Of a stretch of 64,000 bases of DNA, positions 1 to 64,000 are shown piece by piece (position 1 is the first letter of the stretch; every line of letters starts with the position of its first letter). The DNA is taken from positions 434,001-498,000 of the forward strand of contig JBAIAA010000245.1 in the NCBI GenBank assembly GCA_037893245.1, read 5' to 3'. The DNA is from Crossaster papposus. Its lineage: Eukaryota > Echinodermata > Asteroidea > Velatida > Solasteridae. The notes below the pieces were generated by a model that saw only the letters and a list, made by a program, of their open reading frames with translations, was not told the origin of the DNA and did no database searches. The position numbers were made by a program, and so were the translations under genes.

Positions 1-930
1 CAGCAGAACCTTTTCCGCGTCTTAAAAAAAATAACGAAAAGCACGGAGGGGTTATCTTGAAACTTGTACACGAAACCCCCCCCCCCCCCCCCCCCCCCCC
101 TATTTATACAGACTGCAATCTCGCAGAAAAAAATGTGGCCTGAACTGACCTCCTATGAAGCGTATATCACTAGAAAAAAAACTTAAATTAAGAATTACGC
201 TCTGGTCGGGATAGTTACGCAACCACACTGCTGGCATACCAGCACACAATAAATTATACGGATTTATCTCTGCAGACACCTAAAATCCAATGATACTTCA
301 CACAGCAGAACTGCTTCAGCATCTCCACAAAAAAAATTACGAAAACGATGAGAATAGGTTCCGACTTGTGAAAACTCCCTCCCCCTTCCCACATAGAATG
401 AGTTCTGATTCACTGCAGCTTACTCTAGAATTGATCACCAAAAAAACAAAAACAAATTAACTGATCATTCCTTGAAGTATGCCTGCATAAACCGGTTTCT
501 CTGTGCTATACCTTCTTGCAAAAGCACTCCATTAGAATTAAACAACCTAATAGCCTCACAGAAAAAGAAAGTAAATTCCACAAAACCCAGTATTACACGT
601 CCTTCACGTTAATGTCCTTCCCAGGTGACCGAGAATCGTTCTAAAGCACGTCGCCAATTAAAACTATCAACCAATTGGATCATCATGTTCAGTCAAAGCC
701 GATTGTTTGATCACCAGTTTCTGCCGATTTAATAATTTTTCTTTCTTTCTCTCTCTCTTTCTTTCCTTTTTCGTTTATATATATATATATATTTGTTCTT
801 TCGTTTTTTCTTTCGTTTTTTCTTTCCTCCTTTCCTTCTTTTTTCTCTTTCATTTTTTTTTGGGGGATCCGCGCGTGCGGGGGGCTTCAGCCCCCAAAGC
901 CCCCCCCCTGGACACGCCATAGGTTTAGAG
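1..930. other. Non-coding flank with simple sequence
   Basis: No gene is recognisable here. There is a poly-C run near 77-100. A CT-rich stretch followed by a short AT dinucleotide run and more CT-rich sequence lies near 740-860. Open frames across the CT-rich tract are low-complexity artefacts. Confidence 0.6.
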
Positions 931-1267
931 TGAGGATCTGAGGATTAGCCTAGGACGAGGTTGATGAGGTCGAGGATGAAGATGATGAATGAGGATTAGG
1001 ATAAGGTTGATTATGAGATTGAGAGTGAGGATCTGAGGATTAGGATGAGGTTGATGGTGATGGTGAGGATCTAATGAGGATTAGATGAGGTTGATTATGA
1101 GGTTGTGAGTGAAGATTTGAGGATTAGGATGATAAAAAAGGTTGAGGGTGAGAATCTAACGAGGATTAGAATGAGCCTAATTATGAGGTGAGGATTGGGG
1201 ATCTGAGGATTAGGATAAGGTTGATTATATGGTTGAGGGTGAGGATCTGTAAAGATTAGGATGAGGT

Positions 1268-1299
<32 letters not shown>

Positions 1300-1400
1300 A
1301 GGATCTAATGAGTATTAGGATGAAATTGATTATGAGGATGAGGGCGAGGTTCAAAAGTTGAAGATGAATATATGGTTAAGGAAGATGAAGTTCAGAATAA
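930..1400. repeat. Degenerate GA-rich repeat block
   Basis: Irregular repeats built from 'gaggattaggatgaggttga' and 'gagggtgaggatct' words. The same words flank the regular minisatellite at 2,071 and recur at 2,820-3,150 and 9,520-9,780, so this is the decayed edge of one expanded repeat family. Confidence 0.75.
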
Positions 1401-1404
1401 GGTT

Positions 1405-1975
1405 TAGGACATGTGATTGAGGAGGAAGAACTTACTAATGCATCGTCTCATGTCATCACTCAAGACATGTGCTGGAGCATCACATCGTCGACACTTCTGG
1501 TTTGAGGAAGTTGTACAGTATTCTTCAAGGCAGTTCGGGATGGATGTACACCCTATAAGAAAAAGACTTTATTTAGTCACTACCAACGACTCAGTTAGAT
1601 GCACGGACTAAAGTCAAGATGCCATGATGAAACAGGATGTATGTTTATACATTTCCGTTAATTTTTTGTCTTGAATGTGACACTTGCCCAACATGACTCT
1701 ACAAAATCACTTGACAGCTAAATGAAACATCTACCACATGCGAGTAGTTTTTAGTCACCCTCCTAAAATCTAACTTTTTAATCACTTTAATTGTTTGGTC
1801 CCGAGTCACTTAATTTTCCCTTTGGGGTAAAAGTCAGAGTTAATATCAAAGTCAAAAGGATGTCATGACCAAAAATGTTGTATTTTGTTCCCATTTTGTG
1901 CCCAAATGAAGATTTAAGGCTAATGTGCTGTGCAAGAGGGGACATTTTGTTTTATAAAATCCCTTGAAATTTGCC
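1405..1975. repeat. Duplicated segment, copy 1 (uninterrupted)
   Basis: This stretch matches 9,775-10,340 and resumes at 13,219-13,275. Shared landmarks are 'catcgtctcatgtcatcact' and 'tgtgcaagaggggacat'. The second copy carries three inserted transposons at the point that is intact here (near 1,908-1,925), so this copy records the pre-insertion state. The short ORF at 1,417 is not convincingly coding. Confidence 0.75.
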
Positions 1976-2070
1976 ATAGGCCCTATACGCCTTAAAACTT
2001 TAATGCATTGGACATGCATTTGTAGATATATCGGAGATGATGTATTTTCTGTAATAGATAACGAAGATTA

Positions 2071-2820
2071 GAGTGAGAATCTAATGAGGGTGAGGATCTA
2101 ATGAGGGTGAGGATCTAATGAGGGTGAGGATCTAATGAGGGTGAGGATCTAATGAGGGTGAGGATCTAATGAGGGTGAGGATCTAATGAGGGTGAGGATC
2201 TAATGAGGGTGAGGATCTAATGAGGGTGAGGATCTAATGAGGGTGAGGATCTAATGAGGGTGAGGATCTAATGAGGGTGAGGATCTAATGAGGGTGAGGA
2301 TCTAATGAGGGTGAGAATCTAATGAGGGTGAGAATCTAATGAGGGTGAGAATCTAATGAGGGTGAGGATCTAATGAGGGTGAGGATCTAATGAGGGTGAG
2401 GATCTAATGAAGGTGAGGATCTAATGAGGGTGAGGATCTAATGAGGGTGAGGATCTATTGAGGGTGAGGATCTATTGAGGGTGAGGATCTATTGAGGGTG
2501 AGGATCTAATGAGGGTGAGGATCTAATGAGGGTGAGGATCTAATGAGGGTGAGGATCTAATGAGGGTGAGGATCTAATGAGGGTGAGGATCTAATGAGGG
2601 TGAGGATCTAATGAGGGTGAGGATCTAATGAGGGTGAGAATCTAATGAGGGTGAGGATCTAATGAGGGTGAGGATCTAATGAGGGTGAGGATCTAATGAG
2701 GGTGAGGATCTAATGAGGGTGAGGATCTAATGAGGGTGAGAATCTAATGAGGGTGAGGATCTAATGAGGGTGAGGATCTAATGAGGGTGAGGATCTAATG
2801 AGGGTGAGGATCTAATGAGG
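2071..2820. repeat. 17-bp minisatellite
   Basis: About 44 head-to-tail copies of the 17-bp unit gagggtgaggatctaat, nearly perfect. A few variants occur in clusters (gagaat for gaggat, ctattg for ctaatg), which points to local expansion of variant units. The strands are strongly purine/pyrimidine asymmetric. Confidence 0.97.
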
Positions 2821-3149
2821 ATTAAGTTGATTATGAGGTTGAGGGTGAGTATCTGGGAATTAGGACATGGTTAATTATGAGGTCGAGGATAAGGACCTAA
2901 TGAGGATTAGGATGAGGTCGATTATGAAGTGGAGAGTGAGGATCTGAGGATTAGGATGTGGTTGATTATGAGAATTTGATGAGGATTTAGATGAGGTTGA
3001 TTATGAGGTTGAGAGTGAGAATCTGAGGATTAGGATGAGGTTGATGGTGAGGATCTAACGAGGATTAGGATGAGGTTGATTATGAGGTTGAAAGTGAAAA
3101 TCTGAGGATTAGGATCAGGTTGATTACAAGGTTAGGGACTGGGTGAGAG

Positions 3150-3460
3150 CGATGCTCTTGCGTTTGAAGCTAAACAGTTAATATTCCTCATTCAAAATTC
3201 AACAATCCACTGCTATTCGTCAATTCGTTCAAGGTCATAATCTTTTTTGTGAGTCTCCCAACCGGTTTCAATAGAGTGTTGTGTTCCAAGCTGTCCCAGC
3301 CCCAATAGTTCTAGACCATATACAAACATATACTTTGTACAAAGACCCTACATTTGAAAAAGATATTGAAGACATTGTGGCAACACTTTGCAGTGGCTGT
3401 GTAGTTATCTGACAAACCGGCTACAACAACTTTCAAGGGATGCTTATACTGGGAGAGGGT
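3150..3460 (+). pseudogene. RecQ/DEAD-helicase-like exon remnant, copy 1
   Basis: A diverged copy of the sequence at 4,952. It can be read with gaps as a helicase N-terminal motif: a Q-containing segment, then 'VSLPTGF' where Walker A would be P-T-G-x-G-K-S, but the GK(S/T) residues are lost. Downstream the frame is broken. It lies in an intron of the minus-strand EGF gene and is probably a transposon-borne or retroposed helicase fragment. The helicase call rests on motif resemblance only. Confidence 0.35.
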
Positions 3461-3724
3461 TTGTTTAATTTGTTTGTTTTTGACTTTCCGTTAACATTTT
3501 TGTGAATGAAACCTGAAACTGTAGGTATTAAAGATGTGATACACGACAAAAAATGTAAATCACATTTTGTTGAAATGTTTACCCTCTCAACTTTAAGTAG
3601 GACATTACATGATAATGCACGACTTAATACCCTTTTTGTAGAGCCGGTCACATTTGTATAATGGCTGCGTGCAAGCTTAGAAAATATCACTTTGAAAAAT
3701 GTACCTTTTTAAAACAAAACTAAC

Positions 3725-3847
3725 CTGCACACGTTACGCCATCGCCATAGCCTCCATTACAGTCACATATAAAGGATCCCAGTGTGTTGGTGCACGAGGC
3801 CGTACCGTCGGCGCAATCATGTGTTCCGTCTAAACATTCATCCACAT
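3725..3847 (-). CDS. Calcium-binding EGF-like exon (most 3' of four)
   Basis: A 123-bp exon that encodes exactly one EGF module. On the minus strand an AG acceptor (after a tttgcag tract) precedes it and a GTTAGT-type donor follows. Both borders are phase 1, the usual arrangement for shuffled EGF exons. The module starts DVDEC, the calcium-binding signature (D-x-D/N-E-C), and has six cysteines ending TCAG. It is one residue shorter than its three paralogues (6,342, 7,532, 9,005) in the last loop. The gene is an extracellular or membrane multi-EGF protein of the fibrillin, fibropellin or Notch type. Neighbouring domains are outside the window, so it cannot be named. Confidence 0.8.
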
Positions 3848-3929
3848 CTGCAAAGACAACGAAACCCATCGATAAATTACGTATTTGTACTGACAACTGT
3901 ACATGAACATTATTTTCAATACGAATCAC

Positions 3930-4200
3930 AGCCTTGGACCAATTTCATAAAACGTGTAAGCACACAAATTTGCTAAGCATGAAAATTCTTCCTTGACAAA
4001 AAAGGGTTACAAACCAAAAGTTTAGGTTATGTTTATTGTTTGTGACTGGTATTCAGCTGGTGTTTGCTTTTCATAAAAAGCACATGAAGGTTTGGTTGGT
4101 AACCTGTTTTTACTGAGCAAGACGTTTTGTGCTAATCACTGTTTTGTCTATCTTTTACTGAAACCAACACAAAATCTTACGCTGATGTATTATTGAGATA
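3930..4200. repeat. 'ccaatttcat' repeat, EGF-intron copy 1
   Basis: Begins 'ggaccaatttcataaaacg' followed by 'aatttgct(t)agcatgaaa' words. Related copies occur at 6,555-6,680, 7,738-7,830, 9,216-9,480, 18,710-18,870, 21,890-22,205 and, as a complete element with inverted ends, 42,391-43,019. It is a dispersed non-autonomous element whose copies near the EGF exons were multiplied by tandem duplication. Confidence 0.6.
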
Positions 4201-4951
4201 CCTTTTATGTCTCTTATTTATTACATCGGGTGATAAAAATTTTTGTTTGGGTGGCACATACAACAAACTGGGGGGAATATCCTATACCTCCCCTTCCCCC
4301 AACCCCCTGTCCAACAAGTGAAGGGGGAATATGTTTGGCCAATAACAGCATGTTATAAACATCGGGGTGCACTACCCTAATTTAAGGGAGAATTTCTACG
4401 CGAGCTCATTAGCATGAAATGTGCCCCCCCCCCCACAAAAAACATTTTTGAAAAAGGAGGCCATTTGTTAAAAAAAAAAGGGGGGGGGGAGGGGGAATTG
4501 TATAAACTCCCTGGTTTTTTAGCTTAAAAAAAAAAAATGGGTCCTAATTGCCCTAGAACGTGGAGGGATGCCATTTTGTAAAATGGCTGCGTGCAGGCTC
4601 GGTAAGTATCACTTTTCAGGAGGTGAGTTTCTTTTGGTGTGAATATTAAAAAATGTAATTGGCTAACCCACAAAAAAATGAAAAGAAATGGAAAGATAAA
4701 GGCCAAGACAATAATCTGATTGTTGTTTAAATAAAAAAACCAAGTGATGTCGGTTTGCATGAAACTTGGCCCTCAACGTTATTGATTTTACACTGGTTTC
4801 ATGGGGCTTGAATGAGGCTAGCACCCATCGGTGCTGTTGTAGACAAATCAGCCGTATATATCTGGGGCCGTAGATAGCGTTTATCCAACGTCTTGGTGCA
4901 CATTCTGTGGTTTGATACATTAGATTGGTTTAACGTATATGCACGCTCAGT

Positions 4952-5280
4952 ATGGCTGCTGCGGATCGACTCGACGATGCTCTGGCGTTTGAAGCTAAAA
5001 AGTTGAATATTCCTCATTTCAAAATTCAACAGTCCACAGCTATTTGTCAATTTGTTCAAGGTCATAATCTTTTTGTGAGTCTCGGCAACCGGTTTCAGTT
5101 AGAGTGTTGTGTTTCAAGCCGCCCCGGCCCCAATAGTTCTAGACTAAATACAAACATACTTTGTACAAAGACCCTACATTTAAAAAAAAGATATTGAAGA
5201 CATTGTGGCAAAACTTTACAGTGGCTGTATAGTTATCTGACCGACCGGCTACAACGGGTAACTTTCAAGGAATCATGCCT
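4952..5280 (+). pseudogene. RecQ/DEAD-helicase-like fragment, copy 2
   Basis: Starts ATG GCT GCT GCG. About 45 residues read like the N-terminal motif 0/I region of a RecQ-type helicase (FKIQQSTAICQFVQGHNLF), then the frame shifts where Walker A should be. The following block ('gatattgaagacattgtggc') recurs at 3,360, 7,195 and 8,670. A duplicated, non-functional remnant. RecQ assignment is tentative. Confidence 0.4.
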
Positions 5281-5399
5281 AATGCTAGCGTCACACAGAG
5301 CTTACGATACCCACGATAACCAAAATAAGCTATGATAGCTCAATCGTAGCTTTTCTTACGATTTTGAGGCTAAAATCTGCGAATCGTAAGCTATTCACG

Positions 5400-5665
5400 A
5401 TTCATAAGATGGAGTTGCGAGTGTTACGATTGCGTTATGATGAACTTACGATTACTCACCATGGAGTTACGATTGGTGTTACGATGGAGTTGCGATTGAG
5501 TTGCGATATACTTGCGATTGTTACGATGGACAAACGTTGGACATACGATTGCTAACGTTAGACTTGCGATTCATACGATTGACTTATGATCAAGACGATA
5601 GAGGTACGATTGTTGCGATGGAGTTACGATTGTTGCGATGGAGTTACGATTGTTGCGATGGACGT
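5400..5665. repeat. Irregular 'ttacgatt/ttgcgatt' repeat
   Basis: Short words such as gttgcgatggagttacgatt repeat with variation. The last three copies (about 5,610-5,665) are an almost exact 18-bp tandem. Long open frames across it come from the repeat and are not treated as genes. Confidence 0.7.
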
Positions 5666-5683
5666 CATTACGTTATTGTGTGG

Positions 5684-5772
5684 TAATGACCGGGTTGGGG
5701 GGTGACCGCTGGTAATGGATCGAGCAGAAGGCGAGGTCCATTGCCAGCGGTCATCCCCCAACCCGGTCATTA
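5684..5772. repeat. 36-bp-arm hairpin
   Basis: Arms 5,684-5,719 and 5,737-5,772 are reverse complements with about two mismatches, around a 17-nt loop. Weaker complementarity extends outwards ('gttattg' against 'cagtaataac'). Probably a small foldback MITE. Confidence 0.85.
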
Positions 5773-6341
5773 TCACGCAGTAATAACCAGGTCCTCGCAC
5801 TGAAAAATTGTGAAAATGCTCAAAATTTCGTGACTTTTCTTTCGGCAATATTTCCAGCGTTTTGTGTTCATGTTTAGGGGCCATGTTTTAGCTTATGCAT
5901 GGTACCCTTACGTCTCCTCAATATGTGTTGTTATTATAACCCAGACTTTGAGACCAAACTAGCTGACCACTGATGCCCACTGTGTATAGCAGCGCGCTAG
6001 CGTTAGCAGACGACACGCGCATTTTGGAAAATGCCGCGCGTATAGATACAAACGTTCTACGCGTACTTTTTATAGCGCGCAGTATCAATATTTGACGCGT
6101 CCTTGTTACAAGTTACCGTAGAACTGTTGCATTCGGCCAATCATGGGCTTACATGATGCTTGATTATAATGCTGGTTCAGGGAACATTTATTCGCTTCTT
6201 CTTGAAACCCATGATATTACTACCTGATAATCCACTCCACGTGATCGAGTCTCGACCAATCAGAAGCTCTCCTAGATATTTATTACTACAACATAAGCAC
6301 CGTTTTATTTGAAAATGTACCTTTTTTAAAACAAAACTAAC

Positions 6342-6467
6342 CTGCACACGTTTCGCCATTGCCAGTGTAGCCTACATTACAGTCACAATCATAGGATCCC
6401 AGTGTGTTGGAGCACGTGGTCGTACTGTCGGCGCAATCATCCGTTCCCACTAAACATTCATTCACAT
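6342..6467 (-). CDS. EGF-like exon (third in transcript order)
   Basis: A 126-bp phase 1-1 exon bounded by tttgcag on its 5' side and GTTAG on its 3' side (minus strand). It encodes one EGF module beginning DVNEC, consistent with calcium binding, with six cysteines and a GYTGNG turn before the last cysteine. It lies about 2.5 kb from the exon at 3,725 and 1.1 kb from the one at 7,532. Its flanking intron sequence matches theirs, so exon and intron were duplicated together. Confidence 0.8.
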
Positions 6468-6677
6468 CTGCAAAGACAACGAAGCCCATCGATAAGTTAC
6501 GTATTTGTACTGACAACTGTACATGAGCATTATTTTCAATACGAATAACAACTTTGGACCAATTTCATAAAACGTTTAAGCACAACAATTTGCTTAGCAT
6601 GAAAATTCTTCCTTGACAAAAAAAAAGGGTTAGAAACTAAATGTTCAGGTTATGTTTATTGTTTGTGACTGGTATTC

Positions 6678-7170
6678 AGAGTGACCGAAGTGATGGCAGA
6701 GATGGATACGCTGGAGATCCACCCCAGACGGGACCTGGATGCAGTTGAAGGTGGACGGCGACGGCCACCTCCGACTTACTGGACGAGAAATTTTGACTCA
6801 TTTCTTTTGTTGTATTGTTGTTGGCGTCGTGCGTCTCCGGTCCGGGTTCTCCGGGTATGCGGCGGCAGATGCCCGCCGTCCTGTTTGGGAACAAACAAGT
6901 CTTCGAAGCGGGCTGTGTAGCGTCTGTGCCGGTTGGCCGATAGAGGGCACTAGAGCGATTCCACGGTGGAGTCGTCTAGTGATCCCTGTCGGTACGCCCG
7001 GGCAACCCGTTCTGGAGAGGGCATACGTCGCGAGCAGCTTCATGTCAGTGTTTTGACCGGAGAAGTATAGTGCTAATAAACGGCCTGAGAATCACCGAAA
7101 CCACAGAATACCTGTCTCTGTTGCCTTCTTGTGTGTTTGTCGACACCAGCAACGGTCTACGTTACAATAC
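6678..7170 (+). mobile_element. Retroelement-like insertion, copy 1 (LTR-like 3' end)
   Basis: Inserted at the same intron position ('ggtattcag') as the copy at 7,826. GC-rich and unlike its AT-rich surroundings. It contains a short ORF piece ('gtgatggcagagatgg'), then a TGTTGTATTG start, an aataaa signal near 7,076 and an end near 'cgttacaat', which would suit the 3' end and LTR of a retrotransposon. No protease, RT or integrase motif is visible. The LTR interpretation is inference. Confidence 0.35.
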
Positions 7171-7291
7171 TTTGTACAAAGACCCTACATTTTAAAAAGA
7201 TATTGAAGACATTGTGGCAACACTTTACAGTGGCTGTGTAGTTATCTGACAAACCGGCTACAGCGGGTAACTTTCAAGGGATCAAGCCTAA

Positions 7292-7486
7292 ATGGAAGAG
7301 GGTTTGTTTAATTTGTTTGTTTTTGACTTTACGTTCTGTGTACAGTCTCATTTACCACAATATGCTGACGATAAAGTACTTTATCTTGTTATCAACTTGC
7401 CTGTTGATAAAGACATTTTGCGGAATGAATTAGATATGATTTCTACTTGGAGTGTGCAAAACAAGATCATAATTGCTATGACATAA
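7292..7486 (+). pseudogene. Non-LTR reverse transcriptase fragment, copy 1
   Basis: An open stretch containing the RT catalytic box YADD followed by a conserved downstream pattern (hydrophobic, then L-D-x-I-S-T-W and N-K-I). This is typical of the palm end of jockey/CR1-like non-LTR retrotransposon RT. Only about 45 residues survive and the frame ends at a stop. It is fused to sequence that also follows the helicase-like remnants. Confidence 0.6.
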
Positions 7487-7531
7487 GCACCGTTCTATTT
7501 GAAAATGTACCTTTTTAAAAACAAAACTAAC

Positions 7532-7657
7532 CTGCACACGTTCTGCCATTGCCAGTGTAGCCTTCATTACAGTCACATTCATAGGATCCCAGTGTGTTGG
7601 TGCACGTGGCCGTACCGTCTGCGCAATTATCTGTTCCGGCTAAACATTCAATCACAT
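7532..7657 (-). CDS. EGF-like exon (second in transcript order), atypical start
   Basis: A 126-bp phase 1-1 exon with intact splice borders and six cysteines. It begins DVIEC instead of DV(D/N)EC, so the acidic or amide residue that helps bind calcium is replaced by Ile. Otherwise nearly identical to the 9,005 exon, which suggests a recent duplication. This module may not bind calcium, or this copy may be decaying. Confidence 0.78.
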
Positions 7658-7825
7658 CTGCAAAGAAAACGAAACCCATTGATAAATTACGTATTATGTA
7701 CTGACAACTGTACATGAACATTCAATACGAATAACAACCTTGGACCAATTTCATAAAACGTGTAAGCACAACAATTTGCTTAAAAAAAATGTTCAGGTTA
7801 TGTTTATTGTTTGCGACTGGTATTC

Positions 7826-8660
7826 AGAGTGACCGGAGTGATGGCAGAGATGGATACGCTGGAGATCTACCCCTGCGGCGACGAGATGAAGCTTGTCAGT
7901 CCCGCAGGCCGAGGGCCTTCTCCGCCTCGCCTCTCCCGACAGGGGAGCCCAGACCTCCCCCACGGCGGACAGGACCACCCCGCGGCGGCCCGACCTTTGT
8001 CGCCGCCCCCGTCCAGGAGACGACAGGGCCCAGTTTCGGTGGGGCAGCCGGGGGACCACCTCCACTCGGAGCGGTCCTGCCGGCCTCCCAGTTCGGAGCG
8101 GGACGAGTCGGCCAGCCAGCCAAGCCAGGGCCAGGAAGGGCTGCCTCGACCACCTCCACCCCGCCTATCAAGGCGCCGAGGACAGGTCAGCGGACGCCGG
8201 CCGAAGGAAGAAAGCCCCGCCAATCCATTTCCACCAGCTCGGGTGGAAGGCGGGACTCAGACGGAGCTCCCGACACCCACTCGAATGACGACGATTCAGT
8301 GGCGTGGGCAGCCTAGGGTCTTGCCGGCTTGGTCCCGGGTGGACCTGCCAGACGGGACCTGGATGCAGTTGAAGGTGGACGGCGACGCCCACCTCCGACT
8401 TACTGGACGAGAACATTTGACTCTCATTTCTTTTGTTGTATTGTTGTTAGCATCGTGCGCCCTCCGGTCCGAGTTTTTCCGGGTATGCGGCGGCAGATGC
8501 CCGCCGTTCTGTTTGGGGACAAACAGGTCTTCAAAGCGGGCTGTGTAGCGTCTGTGCCGGTTGGCCGATAGAGGGCACTAGAGCGATTCCACGGTGGAGT
8601 CGTCTAGTGATCCCTGTCGGTAGTCCCGGGCAACCCATTCTGGAGAGCCAATACGCTCTG
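7826..8660 (+). mobile_element. GC-rich retroelement-like insertion, copy 2
   Basis: Starts at the same 'ggtattcag' junction as copy 1, but keeps an extra 450 bp of very GC-rich, proline/arginine-coding sequence (about 7,870-8,310). From about 8,330 it matches 6,722-7,020. An open frame of about 245 codons spans it. It is low-complexity (P, R, S, G), possibly a gag-like remnant. Base composition contrasts sharply with the neighbours. It is truncated at 8,655, where it abuts the helicase-associated repeat. Confidence 0.35.
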
Positions 8661-8776
8661 CATTTTAAAAGGATATTGAAGACATTGCGGAAACACTTTA
8701 CAGTGGCTGTGTAGTTATCTGACAAACCGGCTACAGTGGTTAACTTTCATGGGATCATACCTAACTGGGAGAGAGT

Positions 8777-8959
8777 TTGTTTAATTTGTTTGTTTTTGAC
8801 TTTCCGTTCTGTGTACCACATCATTTACCACATTATGCTGACGATAAAGTACTTTATCGTGTTATCAACTTGCCTGTTGATAAAAACATTTTGCAGAATG
8901 ACTTAGATATGATTTCTACTTGGAGTGTGCAAAACAAGATCATAATTGCTACAACATAA
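8777..8959 (+). pseudogene. Non-LTR reverse transcriptase fragment, copy 2
   Basis: Near-identical duplicate of the 7,292 fragment, with YADD, L-D-M-I-S-T-W and N-K-I, ending in a stop just before the next EGF exon region. Its presence upstream of two successive EGF exons shows that exon plus flanking TE debris was duplicated as a unit. Confidence 0.6.
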
Positions 8960-9004
8960 GCACCGTTCTATTTGAAAATGTACCTTTTTAAAAACAAAAC
9001 TAAC

Positions 9005-9130
9005 CTGCACACGTTCTGCCATTGCCAGTGTAGCCTTCATTACAGTCACAATCATAGGATCCCAGTGTGTTGGTGCACGTGGCCGTACCGTCGGCGCAAT
9101 TATCCGTTCTGGCTAAACATTCATCCACAT
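9005..9130 (-). CDS. Calcium-binding EGF-like exon (most 5' seen)
   Basis: A 126-bp phase 1-1 exon, acceptor tttgcag and donor GTTAG on the minus strand. One EGF module starting DVDEC, six cysteines, GYTGNG turn. It differs from the 7,532 exon at only a few residues. Further upstream exons would lie above 9,130, but I find no more cysteine-patterned exons in this window. Confidence 0.8.
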
Positions 9131-9774
9131 CTGCAAAGACAACGAAACCCATCGATAAATTACGTATTTGTACTGACAACTGTACATGAACATTAAATTC
9201 AATACGAATAACAACCTTGGACCAATTTCATAAAACGTGTAAGCACAACAATTTACTTAGCATGAAGATTTTTCTTCCTTGACAAAAAAGGGTTAAAAAC
9301 AAAATGTTCAGGTTATGTTTATTGTTTGTGACTGGTATTTAGCTGGTGTTTGCTTTGCATGAAAAGCACATAAAGGTTTGGTTGGTAACCTTTTTTTACT
9401 GAGCAAGACGTTTTTGTGCTAATCACTTTTTTTGTCTATCTTTACTGAAACCAACACAAATCTTACGCTGATGTATTATTGAGATATGTCTTTTACATCG
9501 GGTGATAAACATTGTTTGGGAAGATCTAAACAAGGATTAGGATGAGGTTAATTATGAGGTTGAGAGTGAAGATCTGAGGATTAGGATAAGGTTGATTATG
9601 ATGCTGAGGGTGAGGATCTAATAAGGATTAGGATGAAGTTGATTATGAGGTTTAGGATTAGGATGTGGAGGTTGGGGGTGAGGATCTAATGAGGATGATG
9701 TTGATTATGAGGTGAAGAAAGAGATTCAGGGTTAAAGATGAATATGAAGTTAGGAAAGATGAAGTTCAGAATAA

Positions 9775-10340
9775 GGTTTAGGACATGTGATTGAGGAGGA
9801 ATAACTTATCAATACATCGTCTCATGTCATCACTCAAGACGAATGCTGGAGCATCACATCGTCGACACTTCTGGTTTGAGGAAGTTGTACAGTATACTTC
9901 AAGGCAGTTCGGGATGGCTGTACACCCTATAAGAAAAAGACTTTTATTTAGTCACTACCAACGACTCAGTTGGAGGCACGGACTAAAGTCAAGATGCCAT
10001 GATAAAACAGGATGTATGTTTATAAATTTCCGTTAAATATTTGTTTTGAATGTGAAACTTGCCCAACATGACTCTACAAAATCACTTGACAGCTAAATGA
10101 AACAACTACAACGTGGGAGTAGTTTTTAGTCACTCTCCCAAAATCCAACTTTTTAATCACTTTAATTGTTCGGTTCCGACTCACCCAGGTTTTCCCCTTG
10201 GGGTAAAAGTCAGAGTTACTTATCAAAGTCAAAATGAAGTCATGACTAAAATTGTTGTATTTTGTCTCTGGTTTATGTAGCGGCACAAATATTCCAGTTT
10301 TGCTTTTACAAATTTTACCCAGTGCCCAAATAAAGATTTA
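9775..10340. repeat. Duplicated segment, copy 2 (interrupted)
   Basis: Paralogue of 1,405-1,925. It breaks at 'gattta' where a TTAA-flanked element starts. The continuation is found after 13,218. Confidence 0.75.
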
Positions 10341-10341
10341 A

Positions 10342-12980
10342 AGGGATCGTACACGTTTGGTAATTGGAACCCATTGTTTGTTTCAATCCTATATACCCTA
10401 AAACTAACCTGTAAAAATTTCATTTCAAAAGGTGGTAGCGATTTTGAGATATTGCCGAAAATCTGGAGCGGTTATGTCCAAGCAGGAAGAATAATCTGCA
10501 TTGGAATACACAGTCTGAGAAACGTCACTGCAGTAACGCTTCTCAGATTCAAATTTTTGGGGATAAAAAGTAATATCTTTTTCCATAACCGCAGTACTTC
10601 AAATTGAACAGTTTCTAAAAATGCATTATACTATCCAAAGCTGCTGTACTTTACCAATAGCGCTGGACGATATCACGATAATATCGTCACGATACGATAC
10701 TGAAGACGATATCGACAGTATCGACTTTGGTTTTAAAAATATCGAAATATCGTGACCCAGACGATATTCGCAAGATATAGTCGATATTTAACAAAATGTA
10801 TTAAAACTGCTTGCAAACAAACGAAAAACTTCACTGAAATCAGAACTTAAGATGTGCCGCAAAAGTTGTTGTAACTTACGCCTTCGCCTGAACGTACCCT
10901 TTGTCAACAAACCCAATTGCAGCCGATGCGCCACTCACTACTTCCCCAGTGACAAGATCGTTATCCAATCCTAAAGTCCAGTTAAAAAAATCTTCGTTTC
11001 TATTGGGTGTTGACTTTCTTCTCTAGCTTTCAGCACAGACGTTCTCTCAACACAAAGGGCTACTCAAAGAATGTTGCCCTGGCCGGCTTATCTCCAACAA
11101 AGATACATTGTATTTACTTACACTAACCCTTGCCTGGCAGATACAGAATGTATTTAAAAGGCTTTGGCTGGTGTATTTCTCGAATTTATTTATCTCTTGG
11201 CCCAACCGATGGTCATTAAATTGGGTGTGAGTACTTTTAAACAAGTTTGCCGTACTCATTTGCAAAATGTATTAAGATGTAAAAATAAAAAAGGGGTTAA
11301 AAAAACCTGAACCTGTTTATTAACGAAACCCTAGTCGTAAAAAAACAATATTTCTAAGGTTAATTATGAAATTGTTCTTGTTTTATAGAAAAAAAGAGAA
11401 AGGGTACTTAAAGACTTATTTGTCTGATTTCCCAAAACATTTCCAATCGATTTCAGGGGTAAATAATAATACGATTTTTTCTTGGTTTTTCCGGTATCTA
11501 ACAAAATCGACATACACCTGACCATTGAATTACGAGGCTAGCGAAATAAATTCCAGGTTTATATAATAATATTTATTTCTAGTTTTATTGTTTAAAAAAG
11601 AACAAAAAAGAAAACGGGACCTCAACGCTTAATATTTTGAGCTCCTCAACATTTTTCCAACAGATTTACATGTAAATGGGAAATTTAATACGATTTATTT
11701 TCCATTTTTCTTGTATTTGACAAAAACGATCTATTTCGTGGCCCATAAAATAAAATAGCTTTTAAAAACATTTACCAAACCTACACGAGCCAAGAATAAA
11801 TAAGCAAGAATAAAATCGAGGTGGTACAAAATCCCGATGGCGGACCCCAGGATACTAAAACTGAGCCATGAATATTTGAAATACTTTAAATTAAGACCCA
11901 GAAATCAAGGCATGATTTTGAATGAAAACGGGTATTATTTGTTGTCCAGCATTGTCCCTTAAAATGCACGAGCTGAGGTTTTATCCCAGCAAATTACTCC
12001 CGGAAGCATGTATTTCAATCTTAAAGTGAATTTCTAAACGTCCTAATTTAATAAATAATTTGCTGGGTGTTATTTAATAAAACCATAATATTTAATTTGT
12101 CCCTAAAAAGATGTGGAAATTGTAAGAGCTTGTTACATTTTTCAATTTATAAGTGGTTCTGTGGTGTAGTTTTACATAGTATTTAATAAACACCTTTATA
12201 GAGCACAAGGAATAAAATAAAACCACGGGAGAATTATTCGGGAGTATTTTCCAAATATATTCCAAGTTGCAGCAAGCAACCCAGACAATGATTGACAGCT
12301 GACCTACAAAATGTATACATTGTAGCAAGTAGACCAACATGTGGCCGACCATTACTTTGGAATTTCAATAGCTGGGAAAGTGGCCCATGTTGCTTTGAGT
12401 GCCCACAGTACCCCACCAGGCGGAATTCACAAAGTAAAAAAGGTATTACATTATTGTCAGATAAGCCTCCAACTGATCAGTCATGGACCAATAGGATATG
12501 GCAGTTAGGTTTTGTTCAACAAGCGCCACATCATTTCTTCCAAGGAGCGCCTAGTTCGCCGCCCCCGATGAAAATTGGCCAATCAGATTAATCTATCTTT
12601 GTGCAATAAAACTGCCCCCTTCGACTTGATCGGCGGCTGGATTTTAGTGGAAGGCGACAAAGCATTCTCACCATCGCGTCTATTTTCAGCAACCACTCTG
12701 TTTATATAGTTTTCTTTTATAGACTTTTAAATCTTCCAAGAATCGCCACAGTTCACGCATGTCGTCTGACGGCGTTAATCGACAGCTTTTTAAAGTTATT
12801 TTTAACCATTGAATAGGTTCATTTTAAATTTGAAAATTACGGCGATATATCGACATATCGGCGATATTTACCCGACGATATATCGCCAGTCAAAAATTAC
12901 GATATCGTCCAGGCCTATTTACCAAGTAGGTTTTTATTGCCATTAATTGTTGGAGTAATTACCAAACGTATACGATCCCT
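10342..12980. mobile_element. TTAA-flanked MITE, split by a hAT-like element
   Basis: Ends AGGGATCGTACACG / CGTATACGATCCCT are inverted and flanked by TTAA (10,338-10,341 and 12,981-12,984). The family's own sequence is only 10,342-10,657 plus 12,926-12,980. The rest is a later insertion. TTAA target sites fit Kolobok or piggyBac elements. The AGG-type terminus favours Kolobok (inference). No transposase is present. Confidence 0.8.
10658..12917. mobile_element. hAT-like DNA transposon, nested
   Basis: An 8-bp direct repeat TTTACCAA (10,650-10,657 and 12,918-12,925) flanks inverted ends TAGCGCTGGACGATATC / GATATCGTCCAGGCCTA. An 8-bp duplication and TAG-starting ends are hAT hallmarks. Subterminal 'cgatat' words are dense. 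The 2.26 kb interior is AT-rich and I find no intact transposase. It holds only short ORFs without a recognisable BED finger or hATC motif, so it is probably non-autonomous. Confidence 0.85.
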
Positions 12981-12984
12981 TTAA

Positions 12985-13218
12985 CTAGTTCGCGCCGGAT
13001 GACGTATATAGACGCAAATATTTCCCCAGATTAAAAACGGATGACGCATAAACACGCCAAGTTCAAGTTCGGAAATGTATGTCAGCAGCGCGCAAGGCCG
13101 GAAATGCGTGGGTGTGCTTCGCGGCACTATCAGCCTGAACACGCTTCGGATTGAGTTTCGTTAAAAATAATCCCGCCCGTGGGCTCGGCGATGTTAAAAT
13201 AATCCCGGCGCGAACTGG
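12985..13218. mobile_element. TTAA-flanked MITE of the 'AGTTCGCGCC' family
   Basis: Inverted ends CTAGTTCGCGCCGG / CCCGGCGCGAACTGG between TTAA at 12,981-12,984 and 13,219-13,222. It lies directly against the preceding MITE and shares the TTAA with it. Related copies: 14,940-15,190, 15,958-16,060 (partial) and 20,174-20,417. Confidence 0.8.
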
Positions 13219-13420
13219 TTAAGGCTAATTTGCTGTGCAAGAGGGGACATATTACAAAATCCCTTGAAATTTGCCATGTCTTAATACTGCTGTGTGATAT
13301 GTTGGAGGTCATCTGAGCTCATTTGAGTTATGTTCCTTAGTTTTTCAATGCATAAATTATCTATACCCATTCACTGATTTCTTTACAAAATTGTTATTTG
13401 TTTACTCCTTCTTTGTACAG

Positions 13421-13491
13421 TGCGAATGCACCGGGAAGCACTGATAAACTCAGTGACACAGAAACAGAATCGGTCATCAGCTCCAGAAGAG
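13421..13491 (+). CDS. Candidate coding exon, unknown gene
   Basis: A 71-nt open segment between a pyrimidine-rich acceptor (tttgtacag) and a donor (gtaaac). It reads 23 codons rich in S, T, D and E and ending SSRRG. The donor phase (1) matches the acceptor phase of the open segment at 28,447, so the two could be consecutive exons across a 15 kb intron. No family recognised. Short length makes this tentative. Confidence 0.33.
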
Positions 13492-14344
13492 GTAAACAAT
13501 CGGGTTGTTTATGTTCTTTGTTTATTGTTTACGCATTTAAACAATGGTTGGTATCTAGACCGACCTAACTATGTATTTTGCAATTGATTTTAGTCTGGGG
13601 CCTGTTTGCAGTCTGGCTTTCTAATTTGGTCTCGGATGTGATTTAAATTCAATTTGTTTGGTGGATATGTACAACAATCTGCTGGACTTTACATACTTGT
13701 ACGAGTGTGTTGATGGATTTAATGCGTTGTTTCAGGTATTCAACCATCCCATGAGTCAGCCGATTTCCTCCTTTTTTACTTCACACTTATGCATTTGACA
13801 ATTGAAAAACACTGTACAAAGTCTTGTAAAAATAAGAATGTTCTTGTTTTGTTGTTCTTTCCAAGTTGCATGCCTGTTGTTTAGAATCTTCAGTCTGTAT
13901 TCTTAAGCTTTGTGCCGAGAAATCTCTTCTTCAGCTAGTGAAGGTGCCTTTAAAAAAAAAGAAATCTTCAAAATGAGAGACAAAAAACCCAACAGAATTG
14001 TGTCAAGTGTAGTGGAAACGTGCCAACTGTCTGCAAGCAAGGTGCTAGAAAATTAATCGTGGGTATAAGTGTGTCCCAGTTAGTCTGCTCGGCTGAGTCA
14101 GATAAGAGTTGAGTTGATAAGAATCTGGTGGAGAGGTTTTGGGTGGAGTTGGAGCCGTGTTCTGTTTTTTGCTTTGTTATCCAGTTTTTGTTTGTTTTTC
14201 TGTTTGAATTGTCAGACATTCGTGGTTGTCTGTCAATTTTTGGAGGAGTTCTGTTCGAATGTATTTTGTAGTTTATTTTATTATTAACTGCTACAGCTGC
14301 CAGCTAAAGTGACTGCTGTTTTTGTTTAGATTTTTATTTGTTTC

Positions 14345-14362
14345 CCCCCCCCCCCCCCCCCC
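14345..14362. repeat. Poly-C tract
   Basis: A run of about 17-18 C residues, one of many long C or G homopolymers in the window. It sits just upstream of the 37-bp minisatellite. Confidence 0.9.
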
Positions 14363-14404
14363 GATTGTACATTTCAACTCTAACCCTGCTGAATCCAACA
14401 AGAT

Positions 14405-14805
14405 CCAACCAGGATCCTGTTGGATTAAGCAGGCAAGCCAGGATCCTGTTGGATTAAGCAGGCAAGTCATCCAACCAGGATCCTGTTGGATTTAGCAGGC
14501 AAGTCATCCAACCAGGATCCTGTTGGATTTAGCAGGCAAGTCATCCAACCAGGATCCTGTTGGATTTAGCAGGCAAGTCATCCAACCAGGATCCTGTTGG
14601 ATTTAGCAGGCAAGTCATCCAACCAGGATCCTGTTGGATTTAGCAGGCAAGTCATCCAACCAGGATCCTGTTGGATTTAGCAGGCAAGTCATCCAACCAG
14701 GATCCTGTTGGATTTAGCAGGCAAGTCATCCAACCAGGATCCTGTTAGATTAAGCAGGCAAGTCATCCAACCAGGATCCTATTGGATTAAGCAGGCAAGT
14801 CATCC
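14405..14805. repeat. 37-bp minisatellite
   Basis: About 10-11 copies of a 37-bp unit carrying 'ccaaccaggatcctgttgga' and 'agcaggcaagtcat'. The first and last copies are variant. The unit contains the palindrome caggatcctg. Confidence 0.95.
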
Positions 14806-14939
14806 GGAGTGCATTTAGAATCGCATTCTGTTGGGATTCTGGTAAATAATGCCAAGTTAGACTCTGATGGATCCAACAGCATAACACAAATACAAAGTTG
14901 GATCCAGTAGGCAAGTCATTATATAGGTCCAGCAGCCGA

Positions 14940-15190
14940 TTTCACGAAACTTTACTTTATGGCGTAAGAGGACGTATACACGCAAAGTTTTCCCAGATTC
15001 AAAACGGATGACGCATGAACACGTCACGAGCAAGGCTGGAAATGTCTGTCAGCAGCGAGCAAGGCTGGAAATGCGTGGGTGTGCTTCCCGGTACCATCGA
15101 CCTGAACCCGCCTCAGATCGAGTTTCGTTAAAAATAATCCTGCGCCTCGGCTCGGTGATGTTAAACTAATCCCGGCGCGTACTGGTTCAA
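14940..15190. mobile_element. 'AGTTCGCGCC' family MITE, diverged copy
   Basis: Shares 'gacgtatacacgcaaag' and 'aaaacggatgacgcatgaac' internally and ends '...cccggcgcgtactggtt'. The left end is altered. Probably a TTAA-type MITE like 12,985. Confidence 0.6.
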
Positions 15191-17077
15191 CAAAATTCTC
15201 GACGCAACTCTGGGCACCTTTTAATCAGTTCATCCAACTTCAAACCTTTTTTCAAAATGTCAATGTACATTATATAGTAGTCCACTCTCCTGTTTTTATG
15301 TTTCGGGACCCAAATATCAAAGAAAATGTTCGCAAAAGTATGTACGAGTCTCATTTGAAATTCGGGACCCAGATATGCAAAACATTTTGGGAGGGAAACA
15401 TGATGGCAATCTTAAGTGCCTCTTCCACACACACAAAAAACCACAACAAAATCTGGTGTTTTTGTGGAGTGCGTAGAAGATACACCGGTGTCCGTTACAT
15501 GCCAGACTGGACCGTTGTGCCCCGCAGCGCACCTTAAACAATTCAGCTCATCCCATTGGTTGAAACCCGAGCGCGCTCAGAACCGTGGGCAGCTTCACAA
15601 TTAGGGCTCAAACGGGACAACTAACATAGAGGACACGATATAAGGGGGAAAAGGGGAGGGATGGAGGGAGGAACAGGGGGGGGGGGGGGGGTAAGGAATG
15701 TAAAACCCACATCTACAGGGACTGAGGTATATGATGTGTGACCTGTGAAAAAGAGTGGCATTGGCCATCAGAATCAAAAGTTACGTTTGTGAATAGTTAG
15801 ACTGCTTTTACAGAATTGTCATTTATGCCAAATTTTGACATATCTTCCTCCTTTCCTTTTCAAAGATTTCAGTTTGCACAATTCTAAATTCTCCATTCAG
15901 TTCTAAAAATTAATGAGCACATGCGCAGAAGAAAGTAAAACAAAACATTTCCGTACTGCTTTAACCAGTTCGCGCCGAAGGACGTTTATACACGCAAAGT
16001 TTTCACCAAATTCAAAACGGATGACGTATAAACCTGTCACGAGCAAGGCCAAAACCTGCAGTTGGAGTTTGATGGGCCTGGGGTAGTTAGGGTTAATGAA
16101 TGAATTCAACAATATAATTTCTAACTTTGGGTTTTGCTCGGCCCCCATAACAAAACTTATTTTTGGGATGTGGCCTTTTTATGGCCCCTAGAATAAATGA
16201 ATGTTTTGGAACTGAAGGGGGCCGGGGAGAGAAAAGGAGACAAGCTTTCAAAGTATCCGATATCTCGAGACTAGTTAGGCCATTGAGTGATTGGGCTGTA
16301 GATTGTACATTGGTTGTTATCCAGGATGATTGATGTGGTCAGATTTGCTTTTGGATTCATAAGGATTACTCAGATTCAGCTGGTAAAATCAATCATCTGT
16401 TTCATGTGCCATCAGAGTTTTTCCTAAACCCTCATCCCTTATTAACCCTAACTTCCCTAACCCATTTTTCTTACACATAACCTGAATCCTACAAAATCCT
16501 CCAATACATGTATTTATTAGTACTGGTGACCACTGCCTGAATCCTGCAAAATTTGTTGGACAGATCTTTACACTATATGAGCTCTGTTCAGCAATAAACT
16601 TAGGTGCTTTTCACTTAGCAATGATATCCATTGGGCAAGACACGTATACATAAACGTGTACATTTCACTGGTTTCATGCATGCCGTAATACACGTATGAA
16701 CACGTATGGGGGATTGGATAGTCGATCTGTTCACGGTCTAATTGCTTAATAATGTTTCTATTCTGCATTGATAGAGGTGGGAATCAGTCGCTCCACCACG
16801 CAAATAGCAGTCGGGCACTTAGTCTCCCTCAACTCATTCTTTTGTGTCGTAGAAGGAATATGTACTGGTACTGTGGTTGCACACAGAGCAGATAGTGTAG
16901 GCTTGAACTAATGTGTCAATAATGCCTGGGGTACTGTGGTCTAATGGTGGTGTTTTATTTCATGGGAACTATCCATAGACCCATTACATGGTGCCCCCTC
17001 ATAGAGGGTAGTTTTTGTTATTTTAATTATTTAAGTTGAAAGTTGAAAAAAATAATAATATATAATAATTATATATC
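15190..17077. other. Intronic or intergenic, no gene seen
   Basis: Contains a poly-G run (about 15,677-15,691) and a partial 'AGTTCGCGCC' MITE near 15,958-16,060. Otherwise AT-rich unique sequence. Short ORFs lack domain or splice support. Confidence 0.5.
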
Positions 17078-17240
17078 ATATGTGACCCAGCATGAGTAAA
17101 TGAGACACTTTGCGGCAAAAATGAAAATTGAGATTTTGGTTTCATCATTTAAAGCTAAACAAGCTTTAAATGATGAAATCAAAATCTCAATTTTAATTGT
17201 TGCCGCAAAGTGTCTCATTTACTCGTGCTGGGTCACATAT
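17078..17240. mobile_element. Near-perfect foldback MITE
   Basis: Arms about 17,078-17,157 and 17,162-17,240 are reverse complements over roughly 78 nt with few mismatches ('tgtgacccagcatgagtaaa' against 'ttactcgtgctgggtcaca') around a tiny loop. The transcript would form a long hairpin. Confidence 0.9.
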
Positions 17241-17617
17241 ATCTTATGATGACCTACGGGTAGATGAACATTAACAAAATAGGGACTGTCCGGAAGAATT
17301 CTCCCAACCCTTCAAGGCACATTCCATAAGTTTCTCAACAATAACAAAACAAATTGGTGGGTCTGTAAGAATGGCTGAAGCTGGGTCTGGCCCTTACTTC
17401 CAAGAGGGATCCCCTGCCCTTACATACCTGTACCTCCCAAGAGGGAGGATGCCCTGCCCCCTCACCCTCCTTCATTTGTCACTGGAAATAAATTCTCCTT
17501 AATTATATGGAAAGCTTGATTTGGACTGTCATGGAGAAAACCCCTCCTGGGTTTATGGTATAGTCTTGGAGGCCATGTAATTGTTTGATGAGGAAGAGTT
17601 TGTGTTGATGTGAAGTT

Positions 17618-18015
17618 GGTGGCGTGTTCAGCCAAGCGGTTAAAAGCACGCGGACTTAAGCTCTGGTGTGTCTGATCAGCAGAGTGTGGGTTCGAGTCCC
17701 GGTCTTGACATGAGTGTCCTTAAGCAAGGCACTTAACCGCTATTGCTTCGTCCTTCAAATGGGACGTACATGTAAGGAGTACATGTAGGTCCCGTGTGTT
17801 GTGTAATGCACGTAAAATAACTCGGTAACACTTATCGCTAAGAGGAGGGGTTTGCCCTAGTGTTCCTGGCAGTGGCTGCAAAGTGCGTTGTATCACCTTA
17901 TTAAAAAACCTCTCATTTTTTCATAAACTTCATTAACCTGTCTTTGAAAATCATAGAGGGCCTTGAATACCAGTCTTGGTAAATACCGGTATGTTCATGC
18001 GCTATATGAATTACA
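17618..18015 (+). mobile_element. tRNA-derived SINE
   Basis: The head looks like a tRNA: 'cagccaagcggttaaaagc' is an A-box-like start and 'gggttcgagtccc' is a B box, as in RNA polymerase III promoters. A unique body follows, with a tail containing 'gcgctatatgaattac'. Tail similarity to the minus-strand SINE at 21,541 ('tatagcgc') suggests a shared 3' module. Confidence 0.75.
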
Positions 18016-18024
18016 TGTGTTTAA

Positions 18025-18309
18025 AGGTAGGATACACCATTTGCAGATATCAAAAAAAGTTACTTCCGATTTATTAAGAAATATCTTACTCATCTGAAAG
18101 TAAATAATGATTGTAGGCATCCAGCAAAATGATTGCGCTAGATATCCCGTAATTGAATTTTATAAAACAAACCCTACTCAATCCTTAAAATTGGAAGTAC
18201 ATGCAACGGGAGGGTAAATGGTAGTGAAGTCTTTGGACATAATAATTACAACCCCCCAAATCCACCTATTCATAATAATTCAAGCAATTACCAATGGTGT
18301 ATACTACCT
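18025..18309. mobile_element. TTAA MITE, 'AGGTAGTATACACC' family
   Basis: Ends AGGTAGGATACACCATTTGC / GGTGTATACTACCT, flanked by TTAA on both sides. The same family occurs at 23,672-24,051, 36,311-36,689 and 42,459-42,838. Degenerate copies occur at 46,502-46,860 and 27,177-27,253. This copy lacks the internal CG-rich hairpin found in the longer ones. Confidence 0.85.
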
Positions 18310-19610
18310 TTAACTATGAACTGCTTCTATGTTGTGCCAGTTGTGACAGCATTCTCTGGGGTGCTGTGATGCACTGGAATCTGCCCAATCGTTTGTCACT
18401 TCATCCAGGGTTGTGTTTTGGGGGATGCTTTGAGTTCCTGCTGTAAATCCGTCGCCATCATCGTTTGCAGTCAGTCAGACAGACCTGTGATAGGATGTAC
18501 AGTTGAAGGGAAGGGATGTTTTGGTTTTAAAGTGCATCAACTGGGACCCAGCTCCTGTAATTGAGTTTCATTGAAAGAATATGTCAATCAATCAATTTTA
18601 GTCTGAATTGAAAATGTATTCAATTGGCTTTAGTTTGCCTTTGTATTTGGAACATGTGTTTTTCATTCTTCCGAAACAGGTGCTAGGTACAGGAGAATTT
18701 TATATTTTATAATTTGCTTAGCACAAAAAAGTCTTGCTCAGTAAATAGGTTACCAGCCAAATCTCTATGTGCTTTTGTAACGGTTTTGGTTTTGTAACGC
18801 TGTTTTTGCCAAGAAAGAATTTTCATGCATTTTTTGTTTGTGCTTAGCAGCTCCATGAAATTGGCCACACGTGTTTCTGTGAATGGACATTTCAGATAAA
18901 TATCGCAAATTCTTTTCAACATTTAGCTTTTTTTCTCTCGAAACGTTGCATCCTTTTATTCGATTACATGTAGTTTTCAGGCCAGACTTGGCCACACAAA
19001 TCCATCTAATTCTGTAAACAAAGAGAATCATTTGAAGCATATTTGAATTTGACCTCTATTGACCCCTTCATGACCTTTTTTTTATTTTTAATAATTATTT
19101 TTGATAGATGTTACCCTTTTCTAGTGTAAAACTTGAGAAAAATGCACAAACGCTAAAGAAATAACACACGTAACATCTTAATAACGTAAAGTTGCAAGAT
19201 TGTAGAAAAAACAAAAAAACAACATGAATGAGAAAAGTATATCATTACAGTGCGCATACCAATTGGTCATTGTGGTGATAGTAACAAATGGACTGGCCCC
19301 AAGGGGCGTGGCAAGAAATGGGGAGGGGGGTGGTTCTAAGACTGATGTTATCCCACCTGGATTTCTTGTCAACAAGGGAGAGGCGGATAAATGTCTCAAC
19401 TGCTAAACACCACTTCCGAGCAAGCCCGTTCCTTTTAACAAAAAAGGATAAAACAAATTATTTTAATCGAATAACAACATTTAAAATATTTTCCCGTGCT
19501 TATTATTAATTACTGTATTGATTTGTTACCTTTCAAAAAAGATTCCCCTTAATGTCACCAATACTACAAATTGTGTAGTACTGTGTACTGTACCCAAAAT
19601 GAATGCCTAA

Positions 19611-20120
19611 AGCCGTGTTCGCACTGGACTTTTTGGGGGGAAGGTTTTACTGAGACGATGGTAAAATAAAAAATGGTCAAATGTTACCACTGTTCGCACT
19701 TGGACTTTCGACACGGGAACATTTTATCGAGACCGCGGGAGAAGTAGCCGAGCTTTCATTATACTGACTCATGAAGGCGAATGTGATCACAATGCGATGT
19801 GCATGCATCAGCGCGCGCACGTAAACAATGCAAAGAGCACATGCGCGGTGTCTTGTGTAGCATGAAATCGCAGTAGGGGGCCGAATGTACGTTTTTCTGA
19901 GACGCTTTTACCGTCTCGCGCTGTACGCACTGGACTTATCGTCTTGGGAAAAGTTACCTGGGAAGTTTTCCCGGGCAGCAGTTGGACGGTAAAAGTAACC
20001 ACTGGACTCAGGAAAAGTAACCGAGAGGAAAACGTTCTAGGCTGTCCGCACTGGACTTAAAATAAAAGTACCCATCGTCTCGGTAAGTTTTATCAAAAAA
20101 AGTCCAGTGCGAACAGGGCT
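19611..20120. mobile_element. PIF/Harbinger-like MITE
   Basis: Inverted ends AGCC(G/C)TGTTCGCACTGGAC flanked by the 3-bp repeat TAA (19,608-19,610 and 20,121-20,123). A TWA target duplication is the PIF/Harbinger signature. The interior contains further copies of 'ctggactt' motifs. Same family as 24,169-26,524. Confidence 0.75.
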
Positions 20121-20173
20121 TAAGACGTTAGGGTTAATGGTGTATATTCACTCTATCGTGTCCCTTTGTTTTA

Positions 20174-20417
20174 ACCAGTTTGCGCCAGAATTATTGTAAC
20201 ATCACTGAGCCGAGGCGCGGGATTTTTTTCAAACGAAACTTGATCCGAGGCTGGTTCAGGCCGATAGTACCGGGAAGCACACCCATGCATTTCCGGCGTT
20301 GCTCGCTGCTGACAGACATTTATGGCTTTGCTCGTGACGTGTTTATGCATCATCCGTTTTGAATCTGGGGAAAATTTTTCCTGTATATACCGGTACGTCC
20401 TCCGGCGCGAACTGGTT
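20174..20417. mobile_element. 'AGTTCGCGCC' TTAA MITE
   Basis: Ends CCAGTTTGCGCC / GGCGCGAACTGG between TTAA and TTAA, in the opposite internal orientation to the 12,985 copy. Confidence 0.8.
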
Positions 20418-20620
20418 AAAGAGCATGTATTGTGTAGTGTTCAATTAAGGTGTGTACGAGACCGTGACAAAAATAATAAGGAGAATTTAACGTTTGATTT
20501 GAGTACGAAAACAATATTACCTTTAAACCCAGGTTCTGGAGCACTGGATGCTAAAAAAAGAGAAAATTTGTTGGATTAATAAATGGCAGGATTCGTTATT
20601 GTGATGATAATTATTTAATA

Positions 20621-20932
20621 CAGTTGAACGTCGCTATATCGAACATCACTGAATCCATTTTGTTCGGTAAATCGATCGTTCGATGCAGCGATTTTCAGCA
20701 GCCATCCATCAGGTGCCCTCTTTAACATAAAGCACTGGTAATTTGACGTTCGGGAATTAAAAACAGCCTAAATAGCGTTTGATATACCCGGTAGATTTCT
20801 AACAAATATGTTGACATATTTTCAACAACAATGTACGTTTTTGTTTTTTACACAAAAATCGCGGGGGAGGCAAGGATGATGTTCGGTTTAGCCGAATGTT
20901 CGGTATAGCGGTGTTCGGTATAGCGGCGTTTG
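20621..20932. mobile_element. pogo/Tigger-like MITE
   Basis: Starts TA-CAGTTGAACGTCGCTATATCG. The right end carries inverted 'gttcggtatagcgg' motifs before TA. The CAGTTGAA...CGCTAT end is characteristic of pogo/Tigger elements. About 310 bp with no transposase. The right terminus is decayed. Confidence 0.65.
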
Positions 20933-21009
20933 TATAAGATTTTGTTCAGAAGGAATTCTTTGGAAATTTTTTTTAAAAAATTCTTGGTATAATTGTTATA
21001 GTTGTATTT

Positions 21010-21204
21010 TTAGTTCAGGTTCTGACCTTGGTAAATTTCATCCAGGGCAAGCAGGTCTTCATTCTGCGGCATATCAACGGTCAGCGTGACAACGCAGTCC
21101 GGCTCGACACCAAGACTGGACAAAGTGGACTCGTTATCGGTCAGCAGCTGACCGCCAAGCTGAAGGGTCTGGTCGAAGGGGGCTATGGAGAAGGCGTGCA
21201 TCAC
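21010..21204 (-). CDS. USP48: USP48-like last coding exon (C-terminal ubiquitin-like domain)
   Basis: A 64-residue open segment plus stop. A pyrimidine-rich acceptor (tcttcaccag) lies just upstream on the minus strand. It reads VMHAFSIAPFDQTLQLGG and onward to a hydrophobic VVTLTVD strand, which closely matches the ubiquitin-like domain at the C terminus of ubiquitin-specific protease 48. USP48 is a nuclear/cytoplasmic deubiquitinase. The phase-0 join to the 21,290 exon gives a continuous LKIK-VMHAFS, as in USP48. The catalytic USP exons are not in this window. They may lie above 22.4 kb but I cannot find them. Confidence 0.72.
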   Translation of the reverse strand: MMHAFSIAPFDQTLQLGGQLLTDNESTLSSLGVEPDCVVTLTVDMPQNEDLLALDEIYQGQNLN

Positions 21205-21289
21205 CTGGTGAAGACATATTGATTTAGTCTGGTTATGTGAAGACATTTTTATTTTATTTTTTATTTTTTGGGGGGATCAATTTACGAAC

Positions 21290-21392
21290 CTTGATTTTCA
21301 GCTCCTTCAGTGTGTTGGTGGACGACACGATGACCTCCTTCTCACCTCTGACCTTGCGGTGTCGCGAACTCCGACGTGTGCTGTCGGCATAG
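21290..21392 (-). CDS. USP48: USP48-like penultimate exon
   Basis: A 103-nt exon (one base plus 34 codons) between a ttttgtag acceptor and a GTTCGT donor on the minus strand. It reads YADSTRRSSRHRKVRGEK then VIVSSTNTLKELKIK. A basic linker with RGEK followed by a T-L-K-x-L-K-I start of the ubiquitin-like fold is typical of USP48 before its C-terminal Ubl. The join to the next exon is phase 0. Confidence 0.7.
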
Positions 21393-21540
21393 CTACAAAA
21401 ATGTACTAAGTTTTATCTTCTTGTTCCCATTAACTTGCTAAAAAAAAATTAAAAAATTAAATATTTCAAGACCTACGAAAAAGGGGGAGGGGGAGTACAT
21501 TCGTGAAGAAAAAGTCTGAAACCAAAGCTGAATAATAATG

Positions 21541-21870
21541 TTAGTTCTTATATAGCGCTTTAGACTCCCACAATGTGGGTGTATCAAAGTGCTTTACATT
21601 ATTACCCCGGTCATTAGGCCCATGAAACATTCCAAATACCATCTCAGCTCCTTGGGGAGTATACAGCTCAATGCTGCCATTTCGGCGCAAAGTAGCTAAA
21701 TTCAACCACAATAACCATCTCTGCCCTCACAGGTACCCATTTACTCCTGGGTGGAGAGAAGCAATGAGTGACAAAGTGCCTTGCTCAAGGGCACACGTAC
21801 CATAGTCCCAGGCCGGACTCGAACCCCCAACCTGTAGCTTTACCTACAGATTACAAAGCTGAAGGCACAA
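21541..21870 (-). mobile_element. tRNA-derived SINE, minus strand
   Basis: On the minus strand a B box (gggttcgagtccggcc) lies at about 21,812-21,828, and the tail contains 'gcgctatataagaac'. It sits in an intron of the USP48-like gene. The A-box region is less clear. Confidence 0.6.
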
Positions 21871-22083
21871 CCGATGATTTAAAAACACCTCTAGATATCT
21901 GCTTAGCGTAAACATTCCTGTGGTAAAAATAAAAGGGTTACAAACCAAATTTCATTGTATTGTTTGTGACTGTATTCAATTGGTTTTTTTTTTTTTTTTT
22001 TTTTGCTTAGCAGGAAAGAGTTTTGCTGATCAACCTGTTTTTATTGAGCAATACTTTTTTGTGCTGAGCCAATTTTGATCACT

Positions 22084-22120
22084 GCTCACCTGGAAGAAAT
22101 CTGGGTCTTTCAAAGCGCTT
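22084..22120 (-). pseudogene. Duplicate of the 3' end of the 22,224 exon
   Basis: The donor and last exon bases ('cacctggaagaaatctgggt') plus about 100 bp of adjoining intron (22,000-22,120) are repeated from 22,137-22,253. The copy is truncated after 'aaagcgc'. It keeps a donor but has no acceptor, so it is a tandem duplication scar. Confidence 0.65.
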
Positions 22121-22223
22121 TTGTTTTTGTTTTTTTTGCTTAGCAGGAATGAGTTTTGGCTGATAAACCTGTTTTTACTGAGCAATATTTTGTTGGGCTG
22201 AGCAAATTTTGGTCGCTGCTCAC

Positions 22224-22411
22224 CTGGAAGAAATCTGGGTCTTTCAAAGCGCCCTCGCTTGTTCCCCCCATTCCGCCATCTTCCTTCTGGGACAGACCGA
22301 GGGCGCTCAGCTCGCTGACGATCTTGCGGATGTAAATACGCGCCCCGCTGTACTCCTGGCGTTCGCGCTTAGCCTGGGACTGCCTCGCTTTGATGCATTC
22401 CATGCAAGACT
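22224..22411 (-). CDS. USP48: Probable USP48-like exon
   Basis: Minus-strand open segment reading SCMECIKARQSQAKRERQEY then a charged run and ending LKDPDFFQ at a GTGAGC donor. The acceptor is probably ...gcgtatag near 22,412. It lies upstream of and on the same strand as the USP48 Ubl exons. It exits in phase 0 but the 21,290 exon needs phase 2, so an exon between them is missing or a border is misplaced. The family assignment comes from context, not from a strong motif. Confidence 0.5.
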
Positions 22412-22446
22412 CTATACGCGGTGCAAACAGAACCAGGCTATATTGT

Positions 22447-22562
22447 AAACTCGAAACTCGAAAAGTCAACTCGAAACTCGAAAAGTCAACTCGAAACTCG
22501 AAAAGTCAACTCGAAACTCGAAAAGTCAACTCGAAACTCGAAAAGTCAACTCGAAACTCGAA
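22447..22562. repeat. 20-bp minisatellite
   Basis: Just under six perfect copies of ctcgaaactcgaaaagtcaa, immediately upstream (minus strand) of the 22,224 exon's acceptor region. Confidence 0.95.
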
Positions 22563-23671
22563 GAAAAGAAACCCTCTGTATTGGTCTGTATGTACTGTAC
22601 AATGTACACGACATGTAGTTCTACAGGAAAGGCAGTTGCAATGACCTGAGTCAGACCTGAGTCAGAAATGCCTGTGTCCCTGTGGGACTGAAATGTGCAA
22701 CAGTGGCCCAGATTCATGGAGATATAAGAACAGACCAAATCTGAAATCTGTGAACACTTTGGTTCCCGGATGAATTTGGTACACTATCATCATCATGCAT
22801 GTAACAAGAAGAACAACACCAGGGTCTTATGACTGCAAGTAAAAATAATTCCCACCTGCCCAATATCCCAAGAGACAAATCGTTAATTCCTGTCCACCAA
22901 AACAGTTGCGGTGGATATTCATGAACTTGGAGATGTAGAGCGTACTCAACTCTATCCCATTTTATATTTATTCTCATCAGGTTTCCCCTCCTAGTGTGAG
23001 ATTGAGTTTCAGGTTTCAGTTCCTTTTTGTCCCAAATGGGCCGTGACCCATGAGTCATTATATTGTTTCTTTAATTAAGGCTGGGATGGGTTGTTGAGGA
23101 CCTCATGCTATCGTTGGATGGTTGGTGGAAACGGGTATTAGGAGGAAAGAGCAGAAACTAAGACGGGTTTTGAATGAGAGGGTATTGACGGCGGCGTATG
23201 CTGGGTAGGAATGGTGGTTCAATGGCACGTGCAGAGCTGTTTAGATAAACTCCCCCACCCCCCAGGCTAAGGGGTATTTGTACTGTACATGTACACTGAA
23301 GGTGAAGGAACGTACATGTACATGTACATTGCATGTAGTTTGTCATAAAAGAGCTGTTTATCCCTTAACCACCCCCCCCCCCCCCCCCCCCCTTCCCAAG
23401 ATGTGTTTTAGATAAGTCAAGGCCATTTTCAGTGGCACTATTATTAGTCACCAGTTTAAAGAAACAAAAGTTTGATTCATGAAGAGGATCGGAATTGACA
23501 AGGAAACTTATTGTTATTGTACCAAAATGCAGCAATGACACCTAACAAGTCGGATAATCAATCAACACATTGGCCACAAATTTTGTGTTGACCTAGGTCA
23601 TAAATAAAACAGCAAATAAGATGACAATTGTCAGTTCCAGTTATAAATGTTTAATCTCACTGCCTGTTTAA

Positions 23672-24051
23672 AGGTAGTATACACCATTGGTAATTGCTTG
23701 AATTATCATGAATGGGTGGATTTGGGGGGTTGTATTTCATAGTAAATATCGTTTAACTGACTTTTCCGAAGTTTTACAATCATGGATGCCGAGAAAAGCA
23801 CGAAAAACAGCGTTTGTTTTCAACCGGGGTCGAGCAGTTATTCTTATGTTATCTTTGTTTTTTCGCTCTCGCCGTCCGGCGAGAGCGAATTTTTCGTTAT
23901 AAAATTCATTTTTTTTTGAATAATTACAGGATATCTAGCGCAATCCTTTTGCTGAATGCCTAGAATCATTATTTACTTTCAATTGAGTAAGGTATTTATT
24001 AATAATTCAGTAGTAAATATTTTTGATATCTGCAAATGGTGTATACTACCT
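23672..24051. mobile_element. TTAA MITE, 'AGGTAGTATACACC' family, full length
   Basis: A 380-bp element between TTAA sites with ends AGGTAGTATACACC / GGTGTATACTACCT. It carries an internal palindrome cgctctcgccgtccggcgag near 23,867. An almost identical copy in the opposite orientation lies inside the giant foldback element at 36,311. Confidence 0.88.
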
Positions 24052-24168
24052 TTAAACCTTCTTGTTGCAGTTGTGTCCTGTCATTTACACAGTGATGACT
24101 TTAAACATCTGCTCTGTCTAATGTGTTCCTGTGTGACTCATGTCTGTAGTGAATTGTCAATAGTGTAA

Positions 24169-26524
24169 AGCCCTGTTCGCACTGGACTTAAAATGATAAA
24201 ACGTACCTAGACGATGGGTCCTTTTCCCATTTTAAGTCCAGTGCGGACAGCCTAGGACGTTTTCCTCTCAGGTACTTCTCCCGTGTCCAATGGGTACTTC
24301 TACCGGCCAACTGCTGCCCGGGAAAACGTCCCTGGTCGCTTTTCCCTAGACGATAAGTCCAGTGCGAACAGCGCGACTCGGTAAAAGCGTCCCAGGAAAA
24401 CGTCCACCCGGCCCTCCAGTGCAAGGTCACGCAATACAAGGCACTGCGCATGCGCTCTTTGCATTGTTTATGTAACCTAGAAAAATGGTCAAAAGAATTT
24501 ATAGTCTAAGGCCTGGTTCAAAATGATCAAATCGCAATATATTTACGAGAGCTGGGACAAAAAAATACAGAATCAATTGAAATAGAGTTCTCAAAAAGAT
24601 AAAAATATTTATTAAAGGTTATCCACAAACCAGAACTACACTTCGCCAAGATCAATCACAGAGAAGGAAAGAAAACTTGGAATGTGACCAAACAATGTAA
24701 AAAATGCGAAACTAAAAAGTGTGAGCGAGAGAAAATCAAATTTGGATACAAGTGTAGAAAAAAAGGATAAAAAAATAAACAATAAAAATAAAACCAACAC
24801 AGTGCCAATAGCGGATTGCTCTAGAATGCTTTCAGACAGAGCCCATAATATCTATAAGAACAAAAGAAAAACACAAGAAGAATATAAGATTAAAAACTTC
24901 GTCAAGTATTACGTAAATACAAATACGCTTTAAAGAACAGAATAAACTATAACTTTGAGTGAACTTAAGAATACAGTAAATGCCACTCAACTAAAGCTAA
25001 ACCAAAAAAGGAAGAAGAAAACAAAGTCACAAGATTAAATAACACAAGCCAACCATTAGTGCAGCATGTACATTGTAAGTACAGTACAGAACAAAAACCC
25101 AGTTGTCCTGTGAATATATAATAGCCTATACATCTGGTTATACTCAAGGTCCAAACAGTGACCATGCAGTCAGACCCAGCCATCCAGGGGGGGTCAGTCA
25201 GAGTAGCTATAAGGCACAGTCAAGGTAATCAAATCACTCATCACACCCATACACCCAGCATTTGGCAATAACAAAAACCTAAGGTCTAAGTCTACAATAG
25301 CACAAGTACTGCTGTTTAAAGAAATATAGAACTTTCTAAAACTAATGAGTAATGTTGGACTACAGATAGGCACATTTTGTTCAAAGCTAAAACAGAATAT
25401 AAGATACGGCTCTTCTAGATTAACACAATAATACAAGTAAAACTTCAAACTAAATAGCTACTGAATAATTCACCGTAAAAGTTAAAAAGGAGTAATTCTA
25501 CCCATTCATCGAAATTCTTAAAAGTGGATGACCGACAATTATCAATAAGACTTGTTATGAATTTCAAACGAGTATACCATTATACAATTATACAATTATA
25601 AGCAGGGATGTAGTCGAGTCCATCACAAGTCCCTGATTCTAAAGAGTAGTCCTGGTAGTTTACCCCAAAGACAATTAAAAGTCACCATCGGAAGTGTTTA
25701 AAATATCAATATGACTGATTTTGTAACAAAATGCCACAAATAATGAAAAGAAACTCACCAAAGCGGAATTTAACAGACATCCATCTAGGCATGGTAGGAC
25801 TAGGGGAAAATGTGGTTGTTCCCTCTTTGCTGCCAGTCTGCTAACTGATATGTACCCCACCGTTGGATGGGGACATTCCTTGCTTAGTGTAATGTGATCT
25901 GGGGGGGGGGGGGGCACTCTCAAATGCAGAGAGGTCAGTCTTTGTACCTTGTAAAGTGCAGAGGAAAATAGACCAGGCCGGCGTCTAGCCAAAAGAAAAA
26001 CTATGTACTGGGACCTACTCCTATAAAAAAATAGAATCTCGGGGGAAAGTAGCCAAGGGTAATTTGCCACCATTACATTTACATGCGGGCACGCTACATG
26101 CAAACCGCATCGTGATCACATTCGCACGTGGTTCTGCAAAAAAGATTACGTGGGGTTCCTTTGGTCAATATTATGGCAGATATTATTATTGATACAGTCG
26201 GAAGTTTGATTGGTGATACCATTGCATCATTTCCAAATGATAATAAAGAACATCAACGTGTCTTACGACAAAAGAAAGCACGACAATGGATGCGATGGCG
26301 TCAATGATTTGATCGGGTACACCGGGGTCAATGCAAAAAAAGGTCACACAAAGCGCCCTCACGAGTCATTATAATGACAGCTTGGCTACTTCTCCCACGG
26401 TCTCGGTAAAATTTTCACGTGTCGAAAGTCCAAGTGCGAACAGTGGTAGCATTTGACGTACATTTATTATTTTACCATCGTCTCAGTAAAACCTTTCCAA
26501 AAAAAGTCCAGTGCGAACACGGCT
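24169..26524. mobile_element. PIF/Harbinger-like element, 2.36 kb
   Basis: Inverted ends AGCCCTGTTCGCACTGGAC / GTCCAGTGCGAACACGGCT flanked by TAA (24,166-24,168 and 26,525-26,527). The TWA duplication indicates PIF/Harbinger. The outer ~300 bp on each side match the 19,611 MITE, and the ~1.6 kb middle (24.5-26.1 kb) is AT-rich. A 44-codon ATG ORF at 26,173-26,307 is all that resembles protein. I see no DDE domain or Myb partner, so it is non-autonomous or decayed. Confidence 0.7.
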
Positions 26525-28446
26525 TAAGAATGAGTGATCATCCTTGATGTTTTCTGGTATTGTGTGTTTAAACATGTACATGCACCTGTCTAAGTAGCAT
26601 TGGCCTGCATCTACTGTAAACCTGTTGGCTCCAACAAAACCATTTTAATTTTTTTTTCTTTACCCTACCCATTAGATATCTCGGTGGGGCACCCCCTGGT
26701 CCCCTGGTCCCCTACCACCACATGACAAATGAGAGTTAGGACTGATTGGGTCAGGTGTTGTGCAATCAATGCTGGACAGTTTTTATTAAAGGGAAACTCT
26801 AAACCCAGCCTTCGGGGAAAAGACAAATGATATTCGGTCTGGGACTTTAGTACACAAAATCTATTATTCTAATTTGGTATAAAACTTGTCCAAGCGATAT
26901 TTCAATTACGGTACCACAATTTATTCAGAGCAGGAAAGCCTGCTGAACCAATTGAGTCCTTCAATTTGATTTAGAATGGCCACATGTATCCTGAAAATAC
27001 TCAATGCATCTAGTCTACAAAACAAGATGGTGTCATATGAAAATCTGACTCCTACGAAAAAAACTAATTCACTCTATTACTGGTTTAAACCCTCTCTTGT
27101 GACCAGTCACTTGTTTAAATGATTCCACATTTCATAGAGTCCTACATTTACATGTAGGCACACTACACTAGCTTAAACAGTGTATATCCTACCTTTAAAT
27201 CAACCCATTCCTGATAATTCAAGCAATTGCCAATGGTGTATCCTACCTTTAACGGGCAAATTAGGCATGCCAGATGGATGACAGCACACAAAATCTCAGT
27301 ACTCAATTGAATGCTTTCAGTTCAGTACCCTGAAACTGAAAAAAGCTCCATAAACCACACTACCAAATCAGTCAAACGATTACAAAAAAAGGGAGACTGC
27401 TCGAAGATATTACTCCGACCCTATATATCTCCAATATCCTAACTTGATTTACATGGGACAAAATGCCAAAGTCTTGAACAAACTCTAAACAAGTACAACA
27501 AATTGCGGCAATAAATTTTTCTTTTTTTTCTTATCTGGACATTTTCCCAAAGACTGTAAAACGCAAGTGATTTGTGGCACTCCATTTAAAATCCCATCTA
27601 AATATTTGCCAAGATTGAAAATTCCATTCACTAAACAAAACTTCTAAAACATTAAGCAAACTTTTTGCAAGGTATACATGTACATAGTAGAACACTATTA
27701 ATGCATGCATTCATAAATGAGCAATTGTTTTTATTTAGATTTTTAAAACAGATACAGTATATTCAAAACCAACAGAAATAAATTAAGCAGTCCATTGTTG
27801 TGTGTGAAACAACAAGCTGAAGAAAATATCTAGAACCCCCCCCCCCCCCTTTCAATTTGCTTCATGGTCTTCAATTGTGGAAAGAAAGCTTGTCATTTGT
27901 TTTATCATGATCCTAATGTTCCCCTTTTAAAAAGCTGTTTTTTTAAGAGGGGGGGGGGGGGGGACCGAGGCCAAAGCTATACAGACTAATATGATGGAGA
28001 ATCATTCTAGACGAAAAATCATACCAAGAAATTCAGAATCGGTCCAGTAAAAGTACTGGCCCAAATCGAGATATCTTGGTATCACTTTTATTCCAGAAAG
28101 ATTCTCCATCCATTGGTATTGCCAGTTTGGACCTTAGGGTAGTGGAAGCAGTGTCAGGTTTTTTGTGGGTTACCCTTTATACTAAGAGACAACTCATTTC
28201 GTCCGCAACAATATCATAAATTACTGATGGTTTCATTGATCACAATCTTGGGATTTAGAAACTTGAGCTTTTCGTCTGCGTAAACGTACATGTTCTTAGT
28301 TCTTTGCTCCCGCATAATAAATTATCTTGATCTCGCGTTATATAGAGTTCACAAGGAGAGAAGTTGCTTTGATTTAATCGTTTGTCTTTGACGAAGTGCT
28401 TTATAAAGTACAAATCTATTGTGATTTTCTTATCTTTTCTCGACAG
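26525..28446. other. Intron-like sequence, no gene seen
   Basis: Holds a partial 'AGGTAGTATACACC' MITE end (27,177-27,253), a poly-C run near 27,836 and a poly-G run near 27,948. If the exons at 13,421 and 28,447 belong together, this is part of their intron. Confidence 0.45.
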
Positions 28447-28526
28447 GTCTCTGGAGTATATATCCGGACTGGAGAGTAAACAGTAGAGTGTTCACCGTCA
28501 ACCTTTCTGGCTTACTACAGCTAGAG
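28447..28526 (+). CDS. Candidate coding exon, unknown gene
   Basis: An 80-nt open segment with acceptor tttctcgacag and donor gtaggc. It reads LWSIYPDWRVNSRVF then a hydrophobic TVNLSGLLQLE. Its phase (two bases completing Gly) matches the donor at 13,491. Aromatic and hydrophobic content suggests a folded or membrane-proximal protein segment. I do not recognise the family. Confidence 0.35.
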
Positions 28527-29069
28527 GTAGGCAGGGTACCATACGTCATTCTGATGCTATTCACTATAAGGCGACAATTTGGGATCACTCAATGAGGATA
28601 CGACTTTTTATCTTATAATAAACATATAAACCACATGGGAAACTGACTAGGTAAATTTGCATAAATTTAAAGATTGGCCGCTAACGCAACGCAATCGACT
28701 GATTGCGCAAGTCGACCGATCGCACCCAACATATTCATTTCACGGATATTCTTTTGGATAGTTCAGTTATTTTTGATCTATTTGACAATCAACTACTTGT
28801 CACTTGTCGCCTTTTTAGTTCCATATCAATGGAAGCCATAACTTTGCCATCTGGTTTGGTCAACATTGATCATATGCAGTGGGCCCCCCACATGGTGATA
28901 TGGTAAAGAGAAAAAAACTTGGTGGAAAAAAAAATATCATGTCACTCAAATCCCTTGTGGCCCTGTTGCTGTTTGTGTGTGATGTTGTATTGGTTGTAAG
29001 TGGTGTGTTGCATATTTTTTTGGCCTATCACAGTATCAGTGGAAAGCACAGCTTTGCGCTCTCATCGGT

Positions 29070-29515
29070 GTCAGGTCAACTCGCCCCCTGACCGACTCGC
29101 CCCTTACCTACTCGCCCCTTTCCAACTCGCCCCCTGACCGACTCGCCCCCTGACCACTGACCTCTATACATGGACAGATCATCCATTGTTTCATTTTGAA
29201 GTCGGCATGCAGAGAAGTGCAACATGGCGTCACTGCTGTGAGCCAATGAAATTTCCAGGTGTAGAGTTCAGTTGGTTGGTAAATCCACTGACCTCTACAA
29301 CTGGACATTTCATTGGCTCACAGCAGTGACGCCATGTTGCACTTCCAGTTCGCGCCGACTTCAAGTGTTAGCACAGCAGAATATGGACAATGATCTGTCC
29401 AGGTGTTGAGGTCAGTGCCCCTGACCGACTCGCCCCTTACTAACTCGCCCCCTGACCGACTCGCCCCCTGGCCGACTCGCCTCCTGACCGACTCGCCCCC
29501 TGACCGACTCCCCCT
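29070..29515. repeat. 'CTGACCGACTCGCCCC' repeats around a large inverted repeat
   Basis: Tandem ~18-bp 'gaccgactcgccccct' units at 29,080-29,155 and 29,418-29,512 bracket two inverted arms (about 29,155-29,270 and 29,289-29,412, sharing 'gtgcaacatggcgtcactgc'). The whole looks like a foldback MITE whose subterminal unit expanded. Confidence 0.75.
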
Positions 29516-30404
29516 GGTTTGATTTACATGTATTTTTAATTCTATAATTTGTATCATTTGCCCTCGTAGAACTTAACAACTGAAAAGACGATGTGGGTAA
29601 ACTTTTTCCTTGATTATTCTCTTGCATAGGCCCTAATCTCGATTATTTTTATCTAAGTTTTAGAAAATACCTTTTGATGTTCGTTTCGGTGGTGGAAATT
29701 AAAGACAAAGCAGTAGGCCTAAATCCTCGAAGCCAAAAAAGTTAAACTCATAACAATTTATTTATACATTTATATATTTAAAGAAAATTGGGGGGGGGGG
29801 GGGGGAAATAATCATGTTTGGTTCTTGTTTGTATGAGGGTTTTTTCGGAGCGCGGGGGGCCGGGGACAAGTTGATCGCATAATTTGATGCGATTTTGTTT
29901 ACTGCTTTCCAACCCAATAGGGCTTTTCAAGGAAGCTATAGGGAATCTGTCAATCACTCCACCATTCTTTGTTACGAAAACCAATGCTCTTAATGAGGGA
30001 TTGAACTGGGTGTTACGACGCTCATCTACAAAACTCAGTCGGCTCCCTCTGATCAGTCCGCCAAACGTGGTGAAAGATGGTGAAAAACCCAGATCAAAGA
30101 GCTGACAGTGAATACAATAAAGTCGCCAATTTGACCAATGAGGTTGCTACTTTTGGAGAAGGGGGGACTGTTTTTGGTATTTTGTATGTCCAATGGTGTT
30201 AAATGTGATTTTCACATTTTATAAGACGTTTGGTATGTCGTGTTAGACCTGAGAATATTCAGAACATAAAAAGCACGAACTTTTTAAAGACACATCCATA
30301 AACCGTTTTTATGCATGCTTTAGGGTGGGTTTTTGCGGGGCACGCGAACGATTTGCGAAGGATGCGAATGCCAAAAAAATGGCAAAGTCAACATTCGTAT
30401 TTTT

Positions 30405-33400
30405 AAGGGGATCGCCGCTGTGTGCCATTCGCCAACACACGCAGCGAATTAGTTACACGGAAATCCCTCTTTTTAAACGATTTTGTACCATCGTAGATGT
30501 CAACAAATAAATGTTTTCTTTTTATAAATCGCTAAGGATACTTTCAAAGTGTATTCTATAAGCGCCCCGAGTAAATCCATATTTAATCCGTATCAGCAAA
30601 ATCAATTTAATCCCAAGGTTCATAGTTAGGCAAAATACAGTTTTTTTGCCTCATTATTATCGAATATCCTATTTTATAATGAATTTGTACCATCGTAAAC
30701 AAGCAAAAATTCCAGTTTTCTTTAAGTGACCCCATGAAGGGAAGTCCCAGGAAGAATTTATAAGCGCCCCGACAAAATCCGTGGACTAGAAAGTCTAGCC
30801 CAACTAATTTAATCCTCGGAAGGTTATCGCCGCTGTGTGCCATTCGCCAACACACGCAGCGAATCCCTCTTTTTAAACGATTTTGTACCATCGTAGATGT
30901 AAACAAATAAATTTTTTCCTTTAATAAATTGCTAAAGATACTTCCAAAGTATATTCTATAAGCGCCCCGAGTAAATCCATATTTAATAAGTCTCGGCAAA
31001 ATCAATTTAATCCCCAGGTTCATAGTTAGGCAAAATACAATTTGTTTGCCTCATTATTATCGAATATCCTATTTTATAATGAATTTGTACCATCGTAAAC
31101 AAGCAAAAATTCCAGTTTTCTTTAAGTGACCCCATGAAGGGAAGTCCAAAGAAGAATTTATAAGTGCCCCGACAAAATCCGTGCACTAGAAAGTCTAGCC
31201 CAACTAATTTAATCCTCGGAAGGTTATCGCCGCTGTGTGCCATTCGCCAACACACGCAGCGAATTAGTTACACGGAAATCCCTCTTTTTAAACGATTTTG
31301 TACCATCGTAGATGTCAACAAATAAATGTTTTCTTTTTATAAATCGCTAAGGATACTTTCAAAGTGTATTCTATAAGCGCCCCGAGTAAATCCATATTTA
31401 ATCCGTATCAGCAAAATCAATTTAATCCCAAGGTTCATAGTTAGGCAAAATACAGTTTTTTTGCCTCATTATTATCGAATATCCTATTTTATAATGAATT
31501 TGTACCATCGTAAACAAGCAAAAATTCCAGTTTTCTTTAAGTGACCCCATGAAGGGAAGTCCCAGGAAGAATTTATAAGCGCCCCGACAAAATCAGTGCA
31601 CTAGAAAGTCTAGCCCAACTAATTTAATCCTCGGAAGGTTATCGCCGCTGTGTGCCATTCGCCAACACACGCAGCGAATTAGTTACAGTGAAATCCCTCT
31701 TTTTAAACGATTTTGTACCATCGTAGATGTAAACAAATAAATGTTTTCTTTTAATAAATTGATAAGGATACTTCCAAAGTATATTCTATAAGCGCCCCGA
31801 GTAAATCCATATTTAATAAGTCTCGGCAAAATCAATTTATCCCCAGGTTCATAGTTAGGCAAAATACAAGTTTTTTGCTTCATTATTATCGGATATCCTG
31901 TTTTATAATGAATTTGTACCATCGTAAACAAGCAAAAATTCCAGTTTTTTTTTAAGTGACCCCATGAAGGGAAGTCCAAAGAAGAATTTATAAGCGCCCC
32001 GACAAAATCCGTGGACTAGAAAGTCTAGCCCAACTAATTTAATCCTCGGAAGGTTATCGCCGCTGTGTGCCATTCGCCAACACACGCAGCGAATCCCTCT
32101 TTTTAAACGATTTTGTACCATCGTAGATGTAAACAAATAAATGTTTTCTTTTAATAAATTGATAAAGATACTTCCAAAGTATATTCTATAAGCGCCCCGA
32201 GTAAATCCATATTTAATAAGTCTCGGCAAAATCAATTTAATCCCCAGGTTCATAGTTAGGCAAAATACAGTTTTTTTTGCCTCATTATTATCGAATATCC
32301 TATTTTATAATGAATTTGTACCATCGTAAACAAGCAAAAATTCCAGTTTTTTTTAAGTGACCCCATGAAGGGAAGTCCCAGGAAGAATTTATAAGCGCCC
32401 CGACAAAATCAGTGCACTAGAAAGTCTAGCCCAACTAATTTAATCCTCGGAAGGTTATCGCCGCTGTGTGCCATTCGCCAACACACGGAGCGAATTAGTT
32501 ACAGTGAAATCCCTCTTTTTAAACGATTTTGTACCATCGTAGATGTAAAAAAAAAAGTTTTCTTTTAATAAATTGCTAAAGATACTTCCAAAGTATATTC
32601 TATAAGCGCCCCGAGTAAATCCATATTTAATCCGTATCAGCAAAATCAATTTAATCCCAAGGTTCATAGTTAGGCAAAATACAAGTTTTTTGCCTCATTA
32701 TTATCGAATATCCTATTTTATAATGAATTTGTACCATCGTAAACAAGAAAAAATTTCATTTTTTTTTAAGTGACCCCATGAAGGGGAGTCCCAGGAAGAA
32801 TTTATAAGCGCCCCGACAAAATCAGTGCACTAGAAAGTCTAGCCCAACTAATTTAATCCTCTGAAGGTTATCGCCGCTGTGTGCCATTCGCCAACACACG
32901 CAGCGAATCCCTCCTTTTAAACGATTTTGTACCATCGTAGATGTAAACAAATAAATTTTTTCTTTTAATAAATTGCTAAAGATACTTCCAAAGTATATTC
33001 TATAAGCGCCCCGAGTAAATCCATATTTAATAAGTCTCGGCAAAATCAATTTAATCCCCAGGTTCATAGTTAGGCAAAATACAATTTGTTTGCCTCATTA
33101 TTATCGAATATCCTATTTTATAATGAATTTGTACCATCGTAAACAAGCAAAAATTCCAGTTTTCTTTAAGTGACCCCATGAAGGGAAGTCCAAAGAAGAA
33201 TTTATAAGCGCCCCGACAAAATCCGTGCACTAGAAAGTCTAGCCCAACTAATTTAATCCTCGGAAGGTTATCGCCGCTGTGTGCCATTCGCCAACACACG
33301 CAGCGAATTAGTTACACGGAAATCCCTCTTTTTAAACGATTTTGTACCATCGTAGATGTAAACAAATAAATGTTTTCTTTTAATAAAATTGCTAAAGATA

Positions 33401-33648
33401 CTTCCAAAGTATATTCTATAAGCGCCCCGAGTAAATCCATATTTAATAAGTCTCGGCAAAATCAATTTAATCCCCAGGTTCATAGTTAGGCAAAATACAA
33501 GTTTTTTGACTCATTATTATCGGATATCCTGTTATTTGTACCATCGTAAACAAAAAAATATAGCAGTTTTTTTAAGTGACCCCATGACGGGAAGTCTAAA
33601 CAAGAATTAATAAGCCGCCCCGACAAAATCCGTGCACTAGAAAGTCTA
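30405..33648 (-). repeat. Left terminal array of ~400-417 bp units
   Basis: Eight copies, judged by cgccgctgtgtgcc at 30,413, 30,829, 31,228, 31,643, 32,058, 32,459, 32,872 and 33,272. Units come in two lengths, ~415 and ~400. The short form lacks about 15 bp ('tagttacacggaa'). Only the outermost unit begins aaggggatcgcc; inner ones have aaggttatcgcc. The innermost unit breaks off at 'agaaagtcta'. Recurrent 80-codon open frames in the units arise from repetition. Confidence 0.95.
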
Positions 33649-35914
33649 ATCTTTGAGATTATTACCGTACCGCGTCCTTTCTCTTTTATAACTTTTTTTT
33701 GGGGTGGGGTATCTTTTCTTTTAAGGAGCATTTCGTTTTCATAAGATATTCATTGTTGACCTTTTCTGTAGATACACAATAACCGATGATATGCTCCAAG
33801 GCCCACCAAAGTGTGAAGTCTGACATATCAATTCTTGACCGATTTTTGAATATGGCGCTCTAATGCTCAGTCTAACCATCTTGAAAGCATTAAAAAGGGG
33901 CTCTTCGAATAACTGCAGGTTGTGGTTATAATGGTAGTTATTCTGAAATATAACAAAAAAGAGGAACTATATGTAGATCATTTATTTAAAAAAAATTGAA
34001 ACAAACTGACCAATTTAAAGATTTTATCCCTCCTCATCCTAAAAATAAAAGAATCCCCAGAAATTCAACAAAAATACCACAGCTTATGTGTAAGACCAAT
34101 CGAATGCAGAATAGTGCTATTCCCCATCTTCTACATGAATAATTCTTCATAAACAAGAAAAATCATCCTTACTCATAATGTTTTAACTTACTAATCCGTT
34201 TTGAACGTGTAAACCTTTTTTTAAAAGGTATTTAAGTAGTGCATTATTTTTACATTTTAAATAATTTAGGCCTATATTCTTCATTTTAGTTTTATGGAAT
34301 GTTATCGAATTATCTGTGAGGCATAACTAATTGTTCTTTTAAATGTAAATCACGTGCAATTCAGCTGTGGCTGTCATTTGTGATTTGTAATAAACCATGT
34401 TGAAACGAAAAAAAAGGAAACAAATCAACAAGTTAAAAGTGACTCACCGGGTTCGTACTGACTTCGGTACATTTTGCCATCAAAATTATAGTACTGTTTC
34501 TCTTTCGGACCACTACGGACCGTGGAGGAAACGGCGGCATAACCATGATTAAAATGTGTAGGGGAGGGGGGGGGGGGGGGGGGGGGGGACCAACGTTCAC
34601 CAATATTTTAGGGGGAGGGGAATCATAAAAGTGCACAACTGAGTTGAAGCAAATACAACTAGCAACTGTCAGAAAAAGCAACTTAATGATGTACTTGATA
34701 AATCATTACTCAGTTATTGATTAGAAAGTTCATACCCAGCAAGGCACATCTAGAAGCTAGCCCGTCGTGTATTACACAATTTAGAGAATCACAAGCTAAA
34801 ATTGAAGAGTTGACCCTTGAGTGCGAATGCAGGACATGGCATCAACAGTTACTCTCGACGAATCATTGGTCACACGTCAACAGTTCCGACGGAATAATTA
34901 ATGCTCTGCAACAAGAAGCTCAAACAACTGAATTTCCACAACAGAGCTCTTTGGGTTGCTTTATTAATAAAGACAAATGTGAACAATCGTAAAATAGCAG
35001 ATGTACCTGTAGAGATGACATTCTTCAACCGTGTTCGGATTCACAGCCTTTGTCATTCGTAAAAATAGCCCAGTAAAGATTAATATAATAACCTGTGTAT
35101 GCCGCACATTAACGTTATTATCAAATCCGAGGATTCTTGTTTCTATTTAATTCCTTAAAATTTAAGGAAAATTTTGAAACTGATAACTAAAATTTGTAAA
35201 GAATGAATCAAAACACTGATAAGGTTGACTTTTTGTATCACTGTCGAATGACCGAAGTCATTACACGATTGTCGACATGCGCGAATGATACAGTAGTAAC
35301 AAGTAACGCTGTAGAAATTTGGTGGACAGAGGGCGCTAACCATATATGGCAAAAAAGCTCAGAAAAGCAAAGAATTTACATCAGTTTAAAAAGATACAAG
35401 TTAAGTGCAGACGAATTTTAAACATGTTTTGATAGTCATTAAACGCTTTTGAATTTAAATTTGGTTTTTGGGTTTTAAAAAAGTGGGATGGAGAGACGAT
35501 ATGCCCCCCCCCCCCCCCCCCCCCCCCACCCACCGCTTTCCCCACAAGTAGTGGGGGGGGGGGGGGGGGGGGGTTCACGCGCCAGCCTAGTAAACGTTTT
35601 GGTTCACATTCCTCGATGATATAGTTAGGCCACAGTAAGTCGGTGTTTTTTTTACTGGATTATTTGTGACACTGACACGTGACACTGACACTGCTGCGTC
35701 CATCCGGGAGAGCCACACAAACACCATGTGCAATCAGTTGGCGTGTACCACTACCAGTCTGTGCCCTGTGACAGGGGTATTATACCGCGTAAATGTTTAT
35801 ACACGATCGCAAAACTGCTTCACAAATCTTGGATATAACTCATATTGAGCAATTCCCTTCCCTGTGAGTTGAAGTATACTGCCTCTTTTTGCCTCCAAAC
35901 TCAACGGTTAAACC
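33649..35914. other. Left interior of the element, no firm gene
   Basis: AT-rich. It has a poly-G run at about 34,562-34,588 and a matched poly-C/poly-G pair at 35,504-35,572. Two short open frames look more protein-like than average: 34,750-34,991 (after a possible acceptor at 'cataccc-ag', rich in E, Q and C) and an ATG-started 72-codon frame at 35,203-35,421. Neither has a domain. Either could be a 5' exon of the gene that follows. Confidence 0.35.
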
Positions 35915-36034
35915 ATGTCTACGATTCAACAACTCGGTTCAGGTTACAGAGCGAGAGCGGCGTGGTGGCCAATCGGATTCTCGGGAAAGCAAAACAAGAT
36001 TTGCATGCCCCGCAATGAAGACACCAGCAAACCG
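35915..36034 (+). CDS. Candidate first coding exon of the foldback-element gene
   Basis: An ATG followed by 40 codons (MSTIQQLGSGYRARAAWWPI and onward, ending NEDTSKP) to a gtaaat donor in phase 0. It is in frame with the next recognised exon at 44,090. The intervening 8 kb intron is filled with later transposons. The ATG, donor and phase make it the best start candidate, but other exons may lie between. No domain recognised. The tryptophan-rich segment is unusual. Confidence 0.45.
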
Positions 36035-36310
36035 GTAAATATTTATCGAACTAAACTTGTTTGTACCATATTGAGCTTTTTTCCCCACATTTTTATATAC
36101 ATTGTAAATAACTTAGAATGCTACTTGCGCAGTGTAGATGTTTCTGTAGTTTTACTGATTTGTTTAATGATATTACAATAAGTATTTTTGTGGATGGAAG
36201 TACCACCAAATTGCTTTTTCACATAAGGTTGTTGGTGTTAAATTTTACAATTGTGGAGAGATGTAAACGGTGAAATATTGGTTTTCAGCACCATTTAACC
36301 TTATCTTTAA

Positions 36311-36689
36311 AGGTAGTATACACCATTTGCAGATATCGAAAATATTTACTACTGAATTATTAATAAATACCTTACTCAATTGAAAGTAAATAATGATTCT
36401 AGGCATTCAGCAAAAGGATTGCGCTAAATATCCTGTAATTATTCAAAAAAATTGAATTTTATAAAGAAAAATTCGCTCTCGCCGTCCGGCGAGAGCGAAA
36501 AAACAAAGATAACATAAGAATAACTGCTCGACCCCGGTTGAAAACAAACGCTGTTTTTCGTGCTTTTCTCGGCATCCATGATTGTAAAACTTCGGAAAAG
36601 TCAGTTAAACGATATTTACTATGAAATACAACCCCCCAAATCTACCCATTCATGATAATTCAAGCAATTACCAATGGTGTATACTACCT
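36311..36689. mobile_element. TTAA MITE inside the giant element
   Basis: Ends AGGTAGTATACACC / GGTGTATACTACCT between TTAA sites, with the internal cgctctcgccgtccggcgag palindrome. Nearly the reverse complement of 23,672-24,051. It lies in the putative first intron. Confidence 0.88.
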
Positions 36690-36892
36690 TTAATTCAAAT
36701 TTAAGTGATAACCCGTATGTTAGTGTTTTAAAAACTTTACTTTTTTTTGTCCATAAGATCAGCTTTTTGACATATTTTGGATCAATTGTATTTCCAAGTA
36801 AACCATGGAGGAATAATGGTATAACTGGATATTTTTACATACTTTGTTTAATATGTACACTAATACATGTACATAAACTAGTACATGTAGTT

Positions 36893-37725
36893 ATACCATG
36901 GAGCTATGAAGAGAAGGAGTTCGAACGATCCGGAGATCAAACAAACCAACTATCACGCCGCGCTCGTTAAATTTGTTAAGATTAACCGCAAACCAGCCAT
37001 TACGTGCACGTCCTTGCGACCGCAAAGAAAGCATTATGAGATGTGTGTAGCTGATCTGCACATGCGCATTGTCGGCAAAAGGCGAGCGGCGTATGCAAAG
37101 CAAGGGTACTACACCGAGTCAGATTTAACGATTTGAGCGAAAATGAACGATGTTTTTTGCAACGTAAAAATTACGTACACCTTCGTACACTATAGCCCCA
37201 TACACGAACGGACAGAGAAAATCATCCACAACACCCTGTAAAAGTTTGATCTTTTGGGAATTTTATGCTTTTTTAATATTAATAAAATAAACCCCCAGTT
37301 CTCTCAGGATGATTTGATAAATAACTTATCGTAACTTGGCAACAGATGGTCCAAATTTGAAACGGAAAAGTCTGGCAAAATCCGTTTTTTGTACAGAATG
37401 CAGAAATAAAAATGGCGCATAACAAAACACACGTGAAGCTACTGCACATGTGATAATTAGATTGTTTCAACGTTCACTACTTTAATAAAATAAACTGCAA
37501 TCGGGTTTTATGCACGGATGTGCAGCGTGGGAGTCAGCATACTAAGACCCAGCTAGGCTTATCTTGGTCGTTAATCTGTTTGCACAGCAGGGGGAATTCT
37601 ATAGGGTTGTGGTGGGCCAGACAATAGATCCATGCTTCACTATTATTGGCGGATAATTGCCTTGGAAATTGGCGGGCTGTTCGAACTCCTTCTCTTCATA
37701 GCTCCATGGTTATACCATGGAGGAA
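36893..37725. repeat. Inverted pair bounding ~830 bp
   Basis: 'ataccatggagctatgaaga' at 36,893 and its reverse complement near 37,690-37,720 ('tcttcatagctccatggtta') bound this segment, with about 34 matching bases. It contains short ORFs without domains. Possibly a small transposon. The ends merge into the CATGGAG palindromes described separately. Confidence 0.55.
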
Positions 37726-38524
37726 TAAATTCCTCCATGTTTATACATTGTATAGCCACTGTGTGAAAATCTTTTTCTTGGGTCTCACAGGGTCAACCCA
37801 TGGAGCAATAAACTAGATTTATTGCTCCATTGTCAAAGACATTCTAATCCTCTGCCAAGGTAATCAAGATTCTGCCCCAACTCATTATTATTCATTATGT
37901 TTTCTAGCTACTCTTGTTTATTGCCCCTTATAATCCCTTGATAGTTTACCCAGAAGTGCGAAGCACAGGCCCACACATCATGTGGTCAAGTGGTTCAGTC
38001 TTGAAGTAGCCAACAAGAAACCTGAGAAAGTTTTTTTCACAGCGCACAGCTGCCATGCAGCCACTGATTACGAAGAGATAAAAACATGGATTTCATCCAG
38101 AGCCAAACATGGATTTCATCCAGAGCCGTTTCCATCTGTCACATAATATATTATCATATTAAAGGACTGTATAGGATGATAGGTTTTCGGAATCTTGCTT
38201 TCTCTTAAATTCAACTTATCCCTACAATAAAATTAGACTCCTTATAGTTAATGAAAAAATAGCATCCTGTTCGACCTGCATCCGAACTGGAACCCCAATC
38301 TTACGATCTATAACCTAACACATTATCTGCTTGGCTACTGTGTAAGGTCACAAGAAGCTGTTTTTCAAAGTGCCTCCTAGAGGCCTATATACGTGTAACT
38401 AGTTGACTGAGCAATGTTATCGTTATTGTTGAAACTACTGTATAAAACGCCCATTTACCCTTTACCATGATGGAAAATAATTGAATAGGCAGACCGCCAG
38501 GTCCTATTTAAAACTACATTTATG

Positions 38525-40062
38525 GAGCGTTCACACAACGTTTTTAATTCGCTTAAAACATAGTTGAACTCGATTTGGTTAAAAGTTTTAGCTAAAACGA
38601 TGTATGAACGGTTTTAGTTTTAACGGAATTGGTTTTATCTCGCCGCTAAAACGGTGATTTAAAACACCTCGAAGGGAGGGTCTGTGAACGGTTTTAGCTA
38701 AAACACTTTCTGTTTTAGCCACCACAGTTGACCTGGTGTTGCGTAAGCTCTTTTTGTGGCGCGCTTTTGGTGTAAACAGGCGCGGTTGTTTACATGCACG
38801 CCGCATACCCACGCGGGCACCAAGGTCTTAGTCAGCCAGCCATACGTGTAGGCCGTGGTTTACTCGGCCACATTCGAAATAATGCGACCGATTTTCAATT
38901 CTCTATTCTCTATTTTATTTCTCGGGAAACATCAACAAATGCACAGATCAAAATTACAAAGAAAACATAAAATAAAAGCTTTAGATGCAATGTACAAAAC
39001 ATAACCAAGACAAAGAAAAAATGCCATTCAGCTCCCGAAGGATTACCCAATTACAACGGCCCAAGCTTCAATCATGGAGGAATAAACTAGTTTATTCCTC
39101 CATGCTTCAATACGGCGGTCGTGCACTTTTTGGTTATGTTAAAACGCTTGTTATGTTTCTGTTGTCTGTGTATTTTGTTTAATTACTTACAATTGCTATT
39201 TTCGGAAGCAAAACTTCGCTGTTTTTGCCCAATATGCCCCGATAAATCAACAAGGCTTTGCGTGCTGGTATGGTACGGTGATATGGGTACGGGTGCCAGA
39301 AGCCACGTGCTCGCCCCATGCATGGAGGAAGGATGCCCCATGCAAGCATACATAAAACATGCAGAATTTATTAATGGTTCCCGCCGCACGCTTTAATAGA
39401 CAAAGTTAAGACAAAGTTAAGAACCGGAACCAGTCCATGGCCGACACGCATGTATTTTTTCGTTACACGATCTGGTCGAATTTGACATCGTAAGACGTAA
39501 AAATGCCCGGCAAACAAACGTCGATGAAGAAAGTCATTTCCTGCAGGTTAATTCTCAGATCATGGTCACCCTTTTCTGTGTTTGTGTTTTCTGTTTTAAT
39601 GTATTTATTTAGAGGTAACGCTCGACCTTGAGTGATACAGCATAGCGTGTTTCTGCAAAATGTTCGACCGCCGCATGTTTCCTGCATTCAGTCCGTTGCA
39701 CACGCTTGATCGGCGTCCATCGTGTGAAAGATTTAGGCCTACTACATTCTCCGTTTTTTCAAAAAGTTATCAACCTTAAACCTTTACCGTGCTAATAACC
39801 CGGTCAGTTTTGTTGTCACCGGTGAGATTCAGTATCACTGAATGTTTTGATGTGCACACGAATTATGTAGCGCGCGAAATATGTAAATGAGCGGAAGTTC
39901 TACGTGACCCCAAAACAGAGATAAAACGCTATGAAGTTAAAACTTGCTATACTTAAAACGGTATCTGAACGCCCGGTGTTTTAATTTTACGACCGACAAC
40001 CCGTGGTGAGCGACCGTTTCAACTAAAAATGTTTTAGCTATAAAACGCTGTGTGAATGGCCG
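38525..40062. mobile_element. 'GTTCACACA' element A
   Basis: Ends gcgttcacacaacg / cgctgtgtgaat are inverted, and subterminal regions repeat 'ttttagctaaaacg' many times. About 1.54 kb. Its sequence matches element B (41,848-43,337) in reverse orientation. No transposase recognised. Confidence 0.6.
39072..39107. repeat. CATGGAG micro-palindrome
   Basis: 'atcatggaggaataaac' meets its reverse complement 'gtttattcctccatg' almost without loop. Related palindromes occur at 37,708-37,741, 37,796-37,836, 43,027-43,073 and 61,737-61,765, and a half-copy at 36,803. Confidence 0.85.
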
Positions 40063-40606
40063 ATAATTTCGGAATTTACGCGGTTCCCCGTCTAATAAAT
40101 ACCAACTATGGGCAAATGTACCCCTCGGTAGGGAATTTGTACACACTCGAAGAATTACAATTTTAAAAGCATTTCTCGATTACAAAAATGTTACCTAATG
40201 CTATATTATAGGCCGTGTAGATTAAGCATATCCAATGTCAATCTTGATACTTTTAAATGAATAGTTTTAGGCCCATTTATGTGTTAAGTGCGTTGCCCAT
40301 TACAGTGTGCGCACAGAACATAAAAAGCGCGCGGTGCGTTGCCCGGGCCCGTCGAACGAAAGATTTTGTGCAAAACTATATGAACGTGCGTGCAAAGACG
40401 TTGCGCAATATCGTGCGGTAACGGTTACGCGCAATCATTCACCGACGCGTCGTTTATATTTTGTCCAGTCATATAACAAAAAAAACAGTCCTTTCTCTAT
40501 GGTTCGATCACGGTTTTATGCACACGACTGGCGGTAATAGTCTATACGCCTTTTCGGTGCAATACGTTTTATACGCGTTTGAGTAATGGTGGTGTAAAGC
40601 ATAAAC

Positions 40607-41276
40607 CTGGCCGATTTCACGAAACGCTAAAACGCGTCTTAGGAAGAGTAACTCGTCCCATCTCGCGACTCGTCCTAGGATCGATTTTACCAAAGTTAAG
40701 ACGCGTTCAACACGTCCTAACTTCCATAGCAACGCGCTGAACTGGATCGGTCCGAGGGTACGTTAATCTGTATATTGTTGTCTGAAAACCATTGCATTAT
40801 CTTCTCGTTAAAGACAAATGTCGGCCTAGAGTTTTAGTTTCGAAGAAGAAAAAGATTTGATTTATAGTTTGTTATGTGTGTAGGCCTATAGTTTTTAAAA
40901 ACTAATTATTTTATACGCCAACTAGTCGACTCTGTTCCTTGATCTAGGGGTCGTATACGTGTGTATATAGAACAGAACTACCCGTGCGGTGGGTATCTAT
41001 AGTGCGCAGATTAGCAAAATTTCGTGTTCTCGCACGTAAATACACTGGAAGTTGGTTTGCGTGTTTCTTTTCAACGACTGTTTCCTCTAGCGGGTAAAAA
41101 CAAACATGAAACAGCAATCAAATTGGTAGTTGCGATTCGTCTTTCATAAGTTGGGTTTTAGTGAAATCGATCTTAGGGACACTTCTTAGCCAAGATCGAT
41201 TTTTGATCTAGGACTCGTCCTAAGTCTTAAGATGAGTCGTAAGTTAAGACGAGTTTCGTCGTGAAATCAACCCCAG
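40607..41276. mobile_element. MITE with 'gatttcacgaaac' inverted ends
   Basis: Left end 'ggccgatttcacgaaacgc' and right end 'gtttcgtcgtgaaatcaacc' are inverted. Both subterminal regions are dense in 'gactcgtcctaag' type words in opposite orientation. About 670 bp, no coding capacity. Confidence 0.6.
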
Positions 41277-42390
41277 GTCATTCAAAACAAAATTGCAAGC
41301 CTGCTTCTAGCTCTATAGAGATGATTGTCACTTTTGAAACTGGACCCAAGGCGTCAAAATACGCAGAACATTATGCACTTGGTTATTTGTTTCGTTCAAT
41401 CCATACCCTTTTTGGGCCGTTAAGGGGGCTCATTTTTAGGTGTCTCGATACTTTTTGTGATGAGTTTAGTAAAATCTACATTGATGTGTAATTCAAATGA
41501 TGCTAGCTATAACCATCCTCTACAGATGACCGACTGTTTATTGAGACCTTATAAAAAAATTTAACCCTCAAACGAAGGTAGCAGGTCAAACAAGTTCTTC
41601 CATTAAAAAAAAATAAACATGGTAAAAGTATGCAAAACTACATGATATCATAGGCTGTATGTACCATTACGCAGGTTCTAAACGGGGTGGTGTCATCAAC
41701 AGAGGTCCGTGATTGGTCAGAATGGCCGTGGAAAAATGGCCGTATACAAAATTGCTTTCAGCATCGTTTGTTTACAAGATTTTGCCAGCATGCTTCATGT
41801 CACTGCAAGGCAAGCATAGCAAGTCACCCCAAGTCCGCCGAGGCCCCCGTTCACACAGACGGTTTTAGCTAAAACGGTAGATCACCACGGGTTGTCGGTC
41901 GTAAAACTAAAACACCGAGCGTTCAGACACCGTTTTAATTATTTATCTCTGTCTGTGGTCACGTTATAACTTCCACTCATTACATATTTCGCGCGCTCAT
42001 CAAGGGAATCATCAAGGGCCCTCTGCACGTCCTCCTCGGCTCACACCGCTACGAGAGCCTTAAATTAACTTCCACCCTCGACCAATTCGCACCGAGTGGT
42101 CCTTCTCTGCAGTTGATGTCGTCGGAGCATTGGCCATAATGGTAAACAGAATTGAAAGTACAGCTAGCGGTTAATAATCGACGAAAATACACGAATAAAC
42201 TAGATTATAACAACGCAACCGAAAGCAGTTTAAAAAGTTTGCAATGGAGGCTGTCGATTGCGTGGGTATATGGTGTGTGTGGCGCGGGCTACACAATAGC
42301 GCGCCATGGCGTGCTTCCGGAGCGTGCATGTAAACAACCGTGCTTGTTTACACCAAAAGCGGCGCCACAAAAAGAGCTTACACAACACCA

Positions 42391-43019
42391 GGGGCCAATT
42401 TCATAGAGCTGCTTAAGCATAAAAATTGCTTAAGCACAAAATATTCTTGCTTATTTAAAGGTAGTATACACCATTTGCAGATATCAAAAAAATTTATTAC
42501 CGAATTATTAAGAAATATTTTACTCATTTGAAAGTAAATAATGATTGTAGGCATCCAGCAAAATGAGGGCCCTAGATATCCTGTAATTGTTCCAAAAAAT
42601 TGAATTGTATAAACCAAAATTCATTCTCGCCGTCCGGTCGAGCGCGAAAAAACAAAGATAACATAAGAATAACTGCTCGACGCCGGTGAAAAACAAACGC
42701 TGTTTTTCATGCTTTTCTCAGGATCCATGAATGTAAAAATTCGGACAGGTCAGTTAAACGATATTTACTATAAAATACAACCCCCCAAATCCACCCATTC
42801 CTGATAATTCAACAAATTACCAATGGTGTATACTACCTTTAAAACAAGCTTACCAGCCACAACTCCATGTGATGTATATTATTTGTGATTGCTACTTGGC
42901 TGTTGTTAGCTTAGCATAACAATCGCATGGAATTTTGGCTCCTTACCTGATTTATTAAGCAAGAGTTTTTTGTGCTTAAACAAACAAATTTGCTTAAGCA
43001 GCTCTATGAAATTGGCCCT
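42391..43019. mobile_element. 'GGGGCCAATTTCAT' element, complete, nested
   Basis: Inverted ends ggggccaatttcatagagct / agctctatgaaattggccct enclose 'gcttaagcac' words. It is split by the TTAA MITE at 42,459-42,838. This appears to be the intact version of the dispersed repeat seen in the EGF and USP48 introns. Confidence 0.75.
42459..42838. mobile_element. TTAA MITE nested two deep
   Basis: AGGTAGTATACACC family with TTAA on both sides, inserted in the 42,391 element, which lies in element B, which lies in the giant transposon. This gives a four-level order of insertion. Confidence 0.85.
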
Positions 43020-43424
43020 GTGGTCAACCATGGAGAAATTTCTCCATGTGACTTATTTCTCCATGGGTCAACTGCGGCGGCTAAAACAGAAAGTGTTTTA
43101 GCTAAAACGCTAAAAACCGTTCACACACCGCACTAAAAAGATAAAACGGTCAGAGTTTTAGCTAGGACCCTCCCTCCGAGGTGTTTTAAACCACCGTTTT
43201 AGCGGAGAGATAAAACCGATTCTGTTAGAAACTAAAACCGGTTAACACACCGTTCACACACCGTTTTAGCTAAAACTTTTAACCAAATCGGAGTTCAACT
43301 AGTGTTTTAAGAAGAATTTAAAACTGTGTGAACGCAATGGATGAAACCATCTGTTCACCATGCCAATGGGCTGGTGGTTTTTTAATGTCTTGCTGATAGT
43401 TTATGTGATTCACACCCCCCACGC

Positions 43425-43426
43425 AC

Positions 43427-43466
<40 letters not shown>

Positions 43467-43584
43467 TTTATCTCCAGACATGGTGGCCACACTGAATTGT
43501 GTATGTTTTATACAGGGGATAGCTTGTAAAAAGTAGTATGCTGGATTTACGGGGGCTAGCTTGTAAAAAGCGTTCTGGGTATGA

Positions 43585-43628
<44 letters not shown>

Positions 43629-43640
43629 CTTGACAGAAGT
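43425..43640. repeat. Long poly-C and poly-G tracts
   Basis: A C run of about 30 or more (43,430-43,463) and a G run of about 40 (43,588-43,627) separated by 'tagcttgtaaaaag' repeats. The lengths are likely unreliable in assembly. Confidence 0.85.
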
Positions 43641-44089
43641 AGCTTGTAAAAAGTGTGCTTGATTTATAAGGTTTATTGTGGTCTACTCTTTATTTATTTA
43701 TTTTGTCATTGTTTTCACCTAATTAAAAGCAAATTAATAAAAAATATACAAACAAATAATTACAGGTAACACCTGATACGTGAGCAACACAAAAGGTACA
43801 CAAATTGTTCACATAGTGCGAAACAAACACTCTTAACTTTATCAAATACAAGTGTCAAACATGTTTTACAAGGTGCCGAAGATTTGTAAAAGTCTTTTAC
43901 AAAACTTTGACAAAGAAATCAGAAGAAAACAATGATTTCATCCAGTATTAAACTAACTAGAAACACATTGTCCTTTTCATTTATCATTCTTAAACTCTGA
44001 TATTGGATTCATTAATTGATAGTACTATATTTTTTAATTTTTATCGTGGTTTACTTTTTTGTCGTGGTTCAACTTTCAATACTTTAGAG

Positions 44090-44353
44090 GCCCTAAAGGA
44101 ACATCAAACATCGCCAGTTTCTGCGATGTCGCATATTTTATCGCACATTTCTGCGCAGGTTTTGGCAATGTCGCACATTAATTATAGAACACATTTCTTT
44201 GAATCCTGTTTATCTAAACTGCAGCTTGTCATGGTGTATGGAGACTCACAATGGCGGTCTATGGTTGATAAACACGTACATCTGGCAGACCACCACCTTT
44301 TCCGACTGGGAATTAACTGTACGCCTGGTGCTACTGTGCGCCATGTCATCGAG
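44090..44353 (+). CDS. SGNH-hydrolase-like exon 1 (foldback-element gene)
   Basis: 88 codons, acceptor tactttagag, donor gtacac, both phase 0. It reads QLVMVYGDSQWRSMVDKH. The G-D-S at about 44,240-44,248 is the block I nucleophile motif of SGNH/GDSL hydrolases. The following GATVRHVI supplies the block II glycine. Together with the next two exons it gives all four signature blocks. The fold is used by esterases and acetylhydrolases, and esterase-like domains are known in CR1-type retroelements. Substrate unknown. Confidence 0.62.
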
Positions 44354-44887
44354 GTACACTTTTGTATTCTTGATTGCTAGTGTCCGTGGTTTTAGGAGAT
44401 TGCAGCCTGAACACTTTATTTTCAAATTGGATCGATCATTTTCGAGAGCACGAATTTGCTATGATCTTTCGAATCAAACATCCCACGAAAAAGTTATTAA
44501 TGAATTATTAAGAATTATTATGAATAAAATTGAACCTCTTAATTGGGAGCGTCCCGCTACTACCGGTAATTCGTGGGGAGAGGTCCCAGTATGCACACAT
44601 GGGGCGCGCAAATTGGCGCAATGATAATAAACACTTTTTAACAATGTGTAAAGGCATGCCAATGCAAACAATATAATGTATTAATATATAGTACATGGTT
44701 TTCCTTGTAAATTCGTTCAGAAGAACCAACTTCCCATTAAAACTTTAATTGCCAAGCACTATTCCTTACATTTTAAGAACTCTTGATGCTTCAAACGATA
44801 AAAATGGACAGCCGACAAAAATGATATAGTTTAACTTAAAAATATTTTACTTGATTATGACCAAAAATTGATTTATCTTTTGAACAG

Positions 44888-45043
44888 GAATTTCGTCATA
44901 CGCCTTTTGAGGATGATCCAGCAGTTGTTGTCTTTTCCGTGGGGACAAACAATATATCAAGCATTCATTACAGCTTTGACAAGACGTGTAAGGAGTTCAA
45001 CCGCCTGGTGGATTTCGCCCAAGAGACCTACCGCGAAAGCACG
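44888..45043 (+). CDS. SGNH-hydrolase-like exon 2
   Basis: 52 codons, acceptor ttgaacag, donor gtatgg, phase 0 on both sides. It begins EFRHTPFEDDPAVVVF and contains SVGTNNI (about 44,936-44,956), the block III oxyanion motif (GxN(D)). The C-terminal part is a helix-like segment (TCKEFNRLVDFAQETYREST). It joins in frame to the exons on each side. Confidence 0.65.
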
Positions 45044-45404
45044 GTATGGAAATAAAGTTTGCTCTTTGCAGACTTGTGATAACTTATCGAGTTTAATTAC
45101 CATGGAGAGGTTCAGTTCCTTTGATTTTGGTTTATGGTCCAGTCAATTAGTGAATATTGCCTCATAATCGTGAGTCGTGTATAAAATATTGTATACAGTA
45201 TAATATTATGTTCAAATTGAGTCACTCATTTTCGATTCGGTGATAACCAAGATTGAGCTTTCTCCTTGTCCTTACTCCATACTGCATAATAGGGAATATG
45301 TCTTAATAAGGAGACACAGGCTAGGAGTACCATTGTTCATGTATGTGTTTCTATATTGAAAAGAGATGGTGTAAACTCGTTAGATTCGTTTTCTCAACTT
45401 TCAG

Positions 45405-45697
45405 ATAGCGTTTACGTCCATACTCCCTCGTTTGGATAAATATGGGACTTCAGTGGACAGATAACAACTTCTTACGTAAACTATGTAAGGAACGCAACGT
45501 ACATTACATGGACATGTCTGACGAGTTTCCATCAAGGCGTTATTGGCTGTGGTCTTGGGACGGGTTGCATATCAGTGATGACTACGGGGCGCCGCTACTG
45601 GTGGAGATGCTTGAGGAATTACTGACAAAAATTATTTCGGCCAAAATGCACACTACAGTACCAAATCAAAGTACTTCAAAACAGTCTGAAAGTAAAG
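45405..45697 (+). CDS. SGNH-hydrolase-like exon 3, frameshifted
   Basis: Acceptor ctttcag, donor gtaggt (phase 1). It opens in phase 0 with IAFTSILPRLDKYG, an ILPR strand typical of this family, then hits a stop at 45,462. The reading continues in the +1 frame with NNFLRKLCKERNVHYMDM and WSWDGLHISDDYG. D-G-L-H (about 45,559-45,570) is the block V Asp-x-x-His. A one-base excess (or two-base loss) between about 45,444 and 45,462 disrupts this copy, unless it is an assembly error. Similarity of both halves to one family makes a frameshift more likely than two unrelated exons. Confidence 0.6.
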
Positions 45698-46272
45698 GTA
45701 GGTACTATACTAATAAAATTTAATACTAACCATTATAACAACTAGAAATGTGTTTGTGGAAAAACACAAGGGGCCAAATTCATCAACGGTGATTTTCTCT
45801 TGATCACGATTAACTAGGCTAAACTGTGTACATTATGTAGCCTATACACAGTTGAGGATCAAACGTACAATTCTAGGCCGAAATTCAGCTACTGTTTATC
45901 AAACGTACATGGTTAGTGACATGGTTAGATACGTCTAAGGGTACGTTCAGCTCGACGAAGGCGTAAGTTTATACAGAAGCAATTGGCCTTTGGGCCAATA
46001 GATAAGAAATTCTTAATCCAAAATATGCTTGCGTTCAGTAATCGTCAGCCAGATTGCGGTCCTTTATAAACGGATACATTGTTTGCAAAGCTGTTCTCAA
46101 CGTGGAAGTCTCACAGATCTAAGTTTTCCTGAGAATGACATAATTAGCTTCTTAATTATTACTACTTTCTTGTGTATTTTGTCAGTTGAAATTATCTGTT
46201 TTTCCAGACGATTTGTATGCGCTGAAAGTCACAACAATCACAGGTTTATTAAAACTACTTTTTTTTATTTAG

Positions 46273-46426
46273 CTGAAACTGCCAAGAAAAAACAAGTGGT
46301 ACCAAGAGTGATATGTCGTCAGGCAGAGAATCCCGAACCTGGCAAGGACAGAACTCGCGTGCATTGCGGAGCACCAGCAAAACAGGCGGCCGAGGTTTTC
46401 CAACACATTTCATCTGGAATTCCGCG
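46273..46426 (+). CDS. Linker exon of the foldback-element gene
   Basis: Acceptor tttatttag in phase 1, matching the previous donor, and donor gtgagc in phase 2. It reads AETAKKKQVVPRVICRQAEN and ends AAEVFQHISSGIPR. Basic and cysteine-containing but with no recognised domain. Confidence 0.55.
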
Positions 46427-46501
46427 GTGAGCACTTTAGGTTTATGATGTTTAAAAATTAAAATACAAAATAAACTATACGCATTTTTTAGGGAAAAGTT
46501 T

Positions 46502-46860
46502 TAGAGGTATAATACACCATTGGTAATTGCTTGGATTATCAGGAATGAGTGAATTTGAGAGGTTGTATTTTATAGAAAATATCGTTTAACTGACCTGTCC
46601 AAAGTTTTACAATCATGGATGCCGATAAAAAGCAAGACAAAATGCATTCGTTTCCAACCGGCGTCGGGCAGTTTAACGGCGATCGTAATTTGTTGATCGT
46701 TAATTCTTTTCGGAACAGTTACAGGATTTCAAGCGCAATCATTTTGCTGGATGCCTGGATTTATTATATAATTTCAAATAAGTAAGATATTTTATAATAA
46801 TTAGGCAGTAAAACATTCCGAATGTGTGGCTACACCTTTGAAAACGGTGGCTACACCTTT
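46502..46860. mobile_element. Degenerate TTAA MITE copy
   Basis: Shares 'taatacaccattggtaattg' and 'acaatcatggatgccga' with the AGGTAGTATACACC family, but the ends have decayed and TTAA sites are not preserved. It lies between the exons at 46,273 and 46,962. Confidence 0.65.
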
Positions 46861-46961
46861 AAAGTGTTACAACTGTAATACATACGTACGTCCAGTCAAA
46901 ATAACAATTATATCGCAGTATACTACATTGGTAAGTAATTTCGATTGTTGGTAACATTCAG

Positions 46962-47055
46962 AAAAATGCCAGTGATGACGGGATTTGACGCCAGCAAATT
47001 GAGCAAGGTGGCGTACGTCCTTCCACTGCCTAAAGCATCGTTGTACAACTACAAG
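46962..47055 (+). CDS. Short linker exon
   Basis: 94 nt, acceptor acattcag, donor gtatgt. It enters in phase 2 and leaves in phase 0, consistent with its neighbours. It reads KMPVMTGFDASKLSKVAYVL then PLPKASLYNYK. No domain recognised. Phase agreement on both sides is the main support. Confidence 0.55.
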
Positions 47056-47491
47056 GTATGTATGAGTAACGTTTCAACGTGTTATTACTACACATATTTA
47101 AAAAAAAAGTGCCGTGGCCGGGTGTTCGATCACATAATATTGGTAGTAGAGGCATTATTAATGCCTTGCTGTGGATGTGGATTGTGGACTAGTTAAACAT
47201 CCCAATTCTGAACTCTATCCGTGCTGTGAAGACATCAGAATGTCTTGAGGGGCGAGTGGCCTTTGGCCTTGTGATGGGCGATCTGCATAAAAAGAATCAC
47301 AGATGATGGGTGTGTATACTCCTACAGGTGGATTTGATAACCCAAAACTTTTATTAGAAAAAGTAGCCATATTTTTCTGTCAGTTGTTAATTGTTAAACA
47401 GTTAAATGACTTTAAAATGGAGAATAAACACGCACAACAGATTTAAATACACCACTTTAAAATAACGTGTAGGCATATGTCAATGGCGAAG

Positions 47492-47526
47492 GTTGCCTCC
47501 CCCCCCCCCCCCCCCCCCCCCCCCCC
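47492..47526. repeat. Poly-C tract
   Basis: About 28-30 consecutive C residues in an intron of the foldback-element gene, followed by C-rich sequence. A proline-rich ORF across it is an artefact. Confidence 0.85.
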
Positions 47527-47953
47527 TCTACTCCCACCCCCTCCCACCCCACCCCCTTGCGCTTATGAGTGAAGTTATTCCTTGCAAACAAACAACTAAA
47601 ATTTCGAAAATCGGTAGTATCGATGCACATGTATTACGTAATTTCAACTGCAAGTGGCAAGAAATCAGCCAAAAGATTTCGGGGCCCTTACTAGCGGGCC
47701 TTGGACCCCGTCGTAATTGGCTTCGCGCTTCGTTCTCGCGGTAGTCAAGTTTGATAGGTAAATAGTTCAACCCCCCCCCAAAAAAAAAAAAAAATTAAAA
47801 AATTAATAAAAAAAATAATTAAAAAAAAAAAAAAAAAATAGATCCGGCCCTGTATTTAGACCGCGTTTGAATTGGATAGCCTATGCTATTCACCGACGTA
47901 TTTTATAGTTATCACAATAATGTTTGTAGTGTCTTGCCTTGTTTTCTATTCAG

Positions 47954-48163
47954 AAGAAAAGACAGACGGCAACTTCAATGTCGAAGGTACAATCAAAGAA
48001 AACAGCATCTGTTTCATCAAGAAATCAACGACAGCCAAGAAACGAAGTAGTTTGTTTTGAGTGTGGTGTGCTGTGTCCAGGAGACTTTGGGTTTTTGGAC
48101 CATTTCCATGCAAGGCATCGTCCCCGGCGGTGGTCGAGTGCCCGTGATAAGCTGAATAAACCG
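47954..48163 (+). CDS. C2H2 zinc-finger exon
   Basis: 70 codons, acceptor ctattcag, donor gtagcg, phase 0 on both sides. A basic, serine-rich start is followed by CFECGVLCPGDFGFLDHFHA and RH: Cys-x2-Cys, 12-14 residues, His-x3/4-His, a C2H2 finger with the usual hydrophobic core. It is probably a nucleic-acid-binding module of the transposon protein. The flanking RPRR is also basic. Confidence 0.62.
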
Positions 48164-49400
48164 GTAGCGTAAAACAAAATTTGTTTTCTTCTATTTATCT
48201 GATAATTTACGAATCGTACCTATAGCATGCATGGCATAGGTGTGATCCTTTAAGAGCTAGGCTACCAAGCTAGCCCAGTGAAGTTCGCTGGGCCTAGAAG
48301 CTGCAGCTGTTTCATTGACTTAACTCCGGCTCCGTCTAAATCGTGTATTATCAGAATATTGATTGGCTGTGATGTTAATCACTAATTATGGCCAATAGAT
48401 GATCAGTAACAAAATAATTGGATCCCAGGTGTGGGAGAAGAAACATTTGTGTAATGTTAAAGAAAATGACCTAACTGACCATTCGGTGACCATTGGCCAA
48501 ATTCTGACCCCAACTGAGCATTAGTGACCATTGGCCCAATTAAAAAGAAAAAGACTGCGTAAGAAGCATGTAGTAATTATATAGAAAAATATGCCCATTG
48601 CATATCAGGTGGCCATGGCCTGCCTCACTCTTGGTTAGACTCGGTACCAAACACCGACTAGTCTAGTTACATACCCCGCGTTTCAATGTACCCAACTGTT
48701 ATCTGCGCATTCAATTGAACAGAAGTGAAAGTCAACAAATTTCATTTTATAGTGTTCATAAATTCGCAGTGTTTTCAATATGTTGTACATTGGAATGCTT
48801 TAGTCTTTTTCACAATACCCATTTATTGCCCTTGGTCGGATGGGCCCAGTCATGATTTTGTTGTTATTCTTCAACATCCAACAACGAAATAGCGCCAATT
48901 GTAGAATAGATAAGTAAGGGAAGACAACGTAAAGAAGTTAACCGTAAAAGAAAGGCATTCCTAGAATGACAGAGACATTTAATTAGCATAATAATAGTTT
49001 ATCGGTTAGACCGTGAACCAATTCAATCGTTTTACTCATATTTGCGTCAGACTAAAGAAACCTAAATTCTCTGAAATAAATAATGTTTCTACAGTTTCTG
49101 GTTTAACAAATATGTCAAAACTTAGTAATTTGGTAATGTTTTGATTGAAATTCACGTCGTGACAGTAATTGTAAACGGCGTAACAGGGAATGAAACACAT
49201 AAGCTAAACCAGTCTTGTTTTTAATTAAACGAGTAAAAATAAACATCTTTTCTTGCGTAAAATCGCATCACATTCAATAGCGAAATGGCACAGCCAAATT
49301 AATATTTAGGCCCACTTTGGTTATATGGACACAATTATACCTTGTTTAATTGTTTTTGCTATTTTTTCAGTTTCATTGTCACTTCCTTTTTTACTCTCAG

Positions 49401-51191
49401 ACAACCTCGGATGACGAAACAGCAAAACTTGATGTTGGTGGCGGCAAATCCAGGACCACTTCAGAGGAGAAATGCGACCAATTGGCTGCATTGATAGGTA
49501 ACTGTGTCACTCTCCAACAACTGGATGAAAGCACTCTGCCAAGTAACTGTTTACGTTTAATACGAACAGGTATTCGATGGATAAAAAGAGATAGAAACGG
49601 TTTGAAAAAGGTTTCCATTATGTGGACCCAAAACAGACACAATTTAAGGGGCAAAGTCCGCTCAATCATTGAAAAGCGTGAACGTGGAAAAAAAATTGCC
49701 TCTAATGTCAAAGGTACTAACGCCAAAAGAACGAAAAAACAAAAATCTGGCTCTTCTACTTCTAGTAGCATATCTGATCCGAACGCAAACTCTCAAAGTG
49801 TCCAGTCTGATTTGTACTGCATTTGTAATGAACCGTACGACCCCAACAAAAGCATGGTTGCTTGCGACCAATGTGGTGGATGGTACCATTACACGTGTAT
49901 GAATTTAAAACCCCCACGCAAAGACAAATCCTTCATGGATAAAGTAAAATTTTATTGTGGAGTAAATGATTGTAATTCTGGTAAATTTTCATTTGAACAC
50001 GTATCCGGGAGAAGCGAAACCGACAAAGCAACATACTCCGTGAGACCAAAACGGACAAAATATCGGGAAAATAAGACAAGTCGTAATCAAGAAAAAACCG
50101 ACGAAAGTGTTTCAGACCAAAATCTTAACAAACCTAAGACGAGTCGTAAAAAAAAGAAAAAAGATAAAAGTGTTTCGAACCAGAACAAACCTGACAGAAG
50201 TCCTTCAAATAGCGAAACCGATGAACATGTTTCCACTGACCAGTTTCCTAACAAATCTAAGAAAAGTCATAAAAAAGAAAAAACAGACGAAAGTGTCACC
50301 AGCCTGGACATGAACAAACCCGACAGAAGTCCTTCAAATAGCGAAACCGATGAACATGTTTCCATTGACCAGTTTCAAAACAAATCTAGAAAAAGTCATA
50401 AAAAAGAAAAAACAGACGAAAGTGTCACCAGCCTGGACATGAACAAACCCGACAGAAGTCCTTCAAATAGCGAAACCGATGAACATGTTTCCATTGACCA
50501 GTTTCAAAACAAATCTAGAAAAAGTCATAAAAAAGAAAAAACAGACGAAAGTGTCACCAGCCTGGACATGAACAAACCCGACACAAGTCCTTCAAATAGC
50601 AAAACTGATAAACATGTTTCCACTGACCAGTTTCCTAACAAATCTAAGAAAAGTCATAAAAAAGATAAAACAGACGAAAGTGTCACCAGCCTGGACATGA
50701 ACAAACCCGACACAAGTCCTTCAAATAGCAAAACTGATAAACATGTTTCCACTGACCAGTTTCCTAAAAAATCTAAGAAAAGTCATAAAAAAGATAAAAC
50801 AGACGAAAGTGTCACCAGCCTGGACATGAACAAACCCGACACAAGTCCTTCAAATAGCAAAACTGATAAACATGTTTCCACTGACCAGTTTCCTAAAAAA
50901 TCTAAGAAAAGTCATAAAAAAGATAAAACAGACGAAAGTGTCACCAGCCTGGACATGAACAAACCCGACACAAGTCCTTCAAAAGAAACCAGCGATTCTT
51001 CTCTTGTTGACGAAGACGATTTTGTATTGTTTTCCGATCATTCAAATAATATATTTGCTGATGATTCGTTTTCAGAGTCAAATGAGGGCTGGGAACCACA
51101 CGAGCAAAACTCGGACAGTAAAACATCAGAGGAAATTATCCCGGATTCAGTACTTTCCGAAATGTGTGCCGGTAACCCAAAAAAAGTTTAG
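49401..51191 (+). CDS. PHD-finger ORF with 43-residue tandem repeats
   Basis: About 596 codons from acceptor tactctcag (phase 0) to TAG. (1) An N-terminal helical region (about 49,440-49,680) of unknown family. (2) A basic nuclear-localisation-like KRTKKQK segment. (3) A PHD finger at about 49,816-49,980: YCICNEP, VACDQCGGWYHYTC and FYCGVNDC give a C4HC3 set with the aromatic before His. PHD fingers read histone H3 tails. (4) Lys/Ser/Asp-rich 43-residue repeats at about 50,170-50,985. (5) An acidic Ser-rich tail. The ORF ends seven bases before the ATG of the transposase ORF, in another frame, at an A7 run. A shortened run would fuse the two. Probably the middle part of one transposon polyprotein. 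Confidence 0.75.
   Translation, partial: TTSDDETAKLDVGGGKSRTTSEEKCDQLAALIGNCVTLQQLDESTLPSNCLRLIRTGIRWIKRDRNGLKKVSIMWTQNRHNLRGKVRSIIEKRERGKKIASNVKGTNAKRTKKQKSGSSTSSSISDPNANSQSVQSDLYCICNEPYDPNKSMVACDQCGGWYHYTCMNLKPPRKDKSFMDKVKFYCGVNDCNSGKFSFEHVSGRSETDKATYSVRPKRTKYRENKTSRNQEKTDESVSDQNLNKPKTSRKKKKKDKSVSNQNKPDRSPSNSETDEHVSTDQFPNKSKKSHKKEKTDESVTSLDMNKPDRSPSNSETDEHVSIDQFQNKSRKSHKKEKTDESVTSLDMNKPDRSPSNSETDEHVSIDQFQNKSRKSHKKEKTDESVTSLDMNKPDTSPSNSKTDKHVSTDQFPNKSKKSHKKDKTDESVTSLDMNKPDTSPSNSKTDKHVSTDQFPKKSKKSHKKDKTDESVTSLDMNKPDTSPSNSKTDKHVSTDQFPKKSKKSHKKDKTDESVTSLDMNKPDTSPSKETSDSSLVDEDDFVLFSDHSNNIFADDSFSESNEGWEPHEQNSDSKTSEEIIPDSVLSEMCAGNPKKV
50170..50985 (+). repeat. In-frame 129-bp coding tandem repeat
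   Basis: Six full copies and a partial of a 129-bp unit (43 codons). 'agtccttcaaatagc' recurs every 129 bp at about 50,198, 50,327, 50,456, 50,585, 50,714 and 50,843, with a divergent last copy at 50,972. The period is a multiple of three, so the frame is kept. Two sub-variants (SETDEH/KEKTDES, then SKTDKH/KDKTDES) lie in blocks, showing stepwise expansion. Rich in K, S, T and D, predicted disordered. Confidence 0.93.
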
Positions 51192-51198
51192 ACCTGCG

Positions 51199-54100
51199 AT
51201 GGCACCTTCATCTAAAAAGTTTCATTTCAACATAAGTAGAACAAAATGGGATAAGCTGAGAGCCCAGCAAAAAGGTCATAGTCTCCCCTTACAGTGGTCA
51301 GAAGTATTCGCTAAACCGCTGAAACGGATATATCCCTATTGTTGCATGCAATTTAGACGACATTATGTAAGTTTAATCAAACCCAAGCGAAAGTCAACAT
51401 TCAAATTTACTGCAGATGGCTATTGTAATTTTAAAGATTGTGAAATCAAATTTAAGTTAAAGATGGGTTCAGAGAAAAATCTTAAGATTAGAGTTTCAAT
51501 TACCGGCAAACAGAAACACGCAAAAAAGGAGACACGTGCACGATACATTAAGGGTGACCAGAGAATAGAGTTTAAGAAGAGGTTAAGATATAAGAAACCA
51601 AGGAGAGATTATTTAGATAATTTAAAATCATTAAGTAATAACAAATTCTTCTCTGGTTGCAGAAACGACGCACCGAGCAAATCGGTGCTGCAAAACATTT
51701 CTAGCGAATCAAAACGAATTGGCAGAAGAAAGGAAAAGAACATACAAGGCATTTTGAGGATATTAAAAAAGCAAAACACTGAAGGAGGACATTTGCCTGG
51801 AGTTGTTCGAAATTTTTCAGTTGCACCTTCAGGTCTGATGCTGTATTCCCATGACAGCGTCAAGATTTACCATTATATTTCACGACGAGATATTATTTAT
51901 TTGGATGCTACAGGATCGATAATGCAAAACCACTCTGACGTCAACACTGGGAAGAAATATCTACTTTATGATCTTGTCATTCGACATCCAAAGAAGGGAA
52001 ACCCTCCACTAGTCATTGCGTCCTTCATAACCACAAATCAAACTACTGTTAATATCTCTAACTTCCTATCCTCCTTCTTACATTCTGAAAAAACTATCTA
52101 CGGTCACAATGGAGTTCGAAGCCCACTTCTGATAATGATTGATGGAAGTTCCATGTTACTCCTAGCAGTTCTTTGGTCATTTGCGTGTGAAACAGTGCCA
52201 GATTATTTATGCCGCTGCTACCGGGTATTAAACAAACAAGCGAAAACAAATGATCTGAACAAAGTTTTTGTCCATCAATGCGCAAGTCATTTTATGAAGA
52301 ATGCGTCTAGAATGTGCCATAAACATTACCCATCGAACTTTCGAGAAGCAATGTATTGGTTTGGGTTATTAGTTAAAGCTTGCAGCTTGACCGAAATTGA
52401 CGAAGTAGTATATGCAATAGCGATTTTGACGCTCTCTGAAAAAACAACACCGCTTGTCCGGGAAAACTACAACAAGTTACAGGACAAAATTGAGACCAGA
52501 CAAATTGCCTCCGAACCCTTACTTGAATGGAAAGAAGGATGGGACGATAGTGATAATGAAGTAGACGAACACACACTCGACGTCACGCAAGATGAATTGA
52601 TCAGTCAAGCCCCCAATTCCCCGTTTAAACGACGCTTCGATCACATTGTCCAAAAAGCCATCTCTGACATTGACGCTCACGCATCATGTAATGATGACAA
52701 CACACCCGGAACCGCACGCAGTGCTTATTACGGTAAAACCTTCCTCCGCTATTTGATGAACTACGCTCTTCCAACAATTCCCAACTGGTCGGCGATATTA
52801 CTCGGGGATCTAGGTAGATACGGAGAAACAAAGCCGTACAGTGATTATTCCAGAATGTATAAGACACTACAAAACTCTAACTATCAAAATATATCTGACA
52901 ATAACCGGACACAGGGTATAATTGAGAAGAGTATGGGCGAAGTAAAGAGGGTAAAATTATTCCATGAAAGGTGTAAGAAGCTCAGCGAATTTGCAACGAT
53001 TTATAAGAGAGACTTACTGCCGCTACACAGAGAGTTTGTGGACAGTTTCTGTAAATCCTCCAAAAAAGTTAAGAAAAAGTCACTGAACCTCACTTCCGAA
53101 AAATGGTCTAAGAGAAATCGCACTTCAACTCCAAATAACAAAGGCAGATACTTTAACCCCCCAACAAAGAAAATGAAATTCAAGGAAAAAAGCGCGAAAA
53201 AGGAAAGTGTACCTATGTTCACAAACAACAACTTATTCAAACAAAATGTGAGTACCGGTAATAACAAAAGTAAAAGCCACGAGTGTAAAGGATTTACAAC
53301 TCCCACAAAGCCCAGCTCTGTTTCACATGATAAGACGAATCCAATCAAAACAAAAAGCTCAATGGTAAATCCTGACCATGAAAAAAAACAAAAAACAGGA
53401 ACTAAACCATTCCTGGGCATCGGCATTGAAAATAACCACGTTTCTTGTTGGTGGATTGCAAATCAGGCACTTAAACCATTCCTCCATGATGTTGAAACGA
53501 ATACGGCAGAAATTCCTAACATGACATCTTCAAGGAAAAACATCATTTCCATTTTTCAAACTCTTTGTGGGAAAAGTGCTTGTACCACTAAAGCAATAAA
53601 GTATGCTACTATTGCTAACACTGTGAAAGCGTGCGCGAAACAATTGAAAATGAACCACAATCGTCAACAAGATGCGTCCGAATTTTTGGCGTCCAATTTC
53701 ATACGTGATTTAATGAATGATTTGAAATTAAATGTAGAGGTTGGAATTACTCGCGATAACCAGTGCTTGCACTGCAAAAATAAGGAGTGCCTCGAAGTCT
53801 CAACTAGCTCGGTGCTGCCGATTCCAGCTGTGAAAAAAAATGTACGAGATTGTTGTTTCGAATACTTCAGGAGTGAAGTTTGTTTCGGTTTGGATTGTAT
53901 TAAATGTCAGGATGATAAAGCCATAAAGAAAACCTCTACACGAATATATTTAGTGCCAGATATATTATTTATTCAAGTGTTGCGGTTCAAAATACAAAAC
54001 CAAAAGGCAGTAAAAGTTACAAACAAAATCCATGTCGATAAGAATTTGGAATTGACTAATTACCTTTCAGACCCGAGTATACGAGCTATATATTCTCTCG

Positions 54101-55365
54101 TGTCTGTCGTAGCACATTTTGGCGATAGCGTGGAAAGCGGACACTACGTCACATTTGTAATTGACAGTAAAAACAATAAGATCTTACAATATAACGATAA
54201 ACGTGTACATGAGGTTAGTCAACAACGATTTAGTCAGTTGGTAGATCATTGTGGATATCTATTAATGTATAGAAAGATCACGGCTGCTGACTGTACAGTC
54301 TTAACAGATCATAGTAGTGAAAGTGAAGACAGTGAAAATAGTAGTAGCGGTTACGAATACCCAACGAGGCCCGAAGTAGCAGACCTTATTGCAGATGATT
54401 CGGTTTCTGAATTTTCGGATGCTGACAGTACGTCAAATGACCAGGTAAAGATCGATCACAACTACTCGTCCAACAAACAAAGTAAATATGTGCCGAAATA
54501 TTGGGGCGGCAATTTCAGTACAGACCCATCCACGTTTTTTAAATTAAGTGCAAACGAAGAACGGTTTGTGAGAGATCTGTGGGGGTTTATTGACGGAAGC
54601 GTTATCGACTCTGTGGCAATTGAGTCCAAAACAAGCAAGGATTTTTTAACTTTTCTTCATTTAGCTTATTTAAATCCACATCAGACCGACGCGGTTTTGA
54701 AGTGTATTCGAAAATCCAACCCGGGCTATAATAAGGGATGGGTAAGTAACTTCTTCGTAGACTTTTACTTGGAGCAACTTTCATCAAGTAATTTAACTGT
54801 TACATCATGTGGTGCTTTGCGATGTTCTGAAACGAACGAAATAATTAACCGAAAAGTTAAGAAAGCCACTTTTGCTGGAGTGAAAAAAACATGCTGTGTT
54901 TTAGGCGACCTACCAAACCTGATTCTTTGTCCGTTGCTAGCAGATGGACATTTTAATCTGTTTGTAATCGACCAAAATAGGTCAAGCATATTTGTCTACG
55001 ATTCTTTAAGTTTAGACACTTCGCATTCTGACAAACTTAGAAAATATATGCCAAGGTATTCAGAATCTTTCCGCCTTTTTTTCTTAAAAGGTGTACAACT
55101 AAAGCACTGGCTTTGTGTCCCTAAAGTACCACAAATAACTGACGAATTTCCTATCGATATCCTACCAGTCGCTCAGCAAAATGATTCAGCAACTTGTGGG
55201 ATATATTTATGCTTGTTTGCTGAACAGGTCGCTTTTGAGCAACTTGGCGTGCGAGATAATGACACGAGTGTAGATTTGCGACTGTATACTGCTATGAATG
55301 TTGTGAGAAGAGCCAAATTCGTGGATGTTAGATTACAGCAACTGTATCAACACGTGTTCAAATAA
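51199..55365 (+). CDS. DDE-like transposase + USP + Ulp1 multidomain protein
   Basis: 1,388 codons from ATG 51,199 (the frame is open upstream to 51,004, overlapping the PHD ORF). Residues count from that ATG. N-terminal Cys/His-containing basic region. Transposase domain about 225-620: D236 in YLDATGS, D315 in MIDGS, a Cys-x2-His at 361-364 (HQCASHFMK) and acidic candidates E399-E414, an order seen in MULE/NOF-type DDE enzymes; then NNRTQGIIEKSMGEVKR. USP domain about 740-1,005: Cys box GIENNHVSCWW (C750), NRQQDASEFL, two Cys pairs, His box SGHYVTF (H982) and YNDKRV. Ulp1/C48 domain about 1,165-1,388: GHFNLFVID (H1251), YDSL (D1268), Q1326 and C1333 in QQNDSATCGIY. All expected catalytic residues of both proteases are present, so they may be active. 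An AATAAA overlaps the stop. Confidence 0.8.
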   Translation: MAPSSKKFHFNISRTKWDKLRAQQKGHSLPLQWSEVFAKPLKRIYPYCCMQFRRHYVSLIKPKRKSTFKFTADGYCNFKDCEIKFKLKMGSEKNLKIRVSITGKQKHAKKETRARYIKGDQRIEFKKRLRYKKPRRDYLDNLKSLSNNKFFSGCRNDAPSKSVLQNISSESKRIGRRKEKNIQGILRILKKQNTEGGHLPGVVRNFSVAPSGLMLYSHDSVKIYHYISRRDIIYLDATGSIMQNHSDVNTGKKYLLYDLVIRHPKKGNPPLVIASFITTNQTTVNISNFLSSFLHSEKTIYGHNGVRSPLLIMIDGSSMLLLAVLWSFACETVPDYLCRCYRVLNKQAKTNDLNKVFVHQCASHFMKNASRMCHKHYPSNFREAMYWFGLLVKACSLTEIDEVVYAIAILTLSEKTTPLVRENYNKLQDKIETRQIASEPLLEWKEGWDDSDNEVDEHTLDVTQDELISQAPNSPFKRRFDHIVQKAISDIDAHASCNDDNTPGTARSAYYGKTFLRYLMNYALPTIPNWSAILLGDLGRYGETKPYSDYSRMYKTLQNSNYQNISDNNRTQGIIEKSMGEVKRVKLFHERCKKLSEFATIYKRDLLPLHREFVDSFCKSSKKVKKKSLNLTSEKWSKRNRTSTPNNKGRYFNPPTKKMKFKEKSAKKESVPMFTNNNLFKQNVSTGNNKSKSHECKGFTTPTKPSSVSHDKTNPIKTKSSMVNPDHEKKQKTGTKPFLGIGIENNHVSCWWIANQALKPFLHDVETNTAEIPNMTSSRKNIISIFQTLCGKSACTTKAIKYATIANTVKACAKQLKMNHNRQQDASEFLASNFIRDLMNDLKLNVEVGITRDNQCLHCKNKECLEVSTSSVLPIPAVKKNVRDCCFEYFRSEVCFGLDCIKCQDDKAIKKTSTRIYLVPDILFIQVLRFKIQNQKAVKVTNKIHVDKNLELTNYLSDPSIRAIYSLVSVVAHFGDSVESGHYVTFVIDSKNNKILQYNDKRVHEVSQQRFSQLVDHCGYLLMYRKITAADCTVLTDHSSESEDSENSSSGYEYPTRPEVADLIADDSVSEFSDADSTSNDQVKIDHNYSSNKQSKYVPKYWGGNFSTDPSTFFKLSANEERFVRDLWGFIDGSVIDSVAIESKTSKDFLTFLHLAYLNPHQTDAVLKCIRKSNPGYNKGWVSNFFVDFYLEQLSSSNLTVTSCGALRCSETNEIINRKVKKATFAGVKKTCCVLGDLPNLILCPLLADGHFNLFVIDQNRSSIFVYDSLSLDTSHSDKLRKYMPRYSESFRLFFLKGVQLKHWLCVPKVPQITDEFPIDILPVAQQNDSATCGIYLCLFAEQVAFEQLGVRDNDTSVDLRLYTAMNVVRRAKFVDVRLQQLYQHVFK

Positions 55366-56360
55366 ATCTAGACACAATCACGACTTATACACAAGATAAA
55401 CGTTCCAAACTGTCTTGAGCAACCTCAAAACATTTTTGTTTTGTATAATGAGGGCATCCATTTTGCTTATGGTTCTGACATTATTTTGTTTTGCACCTGA
55501 AGTTGGATAGGTTGATCGGCAAAAAATAAGAACATAAAGACAAATGTTATAATAATTTCCGTTGCATTATGTATTGATGTTTAAAAAGCGTATTGTCTAC
55601 AATGTTGTTTATTGTCGTGGGCTTATCATGAGTTGATATATCTGAACAAAATAAAAAGCCACCTTTAGCAAGATATCGTTAACTACCTACCATATCTTCA
55701 ACATACAGTTCACTGAGTAAAAAATGCTCCTCAAAATATTAATACAGCCCGACTACCGCAATTTGTATTTATATTTTTGGGGTAAAAAATAAAATAAAAA
55801 TGGGGTCGGTCGGAAACGAGAACCAAGGTAAAAAAGAAAGCCTTTATATTCTCTCTTGGTATTTCATTGTTTTATCTTTACTGAATTAGATACGACTTGT
55901 AGGTTCTTCGTTTTGGGGACTGTTACAAACTATTAACTAGCCAAATTAAGGGAACAAAAATCCATTTAATTTAGACAAACAGAACTATGGATTCTTGGTT
56001 GAGGACCGCCGATAGAACTGATTAGCCTGATTAAAAACTAAAATTAAATTATTAAAAACAACAGTATTATTTATTACTGCGTTTAAAGAAAGTTATCACC
56101 GTTTGCTTTTGGAGTAATATTTACAAGTGTATAATAATGGGTTAGGGGATTCATTATAGTAAATATTATGACGCTGTTTTGTAATCATGTTAGAAAAACT
56201 TGAATGTATTATTGTTGTACTCTGGTTTCTTGACTTCCTTCAGACGAAACAGAGCATTTATATACGTCGATGAATTATCTTGTTAAGAAACCAGACTTGG
56301 TTTTTGCAGCCATTCCTGAATGTGTATTCAAATATTATTTCATTGTGTATTGTAAATAAA
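55361..56360 (+). promoter_or_regulatory. Candidate poly(A) signals and 3' UTR
   Basis: AATAAA hexamers at 55,361-55,366 (overlapping the stop codon), 55,650-55,655 and 56,355-56,360. The last precedes 'atgtgg', a GT-containing context suited to cleavage. No other coding sequence between the stop and the right array at 56,690. Confidence 0.45.
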
Positions 56361-56689
56361 ATGTGGACAAACTAACACGTTCTTAATGGACACAGCTAAG
56401 TTAGGTTTTCCTGGCTAGCAATTTTAAACTGAAATTTTCGTTAAAATTACAGCAAATACACAATACGGTCATTTCACAGGATGCTCGACATGTTATTACA
56501 GTCAAGTAAGGTATTTCATAATACATGTACACGTAATTCAGTATAATACATGTATATAGATTATGGGGGGTTTGTTATGTTTACATTCATGTGTATATTT
56601 TCGGTATTATTGGTCAGCAATACATTAAATATGCTCATTTAATTTGCTCATGTTAATTCTTAAAGGGCGTGGTAAACCCGCTCAAGGAT

Positions 56690-59600
56690 TAAATTATTTG
56701 GGCTTTCCAGTTCATGGATTATCCCTGAACGCAAACAAATTGTATTTTGCCTAACCATGAACCTTGGGATTAAATTGATTTTGCAGACTTATTAAATATG
56801 GATTTACTCGGGGCGCTTATAGAATATACTTTGGAAGTATCTTTAGCAATTTATTAAAAGAAAACTTTTTTTGTTTACATCTACGATGGTACAAAATCGT
56901 TTAAAAAGAGGGATTTCCGTGTAACTAATTCGCTGCGTGTGTTGGCGAATGGCACACAGCGGCGATCCCCTTCCGAGGATTCAGTTAGTTGGGCTAGACT
57001 TTCTAGTCCACGGATTTTGTCGGGGCGCTTATAAATTCTTCTTTGGACTTTCCTTCATGGGGTCACTTAAAAAAAACTGGAATATTTTCTTGTTTACGAT
57101 GGTACAAATTCATTATAAAACAGGATATCCGATAATAATGAGGCAAAAAACTTGTATTTTGCCTAACTATGAACCTGGGGATTAAATTGATTTTGCCGAG
57201 ACTTATTAAATATGGATTTACTCGGGGCGCTTATAGAATATACTTTGGAAGTATCTTTATCACTTTATTAAAAGAAAACATTAATTTTTTTACATCTACG
57301 ATGGTACAAAATCGTTTAAAAAGAGGGATTTCCGTGTAACTAATTCGCTGCGTGTGTTGGCGAATGGCACACAGCGGCGATCCCCTTCCGAGGATTCAGT
57401 TAGTTGGGCTAGACTTTCTAGTCCACGGATTTTGTCGGGGCGCTTATAAATTCTTCTTTGGACTTTCCGTCATGGGGTCACTTTAAAAAAAAGGACATTT
57501 TTGCTTGTTTACGATGGTACAAATTCATTATAAAATAGGATATTCGATAATAATGAGGCAAAACAATTGTATTTTGCCTAACTATGAACCTGGGGATTAA
57601 ATTGATTTTGCCGAGACTTATTAAATATGGATTTACTCGGGGCGCTTATAGAATATACTTTGGAAGTATCTTTATCAATTTATTAAAAGAAAACATTTAT
57701 TTGTTTACATCTACGATGGTACAAAATCGTTTGAAAAGAGGGATTTCCGTGTAACTAATTCGCTCCGTGTGTTGGCGAATGGCACACAGCGGCGATAACC
57801 TTCCGAGGATTAAATTAGTTGGGCTAGACTTTCTAGTCCACGGATTTTGTCGGGGCGCTTATAAATTCTTTCTTGGACTTCCCTTCATGGGGTCACTTAA
57901 AGAAAACTGGAATGTTTGCTTGTTTACGATGGTACAAATTCATTATAAAATAGGATATTCGATAATAATGAGGCAAAAAAACTGTATTTTGCCTAACTAT
58001 GAACCTTGGGATTAAATTGATTTTGCTGATACGGATTAAATATGGATTTACTCGGGGCGCTTATAGAATATACTTTGGAAGTATCTTTAGCAATTTATTA
58101 AAAGAAAACATTTATTTGTTTACATCTACGATGGTACAAAATCGTTTAAAAAGAGGGATTTCACTGTAACTAATTCGCTGCGTGTGTTGGCGAATGGCAC
58201 ACAGCGGCGATAACCTTCCGAGGATTAAATTAGTTGGGCTAGACTTTCTAGTGCACTGATTTTGTCGGGGCGCTTATAAATTCTTCCTGGGACTCCCCTT
58301 CATGGGGTCACTTTAAAAAAAATGAAATTTTTTCTTGTTTACGATGGTACAAATTCATTATAAAATAGGATATTCGATAATAATGAGGCAAAAAACTTGT
58401 ATTTTGCCTAACTATGAACCTGGGGATTAAATTGATTTTGCCGAGACTTATTAAATATGGATTTACTCGGGGCGCTTATAGAATATACTTTGGAAGTATC
58501 TTTAGCAATTTATTAAAAGAAAACTTTTTTTTTTTTACATCTACGATGGTACAAAATCGTTTAAAAAGAGGGATTTCACTGTAACTAATTCGCTCCGTGT
58601 GTTGGCGAATGGCACACAGCGGCGATAACCTTCCGAGGATTAAATTAGTTGGGCTAGACTTTCTAGTGCACTGATTTTGTCGGGGCGCTTATAAATTCTT
58701 CCTGGGACTCCCCTTCATGGGGGTCACTTAAAAAAAACTGGATTTTTGCTTGTTTACGATGGTACAAATTCATTATAAAACAGGATATCCGATAATAATG
58801 AGGCAAAAAACTTGTATTTTGCCTAACTATGAACCTGGGGATTAAATTGATTTTGCCGAGACTTATTAAATATGGATTTACTCGGGGCGCTTATAGAATA
58901 TACTTTGGAAGTATCTTTATCAATTTATTAAAAGAAAACATTAATTTGTTTACATCTACGATGGTACAAAATCGTTTGAAAAGAGGGATTTCCGTGTAAC
59001 TAATTCGCTCCGTGTGTTGGCGAATGGCACACAGCGGCGATAACCTTCCGAGGATTAAATTAGTTGGGCTAGACTTTCTAGTCCACGGATTTTGTCGGGG
59101 CGCTTATAAATTCTTCTTTGGACTTCCCTTCATGGGGTCACTTAAAGAAAACTGGAATTTTTGCTTGTTTACGATGGTACAAATTCATTATAAAATATGA
59201 TATTCGATAATAATGAGGCAAAAAAACTGTATTTTGCCTATAACTATGAACCTTGGGATTAAATTGATTTTGCTGATACGGATTAAATATGGATTTACTC
59301 GGGGCGCTTATAGAATATACTTTGGAAGTATCTTTATCAATTTATTAAAAGAAAACATTTATTTGTTTACATCTACGATGGTACAAAATCGTTTTAAAAG
59401 AGGGATTTCCGTGTAACTAATTCGCTGCGTGTGTTGGCGAATGGCACACAGCGGCGATCCCCTTCCGAGGATTCAGTTAGTTGGGCTAGACTTTCTAGTT
59501 CACGGATTTTATCGGGGCGCTTATAAATTCTTCTTTGGACTTTCCTTCATGGGGTCACTTAAAAAAAACTGGAATATTTTCTTGTTTACGATGGTACAAA

Positions 59601-61122
59601 TTCATTATAAAACAGGATATCCGATAATAATGAGGCAAACAAATTGTATTTTGCCTAACTATGAACCTTGGGATTAAATTGATTTTGCCGAGACTTATTA
59701 AATATGGATTTACTCGGGGCGCTTATAGAATATACTTTGGAAGTATCTTTATCAATTTATTAAAAGAAAACATTAATTTTTTTACATCTACGATGGTACA
59801 AAATCGTTTAAAAAGAGGGATTTCCGTGTAACTAATTCGCTACGTGTGTTGGCGAATGGCACACAGCGGCGATCCCCTTCCGAGGATTCAGTTAGTTGGG
59901 CTAGACTTTCTAGTTCACGGATTTTGTCGGGGCGCTTATAAATTCTTCTTTGGACTTTCCGTCATGGGGTCACTTAAAAAAAACTGGAATATTTTCTTGT
60001 TTACGATGGTACAAATTCATTATAAAACAGGATATCCGATAATAATGAGGCAAAAAACTTGTATTTTGCCTAACTATGAACCTGGGGATTAAATTGATTT
60101 TGCAGAGACTTATTAAATATGGATTTACTCGGGGCGCTTATAGAATACACTTTGAAAGTATCTTTAGCGATTTATAAAAAGAAAACATTTATTTGTTGAC
60201 ATCTACGATGGTACAAAATCGTTTTAAAAGAGGGATTTCCGTGTAACTAATTCGCTGCGTGTGTTGGCGAATGGCACACAGCGGCGATCCCCTTCCGAGG
60301 ATTAAATTAGTTAGACTAGACTTTATAGTGCACGGATTTTGTCGGGGCGCTTATAAATTCTTCTTTGGACTTCCCTTCATGGGGTCACCTTTAAAAAAAT
60401 GAAATGTTTGCTTGTTTACGATGGTACAAATTCATTTTAAAACAGAAAATCCGATAATAATGAGGCCAAAAACTTGTATTTTGCCTAACTATGAACCTGG
60501 GGATTAAATTGATTTTGCCGAGACTTATTAAATATGGATTTACTCGGGGCGCTTATAGAATATACTTTGGAAGTATCTTTATCAATTTATTAAAAGAAAA
60601 CATTAATTTTTTTACATCTACGATGGTACAAAATCGTTTAAAAAGAGGGATTTCCGTGTAACTAATTCGCTGCGTGTGTTGGCGAATGGCACACAGCGGC
60701 GATCCCCTTCCGAGGATTCAGTTAGTTGGGCTAGACTTTCTAGTTCACGGATTTTGTCGGGGCGCTTATAAATTCTTCTTTGGACTTTCCGTCATGGGGT
60801 CACTTAAACAAAACTGGAATATTTTCTTGTTTACGATGGTACAAATTCATTATAAAACAGGATATCCGATAATAATGAGGCAAAAAACTTGTATTTTGCC
60901 TAACTATGAACCTGGGGATTAAATTGATTTTGCAGACTTATTAAATATGGATTTACTCGGGGCGCTTATAGAATACACTTTGAAAGTATCTTTAGCGATT
61001 TATAAAAAGAAAACATTTATTTGTTGACATCTACGATGGTACAAAATCGTTTTAAAAGAGGGATTTCCGTGTAACTAATTCGCTGGGTGTGTTGGCGAAT
61101 GGCACACAGCGGCGATCCCCTT
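56690..61122 (+). repeat. Right terminal array of ~415 bp units
   Basis: About 11 copies of the left-array unit in inverted orientation, spaced about 415 bp (ggcacacagcggcgat near 56,951 through 61,101). The innermost unit is decayed over its first ~60 bp. Two sub-types alternate: 'gataaccttccgaggattaa' and 'gatccccttccgaggattca'. The array ends at 'gatcccctt', the complement of the left terminus. Recurrent 82-codon frames are repeat artefacts. Confidence 0.95.
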
Positions 61123-62980
61123 CTGAAACAGAGTGACTGCGTGCGTGTATAATAATATATTGCGGTGACGGCGAAAGGCCACCGTAGTGCAAATTTCCGG
61201 GTCACGCGCCGCCGCGCCGTAACAATAGTATTTAACCAGCCGAAAATTAGGCCCAATTTTCGTGCCAGGATGAGCCTGGTAGAGGACCTTGGAGTGATCA
61301 ATATTATTTTGAAATACAAACAAATTGAAATTTTGATGGTCTGTGGAAACCCGGAGCCTAAATTGTATTCAGTGTAATCATTAATTTGTATGGGAAACTA
61401 TATACAAAGCGTACTACAACAGCATTGAGCCACCTTCGGCTACCTCCGGCTAGCTCCGACCACCTCCGACTTTTACCAACACCCCGCGTTAATCGCGTCT
61501 TCATGTAATTTGGGGAAAGCGTCATGTTCATCGGCTCAAGTTCAGACCTACAGAAAGTGCCCTAATGTTATGGTACGTACATTATAATTAACAAATATGT
61601 TTAAAACTGTTCTCGTGTACAATTTACATAGGATATTGAAGGAAATAGTAATCGGGTATTGTTGAAATAATTAATTTCACATGTGGAATTCTTTTCACAT
61701 CAATCGTCAGCTTTCTCACAACCATCAGTATGTTCCACCATGGAGGAATAAGATTCCTCCATGGTTCCACCGTACCTCCATGGTTCCACATGCCCAACCA
61801 AACCCAAAAACATTAACATAATAAATCCACCCAATTAAGAAATATTCGGTTATACTAAAAAATCATAGATAGACACATATTTATGTGCATTTATTTTTCT
61901 CAACTGAAATTGGGCATGACATAAAAAAGTGAAAGGTTATAATTTGGGTCATCAACTCGTATCCCGAATCAAATCGATTACAAGTACATGTAAAGTTGTC
62001 CCCTCACAAATGTAGTCGTCCACTACGTCAAGTCGTCCACTATCAAATTTTCCGAATTTCCCATGACCAGGTGGGCCCCTCGTCAAGTTGTCACCCAAGC
62101 AAAAGACAACAAATTAAAAACAAATTTTGCCTTTTTCATTAATTAATATTTTAAAACAATGATATTAATAATCACTTTTCATATTGTTTATTTTATGCAT
62201 TTAGTTTAACTTTTCTACATAAATGTACATAATGTACATTTTGAATGAGTTTTTAGTATCGTCAGACCCCCTAAATCTGCGCGGTCCTATTTCTGCGCAC
62301 TCGCCTTTAATTTCAATTTGGCAACGCGCGCATCTTAAAAATGATGTACTGTCACTAGGATCGTATTCTTTGATGCATGAACTTTCACAACCACCGAAAA
62401 ATTATAGTGAATGCTTTAACGGTAAGTCGGGCAAAAATTGAAAAAAAATCTGATTTTTACAGCTAATTTACTAGGTACAATTGTTGGTAGAGGCTTTCGG
62501 GCCTGCAGAAGTCGAAAAGATGACCGCACGGTAAACTCTGTTATTCGCCCTCTGTCGTCAGTATTATAGCTACCGTGTCCTATATAATTCATTAAAAGGG
62601 GGTTTAAGACTTGCGGTGCAACAAAGAAGACATGTTTCTTATATTATTTTGGAATTTTCTTCTGTCATACCTATTAAAATCTGACATCTTGACAATGTTC
62701 TCTGTTGATTGGGATGATCAATATATGACATACATTCATCAAGATAATTCAGGTTACCAAATCTAAGAAGGGGTCAATTTATTAAGGCATTTAAATATTA
62801 TTAGGTTTATTTGTATTTTTATTTAATTCAGGCCTAATCAACAACCGAGTTTATTGATGCACCCTTCTAAAAACTCAGCGAACCAATTGCTACTTGAAAT
62901 GAACAATACAACGCACAACTTGGTCCTGGGTGTACCTTGTATAAACCATTATCACCAAGATTATTAATTAATCTAACACC
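61123..62980. other. Right flank of the giant element, no gene seen
   Basis: GC-richer for the first 100 bp ('gtcacgcgccgccgcgccg'), then AT-rich. Contains a CATGGAG micro-palindrome at 61,737-61,790. The 72-codon frame at 62,223 has no splice or domain support. Confidence 0.45.
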
Positions 62981-62984
62981 CTAG

Positions 62985-63415
62985 GCCTTTTTGCTAGAAA
63001 CCATCCTCAATCCTCCAAAATCCTCAATTTTTTTAAAACCTCATTTTTTTAATACCCCATCTAGCCTCAATCCTCAAAAATCCTCCACACTTGATACAAC
63101 ATCATGTGCCTCAATTCTCCAAAATCCTCATTTTTTTTAATCCTCAAACTGCAATGAGGAATCTGGGGATTGAAAAAAGTCAATCCTCCAAAATCCTCAT
63201 TATGATTTTTGGAAAACCCCACAGCCTCATTCCTCCAAAATCCTCATTTTTTGAAAACCCCATTGTGCCTCAATCCTCAAAAATCCTCCACACTTGAAAC
63301 ATTGTGAAACAACATTGTGCCTCAATCCTCAAAAATCCTCATTTTTTTAAAACCCCATTGTGCCTCAATCCTCAAAAATCCTCCAAAACTGCAATGAGGA
63401 TTTTTGAGGATTGAG
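62985..63415. repeat. 'cctcaatcctcaaaaatcct' repeat block
   Basis: Irregular tandem copies of 'cctcaatcctcaaaaatcctc' with T-rich spacers and inverted copies at 63,152-63,172 and 63,394-63,415 ('aatgaggatttttgaggatt'), so the ends can fold back. Confidence 0.85.
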
Positions 63416-64000
63416 GAGCGTTAGGGTTAGAACGAGAGGCTTGGAACGTCTGAGGTGACGATTTGTAATATTGTAAAACTAATTTGTATTGCCTAAAGAA
63501 CATAAAAAGCCAATTTAGTATGAATTCAGAGCACGGCAGTCTTTAGTTTAGTTTGACTGAGAGTATGATTCGTGAACACTCGTGTAGAGCTAATCCTACT
63601 ATATTTAAAGTAACAAAAATTGAATTAATTATTTTAATATGAATGTACATTTCCAACTTTATTAATACATTTCTTCAATGATAACAATACAAACTGGGGT
63701 CTACATTAAATAGGTAAAAATGTATAAATTGGATGTGAATTTTAAATATATGCCTTTTTTTTTAAAAAAATTTACAATTATCTATTGAGAATTAAACCAT
63801 TATGGCGAATTAATCTTGAAATTACGAAAAGTGTACTGGCATTGAAAAAAAGAAGTAAATAATTAGGTTAAAAATGTTCAAGCTAATATATTTTCCAAAA
63901 TCAAGGAGTAAAAAATGTTGTTCTTAAGTTGCATGACCCGGACACCGTAGATTTTCCATGAAGCGCCCCACTGCGCAGATGTAGGCAGGATTTGTTTCGG
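63416..64000. other. AT-rich sequence, nothing recognised
   Basis: No ORF of note, splice-bounded segment or repeat family from elsewhere in the window is visible. Confidence 0.5.

Follow-up and report, generated by a model that had tools for sequence, protein, structure and literature searches.

A probable Rehavkus/NOF-like transposon gene of the sea star Crossaster papposus with a transposase core, a ubiquitin-specific protease domain and a Ulp1/SENP-type domain

A transposase gene in the genome of Crossaster papposus appears to encode two different deconjugating enzymes in the same polypeptide, a ubiquitin-specific protease (USP, family C19) and a Ulp1/SENP-type protease (family C48). A first-pass annotation, made from the DNA letters, had proposed this fusion, and it is now backed by sequence, by fold and by recurrence in distant homologues. 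The PHD finger, the WRKY-like domain, the satellite arms and the frame break described below go beyond what that annotation of the fusion had mentioned. Within the window, a stretch of 64,000 nucleotides, similarity searches and structure models together show a predicted coding unit in the order PHD finger, WRKY-like domain, DDE transposase, USP and Ulp1, lying between inverted arrays of a 415-bp satellite. We regard it as the probable gene of a Rehavkus/NOF-like DNA transposon (Mutator superfamily, foldback type), a designation that stops short of full Rehavkus membership. The annotation had also found the presence of USP and Ulp1 in one transposase unfamiliar, in agreement with the literature, as none was recognised among the full-text matches listed, a body of text that lies outside Repbase and most subscription papers. 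Separately, Ulp1, OTU and C19 domains are each known in transposons (PMC2836005, available text).

The gene and its reading frames

The coding unit comprises two adjacent open frames (Table 1), which can be treated as one protein because a homologue of 1937 aa (P0005) aligns across both, with its aa 36-455 on ORF1 in frame 3 (E 2.8e-24) and its aa 468-1472 on ORF2 in frame 1. Two homologues (P0002 and P0005) are in a single frame across the region flanking the A7 tract, and for this reason a mutation or an assembly error appears to be the simplest account of the frame break; a programmed frameshift at the tract was considered and is disfavoured on the same ground. Since the two frames are one base out of register, this copy may be dead, inactive or mis-assembled. 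The 1468 consecutive open codons have a chance probability of about 2e-37 given the stop frequency of the window, and this one open frame, together with the same domain order in divergent homologues, led us to reject separate genes or a chance juxtaposition.

Table 1. Features of the coding unit and its flanking arrays (positions in the window; residues of ORF2 unless stated)
Feature	Position	Strand	Details
Left inverted satellite arm	30405..33648	+	7.9 copies of a ~400-415-bp unit (TRF); outer edge starts AAGGGGATCGCCGCTGTGTGCC
ORF1	49350..51191	+	613 aa from stop to stop; N-terminal portion of the protein that ORF2 continues
PHD finger	49818..49958	+	ORF1 aa 157-203; Pfam PHD 3.6e-7
Tandem repeat, lysine-rich	50183..50983	+	129-bp (43-aa) unit, in-frame; 6.2 copies, 97% matches (TRF); between PHD and transposase
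A7 tract	51179..51185	+	ORF1 and ORF2 frames diverge by one base; ORF1 stop at 51189-51191
ORF2	51199..55365	+	1388 aa, frame open from 50959; transposase, USP and Ulp1
WRKY-like zinc DNA-binding domain	51211..51528	+	aa 5-110
DDE transposase core with helical insert	51784..53046	+	aa ~196-616; D236, D315, C361-x2-H364, E576
USP (C19) deubiquitinase domain	53404..54309	+	aa 736-1037; N745, C750, H982, N999/D1000; zinc Cys 856/859/900/903
Ulp1/SENP (C48) protease domain	54715..55317	+	aa 1173-1373; H1251, D1268, Q1327, C1333
Right inverted satellite arm	56731..61122	-	10.6 copies of the 415-bp unit; the left-arm unit inverted, the array stopping at the unit edge seen on the left

No exon preceding ORF1 was found upstream, where one or more may exist. 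Between the left arm and ORF1 (33650-49350) the ORF lists, the repeats and tblastn with 42 proteins revealed no further element gene, and in the window as a whole no non-coding RNA reached the gathering threshold and no tRNA was called by ARAGORN. At the place equivalent to the 43-aa repeat P0005 has, as read by eye, a different repeat.

Chromatin-reading and transposase domains

In comparison with PDB chains, the PHD finger is nearest to those of BPTF (5.5e-9), Spp1 (2e-8), PHF2, PHF8 and DIDO1, all of which are readers of H3K4me3. A PHD finger and a transposase also occur together in the single protein P0005.

The transposase core has an RNase H-like fold with a helical insert, a D-D-E triad and a C/H motif between the second Asp and the Glu, the position in which Mutator/MULE-type transposases carry such a motif. 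The DDE-like core with Cys-x2-His that had been read from the letters is borne out, and it is closest to the transposase ISCth4. ISCth4 is an IS256-type transposase, and IS256 is kin of Mutator. In an alignment of 30 rows (A3), D315 is kept in 29 of 29 rows and E576 in 25 of 26. No Pfam transposase model matches the protein, and the DDE call was made from motifs and later tested by structure; the MULE model in particular gave no match at E 1, nor at E up to 10 for aa 1-690, and was absent among the 25 of 42 families listed for the 30 rows of A3. The HMM searches that the first-pass annotation had proposed thus placed UCH and Peptidase_C48 and left MULE without a match.

Two proteases

Pfam UCH matches aa 762-1024 above its cut-off (5.6e-26), and the Cys and His boxes claimed for the USP are present. 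The predicted structure of this putative deubiquitinase has a USP fold with a Cys-His-Asn/Asp triad and zinc-finger cysteines. Across a 14-row alignment (A4) C750 is invariant (14/14), as is H982 in the 13 rows that have a letter there, and position 999 is variable (N in 1, D in 11, S in 1). Conservation is lower in the USP than in the DDE core, with 32% and 56% identity, respectively, between window and P0003, and no other USP in the USP tree exceeds 32% identity to that of the window. In that tree, which is weak, forcing the 16 family USPs into one clade against three others, as a single origin would require, was not rejected (p-AU 0.30).

The C48 domain is matched by Pfam Peptidase_C48 at aa 1241-1349, again above the cut-off (1.2e-6), and the His-Asp-Gln-Cys set that had been noted in the letters could be located in full. 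Profile comparison gave SENP1 at 4e-28, Ulp1 at 8.2e-21 and SENP8 at 2.6e-4, and this profile, nearest to SENP1/2/Ulp1 and far from SENP8, is only suggestive of a preference for SUMO over ubiquitin or NEDD8. The four residues are kept throughout A4 (H 12/12, D 11/11, Q 10/10, C 10/10), and in a seven-row C48 alignment Asn replaces Gln in P0011. Structure prediction, likewise proposed beforehand, recovered the DDE core and the USP fold; for the C48 part the pLDDT was modest and the fold list was filled by USPs. Among the 50 structure matches listed for a second model there was no Ulp1/SENP, a result that tests little, as USPs fill that list.

Recurrence in distant homologues

Protein database searches, two of three of which scored only candidates sharing most words, returned 41 homologues in all, three of which (P0012-P0014) match the window through the USP only. 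When 17 homologues were run against Pfam one by one, UCH was found in 15 and C48 in nine, and all nine (P0004-P0007, P0016-P0019 and P0021) have both above the cut-offs, so that the trio which the first-pass annotation had suggested looking for does occur elsewhere. Within A3, at E up to 10, UCH matches 15 rows and C48 11. A family C48 model, which has the window sequence among its training sequences and was applied to 42 proteins of which 10 were training, picks up partial domains in P0003, P0015, P0020 and P0040 as well, and it also matches P0008 and P0011. USP and C48 are then found together in 13 of the 41 homologues, including P0008 and those with partial C48 (P0003, P0015, P0020); many of the others are fragments.

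The arrangement of the modules is not fixed. In P0008 the order is reversed, with C48 at 1193-1348 followed by the USP at 1395-1670. P0011 has a C48 match and no USP call, and its N-terminus bears a weak likeness (E 0.001) to chains named viral RNA polymerase L, which are presumably OTU domains, with Phe opposite the Cys of the aligned chain. Additional domains seen among the homologues are an HMG box, BAG and Ig-like domains.

In the DDE tree (24 rows) the window groups with P0003 (100/98), next with P0002 (100/100) and then with P0008 (100/100). The two proteases occur together in three groups of this tree, namely that of the window, a 13-row group around P0007/P0016 (100/100), and P0004-P0006 (80/82 with P0010), and the deep joins among these are unsure owing to several long branches. 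The active-site residues of the enzyme domains are kept in these distant relatives. Hosts of the homologues include Pinctada imbricata and Xenia, Dendronephthya gigantea and Paramuricea clavata, the last three being octocorals. The octocoral proteins are 50-58% identical to P0007, and a C48 call was made in none of the three; one protein of Paramuricea clavata (P0039), which has a USP domain, is named NOF-FB transposable element protein at NCBI. Of the 11 pattern matches that a further alignment (A1) yielded in viral contigs, none was confirmed as a relative.

The inverted satellite arms

The left arm (3.2 kb) and the right arm (4.4 kb) are inverted relative to each other and 91-94% identical, depending on register. 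Outward, both end in one and the same 22-mer, without a mismatch at either outer edge (on the left at 30405). The seven inner units on the left deviate from it by two bases, but six of the ten inner units on the right also match it exactly. A 9-bp target-site duplication was not found at the arm edges, where agreement reached 5/9 at best; this is no more than chance placement gives, as scores of 5 or 6 came up in 386 of 500 random trials. About 16 kb separate the left arm from ORF1, and the right arm follows the stop codon at a distance of 1.4 kb; in view of these unequal distances the two arms may come from different insertions.

A possible role for the proteases

In animals, the silencing of transposons proceeds partly through SUMO-dependent heterochromatin, and to our knowledge few direct counter-measures by transposons have been described. 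We consider it rather probable that the gene is that of a Rehavkus/NOF-like transposon with PHD, WRKY-like, DDE, USP and Ulp1 domains whose proteases act on the transpososome and on silencing, along the following lines. The WRKY-like domain would bind the repeats of the satellite arms, the DDE core would carry out cutting and joining, and the PHD finger would read H3K4-methylated nucleosomes in target or donor chromatin. Tethered to the transpososome, the USP and Ulp1 domains would locally strip ubiquitin and SUMO, acting on the transposase as well as on proteins of chromatin, silencing or repair. The complex would in this way be shielded from SUMO-targeted ubiquitin ligation and the proteasome, and SUMO-dependent silencing would be countered. 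The role suggested in the first-pass annotation, protection of the transposase or the countering of SUMO-dependent silencing, is plausible, and it gains some weight from the plant VANC/Kaonashi proteins (PMC13317346, available text) and from the PHD finger present here. The retention of two different deconjugating enzymes, whichever of them comes first, suggests that ubiquitin and SUMO may both matter, and the persistence of the combination in distant relatives hints at an element that disarms host chromatin control while it moves.

The predicted USP structure is near-equally like many USPs, including USP1 and USP12/46, which are linked to DNA repair. This breadth of likeness speaks for an alternative, to our minds unlikely, in which, once the element has been excised or integrated, the proteases work chiefly on DNA-repair factors of the host and not on silencing or the stability of the transposase, a role that Bao and colleagues put forward for the Ulp1 and OTU domains of Ginger1 (PMC2836005, available text). 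Such a role leaves the adjoining PHD finger unexplained.

It is still less likely that we are dealing with a domesticated, transposon-derived host gene to which the satellite arms are unrelated neighbours. One might point to the long open frame that has been retained, to the asymmetric arms with no duplication found at their edges, and to the Pinctada homologue, a database entry for a hypothetical protein from a 67.9-Mb contig. Nevertheless, divergent and modular homologues with varying extra domains and, in one case, a swapped order are more like mobile elements, one of them is named NOF-FB, the two arms have an outer unit edge in common, and the frame break would hit such a gene. Equally unlikely is the notion of passenger proteases, host sequence that was captured and is dispensable for mobility: MULEs are prone to acquiring host gene fragments (PMC6446971, available text) and the window USP is less conserved than the DDE core (at most 32% identity to the tree's other USPs versus 56%), but divergent rows retain the active-site and zinc residues, and neutral carriage is hard to square with a pair of proteases that has stayed together across several DDE-tree groups.

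A broader scenario can also be sketched, which we offer tentatively and regard as possible rather than probable. A deep lineage of animal transposons would have united an H3K4-methyl reader, a transposase, a deubiquitinase and a deSUMOylase in one polypeptide that strips both modifiers in cis, disabling SUMO-dependent silencing as well as the ubiquitin-dependent removal of the transpososome. The swapping of modules, as seen in the reversed order of P0008, in the apparently decayed OTU-like domain next to Ulp1 in P0011 and in the HMG box, BAG and Ig-like additions, would then make ubiquitin/SUMO control a general front in the arms race between DNA transposons and their hosts.

Comparison with known systems

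The comparisons that follow are with the available portions of the papers cited. The label Rehavkus/NOF-like was chosen because published Rehavkus elements combine a PHD finger with a mini-satellite that precedes the 3' TIR (PMC6446971), and because Rehavkus-1_TC of Tribolium is reported to have satellite arrays within its inverted termini (PMC10218199). The present element resembles these MULE-related transposons in having a PHD finger with the transposase, a satellite of 10.6 copies of 415 bp located 1.4 kb after the stop, and inverted satellite arms. Reports of Rehavkus concern Arthropoda and Annelida and give duplications of 9 bp and a TIR length of 26-400 bp (PMC6446971); compared by description only, our element differs in its two proteases, in arms of 3.2 and 4.4 kb and in that a duplication was not found at the arm edges. 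The words 'ulp1', 'ubiquitin' and 'protease' have no mention in the main texts of PMC6446971 and PMC13359780. The likeness to NOF-FB foldback elements consists in the foldback-like inverted satellite arms and in the USP-bearing homologue (P0039) so named.

Among plants, Vandal MULEs of Arabidopsis possess Ulp1-carrying VANC genes, the proteins of which reduce methylation of related elements (PMC13317346). Kaonashi/KIU-VANC likewise has Ulp1 on a MULE-encoded protein, although there it belongs to an accessory VANC-type protein in a plant lineage, and a USP is unmentioned in the available text (PMC13317346). Mutator elements of hydra, lancelet and plants carry Ulp1 (PMC2836005), and C48 peptidases are present in Cryptons (PMC3212892). 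A transposase joined to a ubiquitin-hydrolase domain is found in Trichomonas vaginalis XP_001314237.1 (transposase_11 with Peptidase C19), which differs from ours in its transposase family and for which a SUMO protease is unmentioned in the available text (PMC2836005). Ginger1 transposases have a C-terminal Ulp1 or OTU domain, and one family has Ulp1 with a PHD finger; they differ in being of integrase type, and the families in the table of PMC2836005 have at most one protease each and none has a USP. In the same paper (PMC2836005) it was proposed that the ubiquitin pathway may take part in transposition, and the finding of deSUMOylase-type and deubiquitinase-type domains on one transposase, retained in divergent relatives, makes this proposal of a role for ubiquitin and SUMO directly testable.

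Repeats in the window and in the transposase gene

The lysine-rich linker of ORF1, the open reading frame that encodes the N-terminal, PHD-finger part of the transposase protein, contains an in-frame minisatellite, and the near-identity of its copies suggests that the linker has expanded recently. Other repeats occur in the window, including two pairs of long direct repeats, both of which sit close to its start.

Repeats in the window, by position
Feature	Position	Copies or identity	Method
Direct long-repeat pair	1154-1888 and 9524-10265	87.8% identical	
17-bp tandem repeat, G-rich	2073-2820	44 copies, 98% matches	TRF
Direct long-repeat pair	7185-7782 and 8658-9259	93.5% identical	
37-bp repeat	14438-14805	9.9 copies, 98%	TRF
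G run	43588-43628	41 G	TRF
129-bp minisatellite, inside ORF1	50183-50983	near-identical copies	TRF

Domain combinations among homologous proteins

Among the homologues recovered from databases, Pfam places an HMG box N-terminal to the USP domain in five (P0016, P0019, P0020, P0021 and P0035) and two BAG stretches at the N-terminus of the Pinctada protein P0004. C-terminal Ig-like matches in P0007, P0017 and P0018 are weak and fall under the Pfam cut-off. P0013, a Helitron-type protein by its precomputed Pfam matches (PF14214 and PF05970), carries a USP domain close to its C-terminus. In the USP tree this domain is placed, at a moderate support of 86/91, next to the transposase USPs of the P0007/P0016 group.

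The relative P0011 has a DDE core, a C48 domain and an N-terminal OTU-like region in which Phe occupies the catalytic Cys position; its OTU-like and C48 regions are another putative ubiquitin/SUMO pairing within this family.
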